The translations under genes and the position numbers were made by a program. The notes under the pieces were generated by a model. That model did not search any database. It was not told the origin of the DNA and worked only from the letters and a program-made list of their open reading frames with translations. A stretch of 64,000 nucleotides of DNA from Billgrantia sulfidoxydans (lineage in GTDB: Bacteria; Pseudomonadota; Gammaproteobacteria; Pseudomonadales; Halomonadaceae). Shown in pieces: positions 1 to 64,000 of this stretch (positions are counted from its first letter, which is position 1; every line of letters begins with the position of its first letter). Where the stretch lies: the NCBI RefSeq assembly GCF_017868775.1, contig NZ_CP053381.1, positions 930,001-994,000 of the forward strand, given 5' to 3'.

Positions 1-216
1 TTTACGGGAATCGGCTTCGCCTGCCTGCTCGCGGAGCGAGCCCTGCTGCGAGGCGCTGCGGTCTCGGTTCGATTGTTCGTCTTCATCGGCGAAGGGCAGC
101 TGGGCCGCTTCGTCGAAGTCCGGCTTGCGCCGCCGGGAATAGGCCCACCAGACGATGCCGAGGAAGGCGATGATCAGCAGACCGGTGATGATGCCGCGAA
201 AGGTACCGGTATCCAT
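1..216 (-). CDS. ccoQ: Cytochrome c oxidase cbb3-type subunit CcoQ (partial, C-terminus off the window edge)
   Basis: Seventy-two codons run to the window edge without a stop. The protein begins MDTGTFRGIITG, then has one hydrophobic segment at about residues 9-27 ending in WWAYSRRRK, then an acidic and Gln/Ser-rich tail. CcoQ proteins are small single-span subunits that help stabilise the cbb3 oxidase, and this one sits in the standard ccoN-ccoO-ccoQ order, starting 2 bases after the ccoO stop. The visible part is already longer than many CcoQ proteins (about 50-60 residues), because of the low-complexity tail. ccoP should follow just outside the window. Identification rests on context plus the membrane-span/WW-Y-basic pattern. 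Confidence 0.85.
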   Translation of the reverse strand, partial: MDTGTFRGIITGLLIIAFLGIVWWAYSRRRKPDFDEAAQLPFADEDEQSNRDRSASQQGSLREQAGEADSRK

Positions 217-218
217 GA

Positions 219-827
219 TCAGCGCGTGCCCTCGAGCACGGTCCCCAGCTGCTGCAGGTAGGCGACCAGGGCCGTGATCTCCTGCTGGCCGCGTACCTCG
301 CGGGTGGCACCCTCGATCTCCTCGTCGGTGTAGGGCACGCCGAGGCTGCGCAGGACTTCCATCTTGCGCGGGGTGTCCTTGCCGTCGAGGGTGCGCTCGA
401 ACAGCCAGGGGTACGCCGGCATGACCGACTCCGGCACCACGTCGCGCGGGTTGTACATGTGGGCGCGATGCCAGTCGTCGCTGTAGCGGCCGCCGACGCG
501 GGCCAGGTCCGGCCCGGTGCGCTTGGAGCCCCACAGGAAGTTGTGCTCGTAGACCGACTCGCCGGCCACGCTGTAGTGACCGTAACGCTCGGTCTCGGCA
601 CGGAACGGGCGCACCATCTGTGAGTGACAGCCCACGCAGCCCTCGCGACGATAGATGTCACGCCCCTCCAACTCCAGAGCGGAGAGGGGGCGCAGGCCAT
701 CGACCGGCTCCGTGGTCTGCTTCTGGAAGAACAGCGGAACGATCTCGGCCAGGCCGCCGAAGCTGATCACCACCAGAATCAGCACGGCAAGCAGGCCAAC
801 GTTCTTTTCGACGATCTCGTGTTTCAT
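219..827 (-). CDS. ccoO: Cytochrome c oxidase cbb3-type subunit II, CcoO (mono-heme)
   Basis: This 202-residue membrane-anchored c-type cytochrome carries electrons toward the CcoN catalytic subunit. An N-terminal membrane anchor lies at about residues 11-34, followed by the periplasmic heme-binding site CVGCH (Cys64, Cys67, His68) within the family-typical [14 protein letters not shown] motif. Further CcoO signatures include YGHYS and [17 protein letters not shown]. Length matches the family (about 200). It lies 22 bases downstream of ccoN and 2 bases upstream of ccoQ, so it is translated in the same minus-strand operon. Nothing unusual is visible. Confidence 0.97.
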
Positions 828-849
828 TGGTGTCGGTTTCCCCGGTTAC

Positions 850-2277
850 TCAGGCAGACTGCGGAATCGGCTGCTGGCTGGCGGCTTCACTGCGCTTGAC
901 GGTCATGAAGACGTTGTAGGCCATGATCAGCATGCCGGTGACCCAGAACAGGCCGCCGATCAGGCGCACGATGTAGCCCGGTCCGCTGGCCTCGACGGCC
1001 TCGACGAAGGTGTACATCAGCGTGCCGTCCGGGTTGATGGCGCGCCACATCAGGCCCTGCAGGATGCCGTTGACCCACATCGAGGCGATGTAGAGGACGG
1101 TGCCGATGGTGGCCAGCCAGAAGTGCACGGCGATCAGCCCGACCGAGTGCATCTCAGTGCGGCCGAACAGGCGCGGAATCAGGTGGTACATGGAGCCGAT
1201 GGTGATCATCGCCACCCAGCCCAGGGCGCCGGCGTGGACGTGGCCGATGGTCCAGTCGGTGTAGTGGGACAGCGCGTTGACCGTCTTCACCGCCATCATC
1301 GGCCCCTCGAAGGTCGACATGCCGTAGAACGACAGGGCCACGACCAGGAAGCGCAGGGTCGGGTCGGTGCGCAGCTTATGCCAGGCGCCGGAGAGGGTCA
1401 TCATGCCGTTGATCATGCCGCCCCAGGAGGGCGCCAGCAGGATGATCGACATCACCATGCCCAGCGACTGCGCCCAGTTGGGCAGGGCGGTGTAGTGCAG
1501 GTGGTGTGGGCCGGCCCACATGTAGATCATGATCAGCGCCCAGAAGTGGACGATCGACAGGCGATAGGAGTAGACCGGGCGCTCGGCCTGCTTGGGCACG
1601 AAGTAGTACATCATGCCGAGGAAGCCGGCGGTCAGGAAGAAGCCCACCGCGTTGTGGCCGTACCACCACTGCACCATGGCGTCGATGGCGCCGGCGTAGA
1701 TCGAGGTGGAGTACATCCACGACACCGGGATCGCCGCGTTGTTGACGATGTGCAGCACCGCCACGGTCAGGATGAAGGCGGCGAAGAACCAGTTGGCCAC
1801 GTAGATGTGGGAGGTCTTGCGCTGCTTGATGGTCATCAGGAAGACGATGGCATAGCTGACCCAGACCACGGCGATCAGGATGTTGATCGGCCACTCGAGC
1901 TCGGCGTACTCCTTGGTGGTGGTATAGCCCAGCGGCAGCGTGACGACCGCCGACAGGATCACTGCCTGCCAGCCCCAGAAGGTGAAGGCGGCCAGGCGGT
2001 CGCAGAACAGCCGCGTCTGGCAGGTGCGCTGCACCACGTAATAGGAGGTGGCCATCAGCGCGGAGCCGCCGAAGGCGAAGATGACTGCGTTGGTGTGCAG
2101 CGGGCGCAGGCGGCCGAAGCTCGTCCAGGGCAGATCGAGGTTGAGTTGCGGCCAGACCAGTTGTGCGGCAAGGATGACACCGAGGAGCATGCCCACGATG
2201 CCCCACACCACTGTCATGATCGCGAACTGCCGAACTACCTTGTAGTTGTAGGTCGGATGCTCTAGTGCTGTGCTCAT
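850..2277 (-). CDS. ccoN: Cytochrome c oxidase cbb3-type subunit I, CcoN
   Basis: This is the catalytic, proton-pumping subunit of the high-affinity cbb3 oxidase, 475 residues with about 12 membrane segments. Visible ligands are His61 (low-spin heme b, in [11 protein letters not shown]), His208 in [11 protein letters not shown] and His258/His259 in AGPHHLHY (CuB), and His346/His348 in IGHVHAG (heme ligands). The length is normal for CcoN. It is the first gene of the minus-strand ccoNOQ(P) operon, and the 163-base gap to the divergent hydrolase gene must carry its promoter. cbb3 oxidases are usually Fnr/Anr controlled, but I found only a poor match to that site in the gap. The C-terminus ends SQQPIPQSA. 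Confidence 0.98.
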
Positions 2278-2440
2278 GTCAGGTTCCCGTCGAACGCGAA
2301 TCGAGAGCTCGCGGTGGCGCAGGCCACGGCAAGATTCCCGGTTGAGGGTGATGCAGGTTAGAAAGCAGGGCGGATTCTAGCGCAGCCGCCTGACAGACTG
2401 AACCAAGGATACAAGCGAAACTCGTATAGGAAATTGACGT

Positions 2441-3172
2441 GTGTCCAACTTTGCACGATTAAGTGCGGTTCCCATTGAGGTAGTTCAGAGGCATGTACAG
2501 GGCGGCGTACGACAGCCCGGGCGCTGGTTTGTCGAAGGGCTCGGCCCGCTGGAAGTGCGCGGTGACGGCAGCGTCGGGCGCCTGCTGATCGCCCATGGCG
2601 CGGGGGCTGGACAGCATTCTCTTTACATGAATCAATTGCGAGGTGCGCTCGCCGAGCAGGGCGTGCAGACCCTTGCCATCGAGTTCGCCTACCTGCAGCG
2701 TGCCGAGCGCGAGGGCCGACGAATCCCGCCGCCACCCATCGACCGCTTGGTAGAAGAATTATCGCGCTGGTGCGACATTCTGACACATCCTCATGGAGGT
2801 ACCCCCTGGCTTGGCGGCAAGTCCATGGGCGGGCGTGTGGCCAGCCTGCTGGCGGCACGTGAAAAGGCCGCCGGCCTGGTACTGTGCGGCTACCCCTTCC
2901 ATCCGCCGCGCCGGCCTGATCGCCTGCGCCTCGCGCACTGGCCCGACATCGACTGCCCCACCCTGGTGGTGCAGGGCAGCCGCGACCCGTTTGGCACTTG
3001 CGAGGAGGTCGAGGCCTATTCGCTGGGCGAGCGGGCATGCGTCCACTGGCTGGAAGATGGCGACCACGACTGGAAGCCGCGGCGGCGATCGGGGCGTACC
3101 CAGGCGAAACTGATCGAGGAGGGGGCGGCCGCGATCGCCGCTTTCATGAAAGCGCATCGGGTGCCACAGTGA
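2441..3172 (+). CDS. Alpha/beta hydrolase family protein (KANL3/Tex30-like, dienelactone-hydrolase-like fold)
   Basis: This 243-residue protein is a probable serine hydrolase of unknown substrate. It shows the alpha/beta-hydrolase plan: oxyanion-hole region LLIAHGAGAG at residues 48-57, nucleophile elbow GKSMGG (Ser128), acid residue in VVQGSRDPFG (Asp182) and catalytic His209 in EDGDHDWKP. This pattern matches the small KANL3/Tex30-type bacterial hydrolases. The start is a GTG with a weak AGGA upstream. No other in-frame ATG, GTG or TTG exists before the conserved core, so the start is forced unless an unusual codon is used. It is transcribed divergently from ccoN, and a functional link to the oxidase is not evident. 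Confidence 0.8.
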   Translation: MSNFARLSAVPIEVVQRHVQGGVRQPGRWFVEGLGPLEVRGDGSVGRLLIAHGAGAGQHSLYMNQLRGALAEQGVQTLAIEFAYLQRAEREGRRIPPPPIDRLVEELSRWCDILTHPHGGTPWLGGKSMGGRVASLLAAREKAAGLVLCGYPFHPPRRPDRLRLAHWPDIDCPTLVVQGSRDPFGTCEEVEAYSLGERACVHWLEDGDHDWKPRRRSGRTQAKLIEEGAAAIAAFMKAHRVPQ

Positions 3173-3254
3173 GCAATGACACGAACGACGCGGGCTTGAG
3201 CCATTTACGTCTCGAGAAAACGTGCTGCCGAGGCCGTTTTGCACGGCCAGGGCA

Positions 3255-3282
3255 TTGACAACCAAGCCGATCCCTGTAGAAT
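3255..3282 (+). promoter_or_regulatory. Sigma70-type promoter for the tRNA operon
   Basis: A perfect -35 box TTGACA (3255-3260), a 16-base spacer and a -10 box TAGAAT (3277-3282) lie immediately upstream of the first tRNA. The expected transcription start near 3289 leaves a leader of about 12 bases before tRNA-Val. Functional assignment is inferred from position and consensus match. Confidence 0.8.
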
Positions 3283-3300
3283 TCAGCGCCACGTGACCAG

Positions 3301-3376
3301 GGGTGGTTAGCTCAGCTGGGAGAGCACCAGCCTTACAAGCTGGGGGTCACAGGTTCGAACCCTGTACCACCCACCA
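3301..3376 (+). tRNA. tRNA-Val(TAC)
   Basis: Seven-base acceptor GGGTGGT pairs with ACCACCC. The anticodon stem CCAGC/GCTGG encloses loop CTTACAA with anticodon TAC, which reads GTA and related Val codons. The T-arm has GGTTCGAACC. The terminal CCA is encoded at 3374-3376. It is the first gene of a five-tRNA operon. Confidence 0.97.
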
Positions 3377-3430
3377 TCGCGCCCGGACACGGGCGATGGC
3401 GAGATCCTGAACACGTAGGAAGCATGCAGC

Positions 3431-3507
3431 GGACCGGTAGTTCAGTCGGTTAGAATGCCGGCCTGTCACGCCGGAGGTCGCGGGTTCGAGTCCCGTCCGG
3501 TCCGCCA
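3431..3507 (+). tRNA. tRNA-Asp(GTC), copy 1
   Basis: Acceptor GGACCGG pairs with CCGGTCC, discriminator is G, CCA is encoded, and the anticodon loop CTGTCAC carries GTC (Asp). The 77-base sequence is identical to the copies at 3537 and 3740. Confidence 0.97.
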
Positions 3508-3536
3508 TCGTTTCCGTCGCTGGTGTCATCTGTCGT

Positions 3537-3613
3537 GGACCGGTAGTTCAGTCGGTTAGAATGCCGGCCTGTCACGCCGGAGGTCGCGGGTTCGAGTCCC
3601 GTCCGGTCCGCCA
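3537..3613 (+). tRNA. tRNA-Asp(GTC), copy 2
   Basis: An exact 77-base duplicate of the tRNA-Asp at 3431-3507, including the encoded CCA. It is separated from copy 1 by 29 bases of unrelated spacer and is part of the same operon. Confidence 0.97.
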
Positions 3614-3659
3614 TGATGTCCCGGCCTGCAAGTCCTCATCGCAGCAGTGCGATATGCGT

Positions 3660-3736
3660 GGGTGATTAGCTCAGTTGGTTAGAGCACCAGCCTCACATGC
3701 TGGGGGTCACTGGTTCGAGTCCGGTATCACCCACCA
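3660..3736 (+). tRNA. tRNA-Val(CAC)
   Basis: Acceptor GGGTGAT pairs with ATCACCC and CCA is encoded. The anticodon stem CCAGC/GCTGG encloses loop CTCACAT, giving anticodon CAC, which reads GTG. This is a second Val isoacceptor beside the TAC species at 3301. GTG is common in the GC-rich genes of this window. Confidence 0.95.
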
Positions 3737-3739
3737 CGC

Positions 3740-3816
3740 GGACCGGTAGTTCAGTCGGTTAGAATGCCGGCCTGTCACGCCGGAGGTCGCGGGTTCGAGT
3801 CCCGTCCGGTCCGCCA
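3740..3816 (+). tRNA. tRNA-Asp(GTC), copy 3
   Basis: The third exact 77-base copy of tRNA-Asp. It begins only 3 bases after the CCA of tRNA-Val(CAC) and is the last gene of the operon before the terminator at 3828. Confidence 0.97.
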
Positions 3817-3827
3817 TTTCGATTTCA

Positions 3828-3856
3828 GGCCCCGAGCCCAGGCTCGGGGCCTTTTC
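3828..3856 (+). terminator. Rho-independent terminator of the tRNA operon
   Basis: An 11-base inverted repeat (GGCCCCGAGCC and GGCTCGGGGCC) with a tight loop is followed by TTTTC. It starts 12 bases after the last tRNA. Confidence 0.85.
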
Positions 3857-4039
3857 GTATCGTCTATACTCCCTCCGTCTCGCCTTCGCCCGATGGGCAC
3901 GAGCTGCGGCGTCTCCTGTCGCGAGAGCCCAGCGCACTTCGCCTTTGGGCGAAAGCGTCGCTTTTCCTTTGCGCCTGTCGTCCGGCTATCATACAGTTGT
4001 TTGAAATTATCGTGACTCGACCCCAAGGAGGAGTTCGGC

Positions 4040-6049
4040 GTGCGCTATCCTCATCTCTTTCGTCCGCTCGAGGTGGGCCATCTGACCCTGCCCAACCGCG
4101 TGCTGATGGGCTCCATGCATACCAACCTCGAGGAGGCGCCCAATGGTTTCGCGCGCCTGGCGGCCTTCTATGCCGAGCGTGCCCGTGAAGGCGTGGGACT
4201 GATCGTGACCGGCGGCATCGCCCCCAACCCCGAAGGGGCGGTGTTCCAGGGCGCGGCCACGCTGGAGCGGGCCGAGCAGGTGGCCGATCATCGCGGCGTG
4301 GTCGAGGCGGTGCATGCCGAGGGCGGGCGCATTTGCCTGCAGATCCTGCATGCCGGGCGCTACGCCTACTCGCCCGAGCTGGTCGCACCGTCGCCGCTGC
4401 AGGCGCCGATCAACCCGTTCGTGCCGCGCGAACTCAGCGACGCGGACGTCGAACGCCAGATCGCCGACTACGTACGCTGCGCCTCCCTGGCCCGCGAGGC
4501 TGGCTACGACGGCGTCGAGGTGATGGGCTCCGAGGGGTACCTGATCAATCAGTTCCTGTGCCTGCGCACCAACCAGCGCGACGACCGCTGGGGCGGCTCG
4601 CTCGAGAACCGCATGCGCTTCGCGGTCGAGATCGTGTCGCGGATCCGCGCGGCGGTGGGCGACGACTTCCTGATCCTCTTCCGCCTGTCGATGATCGACT
4701 TGGTGGAGGAGGGCAGCACCTGGGAGGAGGTCGTGACGCTGGGGCGTGCCATCGAATCCGCCGGCGCCAGCCTGATCAACACCGGCATCGGCTGGCACGA
4801 GGCGCGCGTGCCCACCATCGTCACCAGCGTGCCGCGGGCGGCCTTCACCGAGGTCACCCGACGCATGAAGGCCGAGCTCGCCATCCCGCTGATCACCACC
4901 AATCGCATCAACATGCCCGAGGTGGCGGAGCGGGTGCTCGCCGAGGGGCACGCCGACATGGTCTCCATGGCGCGCCCCTTCCTCGCCGATCCGGCCTGGG
5001 TGAGCAAGGCGGCTGAAGGACGCGACGACGAGATCAACACCTGCATCGCCTGCAACCAGGCGTGCCTCGATCACACCTTCCAGGGCAAGCTCACCTCCTG
5101 CCTGGTCAACCCCCGGGCATGTCACGAGACCGAGCTCGTCATCGAACCGGCCGAGACGCCGCGTGACGTCGCCGTGGTCGGCGGCGGCCCGGCCGGCATG
5201 GCGGCGGCACTCACCGCCGCCCAGCGCGGCCACCGGGTGGTGCTGTTCGAGCGCACCGGCGAGCTGGGCGGCCAGTTCAACCTGGCGCGCAAGATCCCGG
5301 GCAAGGAGGAGTTCGACGAGACGCTGCGCTACTTCAAGGTGATGCTCGACAAGCATGGCGTCACGCTGAAGCTCGGCAGCGAACCCGACGTGCAGGTCCT
5401 GCGCGGCTTCGACGCGGTGATCCTGGCCAGCGGCGTGCGCCCGCGCCGGCTCGACCTGCCGGGCATCGAGCATCCCAAGGTAATGAGCTATCCCATGGCG
5501 ATCCTGCATCCCGAGCGGGTCGGGCGGCGGGTGGCGATCATCGGCGCCGGCGGCATCGGCTTCGACGTGGCGGAGCTGCTCACCCACGTGGGGCATCCTT
5601 CGCTGGACCGCGAGGCCTGGTGCGCCGAATGGGGCGTGGACCTCGGCGTTGCCGAGCGCGGCGGCCTCCGCCCGCCCGAGCGCCCCGACACACCGCGCCA
5701 GGTCTTCCTGCTGCAGCGCAAGCACTCCAAGCCCGGCAAGGGGCTGGGCAAGTCGACCGGCTGGGTGCACCGGGCGTCGCTGCGCCATCGCGGCGTCGAG
5801 GCCCTGGCCGGCTGCGAGTACGTCGGCATCGACGACGAGGGCCTGCACATTCGCCACCACGAGGAGCCGCGCCTGCTCGAGGTCGACAGCGTGGTGATCT
5901 GCGCCGGACAGGATCCGGTCCGCGAGCTGCTCGAGCCGCTCCGGGAGGCCGGCGTGGCGGTGCACCTGATCGGTGGCGCCGACGAAGCCGCCGAGCTCGA
6001 TGCCAAGCGCGCCATCGACCAGGGTACGCGGGTGGCGGCGGGGCTGTGA
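4040..6049 (+). CDS. fadH: NADPH-dependent 2,4-dienoyl-CoA reductase FadH
   Basis: This 669-residue protein reduces 2,4-dienoyl-CoA intermediates in beta-oxidation of unsaturated fatty acids. The N-terminal half is an FMN-binding old-yellow-enzyme barrel (NRVLMGSMHTNLEE near the start, GSEGYLINQF, and LRTNQRDDRWGGSLENR). The 4Fe-4S ligands are Cys335, Cys338, Cys342 and Cys354 (CIACNQAC and TSCLVNP). The C-terminal half has an FAD/NADPH Rossmann motif (VVGGGPAGMAAA, about residue 376) and a second dinucleotide motif AIIGAGGIGFD. Translation starts at GTG 4040, preceded by AAGGAGGAG. Length matches E. coli FadH (672). A possible promoter TTGCGC-17-TACAGT lies at 3969-3997. The gene downstream is an ExoD-family protein, with no obvious functional link. 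Confidence 0.96.
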   Translation: MRYPHLFRPLEVGHLTLPNRVLMGSMHTNLEEAPNGFARLAAFYAERAREGVGLIVTGGIAPNPEGAVFQGAATLERAEQVADHRGVVEAVHAEGGRICLQILHAGRYAYSPELVAPSPLQAPINPFVPRELSDADVERQIADYVRCASLAREAGYDGVEVMGSEGYLINQFLCLRTNQRDDRWGGSLENRMRFAVEIVSRIRAAVGDDFLILFRLSMIDLVEEGSTWEEVVTLGRAIESAGASLINTGIGWHEARVPTIVTSVPRAAFTEVTRRMKAELAIPLITTNRINMPEVAERVLAEGHADMVSMARPFLADPAWVSKAAEGRDDEINTCIACNQACLDHTFQGKLTSCLVNPRACHETELVIEPAETPRDVAVVGGGPAGMAAALTAAQRGHRVVLFERTGELGGQFNLARKIPGKEEFDETLRYFKVMLDKHGVTLKLGSEPDVQVLRGFDAVILASGVRPRRLDLPGIEHPKVMSYPMAILHPERVGRRVAIIGAGGIGFDVAELLTHVGHPSLDREAWCAEWGVDLGVAERGGLRPPERPDTPRQVFLLQRKHSKPGKGLGKSTGWVHRASLRHRGVEALAGCEYVGIDDEGLHIRHHEEPRLLEVDSVVICAGQDPVRELLEPLREAGVAVHLIGGADEAAELDAKRAIDQGTRVAAGL

Positions 6050-6136
6050 ACGGCCGTCGGGGCGAGGCGGGTGGCGAAGTCGGCGCGGATGGGCGACCCT
6101 GGGGCCAGGGGGAAAGCCGACGACAGGGAGGTGCGA

Positions 6137-6736
6137 GTGACCCAGCCCGACGAGCCTCACGACCTGGAACAGATGCTCGACCGCTTCAAGCGTGCCGGGG
6201 GTGACGAAGGTGCCGGCCTGGTCAGCCTCGGCGACCTGCTCGACGAGGTCGGCCGTCGCTCCTTTGCCCCCCTGCTGCTGGTGCCCGGCATCATCACCCT
6301 GATGCCGGTGGTCGGGGACATTCCCGGCGTTCCCACCCTGATGGCCCTGTTGGTCCTGCTGGTGGCCGTACAGCTGCTGTTTAGAGCGCACCACTTCTGG
6401 ATCCCGGGGTTCCTGTTGAATCGATCCGTCTCCAGGCAGAAGCTCGACAAGGCGATCGGCTGGAGCCGTCGGCCCGCGCGCTGGGTGGACAAGTGGCTCA
6501 AGCCGCGGCTGACCTTCCTGACCCACGGCGCCGGAATCGTCGCCGTTGCCCTGGCCTGCATCCTCATTGCCCTGGCCATGCCGCCGATGGAGGTGGTGCC
6601 GTTCACCGCCAACGGTGCTGGCTTCGCCCTCACGCTATTCGGCCTGTCCCTGATGGCTCACGATGGGCTCCTGGCCGCCGTGGCGTTCGCCGTGACGCTC
6701 GCCACCCTGGTCTTCGTCTACCTGGGGCTTTTCTAG
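6137..6736 (+). CDS. ExoD-family membrane protein (exopolysaccharide synthesis, ExoD)
   Basis: About 199 residues. A soluble N-terminus (DLEQMLDRFKRAGGDEG) precedes the family-typical segment SFAPLLLVPGIITLMPVVGD and PGVPTLMALLVLLVAVQLL. The C-terminus holds three more hydrophobic spans. ExoD proteins were first linked to exopolysaccharide production in rhizobia, but their biochemical role is unclear. I chose GTG 6137 because AGGGAGG sits 5 bases upstream; an in-frame start at 6071 would add a non-conserved 22 residues. The stop codon overlaps the convergent Sco gene: both stops share the four bases CTAG at 6733-6736. Confidence 0.85.
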   Translation: MTQPDEPHDLEQMLDRFKRAGGDEGAGLVSLGDLLDEVGRRSFAPLLLVPGIITLMPVVGDIPGVPTLMALLVLLVAVQLLFRAHHFWIPGFLLNRSVSRQKLDKAIGWSRRPARWVDKWLKPRLTFLTHGAGIVAVALACILIALAMPPMEVVPFTANGAGFALTLFGLSLMAHDGLLAAVAFAVTLATLVFVYLGLF

Positions 6737-7365
6737 CCCTTGGCCAGGAGCCGGCGCAGGTCGCTCACCACCGCCTCCCTGGCGTCGTCCTGGCGAATGA
6801 GCAGCTGTGCCTCGCCGTGGCGATCGAAGGCGAAGATCGCGCTGGGGTGGGACACCGTGTAGCGTCCCCCGTCGTCCTTCTCGCCATAGCCGTAGGTCAC
6901 CCGGTAGCGGCGGGTCAGGGCATCCAGCTCCTCCTTGCTGCCGGTGAGGCCGACGAACTCGGGGCCGAAATTCGCCGTGTACTCGCGCAGGGCCTCGGCA
7001 TCGTCGCGGGCCGGATCCACCGAAACGAACAGCACTCGCAGGTCGTCGCGCGCCTCCTCGCCGAGCTCGTCGAGGATCGAGTCGAGGTGCGCCATGGTGG
7101 CCGGGCAGACGTCGTGGCACTGCGTGAAACCTAAGAACAGCAGCGTCGTGTCGCCGCGAAAGGCCTGCGCCTCGACCCGCTCCCCCGACTCGCTTGTGAG
7201 CTCGAACGCCAGGGGCGGCATGAGACCGGCGATGTCCTTGGTCTGCCAGCCCGGGTCGGAGCAGCCCATCAGCACGCTGCCCAGCGCGAGCAGCCCCGCC
7301 AGAACCCGGGTGCGGCGCAGCGGGGGACGGCTTGGCGAGTCGGGGCGGGGCGTCGTGGGTCTCAT
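6733..7365 (-). CDS. SCO1/SenC-family copper chaperone (lipoprotein)
   Basis: This 210-residue thioredoxin-fold protein delivers copper to the CuA site of cytochrome oxidase and/or keeps its cysteines reduced. A lipoprotein signal ends at LMGC (Cys35). The Sco copper site is complete: Cys83 and Cys87 in TQCHDVCPAT plus His173 in TVSHPSAIF. It overlaps the upstream ctaG stop by 4 bases (ATGA), so the two are co-translated. They are transcribed divergently from the coxB-ctaD operon, which encodes a CuA domain that this protein would load. The 3' end overlaps the convergent ExoD gene. Confidence 0.95.
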   Translation of the reverse strand: MRPTTPRPDSPSRPPLRRTRVLAGLLALGSVLMGCSDPGWQTKDIAGLMPPLAFELTSESGERVEAQAFRGDTTLLFLGFTQCHDVCPATMAHLDSILDELGEEARDDLRVLFVSVDPARDDAEALREYTANFGPEFVGLTGSKEELDALTRRYRVTYGYGEKDDGGRYTVSHPSAIFAFDRHGEAQLLIRQDDAREAVVSDLRRLLAKG

Positions 7366-8225
7366 GGCTGGGGGACTCCTTCTGGCTGTTCCGGTTGGCC
7401 CGGGCGCGCGTCGCCCTTGCCGGATAGAATGGCGCGAATCACGATCAGCACACCTGCCACGCTCATCATCGAGGCGGGGATCCAGGTGATCAGCCCGCCC
7501 AGTTGCTGGTCGGTCAGTGGCGCGATGGGCCAGGCGCGACCGCAGACGGCATAGACGTCGAACAGCACGTTCTCGCTGAAGGTGAGGTAGGCCCCCAGCA
7601 GGATTTGCGGCGGAATCACCAGCAGCAGGGCCAGGATGCGCATGCCGTACCCCAGCCCGCCCTGGCGCGGCGTGCGTGGGTCGAGCACCAGCCACCAGAA
7701 CAGCAGGCCGTCGAGCAGCATGCTCCAGTTCATCACCTGGTAGCGTTGGCGGCTGAGCATGGCATCGAAATGGACCTCGGGGATGAGCCAGAAGTAGATC
7801 AGCCCGACGAACAGCAGGGGGGCGACTGCCGGATGCTGCAGCAGACGGTAGATCGGCCGCAGGAGCCGGGCTGCCGCGGCCCGCCCCGGGAGGTGGCGAA
7901 GGCGATTCGGCATGCCGGCCGCCAGGACCGGCAGCGGCGCGGCCAGGGCGATCAGGAACGGCGCTGCATGATGCAGCACCAGGTGCTGGGCGCGATGGAT
8001 GAAGAACATGTACTGCGAGAGGTAATCGAAGTGGGTCTGCGTCACCGCATAGATCGCGCCGACGCCCAGCAGATAGGCGAGTGCACGCCAGGTCCCCGCT
8101 GCCTGCCGCCGATGTCGCTGCAGGCCGCGCAGGTACAGGCCCGCCGCAAGCAGGCAGGCGGCGCTCCACGACAGGGAAAACTCCCAGGGCTGCAAGACGC
8201 CCATGATGCGCTCGAACTCGAGCAT
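7362..8225 (-). CDS. ctaG: Cytochrome c oxidase assembly factor CtaG (Caa3_CtaG family)
   Basis: This 287-residue polytopic membrane protein has about seven spans and belongs to the Caa3_CtaG family, required for assembly or copper insertion of caa3-type oxidases. It differs from the Cox11-type CtaG. Visible family features are YLRG, THFDYLSQYMFFIHRAQHLVLHH and PEVHFDAMLSRQRYQVMNW with conserved His residues, and SENVLFDVYAVCGR near the end. The chosen ATG at 8225 starts MLEFERIMGVLQPW and is preceded by two tandem copies of an AAAGGAAGG ribosome-binding sequence. Earlier in-frame starts would add unstructured Arg-rich sequence with no family similarity. The sco gene follows with a 4-base overlap. 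Confidence 0.92.
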   Translation of the reverse strand: MLEFERIMGVLQPWEFSLSWSAACLLAAGLYLRGLQRHRRQAAGTWRALAYLLGVGAIYAVTQTHFDYLSQYMFFIHRAQHLVLHHAAPFLIALAAPLPVLAAGMPNRLRHLPGRAAAARLLRPIYRLLQHPAVAPLLFVGLIYFWLIPEVHFDAMLSRQRYQVMNWSMLLDGLLFWWLVLDPRTPRQGGLGYGMRILALLLVIPPQILLGAYLTFSENVLFDVYAVCGRAWPIAPLTDQQLGGLITWIPASMMSVAGVLIVIRAILSGKGDARPGQPEQPEGVPQP

Positions 8226-8250
8226 TTGCCTTCCTTTGCCTTCCTTTGCC
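8225..8250. repeat. Tandem 10-base repeat spanning the ctaG ribosome-binding site
   Basis: On the plus strand, TTTGCCTTCC occurs twice in a row and is followed by TTTGCC, about 2.6 copies of a 10-mer. On the coding (minus) strand this gives two consecutive AAAGGAAGG Shine-Dalgarno-like sequences, the nearer one correctly spaced from the ATG. The last T of the repeat is part of the start codon. Confidence 0.85.
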
Positions 8251-8624
8251 GAGGCGGCGGCAGTCGCCGTCTGGAAGTGTGTCCTCCAGCATAGCGAACT
8301 TGACCGGCCAGGAAACACCCGGGCGACAGCGCCGGAGGGATGCTCTGCCATCGCTTCGTGTGAAGGAGCGCATTGCTGCGGAAGGCGTAAGGATCGGTGG
8401 CCACGCTCGGCAGCGACGAGCAGGCCGCGCCATCCTGTACTAGGGTGAAGGCGAAACAGGGTCGACGCGCCGGCTCTGATCCGGTATCGGCGCTGGCGAC
8501 GCTTTCTCGCTGCCTCGCCGGAACCGAGCCGTCTGAACGCGCCCCACGGCGCGTCTATCGGATCTTGCATGGAATGCGCCGCGGTAGCGTTTCGCGCACG
8601 CATCAGCAATGGATTGTCACGCCA
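8251..8624. other. Intergenic control region between ctaG-sco and the coxB operon; no gene seen
   Basis: This 374-base stretch must hold the divergent promoters for the assembly genes and the oxidase operon. I see no convincing -35/-10 pair in either direction and no RNA gene. Open frames extend through it on both strands, but they are continuations of the flanking genes with Arg/Pro-rich translations and no family signature. Confidence 0.5.
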
Positions 8625-9638
8625 ATGCCCCTCAGCAAGTACGTTCGCTCAACAGGGCTGGCCGGGGCCGCCGCTCCGCTTCTGTCTGCCTGCGAAGGCC
8701 CCCAGTCGGCCCTCGACCCGGCGGGCTCGGCCGCCGCGCTGATCGCCAGGCTGTGGTGGCCGACGCTGTTCGTCGCCGCCCTGGTCACGCTGCTGGTGCT
8801 GACGCTGCTGGCCGTGGCCGTGCTGCGTGCCCGTCGCAAGCAGGCCGCGCTGCCGCTGAACGCCAGGCAGAGTCGCAACCTGATGATCGCCGGCGGCATT
8901 CTCCTGCCGTTGGCGGCAACGATTCCCTTCGCTCTCTCGAGCTTCTCCATCGGCCGAGTGATCGAGGCCCCCGTGCCCGACGATGCCATGACCGTGGAGG
9001 TCATCGGCAAGCAGTGGTGGTGGGAGGTGCACTACCTGGACGAGACGGGCGAGCGCATCGCCACGACCGCCAACGAGATCCACGTGCCCGTCGGCGAGCC
9101 GGTCCGCTTCCTGCTCAAGTCGGACAACGTCATTCACAGCTTCTGGGTGCCCAACCTGAAGGGCAAGACGGACATGATGCCGGGGCGCACCAACGTCACC
9201 GCGATGACGGCGGACGAGCCCGGCGTCTATCGCGGCCAGTGCGCGGAGTACTGCGGCACGCAGCATGCGCTGATGGCCTTCCTGCTGGTGGCCGAGGCGC
9301 CGGAAGCGTTCGATGCCTGGCTGGAGGGCCAGCGCCGGTCAGCGATGGAACCGGAGACGGGTGCGCAAGCCCAAGGGCGCGACGTGTTTCTCGATGCCGG
9401 CTGCGCCGGCTGCCACACCATCCGCGGCACGCCGGCCGACGGCGATCTAGGCCCCGATCTGACTCATCTTGCCGGTCGGCGCACGCTGGCCGGCGCCACG
9501 GTGCCCAACCGAATCGGACACCTCGGCGGCTGGATCACCGACCCGCAGCACGTCAAGCCGGGCAGCAGGATGCCGCCGAGCGACCTGACACCGGAGGAGC
9601 TCAAGACCTTGCTCGATTACCTGGAGAGCCTGGAATGA
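8625..9638 (+). CDS. coxB: Cytochrome c oxidase subunit II with C-terminal cytochrome c domain (caa3-type), copy 1
   Basis: This 337-residue subunit receives electrons and passes them through CuA to subunit I. A lipoprotein signal ends at LLSAC (Cys23), followed by two membrane helices (about 40-67 and 87-105). The CuA domain has the WWWEVHY motif and all ligands: His171, Cys206, Cys210, His214 and Met217 (GQCAEYCGTQHALM). A fused cytochrome c carries CAGCH (Cys260-His264) and a probable axial Met in GSRMPPS. The ATG at 8625 is chosen for signal-peptide length; ATG 8574 in frame is the alternative, and neither has a strong ribosome-binding site. The stop overlaps ctaD by 4 bases. Sco and CtaG are encoded divergently. 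Confidence 0.94.
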   Translation: MPLSKYVRSTGLAGAAAPLLSACEGPQSALDPAGSAAALIARLWWPTLFVAALVTLLVLTLLAVAVLRARRKQAALPLNARQSRNLMIAGGILLPLAATIPFALSSFSIGRVIEAPVPDDAMTVEVIGKQWWWEVHYLDETGERIATTANEIHVPVGEPVRFLLKSDNVIHSFWVPNLKGKTDMMPGRTNVTAMTADEPGVYRGQCAEYCGTQHALMAFLLVAEAPEAFDAWLEGQRRSAMEPETGAQAQGRDVFLDAGCAGCHTIRGTPADGDLGPDLTHLAGRRTLAGATVPNRIGHLGGWITDPQHVKPGSRMPPSDLTPEELKTLLDYLESLE

Positions 9639-11545
9639 CGCTCGAGACACCCGCCACCCCCCACGACAGGATCGATTCGGCGGAGCAGGCCACGCAGCTG
9701 GAGCGCACCTGGCATTCGCCCGGCGGGTTGCTTGGCTGGTTCACCCACGTCAACCAGCGCATGATCGGCAAGCGCTTCATCATTACCGCCTTCATCTTCT
9801 TCCTGCTGGCGGGGATTCTCGGCATCCTGATTCGCCTGCAGCTGGCCGGCCCCGAGCAGCAGTTCATCGGGCCGGAGCTCTACAACCAGTTCTTCACCAT
9901 GCACGGCACGGTAATGATGTTCTTCTTCGCCATTCCGGTGATGGAGGGCTTCGCCATCTACTTCGTGCCGCTGATGGTGGGCACGCGCGACATGGCCTTT
10001 CCCCGGCTCAACGCCTTCGGCTATTACGTCTATCTGATCGGCGGGATCGTGCTGTTCGGCTCACTGCTGCTGAGCATGGCGCCCAACGCCGGCTGGTTCA
10101 ACTACGTGCCGCTGTCGAGCAAGCTCTACTCGCCCGGCTACGGGGTCGACGTCTGGACGACCATGATCACCTTCATCGAGGTCTCGGCGCTGACCGCGGC
10201 GGTGGAGCTGATCGTCACCACGCTGCGGATGCGCGCGCCGGGCATGTCGCTGAATCGCATGCCGCTGTTCGTCTGGGCGGCGCTGGTGATGTCGTTCATG
10301 ATCGTCTTCGCCATGCCGGCGGTGATCGTCAGCAGTACGCTGCTGATCCTCGACCGGCTGGTGGACACCCAGTTCTTCATCGTCGAGGGCGGCGGCGAGC
10401 CGCTGCTGTGGCAGCACCTGTTCTGGTACTTCGGTCATCCCGAGGTCTACATCATCCTGGTGCCGGCACTGGGCATGATCTCGACGATCATCATTACCTT
10501 TACCCGACGGCCGATCTACGGCTACACGGCACTGGTGCTGTCGGTGGTGGCCATCGGCTTCGTCAGCTTCGGCCTGTGGGTGCACCACATGTTCACCACC
10601 GGCCTGCCCCAGCTCGGCATGAGTTTCTTCACCGCTGCCAGCGTCACCATCGCCATCCCCAGCGGGGTGCAGATCTTCTGCTGGATCGCCTCGCTGTGGG
10701 GCGCCAGGATCCGCTTCGCCACGCCGATGCTGTGGGTGCTGGGATTCTTCGCCATCTTCGTCATCGGCGGGCTGACCGGCGTCATGGTGGCCTCCATTCC
10801 CTTCGACACCCAGGTGCACGACACCTTCTTCCTGGTTGCCCACTTCCACTACGTGCTGATCGGCGGGGCGGTCTTCCCGCTGATCGGCGCGACCTATTAC
10901 TGGTGGCCCAAGATCACCGGCCGCATGATGAGCGAAACGGCCGGCAAGTGGAGCTTCTGGCTGGCTTTCATCGGCTTCAACGTGACCTTCTTTCCCATGC
11001 ATCAGCTGGGGCTCGAAGGCATGCCGCGGCGCATCTACACCTATGTCGAGGAGATGGGCTGGGGCGATCTCAACCTGCTGGCGACGATCGGCTCCCTGGT
11101 GCTGGCGACGGGCTTCGGCGTCACGCTGATCAATGCCATCTGGAGCGTGCTGCGCGGCCGGCGGGCCGAGCCGAACCCCTGGGGCGCGCCGACCCTGGAG
11201 TGGGCGGCGGACTCGCCGCCGGCCTCCTACAATTTTCGCCATATCCCCGTGGTTGAGAGCCGCTGGCCGCTGTGGGACTGGGAGCAGGCGGGCGAACGTG
11301 CCGTCGTCACCGGCCTGCGTCATGACCGTCGCGAGGTGGTGCTCACCAGCGTCCTCGATGCCAAACCCGTGGGCGTGCAGGTGCTGCCCGCCCCGACCAT
11401 CTGGCCGTTCGTCTCGGCCGTGGCCGCCTCGATGGGGTTCATCGGCATCATCTTCCATCCGATCTTCTTCGTGATCGCCTTCTTCCTGGTGGCCTTCACC
11501 CTGGTGGCCTGGTTCTGGCCACGCCGACCCTGGAGGGACGATTGA
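9635..11545 (+). CDS. ctaD: Cytochrome c oxidase subunit I (aa3/caa3-type), copy 1
   Basis: This 636-residue heme-copper catalytic subunit reduces oxygen and pumps protons. It shows the TMHGTVMMFFFAIP region (low-spin heme His), WYFGHPEVYI with the cross-linked His-Tyr and the D-channel Glu typical of A-family oxidases, GLWVHHMFTTG (two CuB His), and HDTFFLVAHFHYVLIGG (heme ligands). The C-terminal extension has two further hydrophobic spans (WPFVSAVAASMGFIG and FVIAFFLVAFTLVAWFW), a common feature of this subfamily. It starts inside the coxB stop (ATGA) and ends inside the ATG of the next gene. Compare the copy at 30227, where subunit III is fused to the C-terminus. Confidence 0.97.
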   Translation: MTLETPATPHDRIDSAEQATQLERTWHSPGGLLGWFTHVNQRMIGKRFIITAFIFFLLAGILGILIRLQLAGPEQQFIGPELYNQFFTMHGTVMMFFFAIPVMEGFAIYFVPLMVGTRDMAFPRLNAFGYYVYLIGGIVLFGSLLLSMAPNAGWFNYVPLSSKLYSPGYGVDVWTTMITFIEVSALTAAVELIVTTLRMRAPGMSLNRMPLFVWAALVMSFMIVFAMPAVIVSSTLLILDRLVDTQFFIVEGGGEPLLWQHLFWYFGHPEVYIILVPALGMISTIIITFTRRPIYGYTALVLSVVAIGFVSFGLWVHHMFTTGLPQLGMSFFTAASVTIAIPSGVQIFCWIASLWGARIRFATPMLWVLGFFAIFVIGGLTGVMVASIPFDTQVHDTFFLVAHFHYVLIGGAVFPLIGATYYWWPKITGRMMSETAGKWSFWLAFIGFNVTFFPMHQLGLEGMPRRIYTYVEEMGWGDLNLLATIGSLVLATGFGVTLINAIWSVLRGRRAEPNPWGAPTLEWAADSPPASYNFRHIPVVESRWPLWDWEQAGERAVVTGLRHDRREVVLTSVLDAKPVGVQVLPAPTIWPFVSAVAASMGFIGIIFHPIFFVIAFFLVAFTLVAWFWPRRPWRDD

Positions 11546-12156
11546 TGAAAGTCGTGCAGGGGTTCGACGTCTCGGACATGACCCGTTTCAACCCCGACCA
11601 GCGCGCGCCATTGTGGTGGGGCATTCTCGGCCTGATCACGATCGAGTCGGCGGTGGTACTGACCTTCTGCGTCAGCTACATGTACTTGGCGGCCTACGCC
11701 GACACCTGGCCGCCGCGCGGCGAGTCGGCCCCGCCCATGCTGTGGCCGAGCATCAACCTGGGGCTGCTGATGCTGAGCAGCCTCACCATGTACCTGGCCG
11801 GACGCGCCATCAAGCGCGGCAACCAGCGCGGGCTGGCCATCGGCGTCACCGCCAGCGTGCTGCTGGCGACGACGGTGCTGGTGCTGCGCTCGCTGGAACT
11901 CATGGCCTACGAGTTCAGTTGGAAGGATCACGCCTACGGTTCGATCGTCTGGACCATCTCCGGCTTTCACTACGTTCACGTGACGTCGATCGTCTTCGGC
12001 AGTGCGGTAGTCGCCATCCTGGCCTGGCGCGGCTATTTCACCCGGCAGCGACAGATCGGCGTCGTGGTGGATACCAACTACTGGTATTTCGTCTGCTTCG
12101 CCTGGATTCCCTTTTATCTACTCTTGTACTGGGGGCCGCGCGTCTATGGCCAGTGA
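11545..12156 (+). CDS. ctaE: Cytochrome c oxidase subunit III, copy 1
   Basis: This 203-residue protein has about five to six membrane helices and belongs to the heme-copper oxidase subunit III family, which stabilises the catalytic subunit. Family features include the helix pair around LLMLSSLTMYLAGRAI, a conserved Glu/His segment MAYEFSW...TISGFHYVHV, and the C-terminal NYWYFVCFAWIPFYLLLYWGP. The ATG at 11545 overlaps the ctaD stop (TGATG) and is preceded by GGAGGG. The gene runs 11 bases into the next reading frame, so the two are translationally linked. Confidence 0.93.
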   Translation: MKVVQGFDVSDMTRFNPDQRAPLWWGILGLITIESAVVLTFCVSYMYLAAYADTWPPRGESAPPMLWPSINLGLLMLSSLTMYLAGRAIKRGNQRGLAIGVTASVLLATTVLVLRSLELMAYEFSWKDHAYGSIVWTISGFHYVHVTSIVFGSAVVAILAWRGYFTRQRQIGVVVDTNYWYFVCFAWIPFYLLLYWGPRVYGQ

Positions 12157-12514
12157 ACCGGATCGCGGCGTGCTGCTGCACCCCCTGATGTTGTGGCTCG
12201 GCTGGGTGATCGGTCCCGCTGCCTGGGCGCTTCACCTGCTGGGCAGTTACCTGCTGGTGGCCCGGGCCTGCGAGAACGGCGTCATGTGGATGCTGCACGC
12301 CACGACCCTGGTCACCTTGTTGCTGAGCCTGGCCGGCGCTGCGATGGCCTGGCGACAGTGGGGCCGCGCCGGGCGGCACTGGCCGGGCTCCGGCGATGGC
12401 GAGGCGGGGCGCATGCGCTTCATGGCGGTCATGGGGCTGCTCATCAGCGCGTTGTCCGCGCTGCTCGTCGTGGCCGAAGGTGTGCCCAACTTCTTTCTGG
12501 GGCCGTGCCTATGA
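12146..12514 (+). CDS. Three-span membrane protein of unknown function in the caa3 operon
   Basis: I do not recognise a named family. The 122-residue protein has three hydrophobic spans (about residues 12-40, 46-68 and 90-115) with short hydrophilic links, and it ends PNFFLGPCL. It overlaps ctaE by 11 bases and the next cytochrome gene by 4 bases, so it is embedded in the oxidase operon. The protein at 32755 occupies the equivalent place in the second oxidase operon and shows the same three-span plan and a similar ending (PVVFLPPCV). A role in oxidase assembly or as an accessory subunit is inference from this repeated context only. Confidence 0.7.
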   Translation: MASEPDRGVLLHPLMLWLGWVIGPAAWALHLLGSYLLVARACENGVMWMLHATTLVTLLLSLAGAAMAWRQWGRAGRHWPGSGDGEAGRMRFMAVMGLLISALSALLVVAEGVPNFFLGPCL

Positions 12515-12870
12515 CAGCGAGAACTGTGCTCCTCTTGCTGCCGCTGCTCATCGCCAGCGGCTGCAGCAGTGACGAAGCCGAGCCACCGCCGGGCGACCCG
12601 GAAGTGGGCCAGGCGGCGATCCGTGAGTACGGCTGCGGCAGCTGTCATGTCATCCCCGGCATCGGCGGAGCAGATGGCCGCACGGGGCCGTCGCTCGAGC
12701 GCATCGCCAGGCGTGTCTACCTGGCTGGCGTATTGCCCAACACGCCCGACGACATGGTGCGCTGGATTCGCGAGCCGGAAGCGGTCGACCCGCGCACGGC
12801 CATGCCGAACATGGGTGTCGGCGAGAGTGACGCCCGAAATATCACCGCCTACCTGTACACGCTCAAATGA
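12511..12870 (+). CDS. Mono-heme c-type cytochrome lipoprotein in the caa3 operon
   Basis: This 119-residue protein has a lipoprotein signal ending at LIASGC (Cys18), so it is anchored to the periplasmic face of a membrane. A class I cytochrome c domain follows, with CGSCH (Cys42, Cys45, His46) and a candidate axial Met in TAMPNMGVGE. It starts in the stop of the preceding gene (ATGA) and overlaps the next cytochrome by 4 bases. Its last 55 residues closely resemble the C-terminal domain of that neighbour (RRVYLAGVLPNTPDDM versus RRYIAGVLANTPENM), pointing to duplication. The likely role is electron delivery to the CuA-cytochrome c subunit. Confidence 0.88.
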   Translation: MTARTVLLLLPLLIASGCSSDEAEPPPGDPEVGQAAIREYGCGSCHVIPGIGGADGRTGPSLERIARRVYLAGVLPNTPDDMVRWIREPEAVDPRTAMPNMGVGESDARNITAYLYTLK

Positions 12871-13763
12871 ACGATCAGGAACGCCAAGACTCCGTCCGTA
12901 GGATCCGCAAGCGGATCGAAATCCATGTCGGCCTCGCTATCGCGGCGCTGGTCGTCGCCATGGGAGTGGGCGCGGCCGGCTTCGTCTATTGGGGCGCTTA
13001 TAACGTCTCGGCGCTGCAGCAGCATACCGAGCCCGTCTTCACCCTGCTCAACCTGGCGCTGGACCGCTCCATCCGCCAGCGAGCCGAGGAGATCGAGGTC
13101 CCGTCGTTGACGCCGGACATGGCCGAGGAGGGGCGACGCCTCTACCAGGCCCGCTGCGTGCAGTGCCATGGCGCGCCCGGCGTGGGCCGCGACGATGTCG
13201 GCAAGGGCATGACGCCGGTGCCGCCCAACCTGGCGCATACGGCGAAGGCCAAGAGCGCCGCCGAGCTCTTCTGGCCCATCAAGCACGGCATCAAGATGAC
13301 CGGCATGCCGAGCTGGCAGTTCAAGTTCACCGACGAGCAGATCTGGACCATCGTCGCCTTCATCATGCAGATGCCGGAGATGTCCCCGGCCGATTACCAG
13401 GCGCTGCGCGGTGGTGATGCGCGCGAGCCGCCGCGCGACGTGACGACCGTGAGCGCCTCCGCTCCGGCACGTGCCGCCGCGGAACCCGATCCCGCCCGCG
13501 GCAAGCTGGCCCTGTATGGCTATGCCTGCATCGCCTGTCATCGTATTCCGGGCACGGTGGGACCGCATTCTGACGTCGGCCCGCCGCTCGCGGGCATCGG
13601 CGGGCGTCGCTATATCGCCGGGGTGCTGGCCAACACGCCCGAGAACATGGTGCACTGGCTGCGCCACCCCACCGAGGTGGATCCGCTCACTGCCATGCCG
13701 GACCTGGACGTGACGGAGCAGGATGCCCTGGACATGGCGGCCTATCTGGAGACGCTGAAATAG
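12867..13763 (+). CDS. Membrane-anchored di-heme cytochrome c in the caa3 operon
   Basis: This 298-residue protein has an N-terminal transmembrane anchor (about 21-43) preceded by a basic stretch (RRIRKRIE) and two class I cytochrome c domains. The first has CVQCH (Cys97-His101) and a Met-rich GIKMTGMPSW segment. The second has CIACH (Cys221-His225) and TAMPDLDVTE. The domains are joined by an Ala/Pro-rich linker at about 190-210. The second domain is paralogous to the upstream mono-heme lipoprotein. It is the last gene of the operon. It probably shuttles electrons from the quinol/cytochrome pool to the oxidase, but the partner is not shown by the sequence. Confidence 0.88.
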   Translation: MNDQERQDSVRRIRKRIEIHVGLAIAALVVAMGVGAAGFVYWGAYNVSALQQHTEPVFTLLNLALDRSIRQRAEEIEVPSLTPDMAEEGRRLYQARCVQCHGAPGVGRDDVGKGMTPVPPNLAHTAKAKSAAELFWPIKHGIKMTGMPSWQFKFTDEQIWTIVAFIMQMPEMSPADYQALRGGDAREPPRDVTTVSASAPARAAAEPDPARGKLALYGYACIACHRIPGTVGPHSDVGPPLAGIGGRRYIAGVLANTPENMVHWLRHPTEVDPLTAMPDLDVTEQDALDMAAYLETLK

Positions 13764-13940
13764 GTCTGCGGGCACCACGTTCGCAGCGATCCTGGACGCA
13801 CCACCGGGTGAGTGGCGTTTGTTCCTGCCGGTGGCCGCAACTACGCTGTGTCAAGGGGCGCCCGGGCCTGATATTCGCTCAAGGAGAGGCAAGGTCCGCG
13901 TATACACACTGGGCTTTTGAACGCAACGCGAGGGATTCGC

Positions 13941-14288
13941 ATGGCGCTGCTCACCCTGACAACCGTCCTGTTGACGACCTTGGGCCTTGGATGTCTGCTG
14001 CAATGGCTGCCGGCCCGTGGACAGCCAAAGCCGACCTACCCCCAGCGGGCACCTTTTCTCGGTGGCGGCAGCCCCGATACGCATGCCTGGAACCGCTATC
14101 ACATTCGCTACTACCCCATGACGCTGCTGCTGATCGCCTTCGAGATGGAGATGATGTTCATGTATCCATGGGCGGTGGTATTCGTCGAGAAGGGGGCCAC
14201 GGCGGTCATGGAAATGGGCATGTTCCTGGCCATCCTGGCGGTGGGCATCGTCTACGCCTGGCGTGAGGGGGTGTTCCGGTGGCAGTGA
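13941..14288 (+). CDS. NuoA-like small membrane subunit of a divergent complex I-like system
   Basis: This 115-residue protein has three membrane spans and is recognisable as NuoA. The second and third spans read RYYPMTLLLIAFEMEMMFMYPWA, matching the canonical FYL..FFVIFDVE..FLYPWA block with both acidic positions kept (Asp replaced by Glu). The canonical FECG/FESG loop motif is altered to FLGGG. The ATG at 13941 is chosen because GAGGG sits six bases before it. It is the first of eight overlapping complex I-like genes and starts 177 bases after the oxidase operon. A TATACA -10-like box at 13901 lacks a good -35. In ordinary complex I, NuoA lines the quinone cavity; its role here is unknown. 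Confidence 0.85.
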   Translation: MALLTLTTVLLTTLGLGCLLQWLPARGQPKPTYPQRAPFLGGGSPDTHAWNRYHIRYYPMTLLLIAFEMEMMFMYPWAVVFVEKGATAVMEMGMFLAILAVGIVYAWREGVFRWQ

Positions 14289-15592
14289 GCTGGCAACGTC
14301 GCCTGGCGGCTCGCGCGCCGGCGGCCGTCTTCCTTGCCGAGGCGGCGCGTATCGGCCCGGTGCGCGAAACGCTTGCGCTCGTGCCCGGTATTCGTCTCGT
14401 CGACACGCCTCGCCATGCCAGCGTGCTGCTGGTGGCGGGCGTTATCCCGACCGGCTGGCGCGACGACCTGCGCCGTATCCACGATCAGTTGCCCGCCCCG
14501 TTCGCCAGCGTGTGGTGTCGTTGCGAGCCATTCGAGGCACTGCGCAACCCCATACGTATCGATGTCGTCGAGGCGTTGCCCCAGGGCGTGGTCGAGACGC
14601 ATCGCGAGCTGATGCTGGGCAAGCGCGACAGTGCGCCCCGGCTGCTACCGGACGAGCCGCCGAATCCCTGGGAGGGGCTCGGCGACGATGGCCATGGCGG
14701 CGAGGGCATGATGGGCGGCACGCCCTACGGTCGGCCCATGGCCATGAACATGCAGGACGATCGTCGCGATGGCCTGACGCTGGATACGCTGACCTTCCGG
14801 CTGGGGCCGTTTCATTCCGCGTTGCCGCCGGGTCTTCAGGCCGAGGTCAGCCTGCAGGGTGATCTGGTGCAGGCCTGGACGGTCACGCGCAAGCCCTTCG
14901 CCGGCGTCGTCGAACCGATCTTTCATGCGGCTCGCCAGTCGTCGGTGCCGATCGCCGAGCTCGAGCTCGCTCGCGCCCGTCATCACCTGCACCGGCTTTA
15001 CCGGGGGCTGTGGTTGGCAGGCTGGCCGACAATGGCGGAACGGGCCCTGCGCCTGGCCGAAAAGCTGGGTCCGAACAGCGATGTTGCGGGCCTGCGCCGC
15101 GAGCTGGAGCGCGGGGGGCTGTGGCGGCTGGCGCTGCCCGAGCCTGGTCGCGGCGTGCTGGACGAAGCGCAGGCGCGGCAGCTCGGTGGTCCGGCGGCCC
15201 GCGCGGCGGGCATCGATGCGGACCTGCGCAGCGAGGATGCCAGCTACCGTCGGCTCGGTTTTGCACCGACCTGCCGAGAAGCGGGCGATACGGCGGCTCG
15301 CTGGCGGCAGTGGCTCGACGAGATCGAGCAGTCCCTGTCGCTGGCCGGCCGGGCCGCCCGTTACGACCTGAAGACCGCCGAGACCGCTGCCGTCGAGACC
15401 CCGCGCGGCCCTTGGGCCGAGGGCTTCCCTCACGATATGAGCGACCTGCTGGGTGAGGTGCTCCCGGAACTGGAGTGGGGCGAAGCGCTGCTGACCCTGG
15501 CCAGCCTGGACGTCGCTGCCCTTGATCCGCTCCCCCTCGCTAACGACTGGCGGACCGGCTTCGCCGAGGCGAAACGGGAGGGGAGTCCATGA
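14279..15592 (+). CDS. NuoB/NuoD-like fusion protein lacking the expected Fe-S and metal ligands
   Basis: This 437-residue soluble protein is a degenerate fusion of the small (NuoB/EchC) and large (NuoD/hydrogenase large) connecting subunits. Residues 45-82 (ASVLLVAGVIPTGW, IHDQLPAPFASVWC) match the NuoB core around its third cluster ligand, but no tandem CysCys motif precedes them. Only three cysteines exist (80, 82, 332). Residues 134-160 are Gly/Met-rich. Residues 166-205 (LTFRLGPFHSALPPG) align with the NuoD N-terminus. Residues 228-262 and 310-352 (GIDADLRSEDASYRRLGF, DEIEQSLSL) match the large-subunit body, and SLDVAALDP matches its C-terminus without cysteines. A GTG start overlaps nuoA-like by 10 bases. 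It can hardly hold cluster N2, so it cannot work as NuoBD does. Confidence 0.75.
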   Translation: MAVSWQRRLAARAPAAVFLAEAARIGPVRETLALVPGIRLVDTPRHASVLLVAGVIPTGWRDDLRRIHDQLPAPFASVWCRCEPFEALRNPIRIDVVEALPQGVVETHRELMLGKRDSAPRLLPDEPPNPWEGLGDDGHGGEGMMGGTPYGRPMAMNMQDDRRDGLTLDTLTFRLGPFHSALPPGLQAEVSLQGDLVQAWTVTRKPFAGVVEPIFHAARQSSVPIAELELARARHHLHRLYRGLWLAGWPTMAERALRLAEKLGPNSDVAGLRRELERGGLWRLALPEPGRGVLDEAQARQLGGPAARAAGIDADLRSEDASYRRLGFAPTCREAGDTAARWRQWLDEIEQSLSLAGRAARYDLKTAETAAVETPRGPWAEGFPHDMSDLLGEVLPELEWGEALLTLASLDVAALDPLPLANDWRTGFAEAKREGSP

Positions 15593-16515
15593 TCCTCGAT
15601 CAGTTGATCCTGCCGTGGCTGCTGGCCTGGCTGATGGCTGGCCTGGGCGCCTATCTCGTGGCCGTGCTCGACCGTTGGATGGCGACGGGCTCGACCCAGG
15701 CGGGAAGCGTTTGGCTCGCTCCCCTGGCCAGCGCCGCCTGGCTGTTGACGCAGCAGGCCACGACCACCGAGGCACCGGACGCAGGTGCCTGGCGGTTGGC
15801 GCCGGCGCTCTACCTGGCCCTGGCCGCCACGGGGCTGGCACTGGTGCCGTGGTCGCCGACGCTGGTCGGGGTCGACCTGGCGACCAGCCTGGTGCTGTGG
15901 GGCAGCCTGGAGGCGCTGGCCACGGTGGTGATCTTTTTGCATGGGTGGTCGGCCAATTCTCACCTGGCGTTGATCGGCGCCTACCGCTACGTCGCCTTGG
16001 GGATCTCCTACCTGCTGGTCAGCATGTTCGTGCTGATCGGCGTGGCGCTGCCGGCCGAGTCGCTGCGCTGGACCGAGGTGGTCGCAGCGCAGGAGTCGCT
16101 CTGGCACGTGGTGTCCCAGCCGCTGGGGCTGCCGCTGTTCCTGGTGGTGGGGCTGGGTCTGACCTTCTGGGGACCGCTCGACCTGGCCGACTCGACGGAT
16201 CTCTCGACGGGCACCGCGGTCGAGCGTTCGGGCCCGCCGCGTCTGGTGTGGGCGCTGGCGCGCGCCGCCATGCTGGTGGCCTTCAGTGCGATTGCCGCCA
16301 CCGCCTTCCTCGGTGGCTGGATGGGTCCCTGGCTGCCGGGGCCGGCCTGGCTGCTGCTCAAGAGCCTGGCGGTACTGGTGGTGCTGCTATGGCTGGGGCG
16401 TCGGCTGCCCAGGCTCGCTCCCGAGCGCTGCCTGACGCTGATGTGGGTGGTGCTGCTGCCGCTCTCCTTCGTCGACCTGATCTGGGCCGGGGCGGTGGCC
16501 CTGTGGATGGCCTGA
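15589..16515 (+). CDS. NuoH-like membrane subunit (complex I subunit 1 family, divergent)
   Basis: This 308-residue polytopic protein is a clear but divergent NuoH. The segment GWSANSHLALIGAYRYVALG (119-138) matches the canonical GW(S/A)SNSKYALLGALRA block. FLGGWMGPW (240-248) and LPRL...LTLMWVVLLPLSFVDL match the C-terminal helices. Several conserved acidic positions of the quinone chamber are changed: the Glu of ISYE is Leu142, the PEAE/E loop reads LADSTDLSTG (199-208), and the N-terminal ERK is DRW. It overlaps the BD-like stop by 4 bases. In complex I, NuoH couples quinone chemistry to proton pumping; here quinone binding is doubtful. Confidence 0.85.
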   Translation: MILDQLILPWLLAWLMAGLGAYLVAVLDRWMATGSTQAGSVWLAPLASAAWLLTQQATTTEAPDAGAWRLAPALYLALAATGLALVPWSPTLVGVDLATSLVLWGSLEALATVVIFLHGWSANSHLALIGAYRYVALGISYLLVSMFVLIGVALPAESLRWTEVVAAQESLWHVVSQPLGLPLFLVVGLGLTFWGPLDLADSTDLSTGTAVERSGPPRLVWALARAAMLVAFSAIAATAFLGGWMGPWLPGPAWLLLKSLAVLVVLLWLGRRLPRLAPERCLTLMWVVLLPLSFVDLIWAGAVALWMA

Positions 16516-16534
16516 GTGAGGCCAGGGAGCCGAC

Positions 16535-17167
16535 ATGACGCCAAGTCTCGCTACGCATATTGCCTTTGTGGTGCTGGCGGCGCTGGCCGTGCTCAGCGGC
16601 TGGCGGGTGTTCTGCACCGATTCGATGGTGCGGGCGTCGTTCTTCCTGTTGCTGTCGTTCATCGCCGTAGGCGGGATCATGATCCTGCTCACCGCCGAGT
16701 ACCTGGGGGTGGCGATGTTCTTCATGATGGCCGTCGAGATGATGGTCATGGCGCTGTTCATGGTCATGTTCATGATGAACCCGGCCGGCCTCAATCCGAT
16801 GAAGATGGTGCACCAGGAGAGAGTTGCCATCGTCGCCGGTGTCGCTGTCTTCGGCGTGCTCTCGGCGGTGGCCGTGCTCGGCGATTTTCCCGATATGCCG
16901 CTGCCGGCGGAGCATGCGCCGGTGATCTCGCTGGGCCGTGAGCTGCTCGGCGATTCGATGCTGGTCTTCGAGACCGCCGGCGTGGTGCTGCTGACCACCA
17001 TGGTCGGCGTGGTGGTGCTGTCGAGCCGACGTGGCCGCTATGGCCGCGCCGACGAGGGCTCGGTACCGCCCGGGCTCGAGCCCGGCGGCGAGCCGGCAGG
17101 CCGGCCAAAGGAGAGCGAAGAGGAAAAAGGAGAAGAGGGCGGCCACGCCCACCAACACCACCATTAG
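16535..17167 (+). CDS. NuoJ-like membrane subunit with Glu in TM3 and a His-rich tail
   Basis: This 210-residue protein has five spans in the NuoJ pattern: TAEYLGVAMFFMMAVE then MMVMALFMVMFMM matches the conserved third helix. The canonical YVGA motif, site of the pi-bulge, is replaced by MAVE, placing Glu68 inside the membrane. After the fifth span the protein continues with a charged 40-residue tail (Gly/Pro/Glu/Lys-rich) ending GHAHQHHH. The tail's charged and His-rich composition could bind a metal, but that is speculation. It starts 19 bases after the NuoH-like gene and is followed by a 45-base gap before NuoK-like. NuoJ normally takes part in the conformational coupling of the pump. Confidence 0.85.
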   Translation: MTPSLATHIAFVVLAALAVLSGWRVFCTDSMVRASFFLLLSFIAVGGIMILLTAEYLGVAMFFMMAVEMMVMALFMVMFMMNPAGLNPMKMVHQERVAIVAGVAVFGVLSAVAVLGDFPDMPLPAEHAPVISLGRELLGDSMLVFETAGVVLLTTMVGVVVLSSRRGRYGRADEGSVPPGLEPGGEPAGRPKESEEEKGEEGGHAHQHHH

Positions 17168-17212
17168 CGATGACGCGGTGGAACGACGCGTAACACAGGC
17201 CAGGAGGGCGAC

Positions 17213-17518
17213 ATGACACTCACCACGCTACTCGTTCTTGCAGCGGCGCTGATCGGCATCGGCTTCTATGGGGCGCTGTCGCAGCAATCGTTCGTGATGC
17301 TGATGATGGGCCTCGAACTGATGCTCAACGGGGCGATGTTGGCGGCCGTGGCCTTCTGGGCCTATAGCGGCGCCGGTGCCCCCGAAGGGCAGCTGTTGAC
17401 CATCGTGATCATGGCAGTCATGGCGATCGAGATGGCGCTCGGCTTCGCCCTGGTGGTGGCGGTGTTCCGCGCCAAGCAGGCCGACACGACCGAAGCCCTG
17501 AGCGAGTTGAAGCAATGA
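17213..17518 (+). CDS. NuoK-like membrane subunit
   Basis: This 101-residue, three-span protein matches NuoK in length and pattern. Both membrane glutamates needed for proton transfer are kept: the one in MMGLELMLNG (second span) and the one in AVMAIEMALGFALVV (third span, canonical AAAEAAIGLAL). An AGGAGG lies 9 bases before the ATG. It overlaps the L-like gene by 4 bases (ATGA). Retention of both glutamates while the peripheral arm is lost argues that ion translocation is still the job of this complex. Confidence 0.9.
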   Translation: MTLTTLLVLAAALIGIGFYGALSQQSFVMLMMGLELMLNGAMLAAVAFWAYSGAGAPEGQLLTIVIMAVMAIEMALGFALVVAVFRAKQADTTEALSELKQ

Positions 17519-19506
17519 CGCTCTGGGCCGTACCGCTGACGCCGTGGTTGCTGTCGCTGCTGCTTTACGGGGCCGGGCGGCGATTCGGGCCGCTGGCTCT
17601 CGGGCTCTCGGCGGGGGTGGCGCTATTGCTGACTCTTGCCGTGACGGGGCTTTCGCTGAACGCCGGGGTAGTGGCGAGCTATCGCTGGAGCGAGTCCCTG
17701 ACGCTGGGGCTGGAACGCTCCCTGGCAGGCGACGTTTTCGCCTGGCTGGTACCGCTGGTGGCATTGCCGGTGACGCTCTATGCCGCGATCCATGTCAGAC
17801 AGGCGCCGCACCGCCTGGTGGCCCTGCTGCTGGCCTTTGTTGGCGCCATGCAACTGTTGGTGCTGGCCAGTGACCTGCTGACCCTGCTGGTAGCCTGGGA
17901 GCTGGTCGGGGCCTGTTCCTGGGGCTTGATCCTGCATCGCTGGCAGGAGGAGGGCATCCCGAGCCAGGCGATGCACGCCTTCCTCGCCACCCGGCTGGGC
18001 GACCTGGGGCTGTATGTTGCCGCAGGGGCGCTGTTCGCCGGCACCGGCGGTTTCGGCTATGCCGCCCTCGACGATCTCTCGGGTGGGCTGTTGCACGTCG
18101 CCGTGGCCGGCATCGTACTGGCGGCGGCGGCCAAGTCAGCACAGCTGCCGTTCAGTGCTTGGTTGTTTGCCGCCATGGCCGGGCCGGTGCCGGCCTCGGC
18201 CCTGCTGCATTCGGCGACCATGGTCGCCGCCGGAACCTTCCTGCTCGCTCGGCTGGCGCCGCAGCTCGAGCAGGCCGCCTGGTTTTCGCCCCTGGTGATT
18301 TTCCTGGGGCTGGCCACGGCGCTGACAGGCGGCCTGGTGGCGAGCTGCCAGGGCCACGCCAAGCGGCTGCTGGCCGCTTCCACGTCGGCGCAGTATGGGC
18401 TGATGTGGGTCGCCGTGGGGGCGGGCTTCCCCGGTGTGGCACTGCTGCACGCCGTCACCCATGCCTGCCTCAAAGCGGGGCTGTTCCTGGTCGCGGGGCT
18501 GGCCGAACGGCGCGTCGACAGCTACCGGCTGGCGGACATGCGACTGGGGCGACAGCTGCCGGGCGTGGCGGGGGCGAGCCTGGTGCTGTGCCTGGCGCTG
18601 GCCGGCGTGGCGCCGCTGGGGGCGGCCTGGAGCAAGGAGCAGATCGCCTCCGCCGCCGTCGATATCTCGCCCTGGCTGGCGCTGTTTGTGGCCATCGCCG
18701 GCGGGCTCAGTGCGCTCTATGCCACCCGCTTCCAGCGGCTGGCCTTCGGTCGCTCGCCACGGCGACTCGTCTCGGGCCGGCCGCCGGCCGGGGCGGAGCG
18801 AATTTCGCTGGCGGGGCTGGCGCTTGCCACGCTGATGCTCTCGCTGCTGTGGTGGCGGCCGTTCTCCGAGTCGATCGCGGCGAACTTGGGGGTCGTGCTG
18901 CCCAAGGAGCATGCGTGGCTGATGGTGGTGTCGCTGGCGCTGGTGGCGCTGGGCATTGGCATGGGGCTGTGGTTAACCCGTGGGAGCCCGCGTGAGGCGG
19001 AACCGGCCTGGCAACCGGTCCTGGCCGACTGGTTCGGCCTGCCGACGTTGCATAGCGGCGTGGGATTGGGTGTCATGCGGTTCGCCCGGGCCCTGGCTCG
19101 CTTTGACGATCGGGTATTCGACTTGCCATTGACCCGCCTGGCGCAAGGTGCCAGTGCCGGTGCAAGTGGCCTGGCGCGTGGCGACGACGCCCTGCTGGCC
19201 GTGCCTATCAACCAGCTGGCAAAAGGCATTCACGCAACCGCACGAGGCTTGGCGCGCGGAGACGATCGGGTCGTCGACTCCGGCTTGATGATCACCGCGC
19301 GCTGCGCGCAGTGGCTGGCCGACGTCAACACTCGGCGCGGCGAATGGCTGGCCGACGGCCTGCCCAGTGCGCTGGCACAGGGGGTAGAGGCCGGCGGGCG
19401 CTGGGCCCGGGCGACGCAGTCCGGCCAGACCCACCACTACTACACCGCCATGGCCGCCGGCCTCGGTACGTTCTTCCTGCTGCTGCTGATAGGAGCCTCG
19501 ATGTGA
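17515..19506 (+). CDS. NuoL-like antiporter subunit with repeat-containing lateral helix
   Basis: This 663-residue member of the NuoL/MrpA antiporter family has about 15 spans. It keeps the TM5 glutamate (Glu129 in LVAWELVGACSWG), the TM7-8 block AAAAKSAQLPFSAWLFAAMAGPVPASALLHSATMV and the Lys/His residues of the central path. After the span ending LALVALGIGMGLWL the C-terminal region (about 523-635) forms four copies of a roughly 26-residue repeat before a final helix (TAMAAGLGTFFLLLLIGA). That position corresponds to the lateral helix which in complex I braces the M and N subunits. The first base of the M-like start codon lies in its stop. Confidence 0.9.
   Translation: MTLWAVPLTPWLLSLLLYGAGRRFGPLALGLSAGVALLLTLAVTGLSLNAGVVASYRWSESLTLGLERSLAGDVFAWLVPLVALPVTLYAAIHVRQAPHRLVALLLAFVGAMQLLVLASDLLTLLVAWELVGACSWGLILHRWQEEGIPSQAMHAFLATRLGDLGLYVAAGALFAGTGGFGYAALDDLSGGLLHVAVAGIVLAAAAKSAQLPFSAWLFAAMAGPVPASALLHSATMVAAGTFLLARLAPQLEQAAWFSPLVIFLGLATALTGGLVASCQGHAKRLLAASTSAQYGLMWVAVGAGFPGVALLHAVTHACLKAGLFLVAGLAERRVDSYRLADMRLGRQLPGVAGASLVLCLALAGVAPLGAAWSKEQIASAAVDISPWLALFVAIAGGLSALYATRFQRLAFGRSPRRLVSGRPPAGAERISLAGLALATLMLSLLWWRPFSESIAANLGVVLPKEHAWLMVVSLALVALGIGMGLWLTRGSPREAEPAWQPVLADWFGLPTLHSGVGLGVMRFARALARFDDRVFDLPLTRLAQGASAGASGLARGDDALLAVPINQLAKGIHATARGLARGDDRVVDSGLMITARCAQWLADVNTRRGEWLADGLPSALAQGVEAGGRWARATQSGQTHHYYTAMAAGLGTFFLLLLIGASM
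19093..19410 (+). repeat. Four degenerate 26-residue coding repeats in the NuoL-like C-terminus
   Basis: Within the L-like gene the translation repeats with a period of about 26 residues. The units begin LARFDDRVFD, LARGDDALLA, LARGDDRVVD and TRRGEWLADG, each followed by an amphipathic stretch such as RLAQGASAGA or QLAKGIHATA. The DNA copies are diverged, so this is an old protein-level repeat and not a recent tandem duplication. Confidence 0.7.
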
Positions 19507-20990
19507 TGCTGACCGTCGCGCTGTTCGCTCCCCTGCTGGGCGCTCTCCCGCTTGCCTTGAATTCGCGCTGGAGTGCCGCTCAGGCGCGCTGGATCGCCGT
19601 GGTAGCATCCGGCGCCTCGTTGCTGGCGCTGGCGCTGGCCTGGCTGACGTTCGATCCGGCCGGTCCGCTGTTCCAGCATGTCGACGAGGTGCAGTGGGTG
19701 CCGTCGCTGGGCATGGCCTACCGGGTTGGCGTCGATGGTATCGCCCTGGCCGTGGCGACCATGAGTGCGGTGCTGTTCGTTGCCGCCGTCGTCTATCCCT
19801 TCGATACCCGGGGGGAGGCGCGCCAGTACTATGCCTGGCTATTGTTCCTGCACGGCGTGTCGCTAGGGGTCTTCCTGGCCCTCGATCTGCTGATGTTCTA
19901 TGTCTGCTTCGATCTCACTCTGGTGGGCATGTACTTTCTGATCGGGCGCTGGGGTCACGGCGACCCCCAGCTCGCCGCCTTCAAGTTCTTCCTCTATACC
20001 TTTGCCGGCTCGCTGGCACTGCTGCTTGGCATCATCGGGCTCTATCTCGCTCTCGAGACGCCGACATTCGACATGCGCGCCATCATCGAGCAGCAGCCGC
20101 TGGCGGGCAGGGGCACCTATGCCAGCCTGGTATTTCTGGCGATGATGGTGGGGCTGGCGGTCAAGACCCCGCTGGTGCCGGTGCATACCTGGCTGCCCCA
20201 GGCCCACGTCGATGCGCCAGGGCCGGCCTCGGCGATTCTTGCCGGGGTACTGCTCAAGATGGGTACCTACGGCATGATCCGGCTGCCGCTGGCCATGCTC
20301 GGCGAGACCTTCTCCCGTTTCGCCCTGCCGGTGGCAGTGCTGGCGCTGGTGGCGATTCTCTACGGTGCCCTGGTGGCGCTGGGGCAGACCAACCTCAAGC
20401 GGCGTATCGCCTATACCTCGATCAACCACATGGGCTACACCGTGCTGGGGATTGCCGTGGCCGCTTCGCTGATAGGCGGGCATGACGAAGCACGGCGGCT
20501 GGCGCTGACCGGTGCCACGGTGGAGATGGTTGCCCACGGCCTGATTACCGGCTCGCTGTTCCTGATCAGCGGCTCGCTGTGGCAGCGTTCGGGGGATTAT
20601 GCCATGGCGCGTTATGGTGGCCTGGCTCGCCGGGCGCCGCAGCTGACCGCATTGACCGTGCTGGCCGCCTTCGCCAGTCTCGGCATGCCGGGGCTGGCCG
20701 GCTTCGTCGCCGAGTTTCAGGTGTTTACCGGCACCTTCGCCGTCTATCCCTGGCTGGCGGTGCTGGGGGTGCTGGGCATCGTGATCACCGCGGCGCTGTT
20801 CCTCGACCTGCTGTGGCGGCTGTTCTTCGGCCGGCTGCCCGAGCACCTGGCACATTTCCCCGACCTCAACCGGATCGAAATCGGGGTGCTCGGTGTGCTG
20901 GCACTGGGGGTCGTGGCGATCGGTGTGGCGCCACACTTCCTGCTCGAGGTGGTTGAGGCCTCGGCGAGCCTGCTGGCCGGAGGACGCTGA
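19506..20990 (+). CDS. NuoM-like antiporter subunit
   Basis: This 494-residue protein has about 14 spans and is a typical NuoM by overall pattern: YRVGVDGIALAVATMSAVLF, GLAVKTPLVPVHTWLPQAHV (TM7-8 Lys and proton-path block), LKRRIAYTSINHMGYTVLG and PGLAGFVAEFQVF. The conserved TM5 glutamate (canonical FYVFFE) is replaced by Asp136 in MFYVCFDLTLVGMYF. This is a conservative but unusual change at a residue that is essential in E. coli complex I. The ATG at 19506 overlaps the L-like stop by one base, and its own stop overlaps the N-like ATG by one base. Confidence 0.9.
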   Translation: MLTVALFAPLLGALPLALNSRWSAAQARWIAVVASGASLLALALAWLTFDPAGPLFQHVDEVQWVPSLGMAYRVGVDGIALAVATMSAVLFVAAVVYPFDTRGEARQYYAWLLFLHGVSLGVFLALDLLMFYVCFDLTLVGMYFLIGRWGHGDPQLAAFKFFLYTFAGSLALLLGIIGLYLALETPTFDMRAIIEQQPLAGRGTYASLVFLAMMVGLAVKTPLVPVHTWLPQAHVDAPGPASAILAGVLLKMGTYGMIRLPLAMLGETFSRFALPVAVLALVAILYGALVALGQTNLKRRIAYTSINHMGYTVLGIAVAASLIGGHDEARRLALTGATVEMVAHGLITGSLFLISGSLWQRSGDYAMARYGGLARRAPQLTALTVLAAFASLGMPGLAGFVAEFQVFTGTFAVYPWLAVLGVLGIVITAALFLDLLWRLFFGRLPEHLAHFPDLNRIEIGVLGVLALGVVAIGVAPHFLLEVVEASASLLAGGR

Positions 20991-22396
20991 TGCCCGTGGC
21001 GGACCTGACCCCCGAACTGGCGCTGCTGATCGGGGCGGTGATGATCGTGTTGGGTGCCGCCTTCCTGCCGCACGCCCGCCAGGGCTGGCTGGCCGGTGCG
21101 GCTCTGGTGACGCTGACGATCGCCCTGGGTGCCGTCGTCGTGCAGTGGCCGGCAGCGCCTTCGCTAACGTTCTCTGGGGTGTGGATCCTGGATGCACCGG
21201 CCTCGCTGGCCAAGCTCGTCATTCTGGGTAGCGGCGCACTTGCCGTGGCGATGTCGCCCGACTGGATGCGCAGCGACCCGCGGCATGGCGAGTACTATGC
21301 GCTGTGCCTGTTCGCGCTGCTGGGCGCCGTGGTCATGGCGGCGGCTGGCGACAGCATGGAGCTGCTGCTCGGCGTGCTGCTCTCCTCGGCGGCGAGCTAC
21401 CCGCTGGTGGCCTACCACCGCGGGTTCGCGCCGGCGCTGGAAGCGGGCATGAAGTACTTCCTGATCGGCGCTCTGGCCAATGCGCTGCTGTGTGTCGGGG
21501 TGGTCATGCTGTTCGGCCTGGTCGGTGACACCGACTACCGCGTCCTGGCCGCGTTTCTTGCCCAGAGCGACCGGCTGGTGCTCAGTGTGGCCGTGGGCTG
21601 CGTGATCCTGGGGCTTGCCTTCAAGCTGGCGGCGTTTCCGGCGCATGCCTGGATGCCGGATGTCGCCCAGGCGGCCCCGGCGCCGGTTGCGGCGATGCTC
21701 AGCGTGGCGCCCAAGGTAGGAGCGGCGCTGGCGCTGGCGCGTCTGGTGGCGCTGTTGCCGGGAGAGCAGGGGCTCTGGCTGGTAGCGCTGGTCTCGGCGG
21801 TCACCATGACCCTGGGCAACCTGGCGGCGCTTCGCCAGGTCGACGTTCGCCGGCTGCTGGGCTGGTCATCGGTCTCCCAGTCCGGGTATGCGTTGATGGC
21901 GGTGGCCGTGATCGGGCGCGCCGAGGGTGCCGTGTCGGCATTGCTTGTCTTCCTCGTCGCCTATGCGCTGGCCAACCTGGCCGCCTTCGCCGTGGTCACT
22001 CATCTGCGCGGACGCACCGACCTTGCCGATTATCGCGGCCTGGCCAGGGCGCAACCCTTGGCGGCTGTGGTGCTGATCGTTGCCATGCTGTCACTGGTGG
22101 GCATTCCGCCGCTGGTGGGTTTCTTCGGCAAGTTCCTGCTGTTCGAGGCTACGCTGGCGGCCGACCATGCCTGGCTGGCCATAGTCGCGGCGCTCAATAC
22201 CCTGGTTTCGCTGTACTACTACCTGCGAGTGGCTGCCGTCATGGTCTTTACGCGCCCAACCGGGCCCGTCGCGGTGTTGGGGGGGCATTCAAGGCTCGCC
22301 ATGCTGGCAGGGGGCGTGGGAATCGTGGCGTCAGCCCTGCTCATGGAGCTCCTCCTGGGGGCGTCAGGCGTAGTCATGCTCCCCCTGCCGTCCTGA
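20990..22396 (+). CDS. NuoN-like antiporter subunit
   Basis: This 468-residue, roughly 14-span protein matches NuoN: GDSMELLLGVLLSSAASYPL contains the TM5 glutamate, LGLAFKLAAFPAHAWMPDV is the TM7-8 block, VDVRRLLGWSSVSQSGYAL and GIPPLVGFFGKFLLF are typical family motifs. It is the last gene of the A-BD-H-J-K-L-M-N cluster and starts in the M-like stop (TGATG). No NuoC, E, F, G or I genes occur on either side: upstream is the oxidase operon and downstream prkA. Confidence 0.9.
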   Translation: MPVADLTPELALLIGAVMIVLGAAFLPHARQGWLAGAALVTLTIALGAVVVQWPAAPSLTFSGVWILDAPASLAKLVILGSGALAVAMSPDWMRSDPRHGEYYALCLFALLGAVVMAAAGDSMELLLGVLLSSAASYPLVAYHRGFAPALEAGMKYFLIGALANALLCVGVVMLFGLVGDTDYRVLAAFLAQSDRLVLSVAVGCVILGLAFKLAAFPAHAWMPDVAQAAPAPVAAMLSVAPKVGAALALARLVALLPGEQGLWLVALVSAVTMTLGNLAALRQVDVRRLLGWSSVSQSGYALMAVAVIGRAEGAVSALLVFLVAYALANLAAFAVVTHLRGRTDLADYRGLARAQPLAAVVLIVAMLSLVGIPPLVGFFGKFLLFEATLAADHAWLAIVAALNTLVSLYYYLRVAAVMVFTRPTGPVAVLGGHSRLAMLAGGVGIVASALLMELLLGASGVVMLPLPS

Positions 22397-22704
22397 CACC
22401 TCGGAGACAGGGGGCGGGGCTGGCGGCGAGAATGGGAGCGCAGGGAGGTCCTCCTCATGCGATCCGGCTGGCGAGACGAGGCAGAGCGGGGGCGGCGGGG
22501 AGCCCTGCGCTGCCTGCGTCCAAGCAGCGTTTAATTATCGCCATGCGCTGATCGAACCCTTGGCACGCCCTGCGTTCTCATGATTATCCTTACCTTGCGT
22601 TGATTCTTTGCCACCCACTCTGCCCCGAAGTGTCTAGGCTGATGAGTAACCCACGGTGGTCATACGGATCGATGGCCAGGGGGTAAGGCAAACAGGAGGC
22701 TTCG
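22397..22704. other. Intergenic region before prkA; possible stationary-phase promoter
   Basis: These 308 bases hold no gene that I can see. A long-range inverted repeat CCCCCTG (22381-22387) and CAGGGGG (22408-22414) follows the NuoN-like stop but has no T tract. Near prkA, TCTAGGCT at 22633-22640 resembles an extended sigmaS-type -10 (CTATACT-like), which would suit the known stationary-phase control of yeaG-yeaH homologues. No good -35 is at the right distance, so this is a weak call. Confidence 0.35.
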
Positions 22705-24627
22705 ATGAGCATCTTCGATCATGTGCAGAACCGCTTCTCTCGTGTCCAGCAGGAGGAAATGAGCCTGCAGGAGTACCTGGAGCTGTGTCGTGAGGACCCC
22801 ATGGCCTACGCCAGCGCCGCCGAGCGGATGCTGAAGGCCATCGGCGAACCCGAGGTGATAGACACCGCCAAGGATCCGCGGCTCTCCCGAATCTTTTCCA
22901 ACAAGGTGATTCGCCGCTATCCGGCCTTCTCCGAGTTCTACGGCATGGAGGAGGCGATCGAGCAGATCGTGGCCTACTTCCGCCACGCCGCGCAGGGGCT
23001 CGAGGAGCGCAAGCAGATCCTTTATCTGCTGGGCCCGGTGGGCGGCGGCAAGTCGTCGCTGGCCGAGCGGCTCAAGCTGTTGATGGAGCGAATCCCGTTC
23101 TATGCCATCAAGGGCTCGCCGGTCTTCGAGTCGCCGCTGGGGCTGTTCTCGCCGGAGGAGGACGGTGAGCTGCTCGAGAAGGAGTACGGCATTCCGCGGC
23201 GCTACGTGAAGAGCGTGATGTCGCCCTGGGCGGCCAAGCGGCTCAAGGAGTACGGTGGCGACATCTCGCAGTTCAAGGTGGTGCGCCTGTATCCCTCGCG
23301 GCTCAACCAGATCGCCATCTCCAAGACCGAGCCGGGCGACGAGAACAACCAGGACATCTCCTCGCTGGTGGGCAAGGTCGACATCCGCCAGCTCGAGCTC
23401 TACTCCCAGGACGACCCGGATGCCTACAGCTTCTCCGGGGGGCTGTGCAAGGCCAATCAGGGGCTGATGGAGTTCATCGAGATGTTCAAGGCACCCATCA
23501 AGGTGCTGCATCCGCTGCTGACCGCGACCCAGGAGGGCAACTACAACCCCACCGAGGGCATGGGGGCGATCCCCTTCGACGGCATCGTGCTGGCCCACTC
23601 CAACGAGAGCGAGTGGCAGGCGTTCCGCAACAACCGCAACAACGAGGCGTTCCTCGATCGCGTCTACATCGTCAAGGTGCCGTACTGCCTGCGCGTGACC
23701 GAGGAGATCAACATCTACAAGAAGCTGCTCGAGCACTCTTCGCTGGCCGAAGCGCCCTGCGCGCCGGACACGCTGCGCATGCTGGCACAGTTCTCGGTGT
23801 TGTCGCGCCTCAAGGAGCCGGAGAACTCCAGCATCTATTCGAAGATGCGCGTCTACGACGGCGAGAACCTCAAGGACACCGACCCCAAGGCCAAGTCGAT
23901 CCAGGAGTATCGCGATGCAGCGGGGGTCGACGAAGGCATGGACGGGCTCTCCACCCGCTTCGCCTTCAAGATCCTGTCGAAGGTGTTCAACTTCGACAAC
24001 CACGAGATCGCCGCCAACCCGGTCCACCTGCTCTACGTGCTGGAGCAGCGCCTCGAGCAGGAGCACCTGCCGAAGGAGACCTTCGAGCGCTACCTGCGCT
24101 ACATCAAGGAGTTCATGGCGCCGCGCTACGTCGACTTCATCGGCAAGGAGATCCAGACCGCGTATCTCGAATCCTACTCCGAGTACGGTCAGAACATCTT
24201 CGATCGCTACGTCACCTACGCCGACTTCTGGATCCAGGACCAGGAGTACCGCGATCCGGAGACCGGCGAGCTGTTCAACCGTCAGGCGCTCAACGAGGAG
24301 CTGGAGAAGATCGAAAAGCCGGCCGGCATCTCCAACCCCAAGGACTTCCGCCACGAGGTGGTCAACTTCGTGCTGCGGGCGCGGGCCCAGAACAACGGCA
24401 TGAACCCCAGCTGGCAGTCCTACGAGAAGCTGCGCGGCGTGATCGAGCACAAGATGTTCGCCAACACCGAGGAGCTGCTGCCAGTGATCTCCTTCAACGC
24501 CAAGGCCTCCACGGCCGACCAGAAGAAGCACGAGGACTTCGTGGCCCGCATGAAGGAGCGTGGCTATACCGAGAAGCAGGTGCGGCTGCTCTCGGAGTGG
24601 TATCTGCGGGTGCGTAAATCGCAATAA
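22705..24627 (+). CDS. prkA: PrkA family serine protein kinase (YeaG)
   Basis: This 640-residue AAA+ P-loop protein is a serine/threonine kinase homologue involved in stress and nutrient-limitation responses. The Walker A motif GPVGGGKSS lies at 110-118. Conserved family blocks include [31 protein letters not shown], and [11 protein letters not shown] close to the C-terminal kinase-like region. The length matches E. coli YeaG (644). An AGGAGG ribosome-binding site precedes the ATG. It begins the prkA-yeaH-spoVR operon, a set conserved in many proteobacteria, with a 23-base gap to yeaH. Confidence 0.97.
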
Positions 24628-24650
24628 CCGGCGCGAGCCAGGAGGTCGGC

Positions 24651-25934
24651 ATGACCTATTTCATCGATCGACGCGCCAACGCCAAGAACAAGAGCGCCGT
24701 GAACCGCCAGCGCTTCCTCGATCGCTACCGGACGCACATCAAGCGTTCGGTCGAGGAGGCCGTCAACCGCCGTTCGATCACCGACATGGAGCGTGGCGAG
24801 AAGGTCTCGATTCCGACTCGCGACATCTCGGAGCCGGTGTTCCAGCACGGCCCGGGCGGCAAGCGCACCATCGTCAGCCCCGGCAACAAGGAGTTCGTCG
24901 AGGGAGATCGCCTGCGCCGCCCCAGCGGGGGCGGCGGAGGAGATGGCTCCGGCGAGGGCGGGGCCTCCAACCAGGGCGAGGGCATGGATGAGTTCGCCTT
25001 CAGCCTGACCCGAGAAGAGTTCCTCGACTTCGTCTTCGATGGCCTGGAACTGCCGCACCTGGAGCGCAAGGCGCTCAAGGACCTGGACGAAGTGAAGCCG
25101 GTGCGCGCCGGGGTGACCCGCGATGGCGTGCCGGCGCGGATCAACATCGTGCGCTCCATGCGCGAGGCCTATGCCCGGCGCATCGCCATGCGCGCGCCCC
25201 TGCGCCGCGCGCTGCGCGCTGCACAGGAGGCGCTGGACGAGGAGGAGCGCAAGGACCCGGTGCTGCGCAACCCATCTCGCATCGCCGAACTCAAGGCCGA
25301 GATCGAGCGCCTCGAGAAGCGGCTCGAGGCGGTGCCCTTCATCGACACCTACGACCTGCGCTACAACAACCTGATCAACCAGCCGCAACCCTCGAGCAAG
25401 GCGGTGATGTTCTGCGTCATGGACGTCTCGGGCTCCATGACCCAGGCCCACAAGGACATCGCCAAGCGTTTCTTCCTGCTGTTGTACCTGTTCCTCGAGC
25501 GCAACTACGAGAAGGTCGAGCTGGTCTTCGTGCGCCACCACACCGCGGCCAAGGAGGTCGACGAAGAGGAGTTCTTCTACTCCCGGGAGACCGGCGGCAC
25601 CATCGTCTCCAGTGCCCTGACCCTGGTCGACGAGATCATCACCCGGCGCTATCCGCCGACCCAGTGGAACCTCTACGTGGCCCAGGCCTCGGACGGCGAC
25701 AACTGGGACGACGACTCGGTGAACTGCCGCGAACGGCTGATGAAGTCGCTGATGCCGCGCCTGCAGTACTACACCTACGTGGAGATCACCCCCCATGCCC
25801 ACCAGGCGCTGTGGGAGGAGTACGAGACCGTGGCCGCCGAGTTCCCCGACCGCTTCGCCATGCGCCAGATCGTCGAGGCGGGCGATATCTATCCGGTGTT
25901 CCGCGAGCTGTTCAAGCGCCGTGCCGCCCATTGA
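24651..25934 (+). CDS. yeaH: YeaH/YhbH family protein (DUF444)
   Basis: This 427-residue cytoplasmic protein is the usual partner of PrkA. The start [20 protein letters not shown] matches the family, followed by a Gly-rich segment [12 protein letters not shown] (about 91-105). The C-terminal half has a von Willebrand A-like metal-site motif DVSGSM (about residue 258), a Walker-like VELVFVRHH segment and [12 protein letters not shown]. Homologues act with the kinase in stress survival, but their biochemistry is not settled. It lies 23 bases after prkA and 17 bases before the SpoVR gene, each gap containing a strong AGGAGG. Confidence 0.95.
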
Positions 25935-25951
25935 CGCGACGAGGAGGCATC

Positions 25952-27508
25952 ATGACCCGACGCAAGCCGATCGCCACCGGTTCCGACTGGAACTTCGAGA
26001 TCCTCGAGGCGTATGAGCACGAGCTGGCCAGGCTGGCCGACGAGTATCGGCTGGACACCTATCCCAACCAGATCGAGATCATCACCACCGAGCAGATGAT
26101 GGATGCCTATGCCAGCGTGGGGATGCCGGTGGGCTATCATCACTGGTCGTTCGGTAAGCAGTTCCTGGCGGTCGAGCAGGCCTACCGGCGTGGCCAGATG
26201 GGGCTGGCCTACGAACTGGTGATCAACTCCGACCCCTGCATCGCCTATCTCATGGAGGAGAATACGCTGATGATGCAGGTGCTGGTGATGGCACACGCCT
26301 GCTATGGCCACAACTCCTTCTTCAAGGGCAACTACCTGTTCCGCACCTGGACCGACGCCAGCTCGATCGTCGATTACCTGGTCTTTGCCCGCAAGTACGT
26401 GGCCGAGTGCGAGGAGCGTCACGGCGTGACCGCCGTCGAGCAGCTGCTCGACGCCTGCCACGCGCTGCAGAACTACGGCGTCGACCGCTACAAGCGGCCG
26501 TCGCCGATCTCCGCCGAGGAGGAGGTGCGGCGCCAGGCGGAGCGCGAGGAGTACCTCCAGGCTCAGGTCAACACGCTATGGCGCACGATTCCCGGGCGTC
26601 AGCGGGCCGATGCCCTGCCCAGCGACCTGGACAGCGAGGAGGACCCCCTGGGGCTGCATGGGGGAGGGCGCTATCCTCCCGAGCCGCAGGAGAACCTGCT
26701 CTACTTCCTCGAGAAGAACGCGCCGCTGCTGGCGCCCTGGCAGCGCGAGATCGTGCGGATCGTGCGCAAGCTGGCGCAGTACTTCTATCCCCAGCGCCAG
26801 ACCCAGGTGATGAACGAGGGCTGGGCCTCCTTCTGGCACTACACCCTGATGAACCGGCTCTACGACGAGGGCCTGGTGGACGAGGGGCTGATGCTGGAGT
26901 TCCTGCAGTCGCACACCGCGGTGGTCAGCCAGCCCGGCTTCGATAGCCCTTTCTACAGCGGCATCAACCCCTATGCGCTGGGTTTCGCCATGTTCAGCGA
27001 CATCCGGCGCATGTGCGAGAACCCCACCGACGAGGATCGCGAGTGGTTCCCCGACACCGCGGGCAGCGACTGGCTCGAGGCGGTGCACTTCGCCATGCGC
27101 AACTTCAAGGACGAATCCTTCATCCAGCAGTTCCTGTCACCCAAGGTGATGCGCGACCTCAAGCTGTTCAGCATCGTCGACGACGACCAGGAGGAGATGC
27201 TCGAGGTCACCGCCATCCACGACGAGCGAGGCTATCGCCGGATCCGCGAGGCGCTGGCGCAGCAATATGCGCTGTCGCTGCGCGAGCCGAACATCCAGGT
27301 CTACGAGGCCAACATCCGTGGCAATCGCTCCCTCACCCTGCATCATGTGCAGGACAGCCGGCGTCCGATGGGCCGCAGCGTCTACCCGGTGATCCGCCAC
27401 CTGCACCAGCTCTGGGGCTTCCCGGTGCGGCTGGAGTCGCTCTCGGAGGACGGGGCGGTGGTAAGACGCTACCAGTGGCCGTTACCCGACGAGGAAGGCA
27501 AGGAGTAG
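25952..27508 (+). CDS. SpoVR family protein (YcgB-like)
   Basis: This 518-residue protein belongs to the SpoVR family, named for a Bacillus spore-cortex protein and widespread in non-sporulating bacteria next to prkA and yeaH. Family blocks are GMPVGYHHWSFGKQF, ELVINSDPCIAYLMEEN, FFKGNYLFRTWTDASSI, NEGWASFWHY and GINPYALGFAMF. The conserved His and Glu residues in HACYGHNSFF and NEGWAS suggest a metal site, which is inference. The ATG at 25952 has GAGGAGG five bases upstream. It ends the operon and converges on the HiPIP gene. Confidence 0.95.
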   Translation: MTRRKPIATGSDWNFEILEAYEHELARLADEYRLDTYPNQIEIITTEQMMDAYASVGMPVGYHHWSFGKQFLAVEQAYRRGQMGLAYELVINSDPCIAYLMEENTLMMQVLVMAHACYGHNSFFKGNYLFRTWTDASSIVDYLVFARKYVAECEERHGVTAVEQLLDACHALQNYGVDRYKRPSPISAEEEVRRQAEREEYLQAQVNTLWRTIPGRQRADALPSDLDSEEDPLGLHGGGRYPPEPQENLLYFLEKNAPLLAPWQREIVRIVRKLAQYFYPQRQTQVMNEGWASFWHYTLMNRLYDEGLVDEGLMLEFLQSHTAVVSQPGFDSPFYSGINPYALGFAMFSDIRRMCENPTDEDREWFPDTAGSDWLEAVHFAMRNFKDESFIQQFLSPKVMRDLKLFSIVDDDQEEMLEVTAIHDERGYRRIREALAQQYALSLREPNIQVYEANIRGNRSLTLHHVQDSRRPMGRSVYPVIRHLHQLWGFPVRLESLSEDGAVVRRYQWPLPDEEGKE

Positions 27509-27519
27509 CCTGAGGGTTG

Positions 27520-27536
27520 GCGGGCCATGGGCCCGC
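27520..27536. terminator. Short hairpin between convergent spoVR and HiPIP genes
   Basis: A seven-base stem (GCGGGCC and GGCCCGC) with an ATG loop lies in the 28-base gap between the two convergent stop codons. It lacks a T tract on either strand, so intrinsic termination is only possible, not shown. Confidence 0.4.
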
Positions 27537-27872
27537 TCACTCCCTGGTAACCCAGGACTGGCACCAGCCGCCGGGTTCGACGCTGTTCTGGGGAAAGAGC
27601 TGGCAGCCTTCGCCGCGGCGCTGGAAGAACATGCAGTTACTGCAGGTTTCGCCCTCCTCGTAGGCGGGGTGATCGCTGGCCTGCTCGGCCGCTTCGACGT
27701 AGTTCAGCGCCTGTGCCTGCTCGTCGCTGGGGTCGAGCCTCGGCAGGTCCTGGGCATAGGCTTGACGCGAGAGGACACCGATCCCCAACGGCAGGGCAGC
27801 GACACCCAGCAACCCACTGCGAAGAAACGTTCGTCGGCTCTGTCGTTTGGCCATGCAAGGTTTTTCGGCCAT
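27537..27872 (-). CDS. hip: High-potential iron-sulfur protein (HiPIP), Tat-exported
   Basis: This 111-residue periplasmic 4Fe-4S electron carrier has a twin-arginine signal (QSRRTFLRSG, then a hydrophobic run, cleavage after AYA at about 40), so it is folded with its cluster before export. The four cluster ligands are Cys77, Cys80, Cys90 and Cys104, in CSNCMFFQ, GEGCQLFP and GGWCQSW, the standard HiPIP pattern. GGAGA lies about 7 bases before the first ATG; an internal ATG (residue 7) is an alternative. HiPIPs can donate electrons to terminal oxidases in related bacteria, and this one sits between two caa3 oxidase loci. It is transcribed alone. Confidence 0.95.
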   Translation of the reverse strand: MAEKPCMAKRQSRRTFLRSGLLGVAALPLGIGVLSRQAYAQDLPRLDPSDEQAQALNYVEAAEQASDHPAYEEGETCSNCMFFQRRGEGCQLFPQNSVEPGGWCQSWVTRE

Positions 27873-28205
27873 GGAAAGGTCTCCTGCTTCGACACGGTCC
27901 TATGAGAGGAAGAATACCCGTTTCAGGCCAGGCTGGCGCCAGGGTTGCTGCCGGCATGCACCAACCGCTCATCTGACCCGGTGAGAGGCCTGAAGTTCTG
28001 GTGTCAAGCAGGGAACACCTTTTCTATCCGGGTCGCAATTGCCGAATGTATCGCAGCGTTGCCGTCCGGTGTCGGTCGGTTTCGGAAAGCCGGGCGCGCC
28101 AGCGGCGTGGCCCCGTCGAGGTGGACGCATCAGCGGCGGTAAACCTGGCCCCGCTGCCCTACATTGGTTAGGGTGGGTTCACACTGCTGCTGCAAGGATG
28201 CCGTT
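27873..28205. other. Intergenic region between divergent HiPIP and HemJ-like genes; no gene seen
   Basis: This 333-base stretch must contain both promoters. I find no convincing -35/-10 pair, hairpin or RNA gene in it. The sequence is less GC-rich around 27990-28060 than the flanking genes, as expected of a control region. Confidence 0.4.
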
Positions 28206-28628
28206 ATGCCGTGGATCAAGATCCTGCACATCGCCACGCTGCTGTGCTGGTGTGCGGCGCTGCTCTATCTGCCGGCTCTGCTGCTGGCAAGCGCCAGGGC
28301 GCGTGGAGGAGAGGCCACCTTCGACGTGCCTGCTCCGGCTCTGCTGCGCTTCTTCTTCACCCATGTCGCCACCCCCTTCGCCCTGCTGGCGATCATGAGC
28401 GGCACGCTGCTGTTCATCGTCGGGCGGTTGACCGGCGGATGGCTGGTGCTGAAGTTGATGGCGGTGAGCGGCATGGTGCTGTGCCATGTCCTGTGCGGTG
28501 CCCTGATCGTGCGACTGGAGCAGGAGCAGTATCGATTCCTGGCACCTGCCAGCGGGCTGCTCGCTGCCACCTCCGCGGCGCTGATGCTCACCGTGCTGGT
28601 GCTGGTGCTGAGCAAGCCATTCGACTGA
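28206..28628 (+). CDS. HemJ/CopD-like four-span membrane protein (UPF0093-type)
   Basis: This 140-residue protein has four membrane helices and resembles HemJ-type protoporphyrinogen oxidases, starting MPWIKILHIATLLCWCAALLY with a conserved His8, then RFFFTHVATPFALLAI, and GGWLVLKLMAVSGMVLCH with Lys and His. HemJ oxidises protoporphyrinogen IX in heme synthesis; CopD-family copper-related membrane proteins share a similar look. Heme supply would fit the neighbouring oxidase genes, but the assignment is tentative. ATG 28206 is chosen because it gives the family N-terminus and has AAGGA upstream; an in-frame start at 28164 would add 14 Cys-rich residues. Confidence 0.6.
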   Translation: MPWIKILHIATLLCWCAALLYLPALLLASARARGGEATFDVPAPALLRFFFTHVATPFALLAIMSGTLLFIVGRLTGGWLVLKLMAVSGMVLCHVLCGALIVRLEQEQYRFLAPASGLLAATSAALMLTVLVLVLSKPFD

Positions 28629-28673
28629 GGCATGACAAGGAGAGTCACGATGCCGGATCCCACCCAGTCTGCC

Positions 28674-29138
28674 TCACTTGTCGTCGATCTCGACGCCCAC
28701 CGCCTTCTCGTAGACCAGCGTGCCGCCAAGGGCGCCGGTGAGGCCGACCAGGACAGCGGTGAGGAGGGACAGGGCGATGGCCCAGGGCAGCAGGTCGGCG
28801 GCGTCCAGGTAGCGCCACAGCCAGTTGAGCGAGGCCAGAGACAGCATCATCACCGCCACGATGGCGTGACACCAGCCGAGAAGCTTGCGTCGGATCCGAT
28901 AGATCGTGACAAGGTCGATCAGGCCCACGGTGCTGGCGATCCAGCCACTCAGTGCGCCGATACCGGCCAACCACAGGCTCGCCTCGGCCCAGAATGGGTT
29001 TCCGGAATAGAGGTAGGCGGCATCGCTGCCGACCAGCAGCAGCAGGCAGGCGACGGGAAAGTGCACCAGGGTCGGATGCATGGGGTGGCCGAAGATGGCA
29101 ATGCGGCTATTGATGGTGCGGATCGGTTGGTCGGCCAT
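28674..29138 (-). CDS. DUF2231 domain membrane protein
   Basis: This 154-residue protein has four membrane spans and the DUF2231 start pattern (IAIFGHPMHPTLVHFPVACL), in which the HPMHP...HFP histidines are conserved and may bind metal or heme. DUF2231 proteins are frequently found near oxidase or copper/heme genes, but their function is unknown. AAGGA precedes the ATG. Its 5' end lies antisense to the likely start of the second coxB (12 bases of overlap at 29127-29138), so the two genes are divergent with almost no room for conventional promoters. Confidence 0.8.
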   Translation of the reverse strand: MADQPIRTINSRIAIFGHPMHPTLVHFPVACLLLLVGSDAAYLYSGNPFWAEASLWLAGIGALSGWIASTVGLIDLVTIYRIRRKLLGWCHAIVAVMMLSLASLNWLWRYLDAADLLPWAIALSLLTAVLVGLTGALGGTLVYEKAVGVEIDDK

Positions 29139-30230
29139 GTTCGCGTCCTTTGCGATCGGTTCAGGGCTCTCCCTGGCATTCAACGCCCTGGCCGGCATCG
29201 GGTCAACTGCCCGGGCCGGCCCCCTTGGTGGACCCTGTGGCTGCCAGGCCTGCTGGCCGGCTGCGGCGGCGAGATGTCGATCCTGGACGCCGCGGGGTCG
29301 GCCGCTCGCCAGCAGTTCTGGATCTGGTGGGCCATGCTGGGCGTCGCCGTCGCCGTCTCGCTCGGGGTCTATGCGCTGTGGTTCTACACCTTCCGTCGCC
29401 GCGAGCCGCCGCCCCGCACGCCGCGCGAGGAGCGGCGCATCATGCTGCGCTGGGTGCTGGGCGGCGGCATTGCGCTGCCGGTGGCCAGCATCATAGCGCT
29501 GCTGGTGTTCGCCGCACCTACCGGCCGCGGCATGCTGCCGCTCCCGGATGACGGCGCCGAGCGCATCGAGGTGATCGCCCACCAGTGGTGGTGGGAGGTG
29601 CGCTATCCCGGCGAGGAGGGGGAGCGCGACGTGGTCACCGCCAACCGCCTGGTGATGCCGGCCGGCGAGCCCGTCGACTTCCGCCTCACCAGCACCGACG
29701 TCATCCATGCCTTCTGGATACCGCGCCTGGGCGGCAAGCGCGACATGATCCCCGGGCGGTACAGCAGCGTTCGCCTCGAGGCCGACTCGCCTGGGGTGTT
29801 CGGGGCGCAGTGCGCCGAATACTGCGGTGCGCAGCACACCCACATGCTGCTTCACGTCGAGGCGCTGGAGCGCGGCGACTACGATGCCTGGCTCGCCGAG
29901 CGGCGCCCGCCGCCGGGACCCGGCGAAGGCTTCGCCGAGGCGAAGGAAGCCTTCGGCGAGCACTGCGCGGCCTGTCACACGGTGGGGGGATTCGCCGAGG
30001 AACTCGTCGACGACGACCTGGAGCACGACATTCGCGGCCCCGACCTCAGCGACATCGGCTCCCGCCCGACGCTGGGGGCCGGCGTGCTGCCCATGGAGGA
30101 GGGCGCCATCGCCTACTGGCTGCAGCACCACCAGACGCTCAAGCCCGGCAACAGGATGCCGGCCCATGACCATATCGATACCGAGACGTTGCAGGCGATC
30201 GGTGCCTGGCTGGAGACGTTGGAACCATGA
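29127..30230 (+). CDS. coxB: Cytochrome c oxidase subunit II with cytochrome c domain, copy 2
   Basis: This is the second CuA-cytochrome c fusion. The lipobox is LLAGC (Cys262 codon at 29262-29264), then GGEMSILDAAGSAA, directly comparable to copy 1 (EGPQSALDPAGSAA). It has two membrane helices, the WWWEVRY motif, CuA ligands in DVIHAFW and GAQCAEYCGAQHTHM, heme site CAACH and axial Met in GNRMPAH. The start is uncertain: between TTG 29127 and ATG 29274 (which lies after the lipobox Cys) there is no in-frame ATG, GTG or TTG. TTG 29127 gives a long Arg-rich n-region before WWTLWLPGLLAGC. The stop overlaps ctaD copy 2 by 4 bases. Confidence 0.85.
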   Translation: MVGHVRVLCDRFRALPGIQRPGRHRVNCPGRPPWWTLWLPGLLAGCGGEMSILDAAGSAARQQFWIWWAMLGVAVAVSLGVYALWFYTFRRREPPPRTPREERRIMLRWVLGGGIALPVASIIALLVFAAPTGRGMLPLPDDGAERIEVIAHQWWWEVRYPGEEGERDVVTANRLVMPAGEPVDFRLTSTDVIHAFWIPRLGGKRDMIPGRYSSVRLEADSPGVFGAQCAEYCGAQHTHMLLHVEALERGDYDAWLAERRPPPGPGEGFAEAKEAFGEHCAACHTVGGFAEELVDDDLEHDIRGPDLSDIGSRPTLGAGVLPMEEGAIAYWLQHHQTLKPGNRMPAHDHIDTETLQAIGAWLETLEP

Positions 30231-32758
30231 GTGATGCCAAGGACGCTACCCTGACTCCCGAGGTTCGCCGCCTGCACAAGGGCATGGCCGAGGTCTGGGC
30301 CAATCCGCGCGGCCTGGGTGCTCTCACCGTGGTCAACCATACCAGCGTCGGGCTGCGTTTCATGGTCACCGGGGCGGCGTTCTTCCTGATCGGCGGGCTG
30401 TTGGCAATGTTGATCCGCACCCAGCTCGCCTTCCCCGACAACGACTTCATGTCGCACGAGATCTACAACCAGGTCTTCACCATGCACGGCACGGTGATGA
30501 TGTTCCTGTTCGCCATTCCCATCCTCGAAGGGGTGGCGATCTACCTGATCCCCAAGATGATCGGTGCGCGCGACCTGGTCTGCCCGCGGCTCTCCGCCTT
30601 CGGCTATTTCTGCTACCTGTTCGGCGGCATCATCCTGGTCTCGAGCCTGCTGTTCGAGATGGCGCCGGCCAGCGGCTGGTTCATGTACACCCCGCTCAGC
30701 AGCGGCGACTACTCGCCCGGGCGCGGCTCGGACTTCTGGCTGCTCGGCATCACCTTCGTCGAGATCTCGGCGCTCTCGGCCGGGGTGGAGCTGGTGGTGT
30801 CGATCCTGCGCACGCGCACCGAAGGCATGGCGCTGCACAAGATGCCGCTGTTCGCCTGGTACATCCTGGCCATGGCGCTGATGATCGTGGTCGGCTTCCC
30901 GCCGCTGATCCTCGGCAGCATCCTGCTCGAACTGGAGCGCGCCACCGGCATGCCGTTCTTCGATGTGGCCGGCGGCGGTGACCCGGTGCTGTGGGCGCAC
31001 CTGTTCTGGCTGTTCGGCCACCCCGAGGTCTATATCATCTTCCTGCCGGGGGCGGGCATCGTCTCGACCCTGATCCCGGTCTTCGCCCGGCGCCCCATCG
31101 TCGGCTATGGCTGGGTGGTGGCGGCCATCGCCATCATGGGCTTCGTCAGCTTCGGCCTGTGGGTGCATCACATGTTCACGCTGGGCATCCCGCAGCTGGC
31201 GCTGGCCTTCTTCTCGGCGGCGAGCATGCTGGTGGCGATTCCTACCGGCATCCAGATCTTCGTCTGGCTCTCCACGCTGTGGCTGGGGCGGCCGGTGATG
31301 TCACTGCCGATGCTGTGGGTCGCCGGTTTCCTGGTGATCTTCGTGCTGGGCGGGCTCACCGGCGTGATGCTGGCGCTGGTGCCGTTCAACTGGCAGGTCC
31401 ACGACACCCACTTCGTGGTCGCCCACATGCACTACGTGCTGGTGGGCGGCATGCTGTTCCCGCTGATCGCCGGGCTTTACTACTGGCTGCCGCTGATCTC
31501 GGGGCGGATGCCCTCCGCGCGGCTGGGCAAGTGGAGCTTCTGGCTGATCTTCCTCGGCTTCAACACCACCTTCCTGGTCATGCACTGGACGGGGCTGTTG
31601 GGCATGCGCCGGCGCGTGTTCACCTACGACACCACCATGGGATGGGACATTTACAACCTGATCTCTTCCGTTGGCGGGTTCATGATGTCCGCCGGCGTGG
31701 CGCTGCTGATCCTCGACGTGGCGCTGCATTTCCGCTTCGGCAGGAGGGCGCCGCAGAACCCCTGGAACGCCGACGGCCTTGAGTGGGCCATGCCCAAGCC
31801 GCCGACACCCTACAACTTCGTCAGCCTGCCACGGCTGGAGACGCGCCACCCGCTGTGGGAGGACCCGGCACTGCCACGTACCATCGTCGAGGGGCGCCAC
31901 GGCCTCGGCACCATCGACCACGGCCGGCGCGAGACCTGGGGCAGCGACCCCCTGACCGGCAAGCTGCGCGAGGTCGTCCATCTACCCACCAACTCCTGGT
32001 GGCCGTTCTTCGCCGCCCTGGCGCTGGCGGTGGTCTGCCTCTGCCTGCTGGCCAGGCTCTATCCGCTGGCGGGTATCGCCACGCTGGTGGCCGGCGTGTT
32101 CCTGCTGCGCTGGTCATGGGAGAACGGGGCTCACCCCAGGGCCGCTCCCGATGCCAGGGTGGCCCCCGGTCAGCCGCCGCTGCATTCGCGCACCATGAAC
32201 GGCCCCGGGGTCTGGGCCATGTCGGTCTCGCACCTGGCCAACGGCTCGTTCTACCTCTCGCTGCTGTTCGGCTGGTTCTACCTGTGGACCGTGGCGCCCG
32301 AGTGGCAGATGCCGGCAACGTCGCCGCTCTCGTTGCCGCTGCTGGTGGGGGCGGGCCTCGCCCTGACGCTGGGAGGCGTGTGGCTAGCCAAGCTGGTACG
32401 CCGGCTGCGTCGGGGCAACGACTCGGGGCTTGGCGGTGGCATGTACCTGGCCGCCGGGCTCGGTGCACTGCAGTCGGCGCTGCTCGGCCTGGCGATCTGG
32501 CAGGCACCGCTGGCGCCTGGCGAAACCGCCCACGATGCCACTCTGCTGGTGGCGCTGGTCTACGTCCTGATCCATGCGCTGCTGGGGGCGCTGCTGTGCC
32601 TGCTGCAGGGGCTGCGGGTCGGCTATGGCTACGTTGGCGCCGAGGCCCCCATGGAGCCGGTAGTGGTGCTGCGCCTGTGGTACTACAACCTGGTCGTCTA
32701 CTGGTCCCTGCTCGTCGCCCTCTGGCTGCTGCCGACGGTATTGGGAGGGGCGTCATGA
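30227..32758 (+). CDS. ctaD: Cytochrome c oxidase subunit I-III fusion, copy 2
   Basis: This 843-residue protein fuses the catalytic subunit I (about 1-600) to a subunit III domain (about 645-843). Subunit I keeps TMHGTVMMFLFAIP, WLFGHPEVYII (CuB His, cross-linked Tyr, D-channel Glu), LWVHHMF (CuB His pair) and THFVVAHMHYVL (heme ligands). A linker with two spans (WWPFFAALALAVVCLC) joins it to the subunit III region beginning NGPGVWAMSVSHLANGSFY and ending LRLWYYNLVVYWSLLVALWLL. I-III fusions occur in several caa3/bo-type oxidases. In copy 1 at 9635 the two subunits are separate genes. It overlaps coxB-2 and the next gene by 4 bases each. Confidence 0.95.
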   Translation: MSDAKDATLTPEVRRLHKGMAEVWANPRGLGALTVVNHTSVGLRFMVTGAAFFLIGGLLAMLIRTQLAFPDNDFMSHEIYNQVFTMHGTVMMFLFAIPILEGVAIYLIPKMIGARDLVCPRLSAFGYFCYLFGGIILVSSLLFEMAPASGWFMYTPLSSGDYSPGRGSDFWLLGITFVEISALSAGVELVVSILRTRTEGMALHKMPLFAWYILAMALMIVVGFPPLILGSILLELERATGMPFFDVAGGGDPVLWAHLFWLFGHPEVYIIFLPGAGIVSTLIPVFARRPIVGYGWVVAAIAIMGFVSFGLWVHHMFTLGIPQLALAFFSAASMLVAIPTGIQIFVWLSTLWLGRPVMSLPMLWVAGFLVIFVLGGLTGVMLALVPFNWQVHDTHFVVAHMHYVLVGGMLFPLIAGLYYWLPLISGRMPSARLGKWSFWLIFLGFNTTFLVMHWTGLLGMRRRVFTYDTTMGWDIYNLISSVGGFMMSAGVALLILDVALHFRFGRRAPQNPWNADGLEWAMPKPPTPYNFVSLPRLETRHPLWEDPALPRTIVEGRHGLGTIDHGRRETWGSDPLTGKLREVVHLPTNSWWPFFAALALAVVCLCLLARLYPLAGIATLVAGVFLLRWSWENGAHPRAAPDARVAPGQPPLHSRTMNGPGVWAMSVSHLANGSFYLSLLFGWFYLWTVAPEWQMPATSPLSLPLLVGAGLALTLGGVWLAKLVRRLRRGNDSGLGGGMYLAAGLGALQSALLGLAIWQAPLAPGETAHDATLLVALVYVLIHALLGALLCLLQGLRVGYGYVGAEAPMEPVVVLRLWYYNLVVYWSLLVALWLLPTVLGGAS

Positions 32759-33105
32759 AGCGCTTGCTGAGACTGACTCATCCGATTCACCTGGTCAGTG
32801 GCCTCACCATCTGGGCCGTCTGGTTCGTGGCGATCTACGCCGGGCTCTCGGTGGCCTGCTCGGTGGCGCCCCCCGACCCCGGACGCGACATGCTGACCGG
32901 CATCAATCTCGCTGTCGGGGTGGCCACGCTCGCCACCACCGCGCTGCTGCTGTGGTTGAGCTGGGCCAGCGTGGCGGCGGGGCGCAGGGCGGAGCGGCGG
33001 CGCGAGTGCTACTTTGCCTATCTGTCGGCCGGGGTCTTCCTGTTCTCGGCGGGCGGCACCCTGTTCGTCGGCTACCCGGTGGTCTTCCTGCCGCCCTGCG
33101 TCTAG
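32755..33105 (+). CDS. Three-span membrane protein of unknown function in the second caa3 operon
   Basis: I do not recognise a named family. The 116-residue protein has three hydrophobic spans (about 13-36, 48-70 and 87-110), the middle and last separated by a basic loop AGRRAERRRE. It ends YPVVFLPPCV, close to the PNFFLGPCL ending of the protein at 12146 in the first oxidase operon. It overlaps the subunit I-III fusion by 4 bases, so it is translated with it. The repeated position behind subunit III suggests an oxidase accessory protein; this is inference. Confidence 0.7.
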   Translation: MKRLLRLTHPIHLVSGLTIWAVWFVAIYAGLSVACSVAPPDPGRDMLTGINLAVGVATLATTALLLWLSWASVAAGRRAERRRECYFAYLSAGVFLFSAGGTLFVGYPVVFLPPCV

Positions 33106-33234
33106 CCGGCGCGAAGCATGCGCCGGGCCAGGGCGCGATTCAGCCGACGCCGGTGGCCTGCTATACTCGCGCCAGGTCGCGGCGAATGCCTGCCGCGGTG
33201 GAACCCGACTGGGGGCAAGACGAGGGAGAGCCTG

Positions 33235-33510
33235 ATGCAGAATGCCGTGATCCTGATCAATACCGACAAGGGCCAGGTCAAGGCGGTGGCCGAGCGGCTC
33301 GCCGATGTCGAGGGAATCAGCGAAGTCTACTCCACCTGTGGCCGCTACGACCTGGTGGCGATCGCCCGCACCCGTGACTTCGAGAGCCTGGCCGAGCTGG
33401 TCACCGAGCGCCTCAATGCCGTCGAGGGTATTCGCGACACCGAGACCCTCAATGCCATGCAGGTGCACTCCCGGCACGACCTTGAGACCATGTTTTCGCT
33501 GGGTTGGTAG
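33235..33510 (+). CDS. Stand-alone Lrp/AsnC ligand-binding (RAM) domain protein
   Basis: This 91-residue protein is a single alpha/beta RAM domain: AVILINTDKGQVKAVAERL, then GISEVYSTCGRYDLVAIART, then ERLNAVEGIRDTETLNAMQV. It lacks the N-terminal helix-turn-helix of Lrp/AsnC regulators, so it cannot bind DNA by itself; such proteins may sense small molecules or modify the assembly of full-length regulators. GAGGGAG lies upstream of the ATG, and a -10-like TATACT occurs at 33172 without a good -35. It is separated from the oxidase operon by 129 bases and may be independent of it. Confidence 0.85.
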   Translation: MQNAVILINTDKGQVKAVAERLADVEGISEVYSTCGRYDLVAIARTRDFESLAELVTERLNAVEGIRDTETLNAMQVHSRHDLETMFSLGW

Positions 33511-33540
33511 CCTGGCGCCTTTCCCATACTGACCGAACCT

Positions 33541-33568
33541 GCCGCTGCCGCCATGTGTCGGCAGCGGC
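33541..33568. terminator. Ten-base perfect hairpin after the RAM-domain gene
   Basis: GCCGCTGCCG and CGGCAGCGGC form a perfect ten-base stem with an eight-base loop, 30 bases after the stop codon. There is no T tract, so it may be a Rho-assisted terminator or an mRNA-stabilising hairpin. It ends 18 bases before the nuclease ATG. Confidence 0.45.
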
Positions 33569-33586
33569 GCCCCCTTGGATCGATCC

Positions 33587-34471
33587 ATGGCCCTAGCACG
33601 TTCCCGCAGCCGGCGCCGCCGCACCTCGCTGCCACGCTGGCGCTCTCGCGTCCGCCAGTTCGCCGTCACCCTCGTCTTTGTCGCGGTCGGCAGCGGCCTG
33701 TGGTACGCCCAGGAGCAGGAGTACCGCGACCAGCTGAGCTGGATGGGGGTGCCCGCCTGGGAAAGCCCGACGCCGCTGAGCGTGCACCGCGTGCTGCGCA
33801 ACGACGGCTTCCTGGTCGGCTGGTCCGACGTGCGGGTCAACCCGCTGTGGGTGAGCTACCTGCTGCATGAGGTGGAGGACCCTCGCGCCGGCCCCCGGTC
33901 CGAGTTTCGCCAGGATTGGCGCACCCTGTGGCCGATCGGGGCCGACAGCTACTTCGGCAGCGGCTACGACCGCGGCCACCTGGCGCCGAACTACGCCATC
34001 GCCGCGGTGCATGGGCGGCGTGCCCAGGAGCAATCGTTCCTGATGAGCAATATCTCGCCCCAACGGCCGGATCTCAATCGGCGGCTCTGGCAGCGCCTCG
34101 AGGAGGTGGTGATCGACCACTTCGTGCCGCGCTTCGGCGTGGTGCAGGTGATCACAGGCCCGATCTTCCCCGAGCGCTTCCTCGACAACGTCACCAACCG
34201 GGTGGGGCTGGTCGAGGTTCCCGAGGCTTTCTTCAAGATCGTCGTGGTGCCGGCAGAGACGCCGCGGGCGCTGGCCTTCATCATGCCCCAGGAGGTGCGT
34301 GGCGACGAACCGCTGGACGACTACCTTGTGAGCATCGACGAAGTGGAGGCGCGCACGGGGTTGAATTTCTTCCCGCGCCTGCCCGAGGCGGTCGCCGAAG
34401 CGCTGGAGGGAGAGGTGGTGGCCGAGGGGTGGGCATTAGAGGAGGTGGCGCGCCTTCCTTCTCGTTATTAA
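33587..34471 (+). CDS. DNA/RNA non-specific endonuclease (NUC family), membrane-anchored or exported
   Basis: This 294-residue protein starts with a very basic stretch (RSRSRRRRTSLPRWRSRVRQ) and one hydrophobic span (about 25-39), so it is probably an inner-membrane-anchored or secreted nuclease. The catalytic motif DRGHLAPN contains the general base His131, and the Mg-binding Asn/Gln residues lie in MSNISPQRPDLN (about 153-164). This matches the Serratia/NucA non-specific nuclease family. Possible uses are nutrient scavenging or biofilm DNA turnover. ATG 33587 is chosen over the upstream TTG 33575. The gene is followed by a bidirectional terminator. Confidence 0.92.
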   Translation: MALARSRSRRRRTSLPRWRSRVRQFAVTLVFVAVGSGLWYAQEQEYRDQLSWMGVPAWESPTPLSVHRVLRNDGFLVGWSDVRVNPLWVSYLLHEVEDPRAGPRSEFRQDWRTLWPIGADSYFGSGYDRGHLAPNYAIAAVHGRRAQEQSFLMSNISPQRPDLNRRLWQRLEEVVIDHFVPRFGVVQVITGPIFPERFLDNVTNRVGLVEVPEAFFKIVVVPAETPRALAFIMPQEVRGDEPLDDYLVSIDEVEARTGLNFFPRLPEAVAEALEGEVVAEGWALEEVARLPSRY

Positions 34472-34506
34472 AAAGTCGCTGCGCGAGCGAATCGCAGGCA
34501 CAAAAA

Positions 34507-34531
34507 AACCGCGATTGGTCGCGGTTCTTTT
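34507..34531 (-). terminator. Bidirectional intrinsic terminator (tRNA-Leu cluster and nuclease gene)
   Basis: The stem AACCGCGA / TCGCGGTT with loop TTGG is followed by CTTTT on the plus strand and by seven T residues on the minus strand (A tract 34502-34508). The longer T tract serves the minus-strand tRNA-Leu transcript, and the plus direction can terminate the nuclease gene. Confidence 0.85.
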
Positions 34532-34593
34532 CATTCATCGATTCGCTCTGGCGATGTGTCAGCCTGCATGACGCAATCCGCTCGTAAGAGCGG

Positions 34594-34680
34594 TGGTGCC
34601 CAGGAGAGGACTTGAACCTCCACGTCCGTAAGGACACTAGCACCTGAAGCTAGCGCGTCTACCAATTCCGCCACCTGGGC
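34594..34680 (-). tRNA. tRNA-Leu(CAG), copy 1
   Basis: An 87-base class II tRNA with acceptor GCCCAGG/CCTGGGC, anticodon loop TTCAGGT carrying CAG (reads CTG), a long variable arm and encoded CCA (34594-34596). It is the last of three copies in transcription order. Confidence 0.96.
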
Positions 34681-34725
34681 GCATCATGCCGTTGTCGTTA
34701 TCGCCGCGTGTCCGCGTGTCTGGGA

Positions 34726-34812
34726 TGGTGCCCAGGAGAGGACTTGAACCTCCACGTCCGTAAGGACACTAGCACCTGAAGCTAGCGCGTCTACCAATTC
34801 CGCCACCTGGGC
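34726..34812 (-). tRNA. tRNA-Leu(CAG), copy 2
   Basis: Identical to copy 1 over all 87 bases, with encoded CCA at 34726-34728. It lies 45 bases upstream of copy 1 in the same minus-strand transcript. Confidence 0.96.
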
Positions 34813-34880
34813 GAACACGAGCGATTCGAGCTGACAAAGAGCGGGGCTGCCCGGCCCAGCCATCGTTCCGAAGAAGGCGA

Positions 34881-34967
34881 TGGTGCCCAGAAGAGGACTT
34901 GAACCTCCACGTCCGTAAGGACACTAGCACCTGAAGCTAGCGCGTCTACCAATTCCGCCATCTGGGC
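34881..34967 (-). tRNA. tRNA-Leu(CAG), copy 3 (variant acceptor)
   Basis: This copy is the first transcribed. It matches the other two except in the last acceptor pair: G7-C66 is replaced by A7-T66 (GCCCAGA/TCTGGGC), a compensated change that keeps the helix intact. Anticodon CAG and encoded CCA are unchanged. Confidence 0.96.
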
Positions 34968-34978
34968 AGGCGACGCGT

Positions 34979-35006
34979 ATCTTACCCAATTTATGGCCCA
35001 ATGCAA
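34979..35006 (-). promoter_or_regulatory. Sigma70-type promoter of the tRNA-Leu cluster
   Basis: On the minus strand, TTGCAT (35006-35001), a 16-base spacer and TAAGAT (34984-34979) lie just upstream of tRNA-Leu copy 3. The expected start near 34972 is 5 bases before the tRNA. Confidence 0.75.
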
Positions 35007-35113
35007 GAGCGACGGGCGAAATTCGCCCCGCGCCGGGCGGTTCGGACGGTGTCGGGGCGGCGTTCGTCGGGTCTGCTCCGGGTGGGTCGTGTTGCCGGAG
35101 GCTGCCGCCATGG

Positions 35114-35142
35114 TTGGGCCGAGCCGGCACCGGCGCTATACT
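35114..35142 (+). promoter_or_regulatory. Probable sigma70 promoter of rnr
   Basis: TTGGGC (35114-35119), a 17-base spacer and TATACT (35137-35142) are well placed for a start near 35149, giving a leader of about 95 bases before the rnr ATG. Confidence 0.6.
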
Positions 35143-35244
35143 GCGGGGCATGACAAACGACTCCATTAGCAAGACCCTACGCCCGCGGCCTCTCTCCCGC
35201 GCCCTTCCCGGAACGCTGCCCCCGTTGCCAAGGATGCCCCACGC

Positions 35245-37644
35245 ATGACCCATTGGACGCTCAGCGACGACCCCCATGCCAGCCGCGAGGCCCACAAGTA
35301 CGACAAGCCGGCGCCAAGCCGCGAGTACCTGCTGGCGCGCCTGGAAGCGTATGGCAAGCCGATCACCCACGAGAAGATGAGTCGCCTGCTGGGCCTCGAG
35401 GACGAGGAGCTGCAGGAGGCGGTGCGCCGCCGGCTGGCGGCCATGGAGCGCGACGGCCAGGTGCTGCGCAACCGCGCCGGCGCCTATGCCTTGATCGACA
35501 AGCTCGACCTGATCAAGGGCAAGGTGCTGGGGCATCGCGACGGCTTCGGTTTCGTGCTGCGCGACGACGGCAAGAAGCCAGACCTGGTGCTGCCGCCGAG
35601 GCAGATGCGCCGGGTCTTCCATGGCGACTACGTGCTGGTGCGCATCAGCGGGCGCGACCGCCGCGGCCGTGACGAGGCGACCATCGCCGAGGTGCTGTCG
35701 CGCAATACCCAGACCATCGTCGGGGTCTATCGCGAGAACACCTCCGAGTTCGGCGTGCTGATTCCCGAGAACCCGCGCATCACCCAGGAAGTGATCGTCC
35801 CGCATAGCGCCTGCGGTGGGGCGCGCGACGGCCAGGTGGTGTCGGCCAGGATCGTGCAGCAGCCCGAGACCCGGGTGCAGCCGGTGGGAGAGGTGGTCGA
35901 GGTGCTCGGCGAGCGCATGGATCCGGGCATGGAAATCGACATTGCCATCCGCAGCTACGAGATCCCGGCCGAGTTTCCCCCCGAGGTCCACGATCAGATC
36001 GCCGGGATGTCCGCCGAGGTGGCCGAGCAGGACAAGCAGCATCGCATCGACTTGCGTCACCTGCCGCTGGTGACCATCGACGGCGAGGACGCCAAGGATT
36101 TCGACGACGCGGTATACGCCTGGAAGACCAAGTCCGGGAGCTGGAAGCTGCTCGTCGCTATTGCCGACGTCTCCCACTACGTGCGTCCGGGCAGTGCGCT
36201 CGACCAGGAGGCGATACGCCGCGGCAACTCGGTCTACTTCCCCGGGCAGGTGGTGCCGATGTTGCCCGAGCTGCTCTCCAACGGGCTGTGCTCGCTCAAT
36301 CCGCACGTCGACCGCCTGGCCATGGTTTGCGAGATGAATATCTCCAAGAGCGGGACGATCAGCCGCTATCACTTCTACGAGGCGGTGTTCCAGTCGCATG
36401 CCCGGCTCACCTACAACAAGGTGGCGGCGATTCTCGACGACGACGATCCCGAGGGCGATGCGCTGCGCCTCGAGTATCGCGAGCTGGTCAAGCCGCTCAA
36501 GGAGCTGCACCAGCTCTACAAGGTGCTGCGCCAGGCTCGCGAGGAGCGGGGTGCCATCGACTTCGAGACCACCGAAACGGCGATCGTCTTCAACGAGGAG
36601 CGCAAGATCGAGAAGATCGTGCCGCGCACCCGCAACGATGCCCACAAGCTCATCGAGGAGTGCATGCTGGCGGCCAACGTGGCCACCGCGCGCTTCCTCG
36701 ACAAGCACGACCTGCCGGCGCTCTACCGCATCCACGAGCGGCCCGCGCCGGAGCGCCTCGACAAGCTGCGCCTGTTCCTCAACGAGCTGGGGCTCTCGGT
36801 GGGCGGCGGCGACGAGCCCACGCCGCAGGACTACCAGGCCCTGGCCGAGGCGATCCGCGGTCGCCCGGACGCCGACGTGATCCAGACCGTGATGCTGCGC
36901 TCGATGAGCCAGGCGGTCTATTCGCCGCACAACGAAGGGCACTTCGGCCTGGCTTATCCGGCCTACGCCCATTTCACCTCGCCGATTCGCCGCTACCCCG
37001 ACCTGCTGGTGCACCGGGCGATCCGCTCGGTGATCCGCGGGCCGCGCCAGACCAACACAGTGCTGCGCGCCGAGGGGGGGCCGGTGGAGCCACCCAGCAA
37101 GTGGTGCCCCTACACCTTCGAGCAGATGCTCGAGCTCGGCGAGCACTGCTCGATGACCGAGCGCCGCGCCGACGACGCCACCCGCGACGTGGAGGACTGG
37201 CTCAAGTGCGAGTTCATGTCCGACAAGCTCGGCGAGGTCTATGAAGGCACCATCGCCTCGGTGACCCAGTTCGGTATCTTCGTGCGCCTCGACGAGGTCT
37301 ATGTCGAGGGGCTGGTGCACGTCACCTCGCTGCCCTCCGACTATTACCACTACGAGCCCGAGAAGCACCGCCTCAAGGGCGAACGCACCGGCATGAGCTA
37401 CCGCCTGGGTGACGGCGTCACGGTCCAGGTGGCGCGCGTGGACCTGAACGATCGCAAGATCGATTTCGCCCTCGAGGACGAGAAGCCGCGGCCCAGGCGC
37501 GAGCCGCGCAAGCGGCGCGGGGCAGGCGAGGCGACCGTTTCCCCTGAGCCCGGCGTCGGCAAGGCCCAGGCCGATGACAAGGGTGGCAAGGGCAGGGGTG
37601 GCAAGCGACGTCGTGGCCCGCGCAAGCCGAAGGCGCGTAGCTGA
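35245..37644 (+). CDS. rnr: Ribonuclease R
   Basis: This 799-residue 3'-to-5' exoribonuclease degrades structured RNA. Domain order is an N-terminal helix-turn-helix (about 20-75, YLLARLEAYGKPITHEKMSRLLG), two cold-shock domains (about 85-230), the RNB catalytic domain (about 262-600) with the metal-binding block DGEDAKDFDDAVYA (about 278-291) and SPHNEGHFGLA, an S1 domain (about 655-735) and a Lys/Arg-rich C-terminal tail from about 750. Length matches E. coli RNase R (813). An AAGGA precedes the ATG by 9 bases. The stop overlaps the rlmB ATG (TGATG), the same rnr-rlmB pairing seen in E. coli. Confidence 0.97.
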   Translation: MTHWTLSDDPHASREAHKYDKPAPSREYLLARLEAYGKPITHEKMSRLLGLEDEELQEAVRRRLAAMERDGQVLRNRAGAYALIDKLDLIKGKVLGHRDGFGFVLRDDGKKPDLVLPPRQMRRVFHGDYVLVRISGRDRRGRDEATIAEVLSRNTQTIVGVYRENTSEFGVLIPENPRITQEVIVPHSACGGARDGQVVSARIVQQPETRVQPVGEVVEVLGERMDPGMEIDIAIRSYEIPAEFPPEVHDQIAGMSAEVAEQDKQHRIDLRHLPLVTIDGEDAKDFDDAVYAWKTKSGSWKLLVAIADVSHYVRPGSALDQEAIRRGNSVYFPGQVVPMLPELLSNGLCSLNPHVDRLAMVCEMNISKSGTISRYHFYEAVFQSHARLTYNKVAAILDDDDPEGDALRLEYRELVKPLKELHQLYKVLRQAREERGAIDFETTETAIVFNEERKIEKIVPRTRNDAHKLIEECMLAANVATARFLDKHDLPALYRIHERPAPERLDKLRLFLNELGLSVGGGDEPTPQDYQALAEAIRGRPDADVIQTVMLRSMSQAVYSPHNEGHFGLAYPAYAHFTSPIRRYPDLLVHRAIRSVIRGPRQTNTVLRAEGGPVEPPSKWCPYTFEQMLELGEHCSMTERRADDATRDVEDWLKCEFMSDKLGEVYEGTIASVTQFGIFVRLDEVYVEGLVHVTSLPSDYYHYEPEKHRLKGERTGMSYRLGDGVTVQVARVDLNDRKIDFALEDEKPRPRREPRKRRGAGEATVSPEPGVGKAQADDKGGKGRGGKRRRGPRKPKARS

Positions 37645-38471
37645 TGGCGCAGGGACGCAAGGAGCCGCGGCGCGACAGCGGCCGCAAGAGAGCGCCGCGC
37701 CGCCCATCCAGCCTGCCAGGCGGACTCGACGCGGTGTTTGGCGTGCACGCGGTGCGTGCCCTGCTGGCGCGCGGCGAAGTGCCCCGGGTGCTGTGGGTCC
37801 AGGAGGGCGAGGCGCAGCAGCGTCTCGTCGAGCTGATCGACCAGGCTCGCCGTGGCGGGGCGCGAATCGAGCCGCACCCGCGCGAGGAACTGGACCGCCT
37901 GGCCCAGGAGGCGTCGCACCAGGGTATCGTCGCCTTCGCCGCGCCGCTCGCCTTCGAGAGCGAGGCGGCGCTGTGGTTCAAGCTCGAGGCCTGGCCTCAC
38001 GGGGCACCGCCGCTGCTGCTGGTCCTCGATGGGGTCACCGACGTGCACAACTTTGGCGCCTGCCTGCGCAGTGCCGATGCCGCCGGCGTGCATGGCGTGA
38101 TCGTGCCCAAGGACAAGTCGGCGCCGCTCAACGCCACGGTGCGCAAGGTGGCCTGCGGGGCCGCCGAGGGCGTGCCGGTCTATCAGGTGACCAACCTGGC
38201 TCGTGCCCTGGCCCGGCTCAAGGAGTTCGGCGTATGGATCACCGGCACTGCCGGCGAGGCCGAGGCCATGCTCTTCGAGGCCGAGTTCACCGGCCCCACG
38301 GCGCTGGTGATGGGCGCCGAGGGCAAGGGCATGCGCCGCCTGACTCGCGAGGCCTGCGACGGCCTGGTCAAGCTGCCCATGGCCGGCAGCGTCACCAGCC
38401 TCAATGTCTCGGTGGCCACCGGGATCTGCCTGTTCGAGGCGGTGCGCCAGCGTCGCGGTGTCGGCGACTGA
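37644..38471 (+). CDS. rlmB: 23S rRNA (guanosine-2'-O-)-methyltransferase RlmB
   Basis: This 275-residue SPOUT (TrmH-class) methyltransferase modifies the 2'-O of a conserved guanosine (G2251 in E. coli) of 23S rRNA. After a basic N-terminal extension of about 30 residues come the substrate-binding domain ([14 protein letters not shown]) and the knotted domain with motif 1 [16 protein letters not shown], motif 2 [10 protein letters not shown] and motif 3 [18 protein letters not shown]. The basic extension ([14 protein letters not shown]) is longer than in E. coli. The gene starts in the rnr stop, and the promoter for the S6 operon begins 22 bases after its end. Confidence 0.95.
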
Positions 38472-38492
38472 GCCGCGAACCGCCTTCCTGTC

Positions 38493-38521
38493 TTGCAAGT
38501 GGCGGCTCGGATCACTAGAAT
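38493..38521 (+). promoter_or_regulatory. Strong sigma70 promoter of the rpsF operon
   Basis: TTGCAA (38493-38498), a 17-base spacer and TAGAAT (38516-38521) predict a start near 38528 and a leader of about 119 bases before rpsF. The leader could fold and serve the S6:S18 autoregulation known in bacteria, but I could not confirm the motif by eye. Confidence 0.75.
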
Positions 38522-38646
38522 GCAGGCGCCCGTTCCTGCGTGAGCGGGCATTGCCATTTTCGACTATCACCTCCTTGCTTCCCTTGAGTGCCGGTCCGGT
38601 ATGGAGCGGGCGCCACGCGGAAGCTGCCAACCCGAAAGGAGATCCC

Positions 38647-39027
38647 ATGCGTCATTACGAGATCGTGTTCATGGTCCACCCGGACCAGAGCGAGCAAGTG
38701 CCGTCCATGGTCGAGCGTTACTCCAGCATCGTCACCGAGAGCGGTGGCACCGTGCATCGCCTGGAGGACTGGGGCCGTCGTCACCTGGCCTACCCGATCA
38801 ACAAGATCCACAAGGCTCACTACGTGCTGATGAACGTCGAGTGCAGCGGCGAGACCCTCGAGGAGATCGAGAACATCTTCCGCTTCAACGACGCCATCAT
38901 TCGCAGCCTGGTGGTGCGCTGCAAGGAAGCCATCACCGAAGCTTCGCCGATGATGAAGCCGGCAGACGACAAGCGTGCGCGTCGCGAAGAGAAGCCGCGC
39001 GCCGAAGAAACTGCCGAAGCCAACTGA
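38647..39027 (+). CDS. rpsF: 30S ribosomal protein S6
   Basis: This 126-residue small-subunit protein pairs with S18 on the platform. It starts [19 protein letters not shown], has the family block [19 protein letters not shown], and ends with a charged tail ([20 protein letters not shown]) typical of gammaproteobacterial S6. AAAGGAG lies just upstream of the ATG. It is the first gene of rpsF-rpsR-DUF2232-rplI. Confidence 0.98.
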
Positions 39028-39051
39028 TCGCACGTACCGAGGAGTCTTTAC

Positions 39052-39279
39052 ATGGCACGCTTTTTCCGCCGTCGCAAGTTCTGCCGTTTCACCGCTGAAG
39101 GCGTGAAGCAGATCGACTACAAGGATCTGGATACGCTCAAGGCCTACATCACCGAAACCGGCAAGATCGTACCCAGCCGCATCACCGGTACCAAGGCCCG
39201 TTACCAGCGTCAGCTGGCTACCGCCATCAAGCGCGCGCGCTACCTGGCTCTGCTGCCTTACACCGACAGCCACCAGTAA
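39052..39279 (+). CDS. rpsR: 30S ribosomal protein S18
   Basis: This 75-residue protein matches S18 in length. Key blocks are [31 protein letters not shown] and [20 protein letters not shown]. The single Cys (FCRF) is a family feature. GAGGAGTC precedes the ATG. No priB-like gene lies between rpsF and rpsR, unlike the enterobacterial arrangement. Confidence 0.98.
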
Positions 39280-39290
39280 GCCGCGACTCG

Positions 39291-40145
39291 ATGTTGCCGA
39301 TTGCCCGATGGCTGATGCGCGGCACGCCCTACGCCGCAGGCGGGGCGGCGCTGGCAGCGTTCGTGCCCTGGCTGTTCTGGCTGAGCGGCGCCATCGTGGC
39401 CCTGGTCACGCTACGCCGCGGCCTGTCGCCGGCGTTGCCGGTGCTGGTGGCGGCAGCCATCCCCACCGGCTGGTGGTGGACCCAGGGCGATGCCATCCCG
39501 CTGGCCAGCGTGCTGCTGGTGGCGTTGATGGCGGTGGTGCTGCGCTCCCGCATGCGCTGGAGCGAGGCGCTGATCGTCGGCACCCTGGCTACGGCGGCGT
39601 TGATCCAGCTCGGCGTCTTCGTGCCGCCGGGCGGCACCGGGCCGCTGCTGGAGCAGCTGCGCCAGGGCTCGGACGAGATCGACCGCATGCTGGCCGAGCT
39701 GGTGCGACAGGGCTACGACACCGAAGAGCTGGCGTCGCTGCTGATCGGTGGCATTACCGGCCTGGTCGTGCTGATTGCCGCCATCGGCTGCCTGGCACTG
39801 GCACGGGCGTGGCAGGCGGGGCTCTACAACCCCGGCGGCTTTCGCCAGGAGTTCCATGCGCTGCGCCTGGCGCCGCGCGAACTCGCGCTGCTGGTACTGT
39901 TCGGCGTGGTGGGCATGGTGCTGGACCTGCCGTCGCTCTCCATGCTGGTCTGGGTGCCGCTGCTGGTGGCCGGAATGGCACTGGTGCACGGCTTCATCGG
40001 GATGAAGGGTATGAACGGGCTGTGGCTGATCGCCTTCTACGTACTGCTGATCACCACCTGGCCCATGATTCTGATAGTGCTGCTGGTGGCCTTCATCGAC
40101 GTGTTCGTGGATTTCCGCGGCCGTCTGGCCCCTCGCAGCGACTGA
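39291..40145 (+). CDS. DUF2232 (YybS-like) membrane protein in the ribosomal operon
   Basis: This 284-residue protein has about eight hydrophobic spans and sits between rpsR and rplI, the place occupied by DUF2232/YybS-like genes in pseudomonads and relatives. The central hydrophilic part (LLEQLRQGSDEIDRMLAELV) and NPGGFRQEFHALRLAP segment are recognisable features. The function is unknown. It starts 11 bases after rpsR and ends 15 bases before rplI, so it is part of the same transcript. It may resemble transporter substrate-binding membrane components, but nothing in the sequence proves that. Confidence 0.85.
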   Translation: MLPIARWLMRGTPYAAGGAALAAFVPWLFWLSGAIVALVTLRRGLSPALPVLVAAAIPTGWWWTQGDAIPLASVLLVALMAVVLRSRMRWSEALIVGTLATAALIQLGVFVPPGGTGPLLEQLRQGSDEIDRMLAELVRQGYDTEELASLLIGGITGLVVLIAAIGCLALARAWQAGLYNPGGFRQEFHALRLAPRELALLVLFGVVGMVLDLPSLSMLVWVPLLVAGMALVHGFIGMKGMNGLWLIAFYVLLITTWPMILIVLLVAFIDVFVDFRGRLAPRSD

Positions 40146-40160
40146 CAAGAGGTTAACGAG

Positions 40161-40607
40161 ATGGAAGTCATTCTGCTCGACAACATTGGCAAGCTGGGTG
40201 GCCTGGGTGACAAGGTGACCGTGAAGCCCGGCTATGGTCGTAACTACCTGGTGCCCTACGGCCTCGCCGTGCCGGCCACCAAGGGCAATGTGGAAGCCTT
40301 CGAGGCGCAGCGCGCCGAGCTCGAGGCCCAGGCCGCCGAGCGCAAGGCGATCGCCGAGTCCCGCGCCGCCCAGCTGGCCGAAATCGAGCTGTCGCTGGTG
40401 GCCAAGGCCGGTGACGAAGGCAAGCTGTTCGGCTCCATCGGCCCGCGCGACCTGGCCGAGGCGCTGGGGCAGGCTGGCATCGAAGTCGCCAAGAGCGAAG
40501 TTCGCATGCCCGAAGGCCCGATTCGCCAGACCGGCGAATACGACATCGACCTGCACCTGCACGCCGAAGTCGACGCCACCGTTCGCGTGGTCGTCGTGGC
40601 CGAGTAA
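40161..40607 (+). CDS. rplI: 50S ribosomal protein L9
   Basis: This 148-residue protein has the two-lobed L9 plan: N-terminal [19 protein letters not shown] and [17 protein letters not shown], a long connecting helix rich in Ala/Glu/Lys (about 40-80), and C-terminal [17 protein letters not shown]. Length matches E. coli L9 (149). It ends the operon and is followed by a strong terminator. Confidence 0.98.
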
Positions 40608-40646
40608 GCCGCCGAGTCAGCTTCTAGCTGGCTCAGCAGCGACGCC

Positions 40647-40684
40647 AAGGGGCGCGGGAGTTTTCCCGCGCCCCTTGTTCGTTT
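40647..40684 (+). terminator. Rho-independent terminator after rplI
   Basis: A 13-base perfect stem (AAGGGGCGCGGGA and its complement, 40647-40659 and 40664-40676) with loop GTTT is followed by GTTCGTTTG. It lies 39 bases after the rplI stop. Confidence 0.9.
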
Positions 40685-40759
40685 GTCCCGGCTTTGCTGC
40701 CCCCGGATTTCGACTTAGACATTGGTAGTAATATTACGGTTTACCTTTGCGCCACGACT

Positions 40760-40773
40760 CTTAAACGATTAAG
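40760..40773. promoter_or_regulatory. LacI-family-like operator candidate upstream of the porin
   Basis: CTTAAACGATTAAG is a near-palindrome with a central CG and TTAA arms, the general shape of LacI/GalR-family operators. It lies about 150 bases upstream of a sugar-porin-like gene. A second, perfect palindrome GTAATATTAC lies at 40728-40737. A -10-like TATAGT at 40855 has no good -35, as expected of a regulated promoter. The regulator is not encoded in this window. Confidence 0.35.
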
Positions 40774-40859
40774 TTTTGCCTGGGTCGGGAGCGTTGCGCT
40801 TCAGGCCAGGGGAGCAGGGCTGGCAGGCAGCGTCGTGAAGCCTGTCTGAATCGATATAG

Positions 40860-42425
<1,566 letters not shown>

Positions 42426-42484
42426 GTTCCCAGTGCGGCCCGGCCGCGGCCGGGCCACTGCTCGCGCACGGTTTCGATCCCTTG

Positions 42485-42511
42485 CCGCGACCGCTTTCGG
42501 TCGCGGTTTTT
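42485..42511 (+). terminator. Rho-independent terminator after the porin gene
   Basis: A nine-base perfect stem (CCGCGACCG / CGGTCGCGG) with loop CTTT is followed by five T residues, 60 bases after the porin stop. Confidence 0.92.
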
Positions 42512-42587
42512 GTCGTTTCGAAAGGTAGGGTGGACCCCGGCCATCGGGTAGAATGGCACGGCCCGTCCTCATCAAGGTTACCGCACC

Positions 42588-43976
42588 ATGAACGACACGC
42601 TCGAGCTCGATCAGGAAACCGCTGCGCTCAAGGTGCCGCCGCATTCGCTTGAGGCGGAGCAGTCGGTGCTGGGCGGCCTGATGCTCGACAACCAGGCCTG
42701 GGACAACGTGGCCGACCGGCTGGTGGCGGACGACTTCTACCGCTACGAGCATCGCCTGGTCTTCAACGCCATGATCGGCCTGGCCGAGGCGGGCAAGCCG
42801 CTCGACGTGGTCACGCTTTCCGAGGCGCTGGAAAGGCGCGACCAGCTCGATACCGTCGGCGGGCTCGCCTCTCTGGCCGAGTTGGCGCGCAGTACTCCCT
42901 CGGCGAGCAACATCCGCGCCTACGCCGACATCGTTCGCGAGCGGGCTACCCTGCGCAAGTTGATTCGCGCGGCCAGCCAGATCGCCGACGGTGCCTTCAG
43001 CCCCCAGGGCCGGCCGGCCGACGAACTGCTCGACGAGGCCGAGCGGCTGGTGTTCCAGATCGGCGAGGAGCGACCCAAGTCGGGCGGTCCCATCGGCATG
43101 AGCGAACTGCTGGCCAAGGCAGTGGACCGCATCGACGAGCTGTTCAACATGAAGGGCGAGATGACGGGGCTCTCCACCGGCTTCCGCGACCTCGACGAGA
43201 TGACCTCGGGGCTGCAGCCCTCGGATCTGGTGATCATTGCCGGGCGCCCCTCCATGGGCAAGACCACCTTCGCCATGAACCTGGTCGAGCATGCGGTGAT
43301 CTCGAGCGACAAGCCGGTCATGGTGTTCTCCATGGAGATGCCGGCGGATGCGCTGATGCTGCGCATGCTGTCGTCGCTGGGACGCATCGACCAGACCCGG
43401 GTGCGGACCGGCCAGCTCGAGGACGAGGACTGGCCGCGGCTGACCTCGGCGGTGAACCTGCTCAAGGACAAGCAGCTGTTCATCGACGACACCGCGGCGC
43501 TGTCGCCCAACGAGATGCGTTCGCGGATGCGTCGCCTGGTGCGCGAGCACGGCAACCTGGCGCTGGTGATGATCGATTACCTGCAGCTGATGCAGATACC
43601 CGGCTTCTCCGAGAACCGTACCGGCGAGATCTCCGAGATCTCGCGCTCGCTCAAGGGGCTGGCCAAGGAGTTCGGTTGTCCGGTGATCGCGCTTTCTCAG
43701 CTCAACCGCTCGCTGGAGCAGCGCCCCAACAAGCGGCCGGTGATGTCGGACCTGCGTGAGTCGGGCGCCATCGAGCAGGACGCCGACGTGATCGCCTTCG
43801 TCTACCGCGACGAGGTCTACAATCCCGACAATCCCGACAACCAGGGCCTGGCCGAGCTGATCATCGGCAAGCAGCGTAACGGCCCCATCGGTACGGTGCA
43901 CATGGCCTTCATCGGCAAGTACACTCGCTTCGAGGACCTGGCACCGGACAGTTACGGTGAGGCATTCGGCGAATGA
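42588..43976 (+). CDS. dnaB: Replicative DNA helicase DnaB
   Basis: This 462-residue hexameric 5'-3' helicase unwinds DNA at the replication fork. The N-terminal domain (about 1-125) begins with PPHSLEAEQSVLGGLMLD. The RecA-like domain has Walker A GRPSMGKTT (about 218-226), Walker B LVMIDYLQLM (about 325-334), ISRSLKGLAKEFGCPVIALS and DLRESGAIEQDADVI. No intein interrupts it. Length matches E. coli DnaB (471). The position downstream of rplI is common in gammaproteobacteria; here the porin has been inserted between them. Confidence 0.98.
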   Translation: MNDTLELDQETAALKVPPHSLEAEQSVLGGLMLDNQAWDNVADRLVADDFYRYEHRLVFNAMIGLAEAGKPLDVVTLSEALERRDQLDTVGGLASLAELARSTPSASNIRAYADIVRERATLRKLIRAASQIADGAFSPQGRPADELLDEAERLVFQIGEERPKSGGPIGMSELLAKAVDRIDELFNMKGEMTGLSTGFRDLDEMTSGLQPSDLVIIAGRPSMGKTTFAMNLVEHAVISSDKPVMVFSMEMPADALMLRMLSSLGRIDQTRVRTGQLEDEDWPRLTSAVNLLKDKQLFIDDTAALSPNEMRSRMRRLVREHGNLALVMIDYLQLMQIPGFSENRTGEISEISRSLKGLAKEFGCPVIALSQLNRSLEQRPNKRPVMSDLRESGAIEQDADVIAFVYRDEVYNPDNPDNQGLAELIIGKQRNGPIGTVHMAFIGKYTRFEDLAPDSYGEAFGE

Positions 43977-43987
43977 CCTCGCGGCGG

Positions 43988-44015
43988 TTGAGCCTCGTCC
44001 CCGGCCCCGTATAAT
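43988..44015 (+). promoter_or_regulatory. Sigma70 promoter for the small gene at 44051
   Basis: TTGAGC (43988-43993), a 16-base spacer and a perfect TATAAT (44010-44015) predict a start near 44022, 29 bases before the ATG. The promoter begins 11 bases after the dnaB stop. Confidence 0.75.
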
Positions 44016-44050
44016 GCCGAGCCCCCGACAGTCGATTTCGAGGAGTGACC

Positions 44051-44344
44051 ATGGCAGGCGGATTTCGGCGCGGCAAGCGCCAGCGCACCCCCAAACTGGA
44101 AGCGCGCGGCGAGCTTCAGTCGCTGGAGCGTGAGGGACCCTTCAAGGAGTGGCTGGGCATGCCGGACCTCTATCGCTTCCACCTGGTCGTCGACGGCGAG
44201 GCCTACAGCTACCAGACCGAGGATGCCGAACTGGCCGTGGCCGTGGGCGACCGCGTGGTGTTTCGCTACAAGGAGACCAAGGCGGGCAAATGGGTCGACC
44301 GCAACTCGCTGGCCAAAGCAATCGATCCTTCCGACTATCGATAG
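44051..44344 (+). CDS. Hypothetical protein, 97 residues, unrecognised
   Basis: I do not recognise the family. The protein starts MAGGFRRGKRQRTPKLEARG, a basic and probably disordered N-terminus, followed by a compact mixed domain (about 30-95) with YRFHLVVDGEAYSYQTEDA, VAVGDRVVFRYKETKAGK and a charged C-terminus. The alternating beta pattern and DRVVFRY segment suggest a small OB/S1-like or SH3-like beta barrel, which would suit nucleic-acid binding, but this is inference. It has its own strong promoter and a GAGGAG ribosome-binding site, and no membrane segment. Confidence 0.75.
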   Translation: MAGGFRRGKRQRTPKLEARGELQSLEREGPFKEWLGMPDLYRFHLVVDGEAYSYQTEDAELAVAVGDRVVFRYKETKAGKWVDRNSLAKAIDPSDYR

Positions 44345-44425
44345 CTGACGCTGCGGCGGGTGTCGGGAACCCTCCCGAGGCCGGCACTGTCATAAAAACA
44401 ATACGCCAGCGTCATGCAGAACACA

Positions 44426-44450
44426 TCGGGCACAGTCATGCTGTGCCCGA
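44426..44450. repeat. Perfect 10-base inverted repeat upstream of the DUF6482-like gene
   Basis: TCGGGCACAG and CTGTGCCCGA form a perfect ten-base stem with loop TCATG, 47 bases before the next ATG. No T tract follows. A weaker hairpin TCGGGA-ACCC-TCCCGA lies at 44363-44378. It may be an operator, an attenuating structure or a terminator for the upstream gene. Confidence 0.6.
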
Positions 44451-44496
44451 CGCATATCCGCAGGCACGAGGATCATTCCAGAACATGGAGGGAGCC

Positions 44497-44799
44497 ATGG
44501 AATTCGAACAGCTCAAACATTTCGTCACCCGTCACGACAACTTCGAGGTGCGCGTCATCACCCATGCCGGCAGCCACTGCTACCAGGTGGAACTCGAGGA
44601 TGTGGAAGGGAGGCGTCATCTTCTCACCCGTCGCGGCAAGCCCACGGTGTTTCGCTCGTTGGAGGACGTCTATCTCGAGCTGCAGCGCGCCGGCATCCAT
44701 CGCGCCTTTCTGGTCCAGCACGTGCCGCAGGACGAGGTGATCGGCCGTGGGGCCCACTACCGCGATCCGTTGACCTCACGCATGCCGCTCGTGTTCTAG
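44497..44799 (+). CDS. DUF6482-like small protein
   Basis: This 100-residue protein begins MEFEQLKHFVTRHDNFEVRV and contains HCYQVELEDVEGRRHLLTRR, GKPTVFRSLEDVYLELQRAG and a short tail RDPLTSRMPLVF. I recall this pattern from small uncharacterised gammaproteobacterial proteins of the DUF6482 type, with moderate certainty. No membrane span or catalytic motif is visible. GGAGG precedes the ATG. It probably stands alone between two hairpins. Confidence 0.75.
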   Translation: MEFEQLKHFVTRHDNFEVRVITHAGSHCYQVELEDVEGRRHLLTRRGKPTVFRSLEDVYLELQRAGIHRAFLVQHVPQDEVIGRGAHYRDPLTSRMPLVF

Positions 44800-44832
44800 C
44801 GCCTGGCCCGTTGCGGGCCACTACCTTAATCC

Positions 44833-44864
44833 AAGTTATACAAATTGCTTTCATAGTATAACTT
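44833..44864. promoter_or_regulatory. Nine-base inverted repeat upstream of hemH (operator candidate)
   Basis: AAGTTATAC (44833-44841) and GTATAACTT (44856-44864) form a perfect nine-base dyad around a 14-base AT-rich spacer, in an otherwise GC-rich region about 70 bases upstream of hemH. It does not fit a Fur consensus. It could bind a regulator or form a hairpin. A -10-like TACAAT (44890-44895) is downstream of it. Confidence 0.5.
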
Positions 44865-44932
44865 CATGCCTCGTGCGCTCCTCGCCTGATACAATGGCCG
44901 CTCCTTTTCTCTCACCCAGAGGAGCGCAGCGC

Positions 44933-46006
44933 ATGGCCGCATCGCAAGTGCAACCGAGTTCGACGCAACGTCAATGCCCTGCGCATGCTCCGGCGGGGCA
45001 TCCCGCGGTTCCCGCACCCAAGGTGGGCGTCGTGCTGGCAAACTTGGGCACGCCGGACGCGACCAACTACTGGTCGATGCGTCGCTACCTCAGTGAGTTC
45101 CTCTCCGACAAGCGGGTCGTCGACTACCCGAGCTGGAAGTGGCAGCCGCTGCTGCAGCTGATCATCCTGACCCGGCGTCCGTTCAAATCGGGGGAGGCCT
45201 ACCGCAGCATCTGGAACAACGAGAAGGACGAGAGCCCGCTGCTGACCATCACCCGGGAGCAGACCCTCAAGCTGGCCGAGGCGTTCCGGCAACGTCATGG
45301 CGACCGGGTGCTGGTGGACTTCTGCATGCGCTACGGCAACCCCTCGACGCAGAGTGTGCTGCATCGGCTGCAGGCCGAGGGCTGCGAGCGCATCCTGTTC
45401 TTCCCGCTCTATCCGCAGTACGCCTCACCGACCACCGCCACCGCTAATGACCAGGCCTTCCGCGCGCTGATGAAGCTGAAGTGGCAGCCGGCCATTCGCA
45501 CCGTGCCGGCCTACTTCGAGCATCCGTCCTACCTCGAGGCGCTGGCCAGCTCGGTGCGCGAGGCGTACGCTGCCGCCGACTCGCCCCCCGAGGTGCTGGT
45601 GGCCTCCTATCACGGCGTGCCCAAGCGCTTCCTGCTCGAGGGCGACCCCTACCACTGCCAATGCCAGAAGACCACGCGGCTGCTGCGTGAACGCCTCGGT
45701 TGGTCCGAGGGGACGATCCAGACCGCCTTCCAGTCGCAGTTCGGCCCCGAGGAGTGGGTCGGGCCGCAGACCGTCGACCATGTCGCCGAGCTGGCGCGCC
45801 AGGGCAGGAAGCACATCGCAGTGGTTTCCCCGGCGTTCGCCTCCGACTGTGTGGAAACGCTGGAGGAGATTAACGAGGAGATCCGCGACAGCTTCCTCGC
45901 CGCCGGCGGCGAGCGCTTCACCTACGTGCCCTGCCTCAACGAGCGCGACGACCATATCGCCGCGCTGCTGGCCATCGCCGAGAACGAACTGGCCGGCTGG
46001 CTGTAG
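44933..46006 (+). CDS. hemH: Ferrochelatase
   Basis: This 357-residue enzyme inserts ferrous iron into protoporphyrin IX, the last step of protoheme synthesis. Motifs are VVLANLGTPDATNYWSMRRYL, VDFCMRYGNPSTQSVL, FFPLYPQYASPTTA, the catalytic His in VASYHGVPKRFL, and VVSPAFASDCVETLEEINEE with the conserved Glu. ATG 44933 is chosen with GAGGAG 8 bases upstream; an earlier ATG at 44873 would add 20 residues. The N-terminal 35 residues are non-conserved. Heme demand here is high, with at least six cytochrome subunits in the window. It converges on the Mrp operon with 13 bases between. Confidence 0.97.
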   Translation: MAASQVQPSSTQRQCPAHAPAGHPAVPAPKVGVVLANLGTPDATNYWSMRRYLSEFLSDKRVVDYPSWKWQPLLQLIILTRRPFKSGEAYRSIWNNEKDESPLLTITREQTLKLAEAFRQRHGDRVLVDFCMRYGNPSTQSVLHRLQAEGCERILFFPLYPQYASPTTATANDQAFRALMKLKWQPAIRTVPAYFEHPSYLEALASSVREAYAAADSPPEVLVASYHGVPKRFLLEGDPYHCQCQKTTRLLRERLGWSEGTIQTAFQSQFGPEEWVGPQTVDHVAELARQGRKHIAVVSPAFASDCVETLEEINEEIRDSFLAAGGERFTYVPCLNERDDHIAALLAIAENELAGWL

Positions 46007-46019
46007 CCGCCGGCCCGCT

Positions 46020-46412
46020 TCAGCCGTGGCCGCGGTCGGGGTGGGGCACGGGCTTGTCGCCGATCTCCTCGGGGCGCAGCTCGGGTGGGCGCCCGCCGGT
46101 CTCGTCGATGTGCTTGAGCTGCATGTGCAGCCCGGTCTTGGCCAGCAGGTGGGCGCTCACCGGGGCGGTGATGAACAGGAACAGCGTGATCAGCATCTCC
46201 TGGATGTCGGGCTTGCCCTGGGTGACCCAGAAGTAGAGCATCGAGGCGATCAGCATGCAGCCGATGCCCAGGGTGGTGGCCTTGGTGGGGCCATGCAGGC
46301 GCATGTAGAAGTCGCGCAGGTGGGCCATGCCCAGCGAGCCGATGAAGGCGAAGACGCCGCCGGCGACGAGAAAGAAGGCGATCACGCCTTCGAGGATCAC
46401 GTACAGGGTCAT
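46020..46412 (-). CDS. mrpG: Mrp/Pha-type Na+/H+ antiporter subunit G (system 1)
   Basis: This 130-residue, three-span protein matches MrpG: FFLVAGGVFAFIGSLGMAHL, DFYMRLHGPTKATTLG and LFLFITAPVSAHLLAKTGL. The C-terminal 35 residues are hydrophilic. AGGAGG precedes the ATG. It is the last gene of the minus-strand operon A-C-D-E-F-G and lies 8 bases after mrpF. MrpG is essential for the function of the heteromeric cation/proton antiporter. Confidence 0.93.
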   Translation of the reverse strand: MTLYVILEGVIAFFLVAGGVFAFIGSLGMAHLRDFYMRLHGPTKATTLGIGCMLIASMLYFWVTQGKPDIQEMLITLFLFITAPVSAHLLAKTGLHMQLKHIDETGGRPPELRPEEIGDKPVPHPDRGHG

Positions 46413-46420
46413 GGGGCCTC

Positions 46421-46690
46421 CTATTCGATGATGTCGCCGCGCAGCAGGTACTTGCACACCGCCACGGTGCTGATGAAGCCGAGCATGGCGATCAGCAGTG
46501 CCGACTCGAAGTAGGTCTTGGTATTGAGCCACAGCCCCATCAGTACGATCAGGGCGATGGAATTGATGTACATGGTGTCCAGCGCCAGGATCCGGTCGGG
46601 CATGTCCGGCCCCACGGCGAGCCGGTAGACGTTCAGCAGCAGGGCCAGCACCACCAGTGTCAGGCTGATCGTCAACGCGATATCTAGCAT
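46421..46690 (-). CDS. mrpF: Mrp/Pha-type antiporter subunit F (system 1)
   Basis: This 89-residue, three-span protein has the MrpF pattern RLAVGPDMPDRILALDTMYIN and a C-terminal span ending STVAVCKYLLRGDIIE. The conserved Asp residues of GPDMPDRILALD match the family. Its start overlaps the mrpE stop by 7 bases. Confidence 0.93.
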   Translation of the reverse strand: MLDIALTISLTLVVLALLLNVYRLAVGPDMPDRILALDTMYINSIALIVLMGLWLNTKTYFESALLIAMLGFISTVAVCKYLLRGDIIE

Positions 46691-47181
46691 TCGTAGATCT
46701 CCTTCAGCGGCTGCTCGTAACGCTCTCGGATATGGGCGATCAGGGCGGCCTCGTCCTTGGCATTCAGGGCATGGATCAGCAGGGTCCTGCCGTCCATGCG
46801 CAGGTTGGCCGAGACCGTGCCAGGCGTCAGGCTGATGGTGTTGGCCAGCAGGGTGATGGTGAAGCGGTCCTTCAGCATCAGCGGGTACTCCACGAAATGC
46901 GGATGCAGGCGGCGGCGGGGGTTGATGATCAGCCAGGCGACCTCGATGTTGGCGATCAGGATGTCGCCCAGCACGCGCAGCACGAAGCGCAGCAGCAGCC
47001 AGGGCTTGGCGATGTGCGGCTGGGCGTCCCAGAAGCGGTGGGTCGCCAGCGGGATCGTCACCGCCAGGAAGCTGCCCAGCAGCAGGTGGCCGAAGGCCAG
47101 GCTGCGTACCAGCAGCAGCCAGACCACGAGCAGCAGCAGCGACAGCAGCGGCGTTGGCAGCCAGGGGCGAGGCTTGATCAT
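46684..47181 (-). CDS. mrpE: Mrp/Pha-type antiporter subunit E (system 1)
   Basis: This 165-residue protein has two or three N-terminal spans and the MrpE signature ITLLANTISLTPGTVSANLR, then a cytoplasmic tail (DGRTLLIHALNAKDEAALIAHI). It overlaps mrpD by 4 bases and mrpF by 7 bases. Confidence 0.93.
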   Translation of the reverse strand: MIKPRPWLPTPLLSLLLLVVWLLLVRSLAFGHLLLGSFLAVTIPLATHRFWDAQPHIAKPWLLLRFVLRVLGDILIANIEVAWLIINPRRRLHPHFVEYPLMLKDRFTITLLANTISLTPGTVSANLRMDGRTLLIHALNAKDEAALIAHIRERYEQPLKEIYEC

Positions 47182-48683
47182 GGGGCGTCTCCGGCGGTGG
47201 GCAGCAGCGCATCGATCACGCGCTGGGGGTCGGCGAGCTGGGCGGCGGTGGCTTCGGTGTAGTCGCTGACCGGGCCGGCCAGTATCACCAGCAGCGGCGA
47301 GGCGGCCAGCAGCCAGGTCACGCCGAACCACTTGCGCCAGGTCAGCGCTTCCCCGGACGGCTCGCCCTGGCTGCGCCAGAACAGCGTGGAGCCGGCGCGG
47401 GAGAGCGCGACCAGCGAGCACAGCCCGGTGAGCAGCAGCGTCGGCCACAGCCAGGGGCGCTGCCCGCCCTCGGCGGCGGCCAGCAGCAGCGCCTTGCCGA
47501 TGGCGCCGGAGAGCGGCGGCAGGCCGGCCACAGAGACGGCACCGAGGAAGAACAGCCCGGCGAGCCAGCCACCCTGCTGCAGCGGGCGGCCGCGTACCAG
47601 GCGGGTGCCGGCCTTGCCACGCTGCTGGCCGATCAGCTCGGCCAGCAGGAACAGCCCGCCGGTGATCAGGGTGGTATGGATCAGGTAGTAGAGCAGTGCG
47701 GAGACCGCCCGCGGCGAGCCCATGCCGATGCCGGCGAGCAGGGTACCCACCGAGACCAGCACCAGGTAGGCCACCAGCAGGCGCAGGTCGCGCGCTGCCA
47801 GCACGCCGACGCCGGCCGCAACCAGGGTCGCCAGCGATAGCCACCAGACCCAGGCCTGTTCCAGGTTGGCCAAGGGCCCCGCGGCCTCGCCGAAGATCAG
47901 TGAATAGACGCGCAGGATGGCATAGACGCCCACCTTGGTCATGATGGCGAACAGGGCCGCCACCGGTGCCGGGGCGGCGGCATAAGTGCGCGGCAGCCAG
48001 AAGTAGAGCGGCAGCATGGCGGCCTTGAGCCCGAACACCACCAGCAGCATCAGCCCGCCGGCGGTGACCAGGCCGGCCCGCTCGGCGGGCAGCTCGGCAA
48101 GGCGCGCCGCCATGTCGGCCATGTTCAGGGTGCCGGTAGCGCCGTAGAGCACGCCCACGGCGATCAGGAACAGCGCGGAGCCGGCCAGGTTGAGCACCAC
48201 GTAATGCACGCCGGCCTGGATGCGCGCCTTGCCGCCGCCGTGCAGCAGGAGGGCATAGGAGGCCAGCAGCAGCACCTCGAAGAAGACGAACAGGTTGAAC
48301 AGGTCGCCAGTCAGGAAGGCGCCGTTGATGCCCATCAACTGCCACTGGAACAGGCCGTGAAAGTTGCTGCCGCGCTCGTCGTCGCCATCGCAGGCGAAGA
48401 CCACGGCGCCCAGCGCCAGGACGGCGGTGAGCAGCACCATCAGCGCCGACAGGCGATCGAGCACCAGCACGATGCCGAAGGGGGGCTGCCAGTCGCCCAG
48501 CGCGTAGTAGGTCACTTCGCCGCTCGCGGCCTGGCCGACCAGGGCGATGCCGACCAGCACCAGCAGCGCGGTGCTGCCGACGCCGGCCAGGCGCTTCAGC
48601 CGGGTGCCGCCCTGGCGGCGATAGAGCAGCAGGATGCCGACCACCAGCGGCAGCACGATGGGCAGTACGATGAGATGCATCAT
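47178..48683 (-). CDS. mrpD: Mrp/Pha-type antiporter subunit D (system 1)
   Basis: This 501-residue, 14-span protein is homologous to NuoM/NuoN and forms part of the ion path. It keeps the TM5 glutamate in FNLFVFFEVLLLASYALL, the Lys block VFGLKAAMLPLYFWLPRTYA, and VAYLVLVSVGTLLAG. Two adjacent ATG codons (48683 and 48680) are possible; the first overlaps the mrpC stop by 4 bases. Confidence 0.95.
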   Translation of the reverse strand: MMHLIVLPIVLPLVVGILLLYRRQGGTRLKRLAGVGSTALLVLVGIALVGQAASGEVTYYALGDWQPPFGIVLVLDRLSALMVLLTAVLALGAVVFACDGDDERGSNFHGLFQWQLMGINGAFLTGDLFNLFVFFEVLLLASYALLLHGGGKARIQAGVHYVVLNLAGSALFLIAVGVLYGATGTLNMADMAARLAELPAERAGLVTAGGLMLLVVFGLKAAMLPLYFWLPRTYAAAPAPVAALFAIMTKVGVYAILRVYSLIFGEAAGPLANLEQAWVWWLSLATLVAAGVGVLAARDLRLLVAYLVLVSVGTLLAGIGMGSPRAVSALLYYLIHTTLITGGLFLLAELIGQQRGKAGTRLVRGRPLQQGGWLAGLFFLGAVSVAGLPPLSGAIGKALLLAAAEGGQRPWLWPTLLLTGLCSLVALSRAGSTLFWRSQGEPSGEALTWRKWFGVTWLLAASPLLVILAGPVSDYTEATAAQLADPQRVIDALLPTAGDAP

Positions 48684-49024
48684 CGGCTGCGCTCCTCATC
48701 GTCATGCGAGCGGCCGTCGACATGGTCGTTGCCGACCTCGCTGCGAGCACGCATCGCCAGGATCACCACGAAGGCGGTCATGGCGAAGCCGATGACGATG
48801 GCGGTGAGTACCAGCGCCTGCGGCAGCGGGTCGGCGTAGTCCCCCGCGCCATCGACGATGGCGGCGCCGTCGGTGGTCAGCCCGCCCATCGAGAACAGGA
48901 AGAGGTTCACCGCGTAGGAGAGCAGGGTCAGGCCGACGACCACCGGAAAGGTGCGCCCGCGCAGGGTCAGGTAGAGCCCGCAGGCGGTCAACACGCCGGT
49001 GGTGATGGCGTAGAGGCTTTCCAT
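48680..49024 (-). CDS. mrpC: Mrp/Pha-type antiporter subunit C (system 1)
   Basis: This 114-residue, three-span NuoK homologue has TLLSYAVNLFLFSMGGLTTDGAAI and DPLPQALVLTAIVIGFAMTAF, the MrpC signature. The C-terminal tail is charged (RSHDDEERSR). Its ATG overlaps the mrpA stop by one base, and GGAGG precedes it. Confidence 0.95.
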   Translation of the reverse strand: MESLYAITTGVLTACGLYLTLRGRTFPVVVGLTLLSYAVNLFLFSMGGLTTDGAAIVDGAGDYADPLPQALVLTAIVIGFAMTAFVVILAMRARSEVGNDHVDGRSHDDEERSR

Positions 49025-51855
49025 CAGGAGGTCTCCTTGCTGGGGCGCGGGTTGGAGTCGGTGAAGCTCTCGGCGGGCTCCTTGGCCGGCCGGTGGGGCG
49101 TGGTGACCTTGCCCAGGTTGGCGAGGATCATCAGGGTGGCGCCGACCACGGCGAGATAGACGCCGAGGTCGAAGAGCAGTGCCGTGGCCAGTTCGAACTT
49201 GCCTACCAGCGGCAGGCTGAAGTAGCCGAAGGCCGAGGTCAGGAAGGGGTAGCCGAACAGCCAGCTGCCCAGCCCGGTCAGCGTGGCGATGCCGACCCCG
49301 GCGACGGCCACCGGCTGGTAGGGGAAGTCGAGCCGCTCCTGCGCCCATTCCACGCCGCGCGCCATGTAGAGCAGGATCAACGCCACGGCGGTGATCAGGC
49401 CGGCGATGAAACCGCCGCCGGGCAGGTTGTGGCCGCGCAGGAAGATGAAGGCCGACACCAGCAGGGCCAGCGGCAGCAGCGCCATGGAGATCGAGGTGAG
49501 GATCGCCGGGTAGCGATCCGGCGACCACACGCGCCCCTCGCCGTCGCTGTGCGGCATGAACAGGCGCAGGCGATTGAGCAGCTTGAAGATGGCCAGGCCC
49601 GCCAGGGCCAGCACGGTGATCTCGCCCAGGGTATCGAAGCCGCGGAAGTCGACCAGGATGACGTTGACTACGTTGTGGCCGCCGCCGCCGGGCACGCTGT
49701 TGTCGACAAAGAAGCCGGCAATGGAGGCGTTGTCGCGGGTCAGCACGGCGTAGTTGAGGCTGGCCACCACCAGGCCGAGGGAGCCGGCCAGGACGATATC
49801 GCGCAGGCTGCGGCGGTGCGAGGACTCCGGCGGTGTCTTCTGCGGCAGGAAGAACAGCGCCAGCATCAGCAGGATCATGGTGACCACTTCCACCGAGAGC
49901 TGGGTCAGGGCCAGGTCGGGGGCCGAGAAGCGGGCGAAGGTCAGCGACACCACCAGGCCCACCACCGACAGCAGCAGCAACGAGATCAGACGATAGCGGT
50001 GCGTGACCGCCGTGCCGATACCGCCGAACAGCAGCAGGCCGGCGCCCAGCAGCAGAATGCCATCGAGGGGCTGGTTGCCCTTCTCCCCGGTGAGGCCGGT
50101 CATTTCGGCGAGCCCCAGCGCACCGACGATCAGGGTGGCGAGGAGCAGCCAGCTCATATAACGCTGCAGCGAAGCCCCGTCGAACCAGGCCAGGCCGGCT
50201 TCGGCGGCGTTGCCCAGGCGCTGCAGCGCGGCTTCGAACACCAGGCGGGCGTCGATGGGGTGAAAGGTGCGCACGAAGCGCTGCAGGTCGGCGTGGCGCC
50301 AGTAGGTGGCGACACCCGCGGCCAGGGCGACCAGGCTCATGACCAGCGGCAGGTTGAAGCCGTGCCAGATCGCCAGATGAAACTCGAGCGGCTCGCCCAG
50401 CGCCGCCTGTACGGCCGGGACGAGGATGCCTTCGGCCAGCACCGGGGCGAGCCCCACCGCCACGCACAGTACGACCAGCAGCTCCACGGGCGCGCGCATC
50501 AGGCGCGGCGGCTCGTGGGGGGCCTTGGGCAGCGGTTGCTGGGCGGGCTTGAAGAAGACCGCATGGACCAGACGCAGGGAGTAGGCGACCGAGAGAATGC
50601 CGCCCAGCGTGGCCAGCGCCGGCAGCAGCCAGCTCAGCCCGCCGAGAACGGGGGTGGCCAGGGTCTCGGTGAAGAACATCTCCTTGGAGAGAAAGCCGTT
50701 GAGCAGCGGGACGCCGGCCATGGCGGCGGCGGCCAGGGTGGTCAGCAGGGTGGTCACCGGCATGGCACGGCGCAGTCCGCCCAGGCGGCCGAGTTCTCGG
50801 GTGCCGGTCTCGTGGTCGACGATGCCGGCACTCATGAACAGCGCCGCCTTGAAGGTGGCGTGGTTGATGATATGGAACAGCGCCGCGAGCACGGCCATGG
50901 GGCTGCCGATACCCAGCAGCATGGTGATCAGGCCCAGGTGGCTCACGGTGGAGAAGGCCAGGATCCCCTTGAGATCGGTCTTGAGCAACGCAAACCAGGC
51001 CCCGTAGAGCAGGGTGGCGGCACCCACCAGTGATACCGTCACCGACCACAGGCCGCTGTCGGCGATGGCCGGGTGCAGGCGTGCCATCAGGAAGATGCCC
51101 GCCTTGACCATGGTGGCGGAGTGCAGGTAGGCCGAGACCGGCGTCGGCGCGGCCATGGCGTGGGGCAGCCAGAACTGGAACGGGAACTGGGCCGACTTGG
51201 TGAACGCCCCCAGCAGCACCAGCACGAGCATCAGTGGGTAGCGCGGATCGGCGACGATGACGTCGCCGCTGGCGAGCACGAGGTCCATGGAGAAGCCGCC
51301 GGCCATGTCGCCGAGCAGCAGCAGCCCGGCGAGCAGGGCGAGGCCGCCGGCGCCGGTCACGGTCAGCGCCATTCGCGCGCCCTTGCGCGCCTCGCTCTGG
51401 TGGGACCAGTAGCCGATCAGCAGAAACGAGGAGATGCTGGTCAGCTCCCAGTAGAGCCACAGCAGGATCAGGTTGTCGGCCATGACGATGCCGACCATCG
51501 AGGCCATGAACAGGATCAGATAGGCGTAGAAGCGCCCGAAGGGTTCCTCGGGCGCGAGGTAGAAGTGCGCATAGAGCAGGATCAGCAGGCCGATGCCGAG
51601 GATCAGCAGGTTGAACAGCAGCGACAGCCCATCCAGCCGGAAGGCCAGCTCGAGGCCCAGCGCGGGCAGCCACTCCAGCGCGAAGCGCAGCGGTTCGTCA
51701 GCCGCCAGCGCCGGCCAGTGGCCCAGCGCCAGAAGGAGGGCGATGGCCGGTGGCACGGCGGTGGCCAGCGTACAGAAGCGGCGGCCTCGGTGCGCGCTGA
51801 GCATGGGCATCAGCATGCCCAGCAGCGGTAGCAGGGGTATCCACAACAGTGTCAT
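49024..51855 (-). CDS. mrpA: Mrp/Pha-type antiporter subunit A with fused B domain (system 1)
   Basis: This 943-residue protein carries the NuoL-like MrpA core ([20 protein letters not shown] with the TM5 Glu, [36 protein letters not shown]) and a C-terminal MrpA extension ([38 protein letters not shown]). A MrpB domain is fused from about 790 ([18 protein letters not shown]). This is the PhaAB-type (group 2) architecture of rhizobia and halomonads. ATG 51855 is chosen from [13 protein letters not shown]; an upstream in-frame start at 51930 is unlikely. It begins the minus-strand operon and is divergent from the second Mrp operon. Confidence 0.95.
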
Positions 51856-51962
51856 CGTTTGCTCGTCCTGCGCGGGTCCGTGAGGAGAGGGGCATAGTTT
51901 GCCTACGGGACGGGAGGACGCAAGCATCAAGCGTTTGTTTCCCGTCCTTGGGCCAGAACGTC

Positions 51963-51990
51963 CCTATAATGCCGCCTCCCGCTACGTCAA
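51963..51990 (-). promoter_or_regulatory. Probable promoter of Mrp operon 1
   Basis: On the minus strand, TTGACG (51990-51985), a 16-base spacer and TATAGG (51968-51963) predict a start near 51956, about 100 bases before the mrpA ATG. The plus strand at the same place reads CCCTATAAT (TATAAT at 51965-51970), but no good plus-strand -35 is found. Confidence 0.5.
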
Positions 51991-52016
51991 AGCAAAGCGG
52001 GTGCGTCCGCGGCTCC

Positions 52017-52044
52017 TTGCCATTCAATACCTTGTCTCTATAAA
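52017..52044 (+). promoter_or_regulatory. Promoter of Mrp operon 2
   Basis: TTGCCA (52017-52022), a 16-base spacer and TATAAA (52039-52044) lie 69 bases upstream of the second mrpA ATG, predicting a start near 52051. It is back to back with the operon 1 promoter in the 257-base shared intergenic region. Confidence 0.7.
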
Positions 52045-52112
52045 GTGGTTGCGTCGAACCGATGGGAGCGATGCCTGCGCGTGGCTCCGTCCACTGACTG
52101 GGAGGGCGCCGT

Positions 52113-54440
52113 ATGCAGCTGGCCGTGCTGGGTGGCTTCGTGGTGGCGGGGATGGCCCCGCTGCTGCACCGCTGGTTCGGCGATCGAACGCCGCTGGTGA
52201 TGGCGCTGCTGCCGGCCTCCCTGGCGGCCTGGCTGCTCGGGCAGTGGCCGGCCATCGCAGCGGGCGAGGTGTTGCTGCTCGAATGGGCCTGGGTCCCCGG
52301 GCTCGACATCTCGCTGAGTTTCCTCATCGACGGCCTGGCCTGGCTGTTCGCCCTGCTGATCACGGGAATCGGTGCGCTGGTGCTGGTCTACACCGGCGAC
52401 TATCTGCGCGGTCATCGCGACCTGCCACGCTTCCTGGTCGTGCTCACCGCCTTCATGATGTCGATGCTCGGCCTGGTGCTGGCCGACAACCTGGTGACCC
52501 TGTTCGTTTTCTGGGAGCTCACCAGCATCACTTCCTTCCTGCTGATCGGCTTCAACCACGGCGACCTGTCGGCGCGCAAGGCGGCCCAGCAGGGGCTCTA
52601 CGTCACCGTCGGCGGCGGGTTGGCGCTGCTCGCCGGCTTCGTCATGCTGGCCATGGCCGGGGGCAGCTGGTCGCTGGCCGAGCTGACGACCCGGGGCGAT
52701 GAGCTGCGCGACCATGCCCTCTATCCGCCGTTGCTGGCGTGCCTGCTGATCGGCGCCTTCACCAAGTCGGCCCAGTTCCCGTTTCACTTCTGGCTGCCCA
52801 GCGCGATGGCCGCGCCGACGCCGGTCTCGGCCTACCTGCACTCCGCCACCATGGTCAAGGCGGGGGTCTATCTGTTGGCCCGGCTGCATCCGGCCCTCGG
52901 CGGTACCGACGCCTGGACGCTCAGCCTGTCGCTGGTGGGTGCCTTCACCATGGCCACGGGTGCCTTCCTGGCGATCCACCACACCAACCTCAAGAAGCTG
53001 CTGGCCTACTCGACGGTCATGGCGCTGGGCACCCTGACCATGCTGCTGGGGCTGGGTACGCCTGCGGCGCTGGTGGCGTTCGTGACCTTCCTGCTGGCGC
53101 ATTCGCTGTACAAGGGGGCGCTGTTCATGGTGGCCGGCATCCTCGATCACGAGACCGGCACCAAGGATGTCACCCACATGGGCGGGCTGCGCCGGGTGAT
53201 GCCGCGCACCGCCGTGGTCGCCGCCGTGGCCGCGCTGTCGCTGGCCGGCATGCCGCCGCTGCTGGGCTTCGTCGGCAAGGAGCTGATGCTCGAGTCGGCG
53301 CTGGCCGCCACGCACTTCCGTGTGATCATCGTCGGGCTGACGTTCGTGGCCGCCTTCCTGACCTTGGCGGTGGCGGCCATCGTCGCCCTGCGACCGTTCC
53401 ATGGCGCCTGGCGGCGCACGCCGCGCTCACCCCACGAGGCGCCGCCGGGCATGCTGGTGGGGCCGGCCCTGCTGGCCGCGCTGTCGCTGCTGCTTGGCCT
53501 GGTGCCGGGGCGGCTCGACGCGCTAGTCGCCTCGACGGTCGCCGGGCTCGGCGCCGTCGATCACGAGGTGCACCTGGCGCTCTGGCACGGCATCAACCTG
53601 CCACTGCTGCTGTCGTTGGCCAGCCTGGCGCTGGGGCTGGCGGTGTGGCACCGCTGGGATCGCCTGCGAGCCCGTCTGGCCCGCCTCAGGCCGCTCATGG
53701 CGCGTGGGCCCGAAGCCGGCTATGAGGCGCTGATGGCGGGCCTGGTGGCGGGCGCCGAGTGGCAGACCCGCATGCTGCAGAACGGCCATATCCGCAACTA
53801 CCTGGTCGTGACGCTGCTGACGCTGCTCGGGCTGGTCGGCCACGCGCTGTTCTTCCGCCATGCGCCGAGCCTCGACGTGCCCGTCGAGGCCTACCTGCAC
53901 GAGGCCGTGGTCGCCGGCCTGATGGTGGCCGGGGCGGTAGCCGCCTGCGTGATGCGCTCGCGCCTGGCGGCGGTCGCCGCGGTGGGCATCATGGGCTTCT
54001 CCATCGCCCTGGTGTTCGTCCTGTTCAGCGCCCCGGACCTGGCCATCACCCAACTGCTGGTCGAGACCCTGACGGTGATCCTGCTGGTGCTGGTACTGTT
54101 CCGGCTGCCGCGCTTCGCCACCCTGTCGACGCCCACCGAGCGCGCCCGCGACGTCGTCGTGGCGGGGCTGAGCGGGCTGATGATCACGCTGCTGATGCTC
54201 TCGGTGCTGGCCGGCGAGCGGCTGCCGCGCATCTCCGACTACCTGATCGCCAACAGCCAGCCGCAGGGCCACGGCCACAACATCGTCAACGTCATCCTGG
54301 TCGACTTCCGCGCCCTGGATACCCTGGGCGAGATGTTCGTGCTGGCCCTGGCGGCCATCGGCGTGCTGGCCATGCTGCGCTTCCACGCCGGCGATCACGA
54401 GGTTGGGCGCAGCTCGACGCGGGAGCATGGCGATGGTTAG
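52113..54440 (+). CDS. mrpA: Mrp-type Na+/H+ antiporter subunit A (system 2)
   Basis: This 775-residue MrpA lacks the fused B domain. The NuoL-like core has FVFWELTSITSFLLIGFNHG (TM5 Glu), [19 protein letters not shown] and LKKLLAYSTVMALG. The C-terminal part has FSAPDLAITQLLVETLT and [22 protein letters not shown]. An unusual insertion (about 525-560, ARLARLRPLMARGPEAGYEALM) resembles the lateral-helix region of NuoL. This is the seven-gene group 1 architecture (A-B-C-D-E-F-G). A GGGAGGG lies upstream of the ATG. The stop lies inside the mrpB gene. Confidence 0.95.
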   Translation: MQLAVLGGFVVAGMAPLLHRWFGDRTPLVMALLPASLAAWLLGQWPAIAAGEVLLLEWAWVPGLDISLSFLIDGLAWLFALLITGIGALVLVYTGDYLRGHRDLPRFLVVLTAFMMSMLGLVLADNLVTLFVFWELTSITSFLLIGFNHGDLSARKAAQQGLYVTVGGGLALLAGFVMLAMAGGSWSLAELTTRGDELRDHALYPPLLACLLIGAFTKSAQFPFHFWLPSAMAAPTPVSAYLHSATMVKAGVYLLARLHPALGGTDAWTLSLSLVGAFTMATGAFLAIHHTNLKKLLAYSTVMALGTLTMLLGLGTPAALVAFVTFLLAHSLYKGALFMVAGILDHETGTKDVTHMGGLRRVMPRTAVVAAVAALSLAGMPPLLGFVGKELMLESALAATHFRVIIVGLTFVAAFLTLAVAAIVALRPFHGAWRRTPRSPHEAPPGMLVGPALLAALSLLLGLVPGRLDALVASTVAGLGAVDHEVHLALWHGINLPLLLSLASLALGLAVWHRWDRLRARLARLRPLMARGPEAGYEALMAGLVAGAEWQTRMLQNGHIRNYLVVTLLTLLGLVGHALFFRHAPSLDVPVEAYLHEAVVAGLMVAGAVAACVMRSRLAAVAAVGIMGFSIALVFVLFSAPDLAITQLLVETLTVILLVLVLFRLPRFATLSTPTERARDVVVAGLSGLMITLLMLSVLAGERLPRISDYLIANSQPQGHGHNIVNVILVDFRALDTLGEMFVLALAAIGVLAMLRFHAGDHEVGRSSTREHGDG

Positions 54441-54864
54441 ATCCGGTACCCTGATCCTCAGCGTGGCGGCCCGCCTGCTGCTGCCGCTGCAGCTGCTGTT
54501 CTCGCTGTTCCTGCTGCTGCGCGGCCACGACGAGCCGGGTGGCGGCTTCATCGCCGGGCTGGTGGCGTCCGGTGCCTTCGCGCTCTATCTGTTCGCCTAC
54601 GGCGGACGGGCCATGCACGCCATGCTCAAGGTCTCACCGCGCGACCTGATCGGCGTCGGTTTGACGCTCGGCGTGCTCTCGACCCTGCCGGCGCTGTGGC
54701 AGGGCGAGCCATTCTTCACCGCCCAGTGGTGGACGATTCCGCTGATCGACTTCAAGGCATCGACGCCGCTGCTGTTCGACATCGGGGTCTATCTGGTGGT
54801 GCTCGGCTCCGTGCTGACCGCCATCACCGCCCTGGTGGACAACGACCGCGAAGACGATGCCTGA
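54433..54864 (+). CDS. mrpB: Mrp-type antiporter subunit B (system 2)
   Basis: This 143-residue, four-span protein has the MrpB signature [20 protein letters not shown] and DFKASTPLLFDIGVYLVVLG. ATG 54433 is chosen because GGGAG lies 8 bases upstream; ATG 54427 is too close to that sequence. It overlaps mrpA by 8 bases. In operon 1 the same domain is fused to MrpA. Confidence 0.95.
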   Translation: MVRSGTLILSVAARLLLPLQLLFSLFLLLRGHDEPGGGFIAGLVASGAFALYLFAYGGRAMHAMLKVSPRDLIGVGLTLGVLSTLPALWQGEPFFTAQWWTIPLIDFKASTPLLFDIGVYLVVLGSVLTAITALVDNDREDDA

Positions 54865-54879
54865 CATCGAGGAGGCGCC

Positions 54880-55223
54880 ATGGAACCCCTGCTAGCCGTT
54901 GCCATCGGTATCCTGTTCGCCGCGGCGATCTACATGATGCTGCGCCGTTCCATCGTCAAGCTGGTGATCGGGCTGATGCTGCTCTCCAATGCTGCCAACC
55001 TGCTGATCTTCGTCTCCGCGGGCCTGACCCGCGGCGGGCCGCCGCTGGTACCGCAGGGCCTGGATGCGCCGCCGGCAGCCGTGGCCGACCCGCTGCCGCA
55101 GGCACTGGTGCTCACCGCCATCGTGATCGCCTTCGGCGTGCTGTCGTTTGCCGTGGTGCTGGTGCGCCGCGCCTGGGAGATCGTGCGCGCCGACGACCTC
55201 GACCGCATGAGGGATACCGACAC

Positions 55224-55227
<4 letters not shown>
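54880..55227 (+). CDS. mrpC: Mrp-type antiporter subunit C (system 2)
   Basis: This 115-residue, three-span NuoK homologue has MLRRSIVKLVIGLMLLSNAA and DPLPQALVLTAIVIAFGVLS. GAGG precedes the ATG, and it lies 15 bases after mrpB. The mrpD GTG start overlaps its stop by 4 bases. Confidence 0.95.
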
Positions 55228-56737
<1,510 letters not shown>

Positions 56738-56741
<4 letters not shown>

Positions 56742-57211
56742 TCGGGGCCGCCTGGAACCTGCTGCTGGGTGTCGCCTGGGTGGTGCTGACCGGCGACTTC
56801 AGCGGCCGCAACCTGCTCGCGGGTCTGACCTTCGGCTACCTGGTGCTGGCGCTGATCCAGCCCCAGGTGCCGGCGCTGGCGGGATATGCCCAGCGCCTGC
56901 CGCGGCTGATCCGCTTCGTCGGGTTCTTCTTCAAGGAGCTGCTGCTGGCCAACCTCAAGGTCGCCTTCGATGTCGTCACGCCGCCCTGGTACATGCGGCC
57001 CGGCGTGATCGCCATGCCGCTCAAGGCACGCAGCGAGTTCGAGATCGCCCTGGTGGCCAACCTGATCTCGCTGACGCCGGGTACCCTGAGCCTGGACGTC
57101 TCCGATGACCGCCGGGTGCTCTACATCCACGCCATGTTCCTCGACGACGAGGCCGAGCTGCGCCGCAACCTGGCGGAGCTCGAGCGCCGCGCGCTGGAAC
57201 TGTTCCACTGA
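56738..57211 (+). CDS. mrpE: Mrp-type antiporter subunit E (system 2)
   Basis: This 157-residue protein has the MrpE signature IALVANLISLTPGTLSLDVS after two or three N-terminal spans, and a charged C-terminal tail (DDEAELRRNLAELERRALEL) likely to form a helix. It starts within the mrpD stop and ends 16 bases before mrpF. Confidence 0.95.
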
Positions 57212-57227
57212 GCCGAGGAGGAGAACC

Positions 57228-57497
57228 GTGTCGATCGTGATCCTGGCGAGTCTGGTACTCATGACCCTGGCGCTGTGCCTGGCCTTCGTGCGCCTCTATC
57301 TCGGCCCCAGCCTGCCGGATCGGGTGGTGGCGCTGGAGCTCTTCTCGTCGATGATCGTCGGCATCATCGGGGTGGTGGCGATTGCCACCGACGTGCCGAG
57401 CCTGCTGGACGTGGCCATCGTCATGGCACTGATGGCGTTCATGGCGGCCATCGGTTTCGCGCGCTTCCTCGAGCGCGGGGGGCCGCGCGATGATTGA
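57228..57497 (+). CDS. mrpF: Mrp-type antiporter subunit F (system 2)
   Basis: This 89-residue, three-span protein has VRLYLGPSLPDRVVALELFS and MALMAFMAAIGFARFLERGG. Translation starts at GTG 57228 after GAGGAGGAG. It overlaps mrpG by 8 bases. Confidence 0.95.
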   Translation: MSIVILASLVLMTLALCLAFVRLYLGPSLPDRVVALELFSSMIVGIIGVVAIATDVPSLLDVAIVMALMAFMAAIGFARFLERGGPRDD

Positions 57498-57894
57498 GAT
57501 GCTCAAGGGCAGCCTGATCCTGGTCGGCGCCATCTTCATGTTCCTGGCCGCACTCGGTCTGGTACGCCTGCCCGACCTGCTCACGCGCATGCATGCCACC
57601 ACCAAGGCGGCTACCCTCGGCGCCTCGCTGATCATGCTGGCGGTGGCGCTGCACTTCGGCGAGGTGGCGGTGGTGGCGCGGGCGCTCGGGGTGATCCTGT
57701 TCATCATGATGACGGCGCCGGTGGCGGCCCACGTGATCGGCCGTGCCGGCTACTTCGTTGGCTCCAGGCTGTGGCACGGTACGGTCAAGGACGAGCTGCG
57801 GCCCAACTACGATCCGCTCACCCACGAGCTCAAGAGCGGCCTGGAAACGGAGGCCAACGCCGTGCACCAGCCGCGCGAGAACGACCCCAAGTGA
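57490..57894 (+). CDS. mrpG: Mrp-type antiporter subunit G (system 2)
   Basis: This 134-residue, three-span protein has FMFLAALGLVRLPDLLTRMH, ATTKAATLGASLIML and FIMMTAPVAAHVIGRAGYF, the MrpG pattern. It ends with a hydrophilic 40-residue tail. It is the last gene of operon 2 and is followed by a 110-base gap with no visible terminator. Confidence 0.95.
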   Translation: MIEMLKGSLILVGAIFMFLAALGLVRLPDLLTRMHATTKAATLGASLIMLAVALHFGEVAVVARALGVILFIMMTAPVAAHVIGRAGYFVGSRLWHGTVKDELRPNYDPLTHELKSGLETEANAVHQPRENDPK

Positions 57895-58004
57895 CCTGGG
57901 CCGTGGTCCGTTACCGGGACGACGCTTCCCGGGCGCCACGGGGTTGGCTGGCGGGCGCTTCTGGGCGATGATCGTTGGCCATCGAAGTAAAGGAATACAC
58001 CGTC

Positions 58005-59285
58005 ATGATCCGTTCTCTCTTTCCCGCCACCGCCCTGCTTCTGCTGCTGGCCGGCTGCCAGTCCGGCCCGGTACAGGACGTGGCGGCCGACGAGCGCCAG
58101 CCGGAGGCTGCCGCGAGCGAGACTGCCCCACCCGAGCTGGCCCCCAGCGAGGCCGAGCGCCCCCCGGCGGACTTCCAGGCCTGGCTGCGCGATTTCCGCC
58201 GTCAGGCCCGCGCCGAGGGGATCGGTGAGGCGACCCTGGCACGGGCGTTGGACGGCCTGCGCTATCGGCCCCGCGTGATCGAGCTCGACCGTTCGCAGCC
58301 GGAATTCGTGCGCCCCATCTGGCAATATCTGGACAGCGCCGTCTCCCAGGCCCGCGTCAGCGAAGGGCGGGCCAGGCTCGCCGAGCATCGCGAAACGGCC
58401 CGCCGGATGGAACAGCGCTACGAGGTGCCGGCCGAGGTCGTGGTGGCGATCTGGGGCATCGAGAGCAACTACGGCGGCAACTTCGGCGACTTTTCCACGC
58501 TCGAGGCGCTGGCGACCCTGGCCTTCGACGGGCGCCGGCGCGACTTCGCCCGCGGCGAGCTGCTGGCCGCGCTGCGCATCCTCGAGGCCGGCGACATTTC
58601 TCCGGAGCGCATGATCGGCTCCTGGGCCGGTGCCATGGGTCATACCCAGTTCATTCCCTCCAGCTTCGAGTCCTATGCCGTGGATGGCGACGGCGACGGG
58701 CGTCGCGACATCTGGGGCAGTATCCCGGACGTGATGGCCTCCACCGCCAACTACCTGGCACGCGCCGGCTGGCAGTCCGGCCAGCCCTGGGGGGTGGAGG
58801 TGCGCCTGCCGGACGGCTTCGACTATGCCCAGACCGAGCTCACCACGCAGCGTTCGAGCCGCGAGTGGGCGCAGCAGGGCGTGAGTCGCCGCGGTGGTGG
58901 CAGCCTGCCCGACTTCGCGCAGGCGGCGGTGATCGCGCCGGCGGGGGCGCACGGGCCGGCCTTCCTGGTGGGTCCCAACTATCGCGCCATCCTGCGCTAC
59001 AACAATGCCACCAGCTATGCCCTGGCGGTGGGCACGTTATCCGACAGGATCGCCGGGCGCGAGGGGGTTCGGGCCGAGTGGCCGCGCGACGTGCAGCCGC
59101 TGTCGCGCAGCCAGGTGCGCGAGCTGCAGCAGGCCCTGAACGCGCGCGGCTTCGACGTCGGCGCCCCGGATGGCGTCATGGGGCCGAACACGCGGCGCGG
59201 GCTGCGCGAATTCCAGCGCAGCATCGGTGTCACGCCGGATGGTTTCGCCACCCTGAGCTTGCTCGAGCGGCTCCAGCGCCGCTGA
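58005..59285 (+). CDS. Lytic murein transglycosylase (MltB-like) with C-terminal peptidoglycan-binding domain
   Basis: This 426-residue periplasmic lipoprotein cleaves peptidoglycan glycan strands to give 1,6-anhydro products. The lipobox is LLLLAGC (Cys18), followed by a Glu/Pro/Ala-rich linker. The SLT_2/MltB-type domain has the catalytic Glu in AIWGIESNYGGNFG, then GELLAALRILEAGDIS, GSWAGAMGHTQFIPSSFESY and DGDGDGRRDIWGS. A peptidoglycan-binding-1 domain occupies about 365-425 (QVRELQQALNARGFDVGAPD). ATG 58005 has AAAGGA upstream; a TTG at 57975 is less likely. It stands alone after the Mrp operon. Confidence 0.93.
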   Translation: MIRSLFPATALLLLLAGCQSGPVQDVAADERQPEAAASETAPPELAPSEAERPPADFQAWLRDFRRQARAEGIGEATLARALDGLRYRPRVIELDRSQPEFVRPIWQYLDSAVSQARVSEGRARLAEHRETARRMEQRYEVPAEVVVAIWGIESNYGGNFGDFSTLEALATLAFDGRRRDFARGELLAALRILEAGDISPERMIGSWAGAMGHTQFIPSSFESYAVDGDGDGRRDIWGSIPDVMASTANYLARAGWQSGQPWGVEVRLPDGFDYAQTELTTQRSSREWAQQGVSRRGGGSLPDFAQAAVIAPAGAHGPAFLVGPNYRAILRYNNATSYALAVGTLSDRIAGREGVRAEWPRDVQPLSRSQVRELQQALNARGFDVGAPDGVMGPNTRRGLREFQRSIGVTPDGFATLSLLERLQRR

Positions 59286-59292
59286 TACATCG

Positions 59293-59316
59293 GCCGGGCT
59301 CGGCGCGGAGCCCGGC
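59293..59316. terminator. Hairpin between convergent transglycosylase and PRC-barrel genes
   Basis: A nine-base perfect stem (GCCGGGCTC / GAGCCCGGC) with loop GGCGCG fills most of the 39-base gap between two convergent stops. It has no T tract, so it may act as a Rho-assisted or bidirectional terminator. Confidence 0.5.
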
Positions 59317-59324
59317 AGCGAGGG

Positions 59325-59918
59325 TCAGCCGTCGCTATCGCGGGTCCACTCGTCGAGGGTCTCGCTGATGCGCCGGCCGGCCCGCTCGGCGCCCTCTTGG
59401 GTACGCTCCCAGGCGTTCTCGGCGCCTTCGCCGATGCGGTCAAGCCCCTGTCGGGTACGGTGCCAGGCGCTCTCGGCCCCCTCGCCGGTACTGTCCCAGG
59501 CCTCGCGGGCGCGCTCTCGGGCGGTGTTCATCCACTCCCGGTCGTAGCGAGGCATGGCGTCGAGTGCCTCGGTGTCGGTCTCGACGATAATGTCGTGCTG
59601 GGTCTCGCCATTCTCGTTGAAGTTGACCAGGCGATAGTGCTGGTTGGTGATGACCACGGTGTCGCCGTCCAGACCCACCGAGTCGTGGGTGTCGACCACG
59701 ATGGCTTGCACCTTCCTGTCGTCACCGAGGAGGATATCGACCACTTCGCTGGGCTCGCTGGCCGGGGCGCTCTCGAAATGCACCTCGGCATCGAGGATGT
59801 CACGGGTCGAGTAGAGACCCTGAGGGTCGAACTGGGCCTGAGCGCCGGTACCGAGCCCGGCGAGGAACAGGCCGGCCGAGGCGGCCAGGATCGTCCTTGC
59901 AGTGCGTGTCTGTGTCAT
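59325..59918 (-). CDS. Exported PRC-barrel-like protein with C-terminal helical repeats
   Basis: This 197-residue protein has a signal peptide (cleavage probably at AQA, about 29) and a PRC-barrel-like domain (about 35-110) with LYSTRDILDAEV, VVDILLGDDRKVQAIVV and HYRLVNF. The C-terminal part (about 130-190) is a repeat of roughly 11 residues with consensus AWxxTxEGAE (AWDSTGEGAE, AWHRTRQGLD, AWERTQEGAE), predicted to form an amphipathic helix. PRC-barrel proteins with such tails are often stress-related, but the exact function is unknown. AAGGAGGG precedes the ATG. It is divergent from the gene at 60045. Confidence 0.75.
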   Translation of the reverse strand: MTQTRTARTILAASAGLFLAGLGTGAQAQFDPQGLYSTRDILDAEVHFESAPASEPSEVVDILLGDDRKVQAIVVDTHDSVGLDGDTVVITNQHYRLVNFNENGETQHDIIVETDTEALDAMPRYDREWMNTARERAREAWDSTGEGAESAWHRTRQGLDRIGEGAENAWERTQEGAERAGRRISETLDEWTRDSDG

Positions 59919-60044
59919 CGTTTTGCCCTCCTTATCCTTGGTGACACGGGTAGTGTAGTAAACGTAACGGCTGGGTTCAGGCACGTGGAACCGGCGTGGC
60001 GAACCGGGGTCCATGAAGGGTTGACCGAGAAGGGAGGTATGATC

Positions 60045-60656
60045 ATGACCATCAAGTGGCCGGCTGTGTACCGCCAGGCGTGTCGTTTTCCCCTGCGCGG
60101 TATGGCCATGACAGCGGCGCTGATCGTGGCCGTGTCGATGCCGGCCGTGGCCGAGGAAGGGGCGGTCTTCGGCTGGGTCGAGAAGAGTACCCTCGAGCCC
60201 TGGGGCGTGGAGGTCAAGGCCAAGCTGGACAGCGGCGCGCTGACCTCCTCGCTCGATGCCCGCGACATCGAGCGCTTCGACAAGGAGGGCGAGGAGTGGG
60301 TGCGCTTCCGGCTCAAGCTGGAGGACGAAGCGAATGGCGAGACCTTCACCGAATGGCTGGAGCTGCCGCTCTACCGCAGCCTCAAGCTGCGCGGCGCCGG
60401 CGGCGTCGATCGTCGCCCCGTGGTGCTGATGAAGATCTGCATGGGCGACACCGTCTTTGAAGAGCAGTTCAGCCTGCGCGATCGTGGCGACATGAACTAT
60501 CCGCTGCTGCTCGGGCGGCGCACCATCGGACATCTCGGGCTGCTGGACGTGCGCGAAACCTTCCTGAACGAGCCGGAGTGCGGCGAGGACGCCCCGGTGG
60601 TGGAGCATGATCCCGACGAGGACGACGCCACCGATCAGGTCGCCATGACCGAGTGA
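60045..60656 (+). CDS. Retropepsin-like aspartic/ATP-dependent zinc protease family protein (RimK-associated)
   Basis: This 203-residue exported protein has a signal peptide (about 1-36, MTAALIVAVSMPAVAEEG) and the family block VEVKAKLDSGALTSSLDARD, whose D-S/T-G is the retropepsin catalytic motif. LLLGRRTIGHLGLLDVRETF is the matching C-terminal loop. The family is annotated as putative ATP-dependent zinc protease linked to RimK, but sequence features fit an aspartic protease fold better. An acidic tail (EHDPDEDDATDQ) follows. ATG 60045 is spaced correctly from AGGGAGG; ATG 60039 is too close. The substrate is not known. Confidence 0.85.
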   Translation: MTIKWPAVYRQACRFPLRGMAMTAALIVAVSMPAVAEEGAVFGWVEKSTLEPWGVEVKAKLDSGALTSSLDARDIERFDKEGEEWVRFRLKLEDEANGETFTEWLELPLYRSLKLRGAGGVDRRPVVLMKICMGDTVFEEQFSLRDRGDMNYPLLLGRRTIGHLGLLDVRETFLNEPECGEDAPVVEHDPDEDDATDQVAMTE

Positions 60657-60668
60657 CGAACTTCGCCG

Positions 60669-61382
60669 CTAGAAGAGGCGTGCCAACAGGGCGACGACCG
60701 CCGTCTCCACCCGCAGGATACGCGGCCCCAGGTGGATTCCCTCGCAGCCGGCGTCGAGCAGGCGCTCCACTTCGTAGGGAATGAAGCCACCCTCGGGGCC
60801 GATCAGCAGCGCGACGGGCTCGCCCAGCCCCGTCGGGCACGCCTGTGGCATGCCGGGGTGCGCCACCAGGCCACGCCGGCCCTCGAGCAGGATCGGCAGG
60901 TTCTCCTCGACGAAGGGGCGAAAGCCCTTGGCCAGGTTCACCTCGGGCATCACCGTATCCCGTGCCTGTTCGAGCCCCAGCACCAGATGCTCGTGGATCT
61001 TGACCGGATCGAGCTCGGGCGACTGCCAGTAGCTCTTCTCCACCCGCCGGGTATGCAGCAGCGTGATCTGCTTAACGCCCATGGCCGTCACGTGCTCGAG
61101 GCTGCGGGCCAGCATGCGCGGGCGCGGCAGGGCGAGCACGAGATGTACCGGCAGCGCCGGCGGGGGAGGCGTGTCGAGCCCGTCGAGGGTGAAGCGGGCC
61201 TCGTCATCGTTGAGCCGCGTGAGCTCACCGCGGCCGATGCCGCCCCCCGCCACGCCAAGGGTCAGGCGGTCCCCCACGCGGGCGCGGTGCACCTCCTTCA
61301 GGTGGCGCAGGCGGCGCGGATCGCGCAGGCACGCCAGGCGCTCGTCGCGGATCTCCTCGGGGGTCAGCAGGATCAGGTTCAT
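60669..61382 (-). CDS. rsmE: 16S rRNA (uracil(1498)-N(3))-methyltransferase RsmE
   Basis: This 237-residue SPOUT methyltransferase modifies U1498 of 16S rRNA. The N-terminal PUA-like domain begins MNLILLTPEEIRDER and has HLKEVHRARVGDRLTLGV. The knotted catalytic domain has LVLALPRPRMLARSLEHVTA, LLIGPEGGFIPYEVERL and LGPRILRVETAVVALLA, all family signatures. It starts at ATG 61382 and is divergent from phaR. It converges on the retropepsin-like gene with 12 bases between. Confidence 0.95.
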   Translation of the reverse strand: MNLILLTPEEIRDERLACLRDPRRLRHLKEVHRARVGDRLTLGVAGGGIGRGELTRLNDDEARFTLDGLDTPPPPALPVHLVLALPRPRMLARSLEHVTAMGVKQITLLHTRRVEKSYWQSPELDPVKIHEHLVLGLEQARDTVMPEVNLAKGFRPFVEENLPILLEGRRGLVAHPGMPQACPTGLGEPVALLIGPEGGFIPYEVERLLDAGCEGIHLGPRILRVETAVVALLARLF

Positions 61383-61405
61383 CGGGCCTCGTTGGTCGCT
61401 TCGAT

Positions 61406-61433
61406 TTGCAAGGGCGGTGGCGCGGTGCACAAT
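61406..61433 (+). promoter_or_regulatory. Probable promoter of phaR
   Basis: TTGCAA (61406-61411), a 16-base spacer and CACAAT (61428-61433) lie 44 bases upstream of the phaR GTG start. Autoregulation through this region is typical of PhaR but was not checked here. Confidence 0.5.
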
Positions 61434-61476
61434 AGCAGCCAAGGGCAGTTTTGCCTTTCCAACAAGGAGTGCCATC

Positions 61477-61959
61477 GTGCGCGTGATTCGCAAGTATGCC
61501 AACCGTAGGCTCTATGATACCCAACAGAGCCGCTATGTGACGCTCGAGGATCTGCGACGCCTGGTTCTCGACGAGGAGCCGTTCCGGGTCGAGGATGCCA
61601 AGAGCGGGGAGGACCTGACCCGCACCATCCTGCTGTCGATCATCATCGAGCAGGAGCAGGCCGATGGCGAGGCCGAGGTGTTCTCCAACGACCTGTTGGC
61701 CCAGTTCATCCGCGTCTACGACATGGCACAGCCGCTGCCGCTGGCCCGCTACCTCGAGCAGGGCACCCAACTGATGCTCGAGCAGCAGAAGCGCATGCAG
61801 GACCAGTGGCAGCAGGCCATGCGCCACTCGCCGATGGAACTGATGCGCGAGATGGCCGAGGAAAACATGCGTTTCTGGCAGCAGGCGATCGGCCAGAACC
61901 AGCCCGGCAAGCCGGAGCCGAAGGAGAAGACCGGCAAGAACGACGACAGCGACAAGTAA
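61477..61959 (+). CDS. phaR: Polyhydroxyalkanoate synthesis repressor PhaR
   Basis: This 160-residue DNA-binding protein represses phasin genes and also binds PHA granules. It begins with the PHB/PHA-accumulation regulator domain (VRVIRKYANRRLYDTQQSRY, VTLEDLRRLVL), followed by a second domain (about 50-95) and a Gln/Met-rich helical C-terminus with acidic/basic tail GKPEPKEKTGKND. Translation starts at GTG 61477, with AAGGAG 7 bases upstream. PHA accumulation is widespread in Halomonas. No PHA synthase gene lies in the window. Confidence 0.93.
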   Translation: MRVIRKYANRRLYDTQQSRYVTLEDLRRLVLDEEPFRVEDAKSGEDLTRTILLSIIIEQEQADGEAEVFSNDLLAQFIRVYDMAQPLPLARYLEQGTQLMLEQQKRMQDQWQQAMRHSPMELMREMAEENMRFWQQAIGQNQPGKPEPKEKTGKNDDSDK

Positions 61960-62095
61960 GGGCATTTTGCCACCCATTCCGAGCGAAGCAGCGTAGCAGG
62001 CGGCTTTCTGCCATAATGCCGCGACGTCTTCCCAGCAGAACACCAGGCCCGTCCACTCGCGGGCCTGCGCAGCAAGAGACAGGAAAAGCAAGCGG

Positions 62096-63391
62096 ATGAA
62101 GGTTCTGATCATCGGCGGCGGTGGCCGCGAACACGCCCTGGCCTGGAAGGTCGGCCAGTCGTCCCGCGTCGAGCGGGTCTTCGTGGCACCCGGTAACGCC
62201 GGCACGGCCCGTGAGCCGGGCCTGACCAACGTGGCCATCGAGGCGACCGAGCTGGAGCGTCTGCTGGCGTTCGCCCGCGACGAGGATGTCGCGCTGACCA
62301 TCGTCGGTCCCGAGGCGCCGCTGGTCGAGGGCGTGGTCGACCGCTTCCGCGAGGCCGGCCTGGCCATCTTCGGCCCCACCCGGGGCGCCGCCCAGCTCGA
62401 GGGATCGAAGTCCTTCACCAAGGATTTCCTGGCGCGTCACGCCATCCCCACGGCCGCCTACCGCACCTTCACCGAGGTCGAGCCGGCGCTGGCCTATCTC
62501 GCCGAGCAGGGCGCGCCGATCGTGATCAAGGCCGACGGCCTGGCCGCCGGCAAGGGCGTGATAGTGGCCATGACCCTGGCCGAGGCCGAGGCGGCGGTGC
62601 GCGACATGCTCGAGGCCAACGCCTTCGGCGATGCCGGGGCCCGCGTGGTGATCGAGGAGTTTCTCGAGGGCGAAGAGGCCAGCTTCATTGTCATGGTCGA
62701 TGGCACCACGGTGCTGCCGATGGCCACCAGCCAGGACCACAAGCGTGCCCTGGACGGGGATGCAGGCCCCAACACCGGCGGCATGGGGGCCTACTCGCCC
62801 GCGCCGGTGGTCACCGAGAGCGTGCACGAACGCATCATGCAGCAGGTGATCATGCCAACCGTGCACGGCATGGCGGCCGAGGGTCTCCCTTACAGCGGCT
62901 TCCTCTACGCCGGGCTGATGATCGACGCCGAGGGCAATCCCAAGGTCATCGAATACAATTGCCGCTTCGGCGATCCCGAGACCCAGCCGATCATGCTGCG
63001 CCTGCAGTCCGACCTGGCCGAGCTGTGCCTGGCCGGCGCACGCGGCGAGCTGGCCGGCCACACCTGCGAATGGGATTCCCATGCCGCCGTCGGCGTGGTG
63101 ATGGCCGCGGGCGGCTACCCCGGTAGCTACCGCAAGGGCGACGTCATCGAGGGGCTCGATGCCGCTGCTGCGACCGGCTGCAAGGTGTTCCATGCCGGCA
63201 CCGCCGAGGACGCCCAGGGGCGGGTGGTGACCAGCGGTGGCCGGGTGCTGTGCGTCACCGCGCTGGGCCAGGGGGTGTCCCAGGCCCGTGACCTGGCCTA
63301 TCAGGGCGTGGCGGAGATCCGCTGGGAAGGCGCCCAGTGCCGTCGCGACATCGCCTATCGGGCGATCGCCCGGGAGCGCCAGGCCGGTTGA
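62096..63391 (+). CDS. purD: Phosphoribosylamine--glycine ligase
   Basis: This 431-residue ATP-grasp enzyme catalyses the second step of de novo purine synthesis, joining phosphoribosylamine and glycine. Motifs are VLIIGGGGREHALAWKV at the N-terminus, APIVIKADGLAAGKGVIVAM (ATP-grasp), DHKRALDGDAGPNTGGMGAY, and VIEYNCRFGDPETQPIM (metal ligands). Length matches the family. An intergenic gap of 136 bases precedes it, with CATAAT at 62012 as a possible -10. purH, its usual partner, would be expected nearby but is not seen here. Confidence 0.98.
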   Translation: MKVLIIGGGGREHALAWKVGQSSRVERVFVAPGNAGTAREPGLTNVAIEATELERLLAFARDEDVALTIVGPEAPLVEGVVDRFREAGLAIFGPTRGAAQLEGSKSFTKDFLARHAIPTAAYRTFTEVEPALAYLAEQGAPIVIKADGLAAGKGVIVAMTLAEAEAAVRDMLEANAFGDAGARVVIEEFLEGEEASFIVMVDGTTVLPMATSQDHKRALDGDAGPNTGGMGAYSPAPVVTESVHERIMQQVIMPTVHGMAAEGLPYSGFLYAGLMIDAEGNPKVIEYNCRFGDPETQPIMLRLQSDLAELCLAGARGELAGHTCEWDSHAAVGVVMAAGGYPGSYRKGDVIEGLDAAAATGCKVFHAGTAEDAQGRVVTSGGRVLCVTALGQGVSQARDLAYQGVAEIRWEGAQCRRDIAYRAIARERQAG

Positions 63392-63441
63392 GCCACAGCC
63401 AGGCGGCCGCATCACACGATAACAAGCGTCAGGGAGTGGGC

Positions 63442-63882
63442 ATGGAGCGAGTCAAGCTGGAGTTTCCCGAGTCCGCTATCGTGCACCGGCAGCCGCTGTC
63501 GGTGCGCATCACCGACATGAACTACGGCCGGCACCTGGGCCACGATACCCTGGTGTCGCTGCTCCACGAGGCGCGCACCCAGGCATTCGGCGCGCTCGGC
63601 CTGAGCGAATGGGATATGGGGGGCTACCCCAGCGTGGTGGCCGACCTCGCCGTGCAGTACCAGTCCGAGGCGCGCTGGCCGGATGCCCTGGTGGTGGAGA
63701 CCGCCTTGCCGGCGCCCACCGGCAAGGCGATCGCCGTCTATCACCGGGTGCGCCACGCCGAGGGCGGCCGGCCGGTGGCGACGGCGCGCCTCAACGTCGT
63801 CCTGATCGATCCGGCCCAGGGCCGCAGCGTGGCCATTCCCGCCGCCGTGCAGCAGGCCATCGCCGGAGCGGAGAACGCCTGA
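63442..63882 (+). CDS. Acyl-CoA thioesterase (hotdog fold, 4-hydroxybenzoyl-CoA thioesterase-like)
   Basis: This 146-residue hotdog-fold protein is a probable acyl-CoA thioesterase. The segment VRITDMNYGRHLGHDTLVSL with the conserved Asp/Asn-Tyr-Gly-His pattern and HEARTQAFGALGLSEWD match the YbgC/FcbC-like group, followed by VADLAVQYQSEARWPDALVV. GGAGTGGGC precedes the ATG. The stop overlaps the next gene by one base (TGATG). The substrate is unknown. Confidence 0.85.
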   Translation: MERVKLEFPESAIVHRQPLSVRITDMNYGRHLGHDTLVSLLHEARTQAFGALGLSEWDMGGYPSVVADLAVQYQSEARWPDALVVETALPAPTGKAIAVYHRVRHAEGGRPVATARLNVVLIDPAQGRSVAIPAAVQQAIAGAENA

Positions 63883-64000
63883 TGTCGCGCGAATATCCGA
63901 TCATCGCCGTGACCGGCTCCTCAGGCGCCGGTACCACCACGGTGAAGCGTACCTTCGAGCGCATGTTCGCCCGCGAGGACGTGCATGCCGCCTTCGTCGA
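63882..64000 (+). CDS. Phosphoribulokinase-family protein, partial (N-terminus only)
   Basis: Only the first 39 codons are present. The start MSREYPIIAVTGSSGAGTTT contains a P-loop (GSSGAGTT) and closely matches PrkB-type phosphoribulokinase/uridine kinase-like proteins found in gammaproteobacteria without a Calvin cycle. The gene is translationally coupled to the thioesterase. The C-terminus lies beyond the window, so catalytic residues cannot be judged. Confidence 0.85.
   Translation, partial: MSREYPIIAVTGSSGAGTTTVKRTFERMFAREDVHAAFV

Follow-up and report, generated by a model that had tools for sequence, protein, structure and literature searches.

Complex I-like subunits also occur in systems without NADH chemistry. 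In the Mrp (CPA3) multisubunit cation/H+ antiporters, L/M/N- and K-like subunits are put to non-redox use, and members of this superfamily perform Na+/H+ exchange. The hydrogenase-related Ehr complexes are grouped with the energy-converting and group 4 [NiFe] hydrogenases (Mbh, Hyc/Hyf), and the copper exporters Cus and CopA rely on methionine-based handling of Cu(I)/Ag(I) and on HMBD modules. In Marinobacter atlanticus, a nuoADHJKL-like cassette (seven genes, without nuoM and nuoN) was reported in a copper-resistance operon; it was co-regulated with copper genes in the transcriptome, and copper redox was proposed as its energy source (Eddie et al. 2021, PMC8233155). Searches of an open-access library turned up no other description of such a cassette.

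We describe here an eight-gene cluster in a stretch of 64,000 nucleotides of Billgrantia sulfidoxydans DNA (the window; Table 1). With respiratory complex I it shares homologues of A, H, J, K, L, M and N together with degenerate B and D parts, arranged in the customary succession, as well as antiporter-type residues and the 49-kDa fold of BD. It differs in lacking C, E, F, G, I and the N2 cysteines, in its lost quinone residues and changed NuoH E-channel, and in a methionine pattern in A, J and K. Mrp antiporters lack A-, H- and BD-like subunits, all three of which the cluster has, and models of MnhB, MnhE, MnhF and MnhG gave no matches among its eight proteins. The BD alignment has no Cys column for [NiFe] or Fe-S ligands, which separates the cluster from group 4 hydrogenases and from Ehr. 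Its family has in common with Cus and CopA a putative methionine-based handling, HMBD modules and the neighbourhood, but none of the eight proteins is related in sequence to the transport domains of RND pumps or P-type ATPases. Three Marinobacter loci (L046, L048 and L053) each carry the eight-gene cluster, and the published cassette is very likely a member of the same family. A preliminary description knew of no function for this combination of genes, a statement to be qualified now that a copper-co-regulated cassette of such a kind is in print (PMC8233155). The relevant passages of that article describe no gene family, HMBD, quinone-site loss or methionine pattern; the HMBD-bearing sister branch, the shared methionine pattern and the copper neighbourhood are new here.

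Architecture and redox parts of the cluster

The gene order A, BD, H, J, K, L, M, N given in the preliminary description was found on one strand, with two candidate starts for NuoA, at 13917 (TTG) or 13941 (ATG). Each of the membrane subunits A, H, J, K, L, M and N exceeds its Pfam gathering score. Of 117 related loci the best 80 were compared, and 75 of them show the full order, which is far from chance. Three of the five exceptions lie on contigs that end 1.2-3.9 kb or less past BD, and in one of the five the contig stops 3 bases after BD; in L064, M and N are absent though 10 kb remain. Gene decay was considered and rejected: dN/dS is 0.08-0.25 across all eight genes against L009, and 0-0.25 for seven genes against L010, with 0.76 for NuoN on few changes. 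The relatives are mostly under purifying selection. Within the genus its distribution is patchy (7 of 61 genomes), which fits an accessory trait. It is carried by plasmids in Proteobacteria and Actinomycetota, and many of its hosts are marine or halophilic according to record titles.

Table 1. Features of the cluster (positions counted from the first letter of the window)
Feature	Position	Strand	Remarks
Eight-gene cluster, nuoA-BD-nuoH-J-K-L-M-N	13,917/13,941-22,396	+	all on one strand
NuoA-like subunit, 115 aa from ATG	13941..14288	+	PF00507, E 3e-24
NuoA residues 68-74, EMEMMFM	14142..14162	+	M69, M71, M74 invariant in both branches
BD fusion (NuoB/NuoD-like), 437 aa, sole soluble subunit	14279..15592	+	PF00346
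NuoB-like part of BD, without N2 cysteines	14390..14518	+	
Linker joining B and D, GHGGEGMMGGTPYGRPMAM	14690..14746	+	Met-Met and M-x-M invariant in 32-row alignment
NuoD (49-kDa)-like part of BD	14747..15532	+	quinone His and Tyr positions lost
NuoH-like subunit	15589..16515	+	PF00146
NuoJ-like subunit	16535..17167	+	PF00499
NuoJ methionine ladder, residues 64-81, MMAVEMMVMALFMVMFMM	16724..16777	+	
NuoJ His-rich C-terminal tail, HAHQHHH	17144..17164	+	window branch only
NuoK-like subunit	17213..17518	+	PF00420
NuoK MLMM, residues 29-32, ahead of E35	17297..17308	+	M29 invariant in both branches
NuoK MAVMAIEM, residues 67-74, around E73	17411..17434	+	M70 invariant in both branches
NuoL-like antiporter-type subunit	17515..19506	+	PF00361
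NuoM-like antiporter-type subunit, Asp replaces TM5 Glu	19506..20990	+	PF00361; TIGR01972 above cut-off
NuoN-like antiporter-type subunit, Leu at TM5 Glu position	20990..22396	+	PF00361

As had been claimed, no C, E, F, G or I subunit adjoins these genes: Pfam detected none among the eight proteins, and E. coli NuoC, E, F and I as tblastn queries (E<=1e-3) matched nothing at the 80 loci, where a single NuoG-like match was obtained (L056). An ordinary complex I scattered over the genome, a single contig of 4.49 Mb with a completeness of 99.99%, was likewise rejected, because PF00346 has a single match, BD itself, and PF01512 also just one, within a trio of NuoE/F/G-like proteins (165/516/974 aa) that presumably resembles an FdsGBA-type formate dehydrogenase. 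The genome encodes NqrA and lacks ordinary complex I.

The PF00346 match of BD (32 bits) is confined to residues 292-360. The NuoB-like part is weak by itself (residues 37-76, E 0.06 or worse), and a 32-row BD profile compared with NuoB chains gave E ~1e-7. An AlphaFold2 monomer model of BD (pLDDT 87.8) retains the 49-kDa fold, with fold matches spanning residues 155-416 and low confidence in the B-D linker. This only soluble subunit had been said to lack the expected Cys metal ligands, and indeed no Cys column reaches half of the 32 aligned rows (maximum 10/32); the sister D part has one further Cys column (17/26 rows). The position of E. coli NuoD H224 is occupied by Pro in 30/31 window-branch and 26/26 sister sequences, and that of Y273 is deleted in 31/31 of the former and Pro in 26/26 of the latter; these two are the quinone-site His and Tyr. 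The alignments support the view that the cluster is not a redox enzyme.

Residues of the ion paths were counted with the window included, in 60-75 of the 80 loci per subunit, because called genes shorter than 85% of the window's own copy were excluded. NuoK E35 is invariant (65/65) and E73 is Glu in 58 and Asp in 7 of 65. NuoL E129, K207 and K374 are each found in 73/73; in NuoM, D136 (Asp for Glu), K220 and K251 occur in 70/70 and E403 in 69/70. NuoN keeps K155, K242 and K381 (67/67) and K212 (66/67), but has Leu at the E. coli E133 position in 67/67. Retention of the ion-path residues, as first reported, therefore applies to K, L and M (with Asp for Glu in M) and breaks down in NuoN at the E133 position. 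The E-channel glutamates of NuoH are largely replaced, and its E157 and E241 positions are changed.

The methionine pattern and the sister branch

Fifteen methionines (10 in NuoJ, 3 in NuoA and 2 in NuoK) are present in 100% of the aligned sequences of both branches and in 0% of the ordinary complex I compared, a set of 20 regions of which 8-11 plus E. coli were usable for A, H, J and K, with just 5 NuoM (two probably of other complexes) and 2 NuoN. Two Rubrobacter plasmids are among the sequences that carry all 15. In NuoA, M69, M71 and M74 were counted in 61/61 window-branch, 16/16 sister and 0/12 ordinary sequences, and flank E68/E70 (E. coli D79/E81). The corresponding counts are 70/70, 15/15 and 0/9 for NuoJ M64, 65, 69, 72, 76, 80 and 81, and 65/65, 16/16 and 0/10 for NuoK M29 and M70. 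Methionine makes up 20/85 of the conserved changed columns in A/J/K versus 5/121 in H/L/M/N (Fisher 4e-5). These methionines could instead serve packing or sensing. At least three His in the last 45 residues of NuoJ were seen in 71/77 of the family, 0/8 ordinary and 0/15 sister sequences.

The sister branch, mainly of Rhodobacterales and also of Rubrobacter, shares with the window branch the order of the eight genes, the methionines of A/J/K and an M-x-M ahead of the D part. NuoM of both branches forms one clade (support 0.96) beside NuoM of E. coli and two other NuoM. In the sister BD, Pfam HMBD (heavy-metal-binding) domains sit between B and D, with E values of 3e-28 to 3e-44 in L122, L123 and L125, and MSM is found at the linker position. 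Among 120 sister proteins listed of 730 matches, 94 carry the HMBD pattern and all 120 M-[SAG]-M. A profile search for HMBD in BD of the window and three relatives found none. The M-x-M motif of BD is common to both branches, and GRxMxM occurs in 118/120 BD relatives (120 of 424 matches listed), being missing in P0104, a partial sequence, and P0120. Counting against a role in Cu(I)/Ag(I) handling, HMBD is missing from the window branch and the NuoJ His tail from the sister branch.

Copper genes near the cluster

At a threshold of E 1e-25, copper-gene HMMs matched at 36/80 loci and in 3/40 control windows (p 2e-5), a comparison that used HMMs built on genes next to the test loci, themselves mutually related, and control windows from four genomes; 44/80 loci gave no match. 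Frequent copper neighbours are multicopper oxidase, CopB, CusA and P-type ATPase, all detoxification genes. Among four extra loci of the window family, one (L129) has a copper match. The first four sister loci had none at E 1e-25; at 1e-10, a P-type ATPase or multicopper-oxidase match was found in 5/9 sister loci (L123, L210, L211, L212 and L214). Annotated plasmid loci contain copper or heavy-metal genes in 6/8 cases and no copper gene in 2/8. In Rubrobacter tropicus, nuoA is immediately preceded, in its own orientation, by genes for a P-type ATPase, a metal-sensitive regulator and a copper ion binding protein. The link of the family to copper has good support. With these HMMs, no match at 1e-10 was obtained anywhere in the 64-kb window. 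CueR-, CusR- and CopR-like sites are not enriched upstream of nuoA (CueR-like 1/78 versus 0.65 expected); therefore, copper regulation is not evident from DNA.

Possible functions

The preliminary description read the cluster as an ion translocator under selection, either non-redox or driven in a different way. This is supported in part, by the dN/dS values, the loss of redox and quinone residues and the want of electron-input subunits; the A/J/K methionines, the sister HMBD and the copper neighbourhood, which it missed, point to a specific role. At the sequence level, redox and quinone residues are lost, K, L and M retain their ion-path residues, and the methionine pattern, the sister HMBD and the copper neighbourhood of the family are present. 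Loss of the electron parts, together with a methionine pattern common to HMBD-bearing, often copper-neighboured relatives, suggests a proton pump rebuilt for copper/silver. We tentatively favour, at somewhat less than even confidence, the reading that the cluster encodes a non-redox derivative of complex I for the handling of Cu(I)/Ag(I), with export via the proton motive force as the likeliest mode. In this scheme, Cu(I)/Ag(I) would be caught on the cytoplasmic face by BD, through the M-x-M loop in the window branch and HMBD in the sister branch. The metal would then enter a methionine-lined path of NuoA, NuoJ and NuoK, at the glutamate E-channel site of complex I, and leave the cell in exchange for an inward flow of protons (or another cation) via L, M and N. 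The whole would be complex I in reverse, quinone chemistry having given way to metal export. This scheme presumes a path lined by the methionines, transport of the metal as opposed to its sensing, an outward direction, coupling to protons, and assembly of the subunits into one complex. The window copy, with no copper gene nearby, would presumably have the metal role of its family. Somewhat less probable still is that a proton-driven Cu(I)/Ag(I) exporter derived from complex I, its E-channel turned into a conduit of methionines and its redox arm into a metal-binding cap, represents a third export route besides P-type ATPases and RND pumps.

Rather unlikely, in our estimate, is a metal-gated antiporter, in which Cu(I)/Ag(I) bound by BD and the A/J/K methionines is a signal and is not transported; H+ would be exchanged for Na+/K+ (or leak), rescuing potential, pH or ion balance under metal stress. 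The methionine, HMBD and copper-neighbour evidence fits it equally, L, M and N retain antiporter residues, and Mrp is a precedent for Na+/H+ exchange in the superfamily. However, ten invariant NuoJ methionines over a membrane-spanning length would exceed the needs of a sensor, and two separate Mrp operons already lie elsewhere in the window.

A proton pump driven by Cu(I)/Cu(II) chemistry at BD, already in print (PMC8233155), agrees with the copper link of the loci, but is improbable. It lacks an electron acceptor path, since the Fe-S ligands and quinone His/Tyr are gone and NuoH E157 and E241 are changed. Moreover, Met is a better ligand for Cu(I) than for Cu(II).

Of similarly low probability is metal uptake or supply, with Cu(I) moved inward or to cuproenzymes such as the adjoining caa3 oxidase. 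In the window, the cluster does follow a caa3 operon that has genes for the copper-insertion factors SCO1/SenC and CtaG, but among the 80 related loci just one (L009) has a called coxA-like gene, and the frequent neighbours serve detoxification. Coupling to caa3, hinted at in the preliminary description, hence agrees with the window neighbourhood and was rejected as a general property.

Very improbable is a general Mrp-like H+/cation antiporter for salt or pH that has nothing to do with metals, its copper neighbours being a by-product of shared genomic islands, which suits the many marine or halophilic hosts and the loci (and window) without copper matches but leaves the HMBD between B and D, the invariant methionines and the Rubrobacter operon context unexplained.

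It is still a matter of debate how an event in the soluble arm of complex I is coupled to the movement of ions 100-200 A away, and a natural derivative with kept membrane machinery and an altered driving event would be a direct test of the coupling parts. If copper is indeed moved, the family would be a new class of metal transporter. Genes of the cluster are currently labelled NADH dehydrogenase or hypothetical protein; claims of complex I made from the genomes of such organisms would need correction.

The locus and its distribution

The window spans bases 930,001-994,000 of a genome assembled as a single contig of 4.49 Mb. When codons were compared between the window and two relatives, the eight cluster genes showed purifying selection, with one exception. 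The NuoB/NuoD-like fusion protein (BD) of Billgrantia antri (L009) is 85% identical to that of the window, which places the host in the Halomonadaceae near Billgrantia. A genome-wide search found no second NuoD-like gene in the host, and its only NuoF-like gene is grouped with NuoE- and NuoG-like genes in what looks like a formate dehydrogenase; NqrA was also found.

Features in and around the cluster, in window positions
Position	Feature	Details
12526-13763	Two small cytochrome c genes	Separate nuoA from the caa3 operon; relatives of the larger lie near ten related loci (neighbour cluster 4)
13,941 (or 13,917) to 22,396	Cluster: A, BD, H, J, K, L, M, N	Expected Pfam family found in each protein
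22705-27508	PrkA, 427-aa protein, SpoVR	Downstream of the cluster; PrkA likewise downstream at L009
28650-32758	Second cytochrome oxidase pair	6 kb past the cluster; COX2 with cytochrome c (526 aa) and COX1 (843 aa)
46020-57894	Two back-to-back Mrp-type antiporter operons	Minus strand: fused MrpA-B, 943 aa; plus strand: 775-aa MrpA, MnhE, MnhG

The window BD had 424 matches in the protein set at E 1e-3 (120 listed). Contigs from one genome per species were scanned and yielded 117 relatives. The hosts of the best 80, which were kept as loci, include Halomonadaceae, Marinobacter, Salinisphaera, Bowmanella, Aurantimonas, Fulvimarina, the Roseobacter group, Allopusillimonas, Caenispirillum and others; two of the assemblies are titled Actinomycetota. 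The complete eight-gene order is present at 75 of these 80 loci; in four of the other five the contig ends soon after BD, and the fifth (L064) lacks M and N. NuoC, E, F and I had no match at any of the 80 loci, and a NuoG-like match occurred at one (L056). Occurrence in the sampled genomes is patchy and rare, with strong matches in 7 of 61 from the genus, 3 of 194 from the order and 5 of 369 from the class. Salinicola peritrichatus (L016, L017) and Modicisalibacter xianhensis (L014, L022) each carry two copies. EgtB-like genes occur at 18 loci, directly downstream in 17 (L012, L015-L017, L019-L021 and others), and at L219 annotated egtB and egtD (ergothioneine synthesis) lie immediately 3' of nuoN.

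Metal-binding domains in a sister branch, and fixed methionines in A, J and K

Four genomes of the sister branch (G043, G407, G502 and G535) share the identical gene order, with a BD longer than in the window branch. The extra segment sits between the B and D parts and contains two or three copies of the Pfam heavy-metal-binding domain (HMBD; E about 1e-28 to 1e-44) as well as His-rich runs. With the D part of the sister BD as query, 730 matches were obtained. Among the 120 listed, 105 carry PF19335 according to the listing, 94 match the HMBD pattern, and all 120 have M-[SAG]-M immediately ahead of the D part; eight of the full-length proteins among the rest carry His/Asp/Glu-rich inserts in place of the HMBD. 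One sister BD of 1055 aa (P0156) has ten HMBD motifs, a repeat expansion, and in another locus (L124:2265-4402) the BD frame is broken by 13 in-frame stops, while relatives have intact copies. At the site matching the insert, the window branch has GHGGEGMMGGxPYGRPMAM, whose methionines are invariant (32/32 in the BD alignment). This segment is unordered in the BD monomer model, which would fit a segment that a ligand or partner orders.

Among the membrane subunits aligned with ordinary complex I, methionines at fixed positions are confined to A, J and K. The sister sequences compared (16, or 15 for J) include two Rubrobacter plasmids (Actinomycetota), and 15 positions are always methionine in the two branches but in none of the ordinary complex I sequences compared.

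Methionine positions and their occurrence
Subunit	Positions	Window branch	Sister branch	Ordinary complex I
NuoJ	M64, 65, 69, 72, 76, 80, 81, 89, 91, 142	70/70	15/15	0/9
NuoA	M69, 71, 74	61/61	16/16	0/12
NuoK	M29, 70	65/65	16/16	0/10

Of the columns at least 95% conserved and differing from ordinary complex I, methionine accounts for 20 of 85 in A/J/K versus 5 of 121 in H/L/M/N (Fisher 4e-5). NuoJ M65, 69, 72, 76 and 80 are spaced by 4, 3, 4 and 4, and would form one helix face provided that this stretch of NuoJ is a helix, as it is in the E. coli subunit. The A methionines flank acidic E68/E70, and those of K flank E35/E73. A His-rich NuoJ tail occurs in 71/77 window-branch sequences, versus 0/8 in ordinary complex I and 0/15 in the sister branch.

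Copper genes near the cluster

HMMs for multicopper oxidase, CopB, CusA, CusB, P1B-ATPase and DUF411, named by eye from sequence, were built from neighbour clusters of the loci. They match 36 of 80 loci versus 3 of 40 random 20-kb windows drawn from four genomes (p 2e-5, which is optimistic because the HMMs derive from the neighbours and the loci are akin to each other). One of the three control matches is the host's own island at 1.30-1.32 Mb (L155, G000:C1:1300001-1320000), far from the cluster, with P1B ATPase, CopB, multicopper oxidase and DUF411 matches.

Annotated plasmids are a view of the neighbourhood independent of these HMMs. The window BD matches two plasmid records and the sister BD another 12; of these 14, eight were viewed, and in six of them genes for copper or heavy metals are found within 12-14 kb. 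That of Halomonas KO116 has CopC, CopD, a copper-binding protein, a response regulator and a sensor, multicopper oxidase and CopB; the others are Nitratireductor, Paracoccus SCSIO 75233, Sulfitobacter SK025, Rubrobacter marinus and R. tropicus. In R. tropicus, genes for a copper ion binding protein, a metal-sensitive regulator and a P-type ATPase for heavy metals precede nuoA on the same strand, stopping 73 bases upstream. The Paracoccus sediminicola and Thioclava loci have no such gene within that distance. Also counting against a copper link, the window's entire 64 kb has no copper HMM match at E 1e-10, 44 of the 80 loci have none at E 1e-25, and copper-regulator sites are not enriched upstream.

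Origin and role

The study of Eddie et al. 2021 (PMC8233155) describes a nuoADHJKL-like cassette within a copper operon of Marinobacter atlanticus, upregulated along with the copper genes, and proposes copper redox as its energy source. Beyond that paper, no further description of such a cassette was found in the open-access literature searched, within which the family and its two branches appear to be new, as do the quinone-site loss, the HMBD insertion and the methionine pattern.

In a NuoM tree, both branches form a single clade (support 0.96) close to E. coli NuoM, and the complex therefore traces back to an ancestor of the complex I type. Exporters and importers alike classically use methionine to bind Cu(I) and Ag(I). 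A link of the cluster family to metal is very probable; metal export is likely rather than import, and transport is somewhat favored over sensing. On our reading, the redox arm has been exchanged for a metal-binding cap and the E-channel, the glutamate path of ordinary complex I, for a region rich in methionine; the proton modules have been retained.
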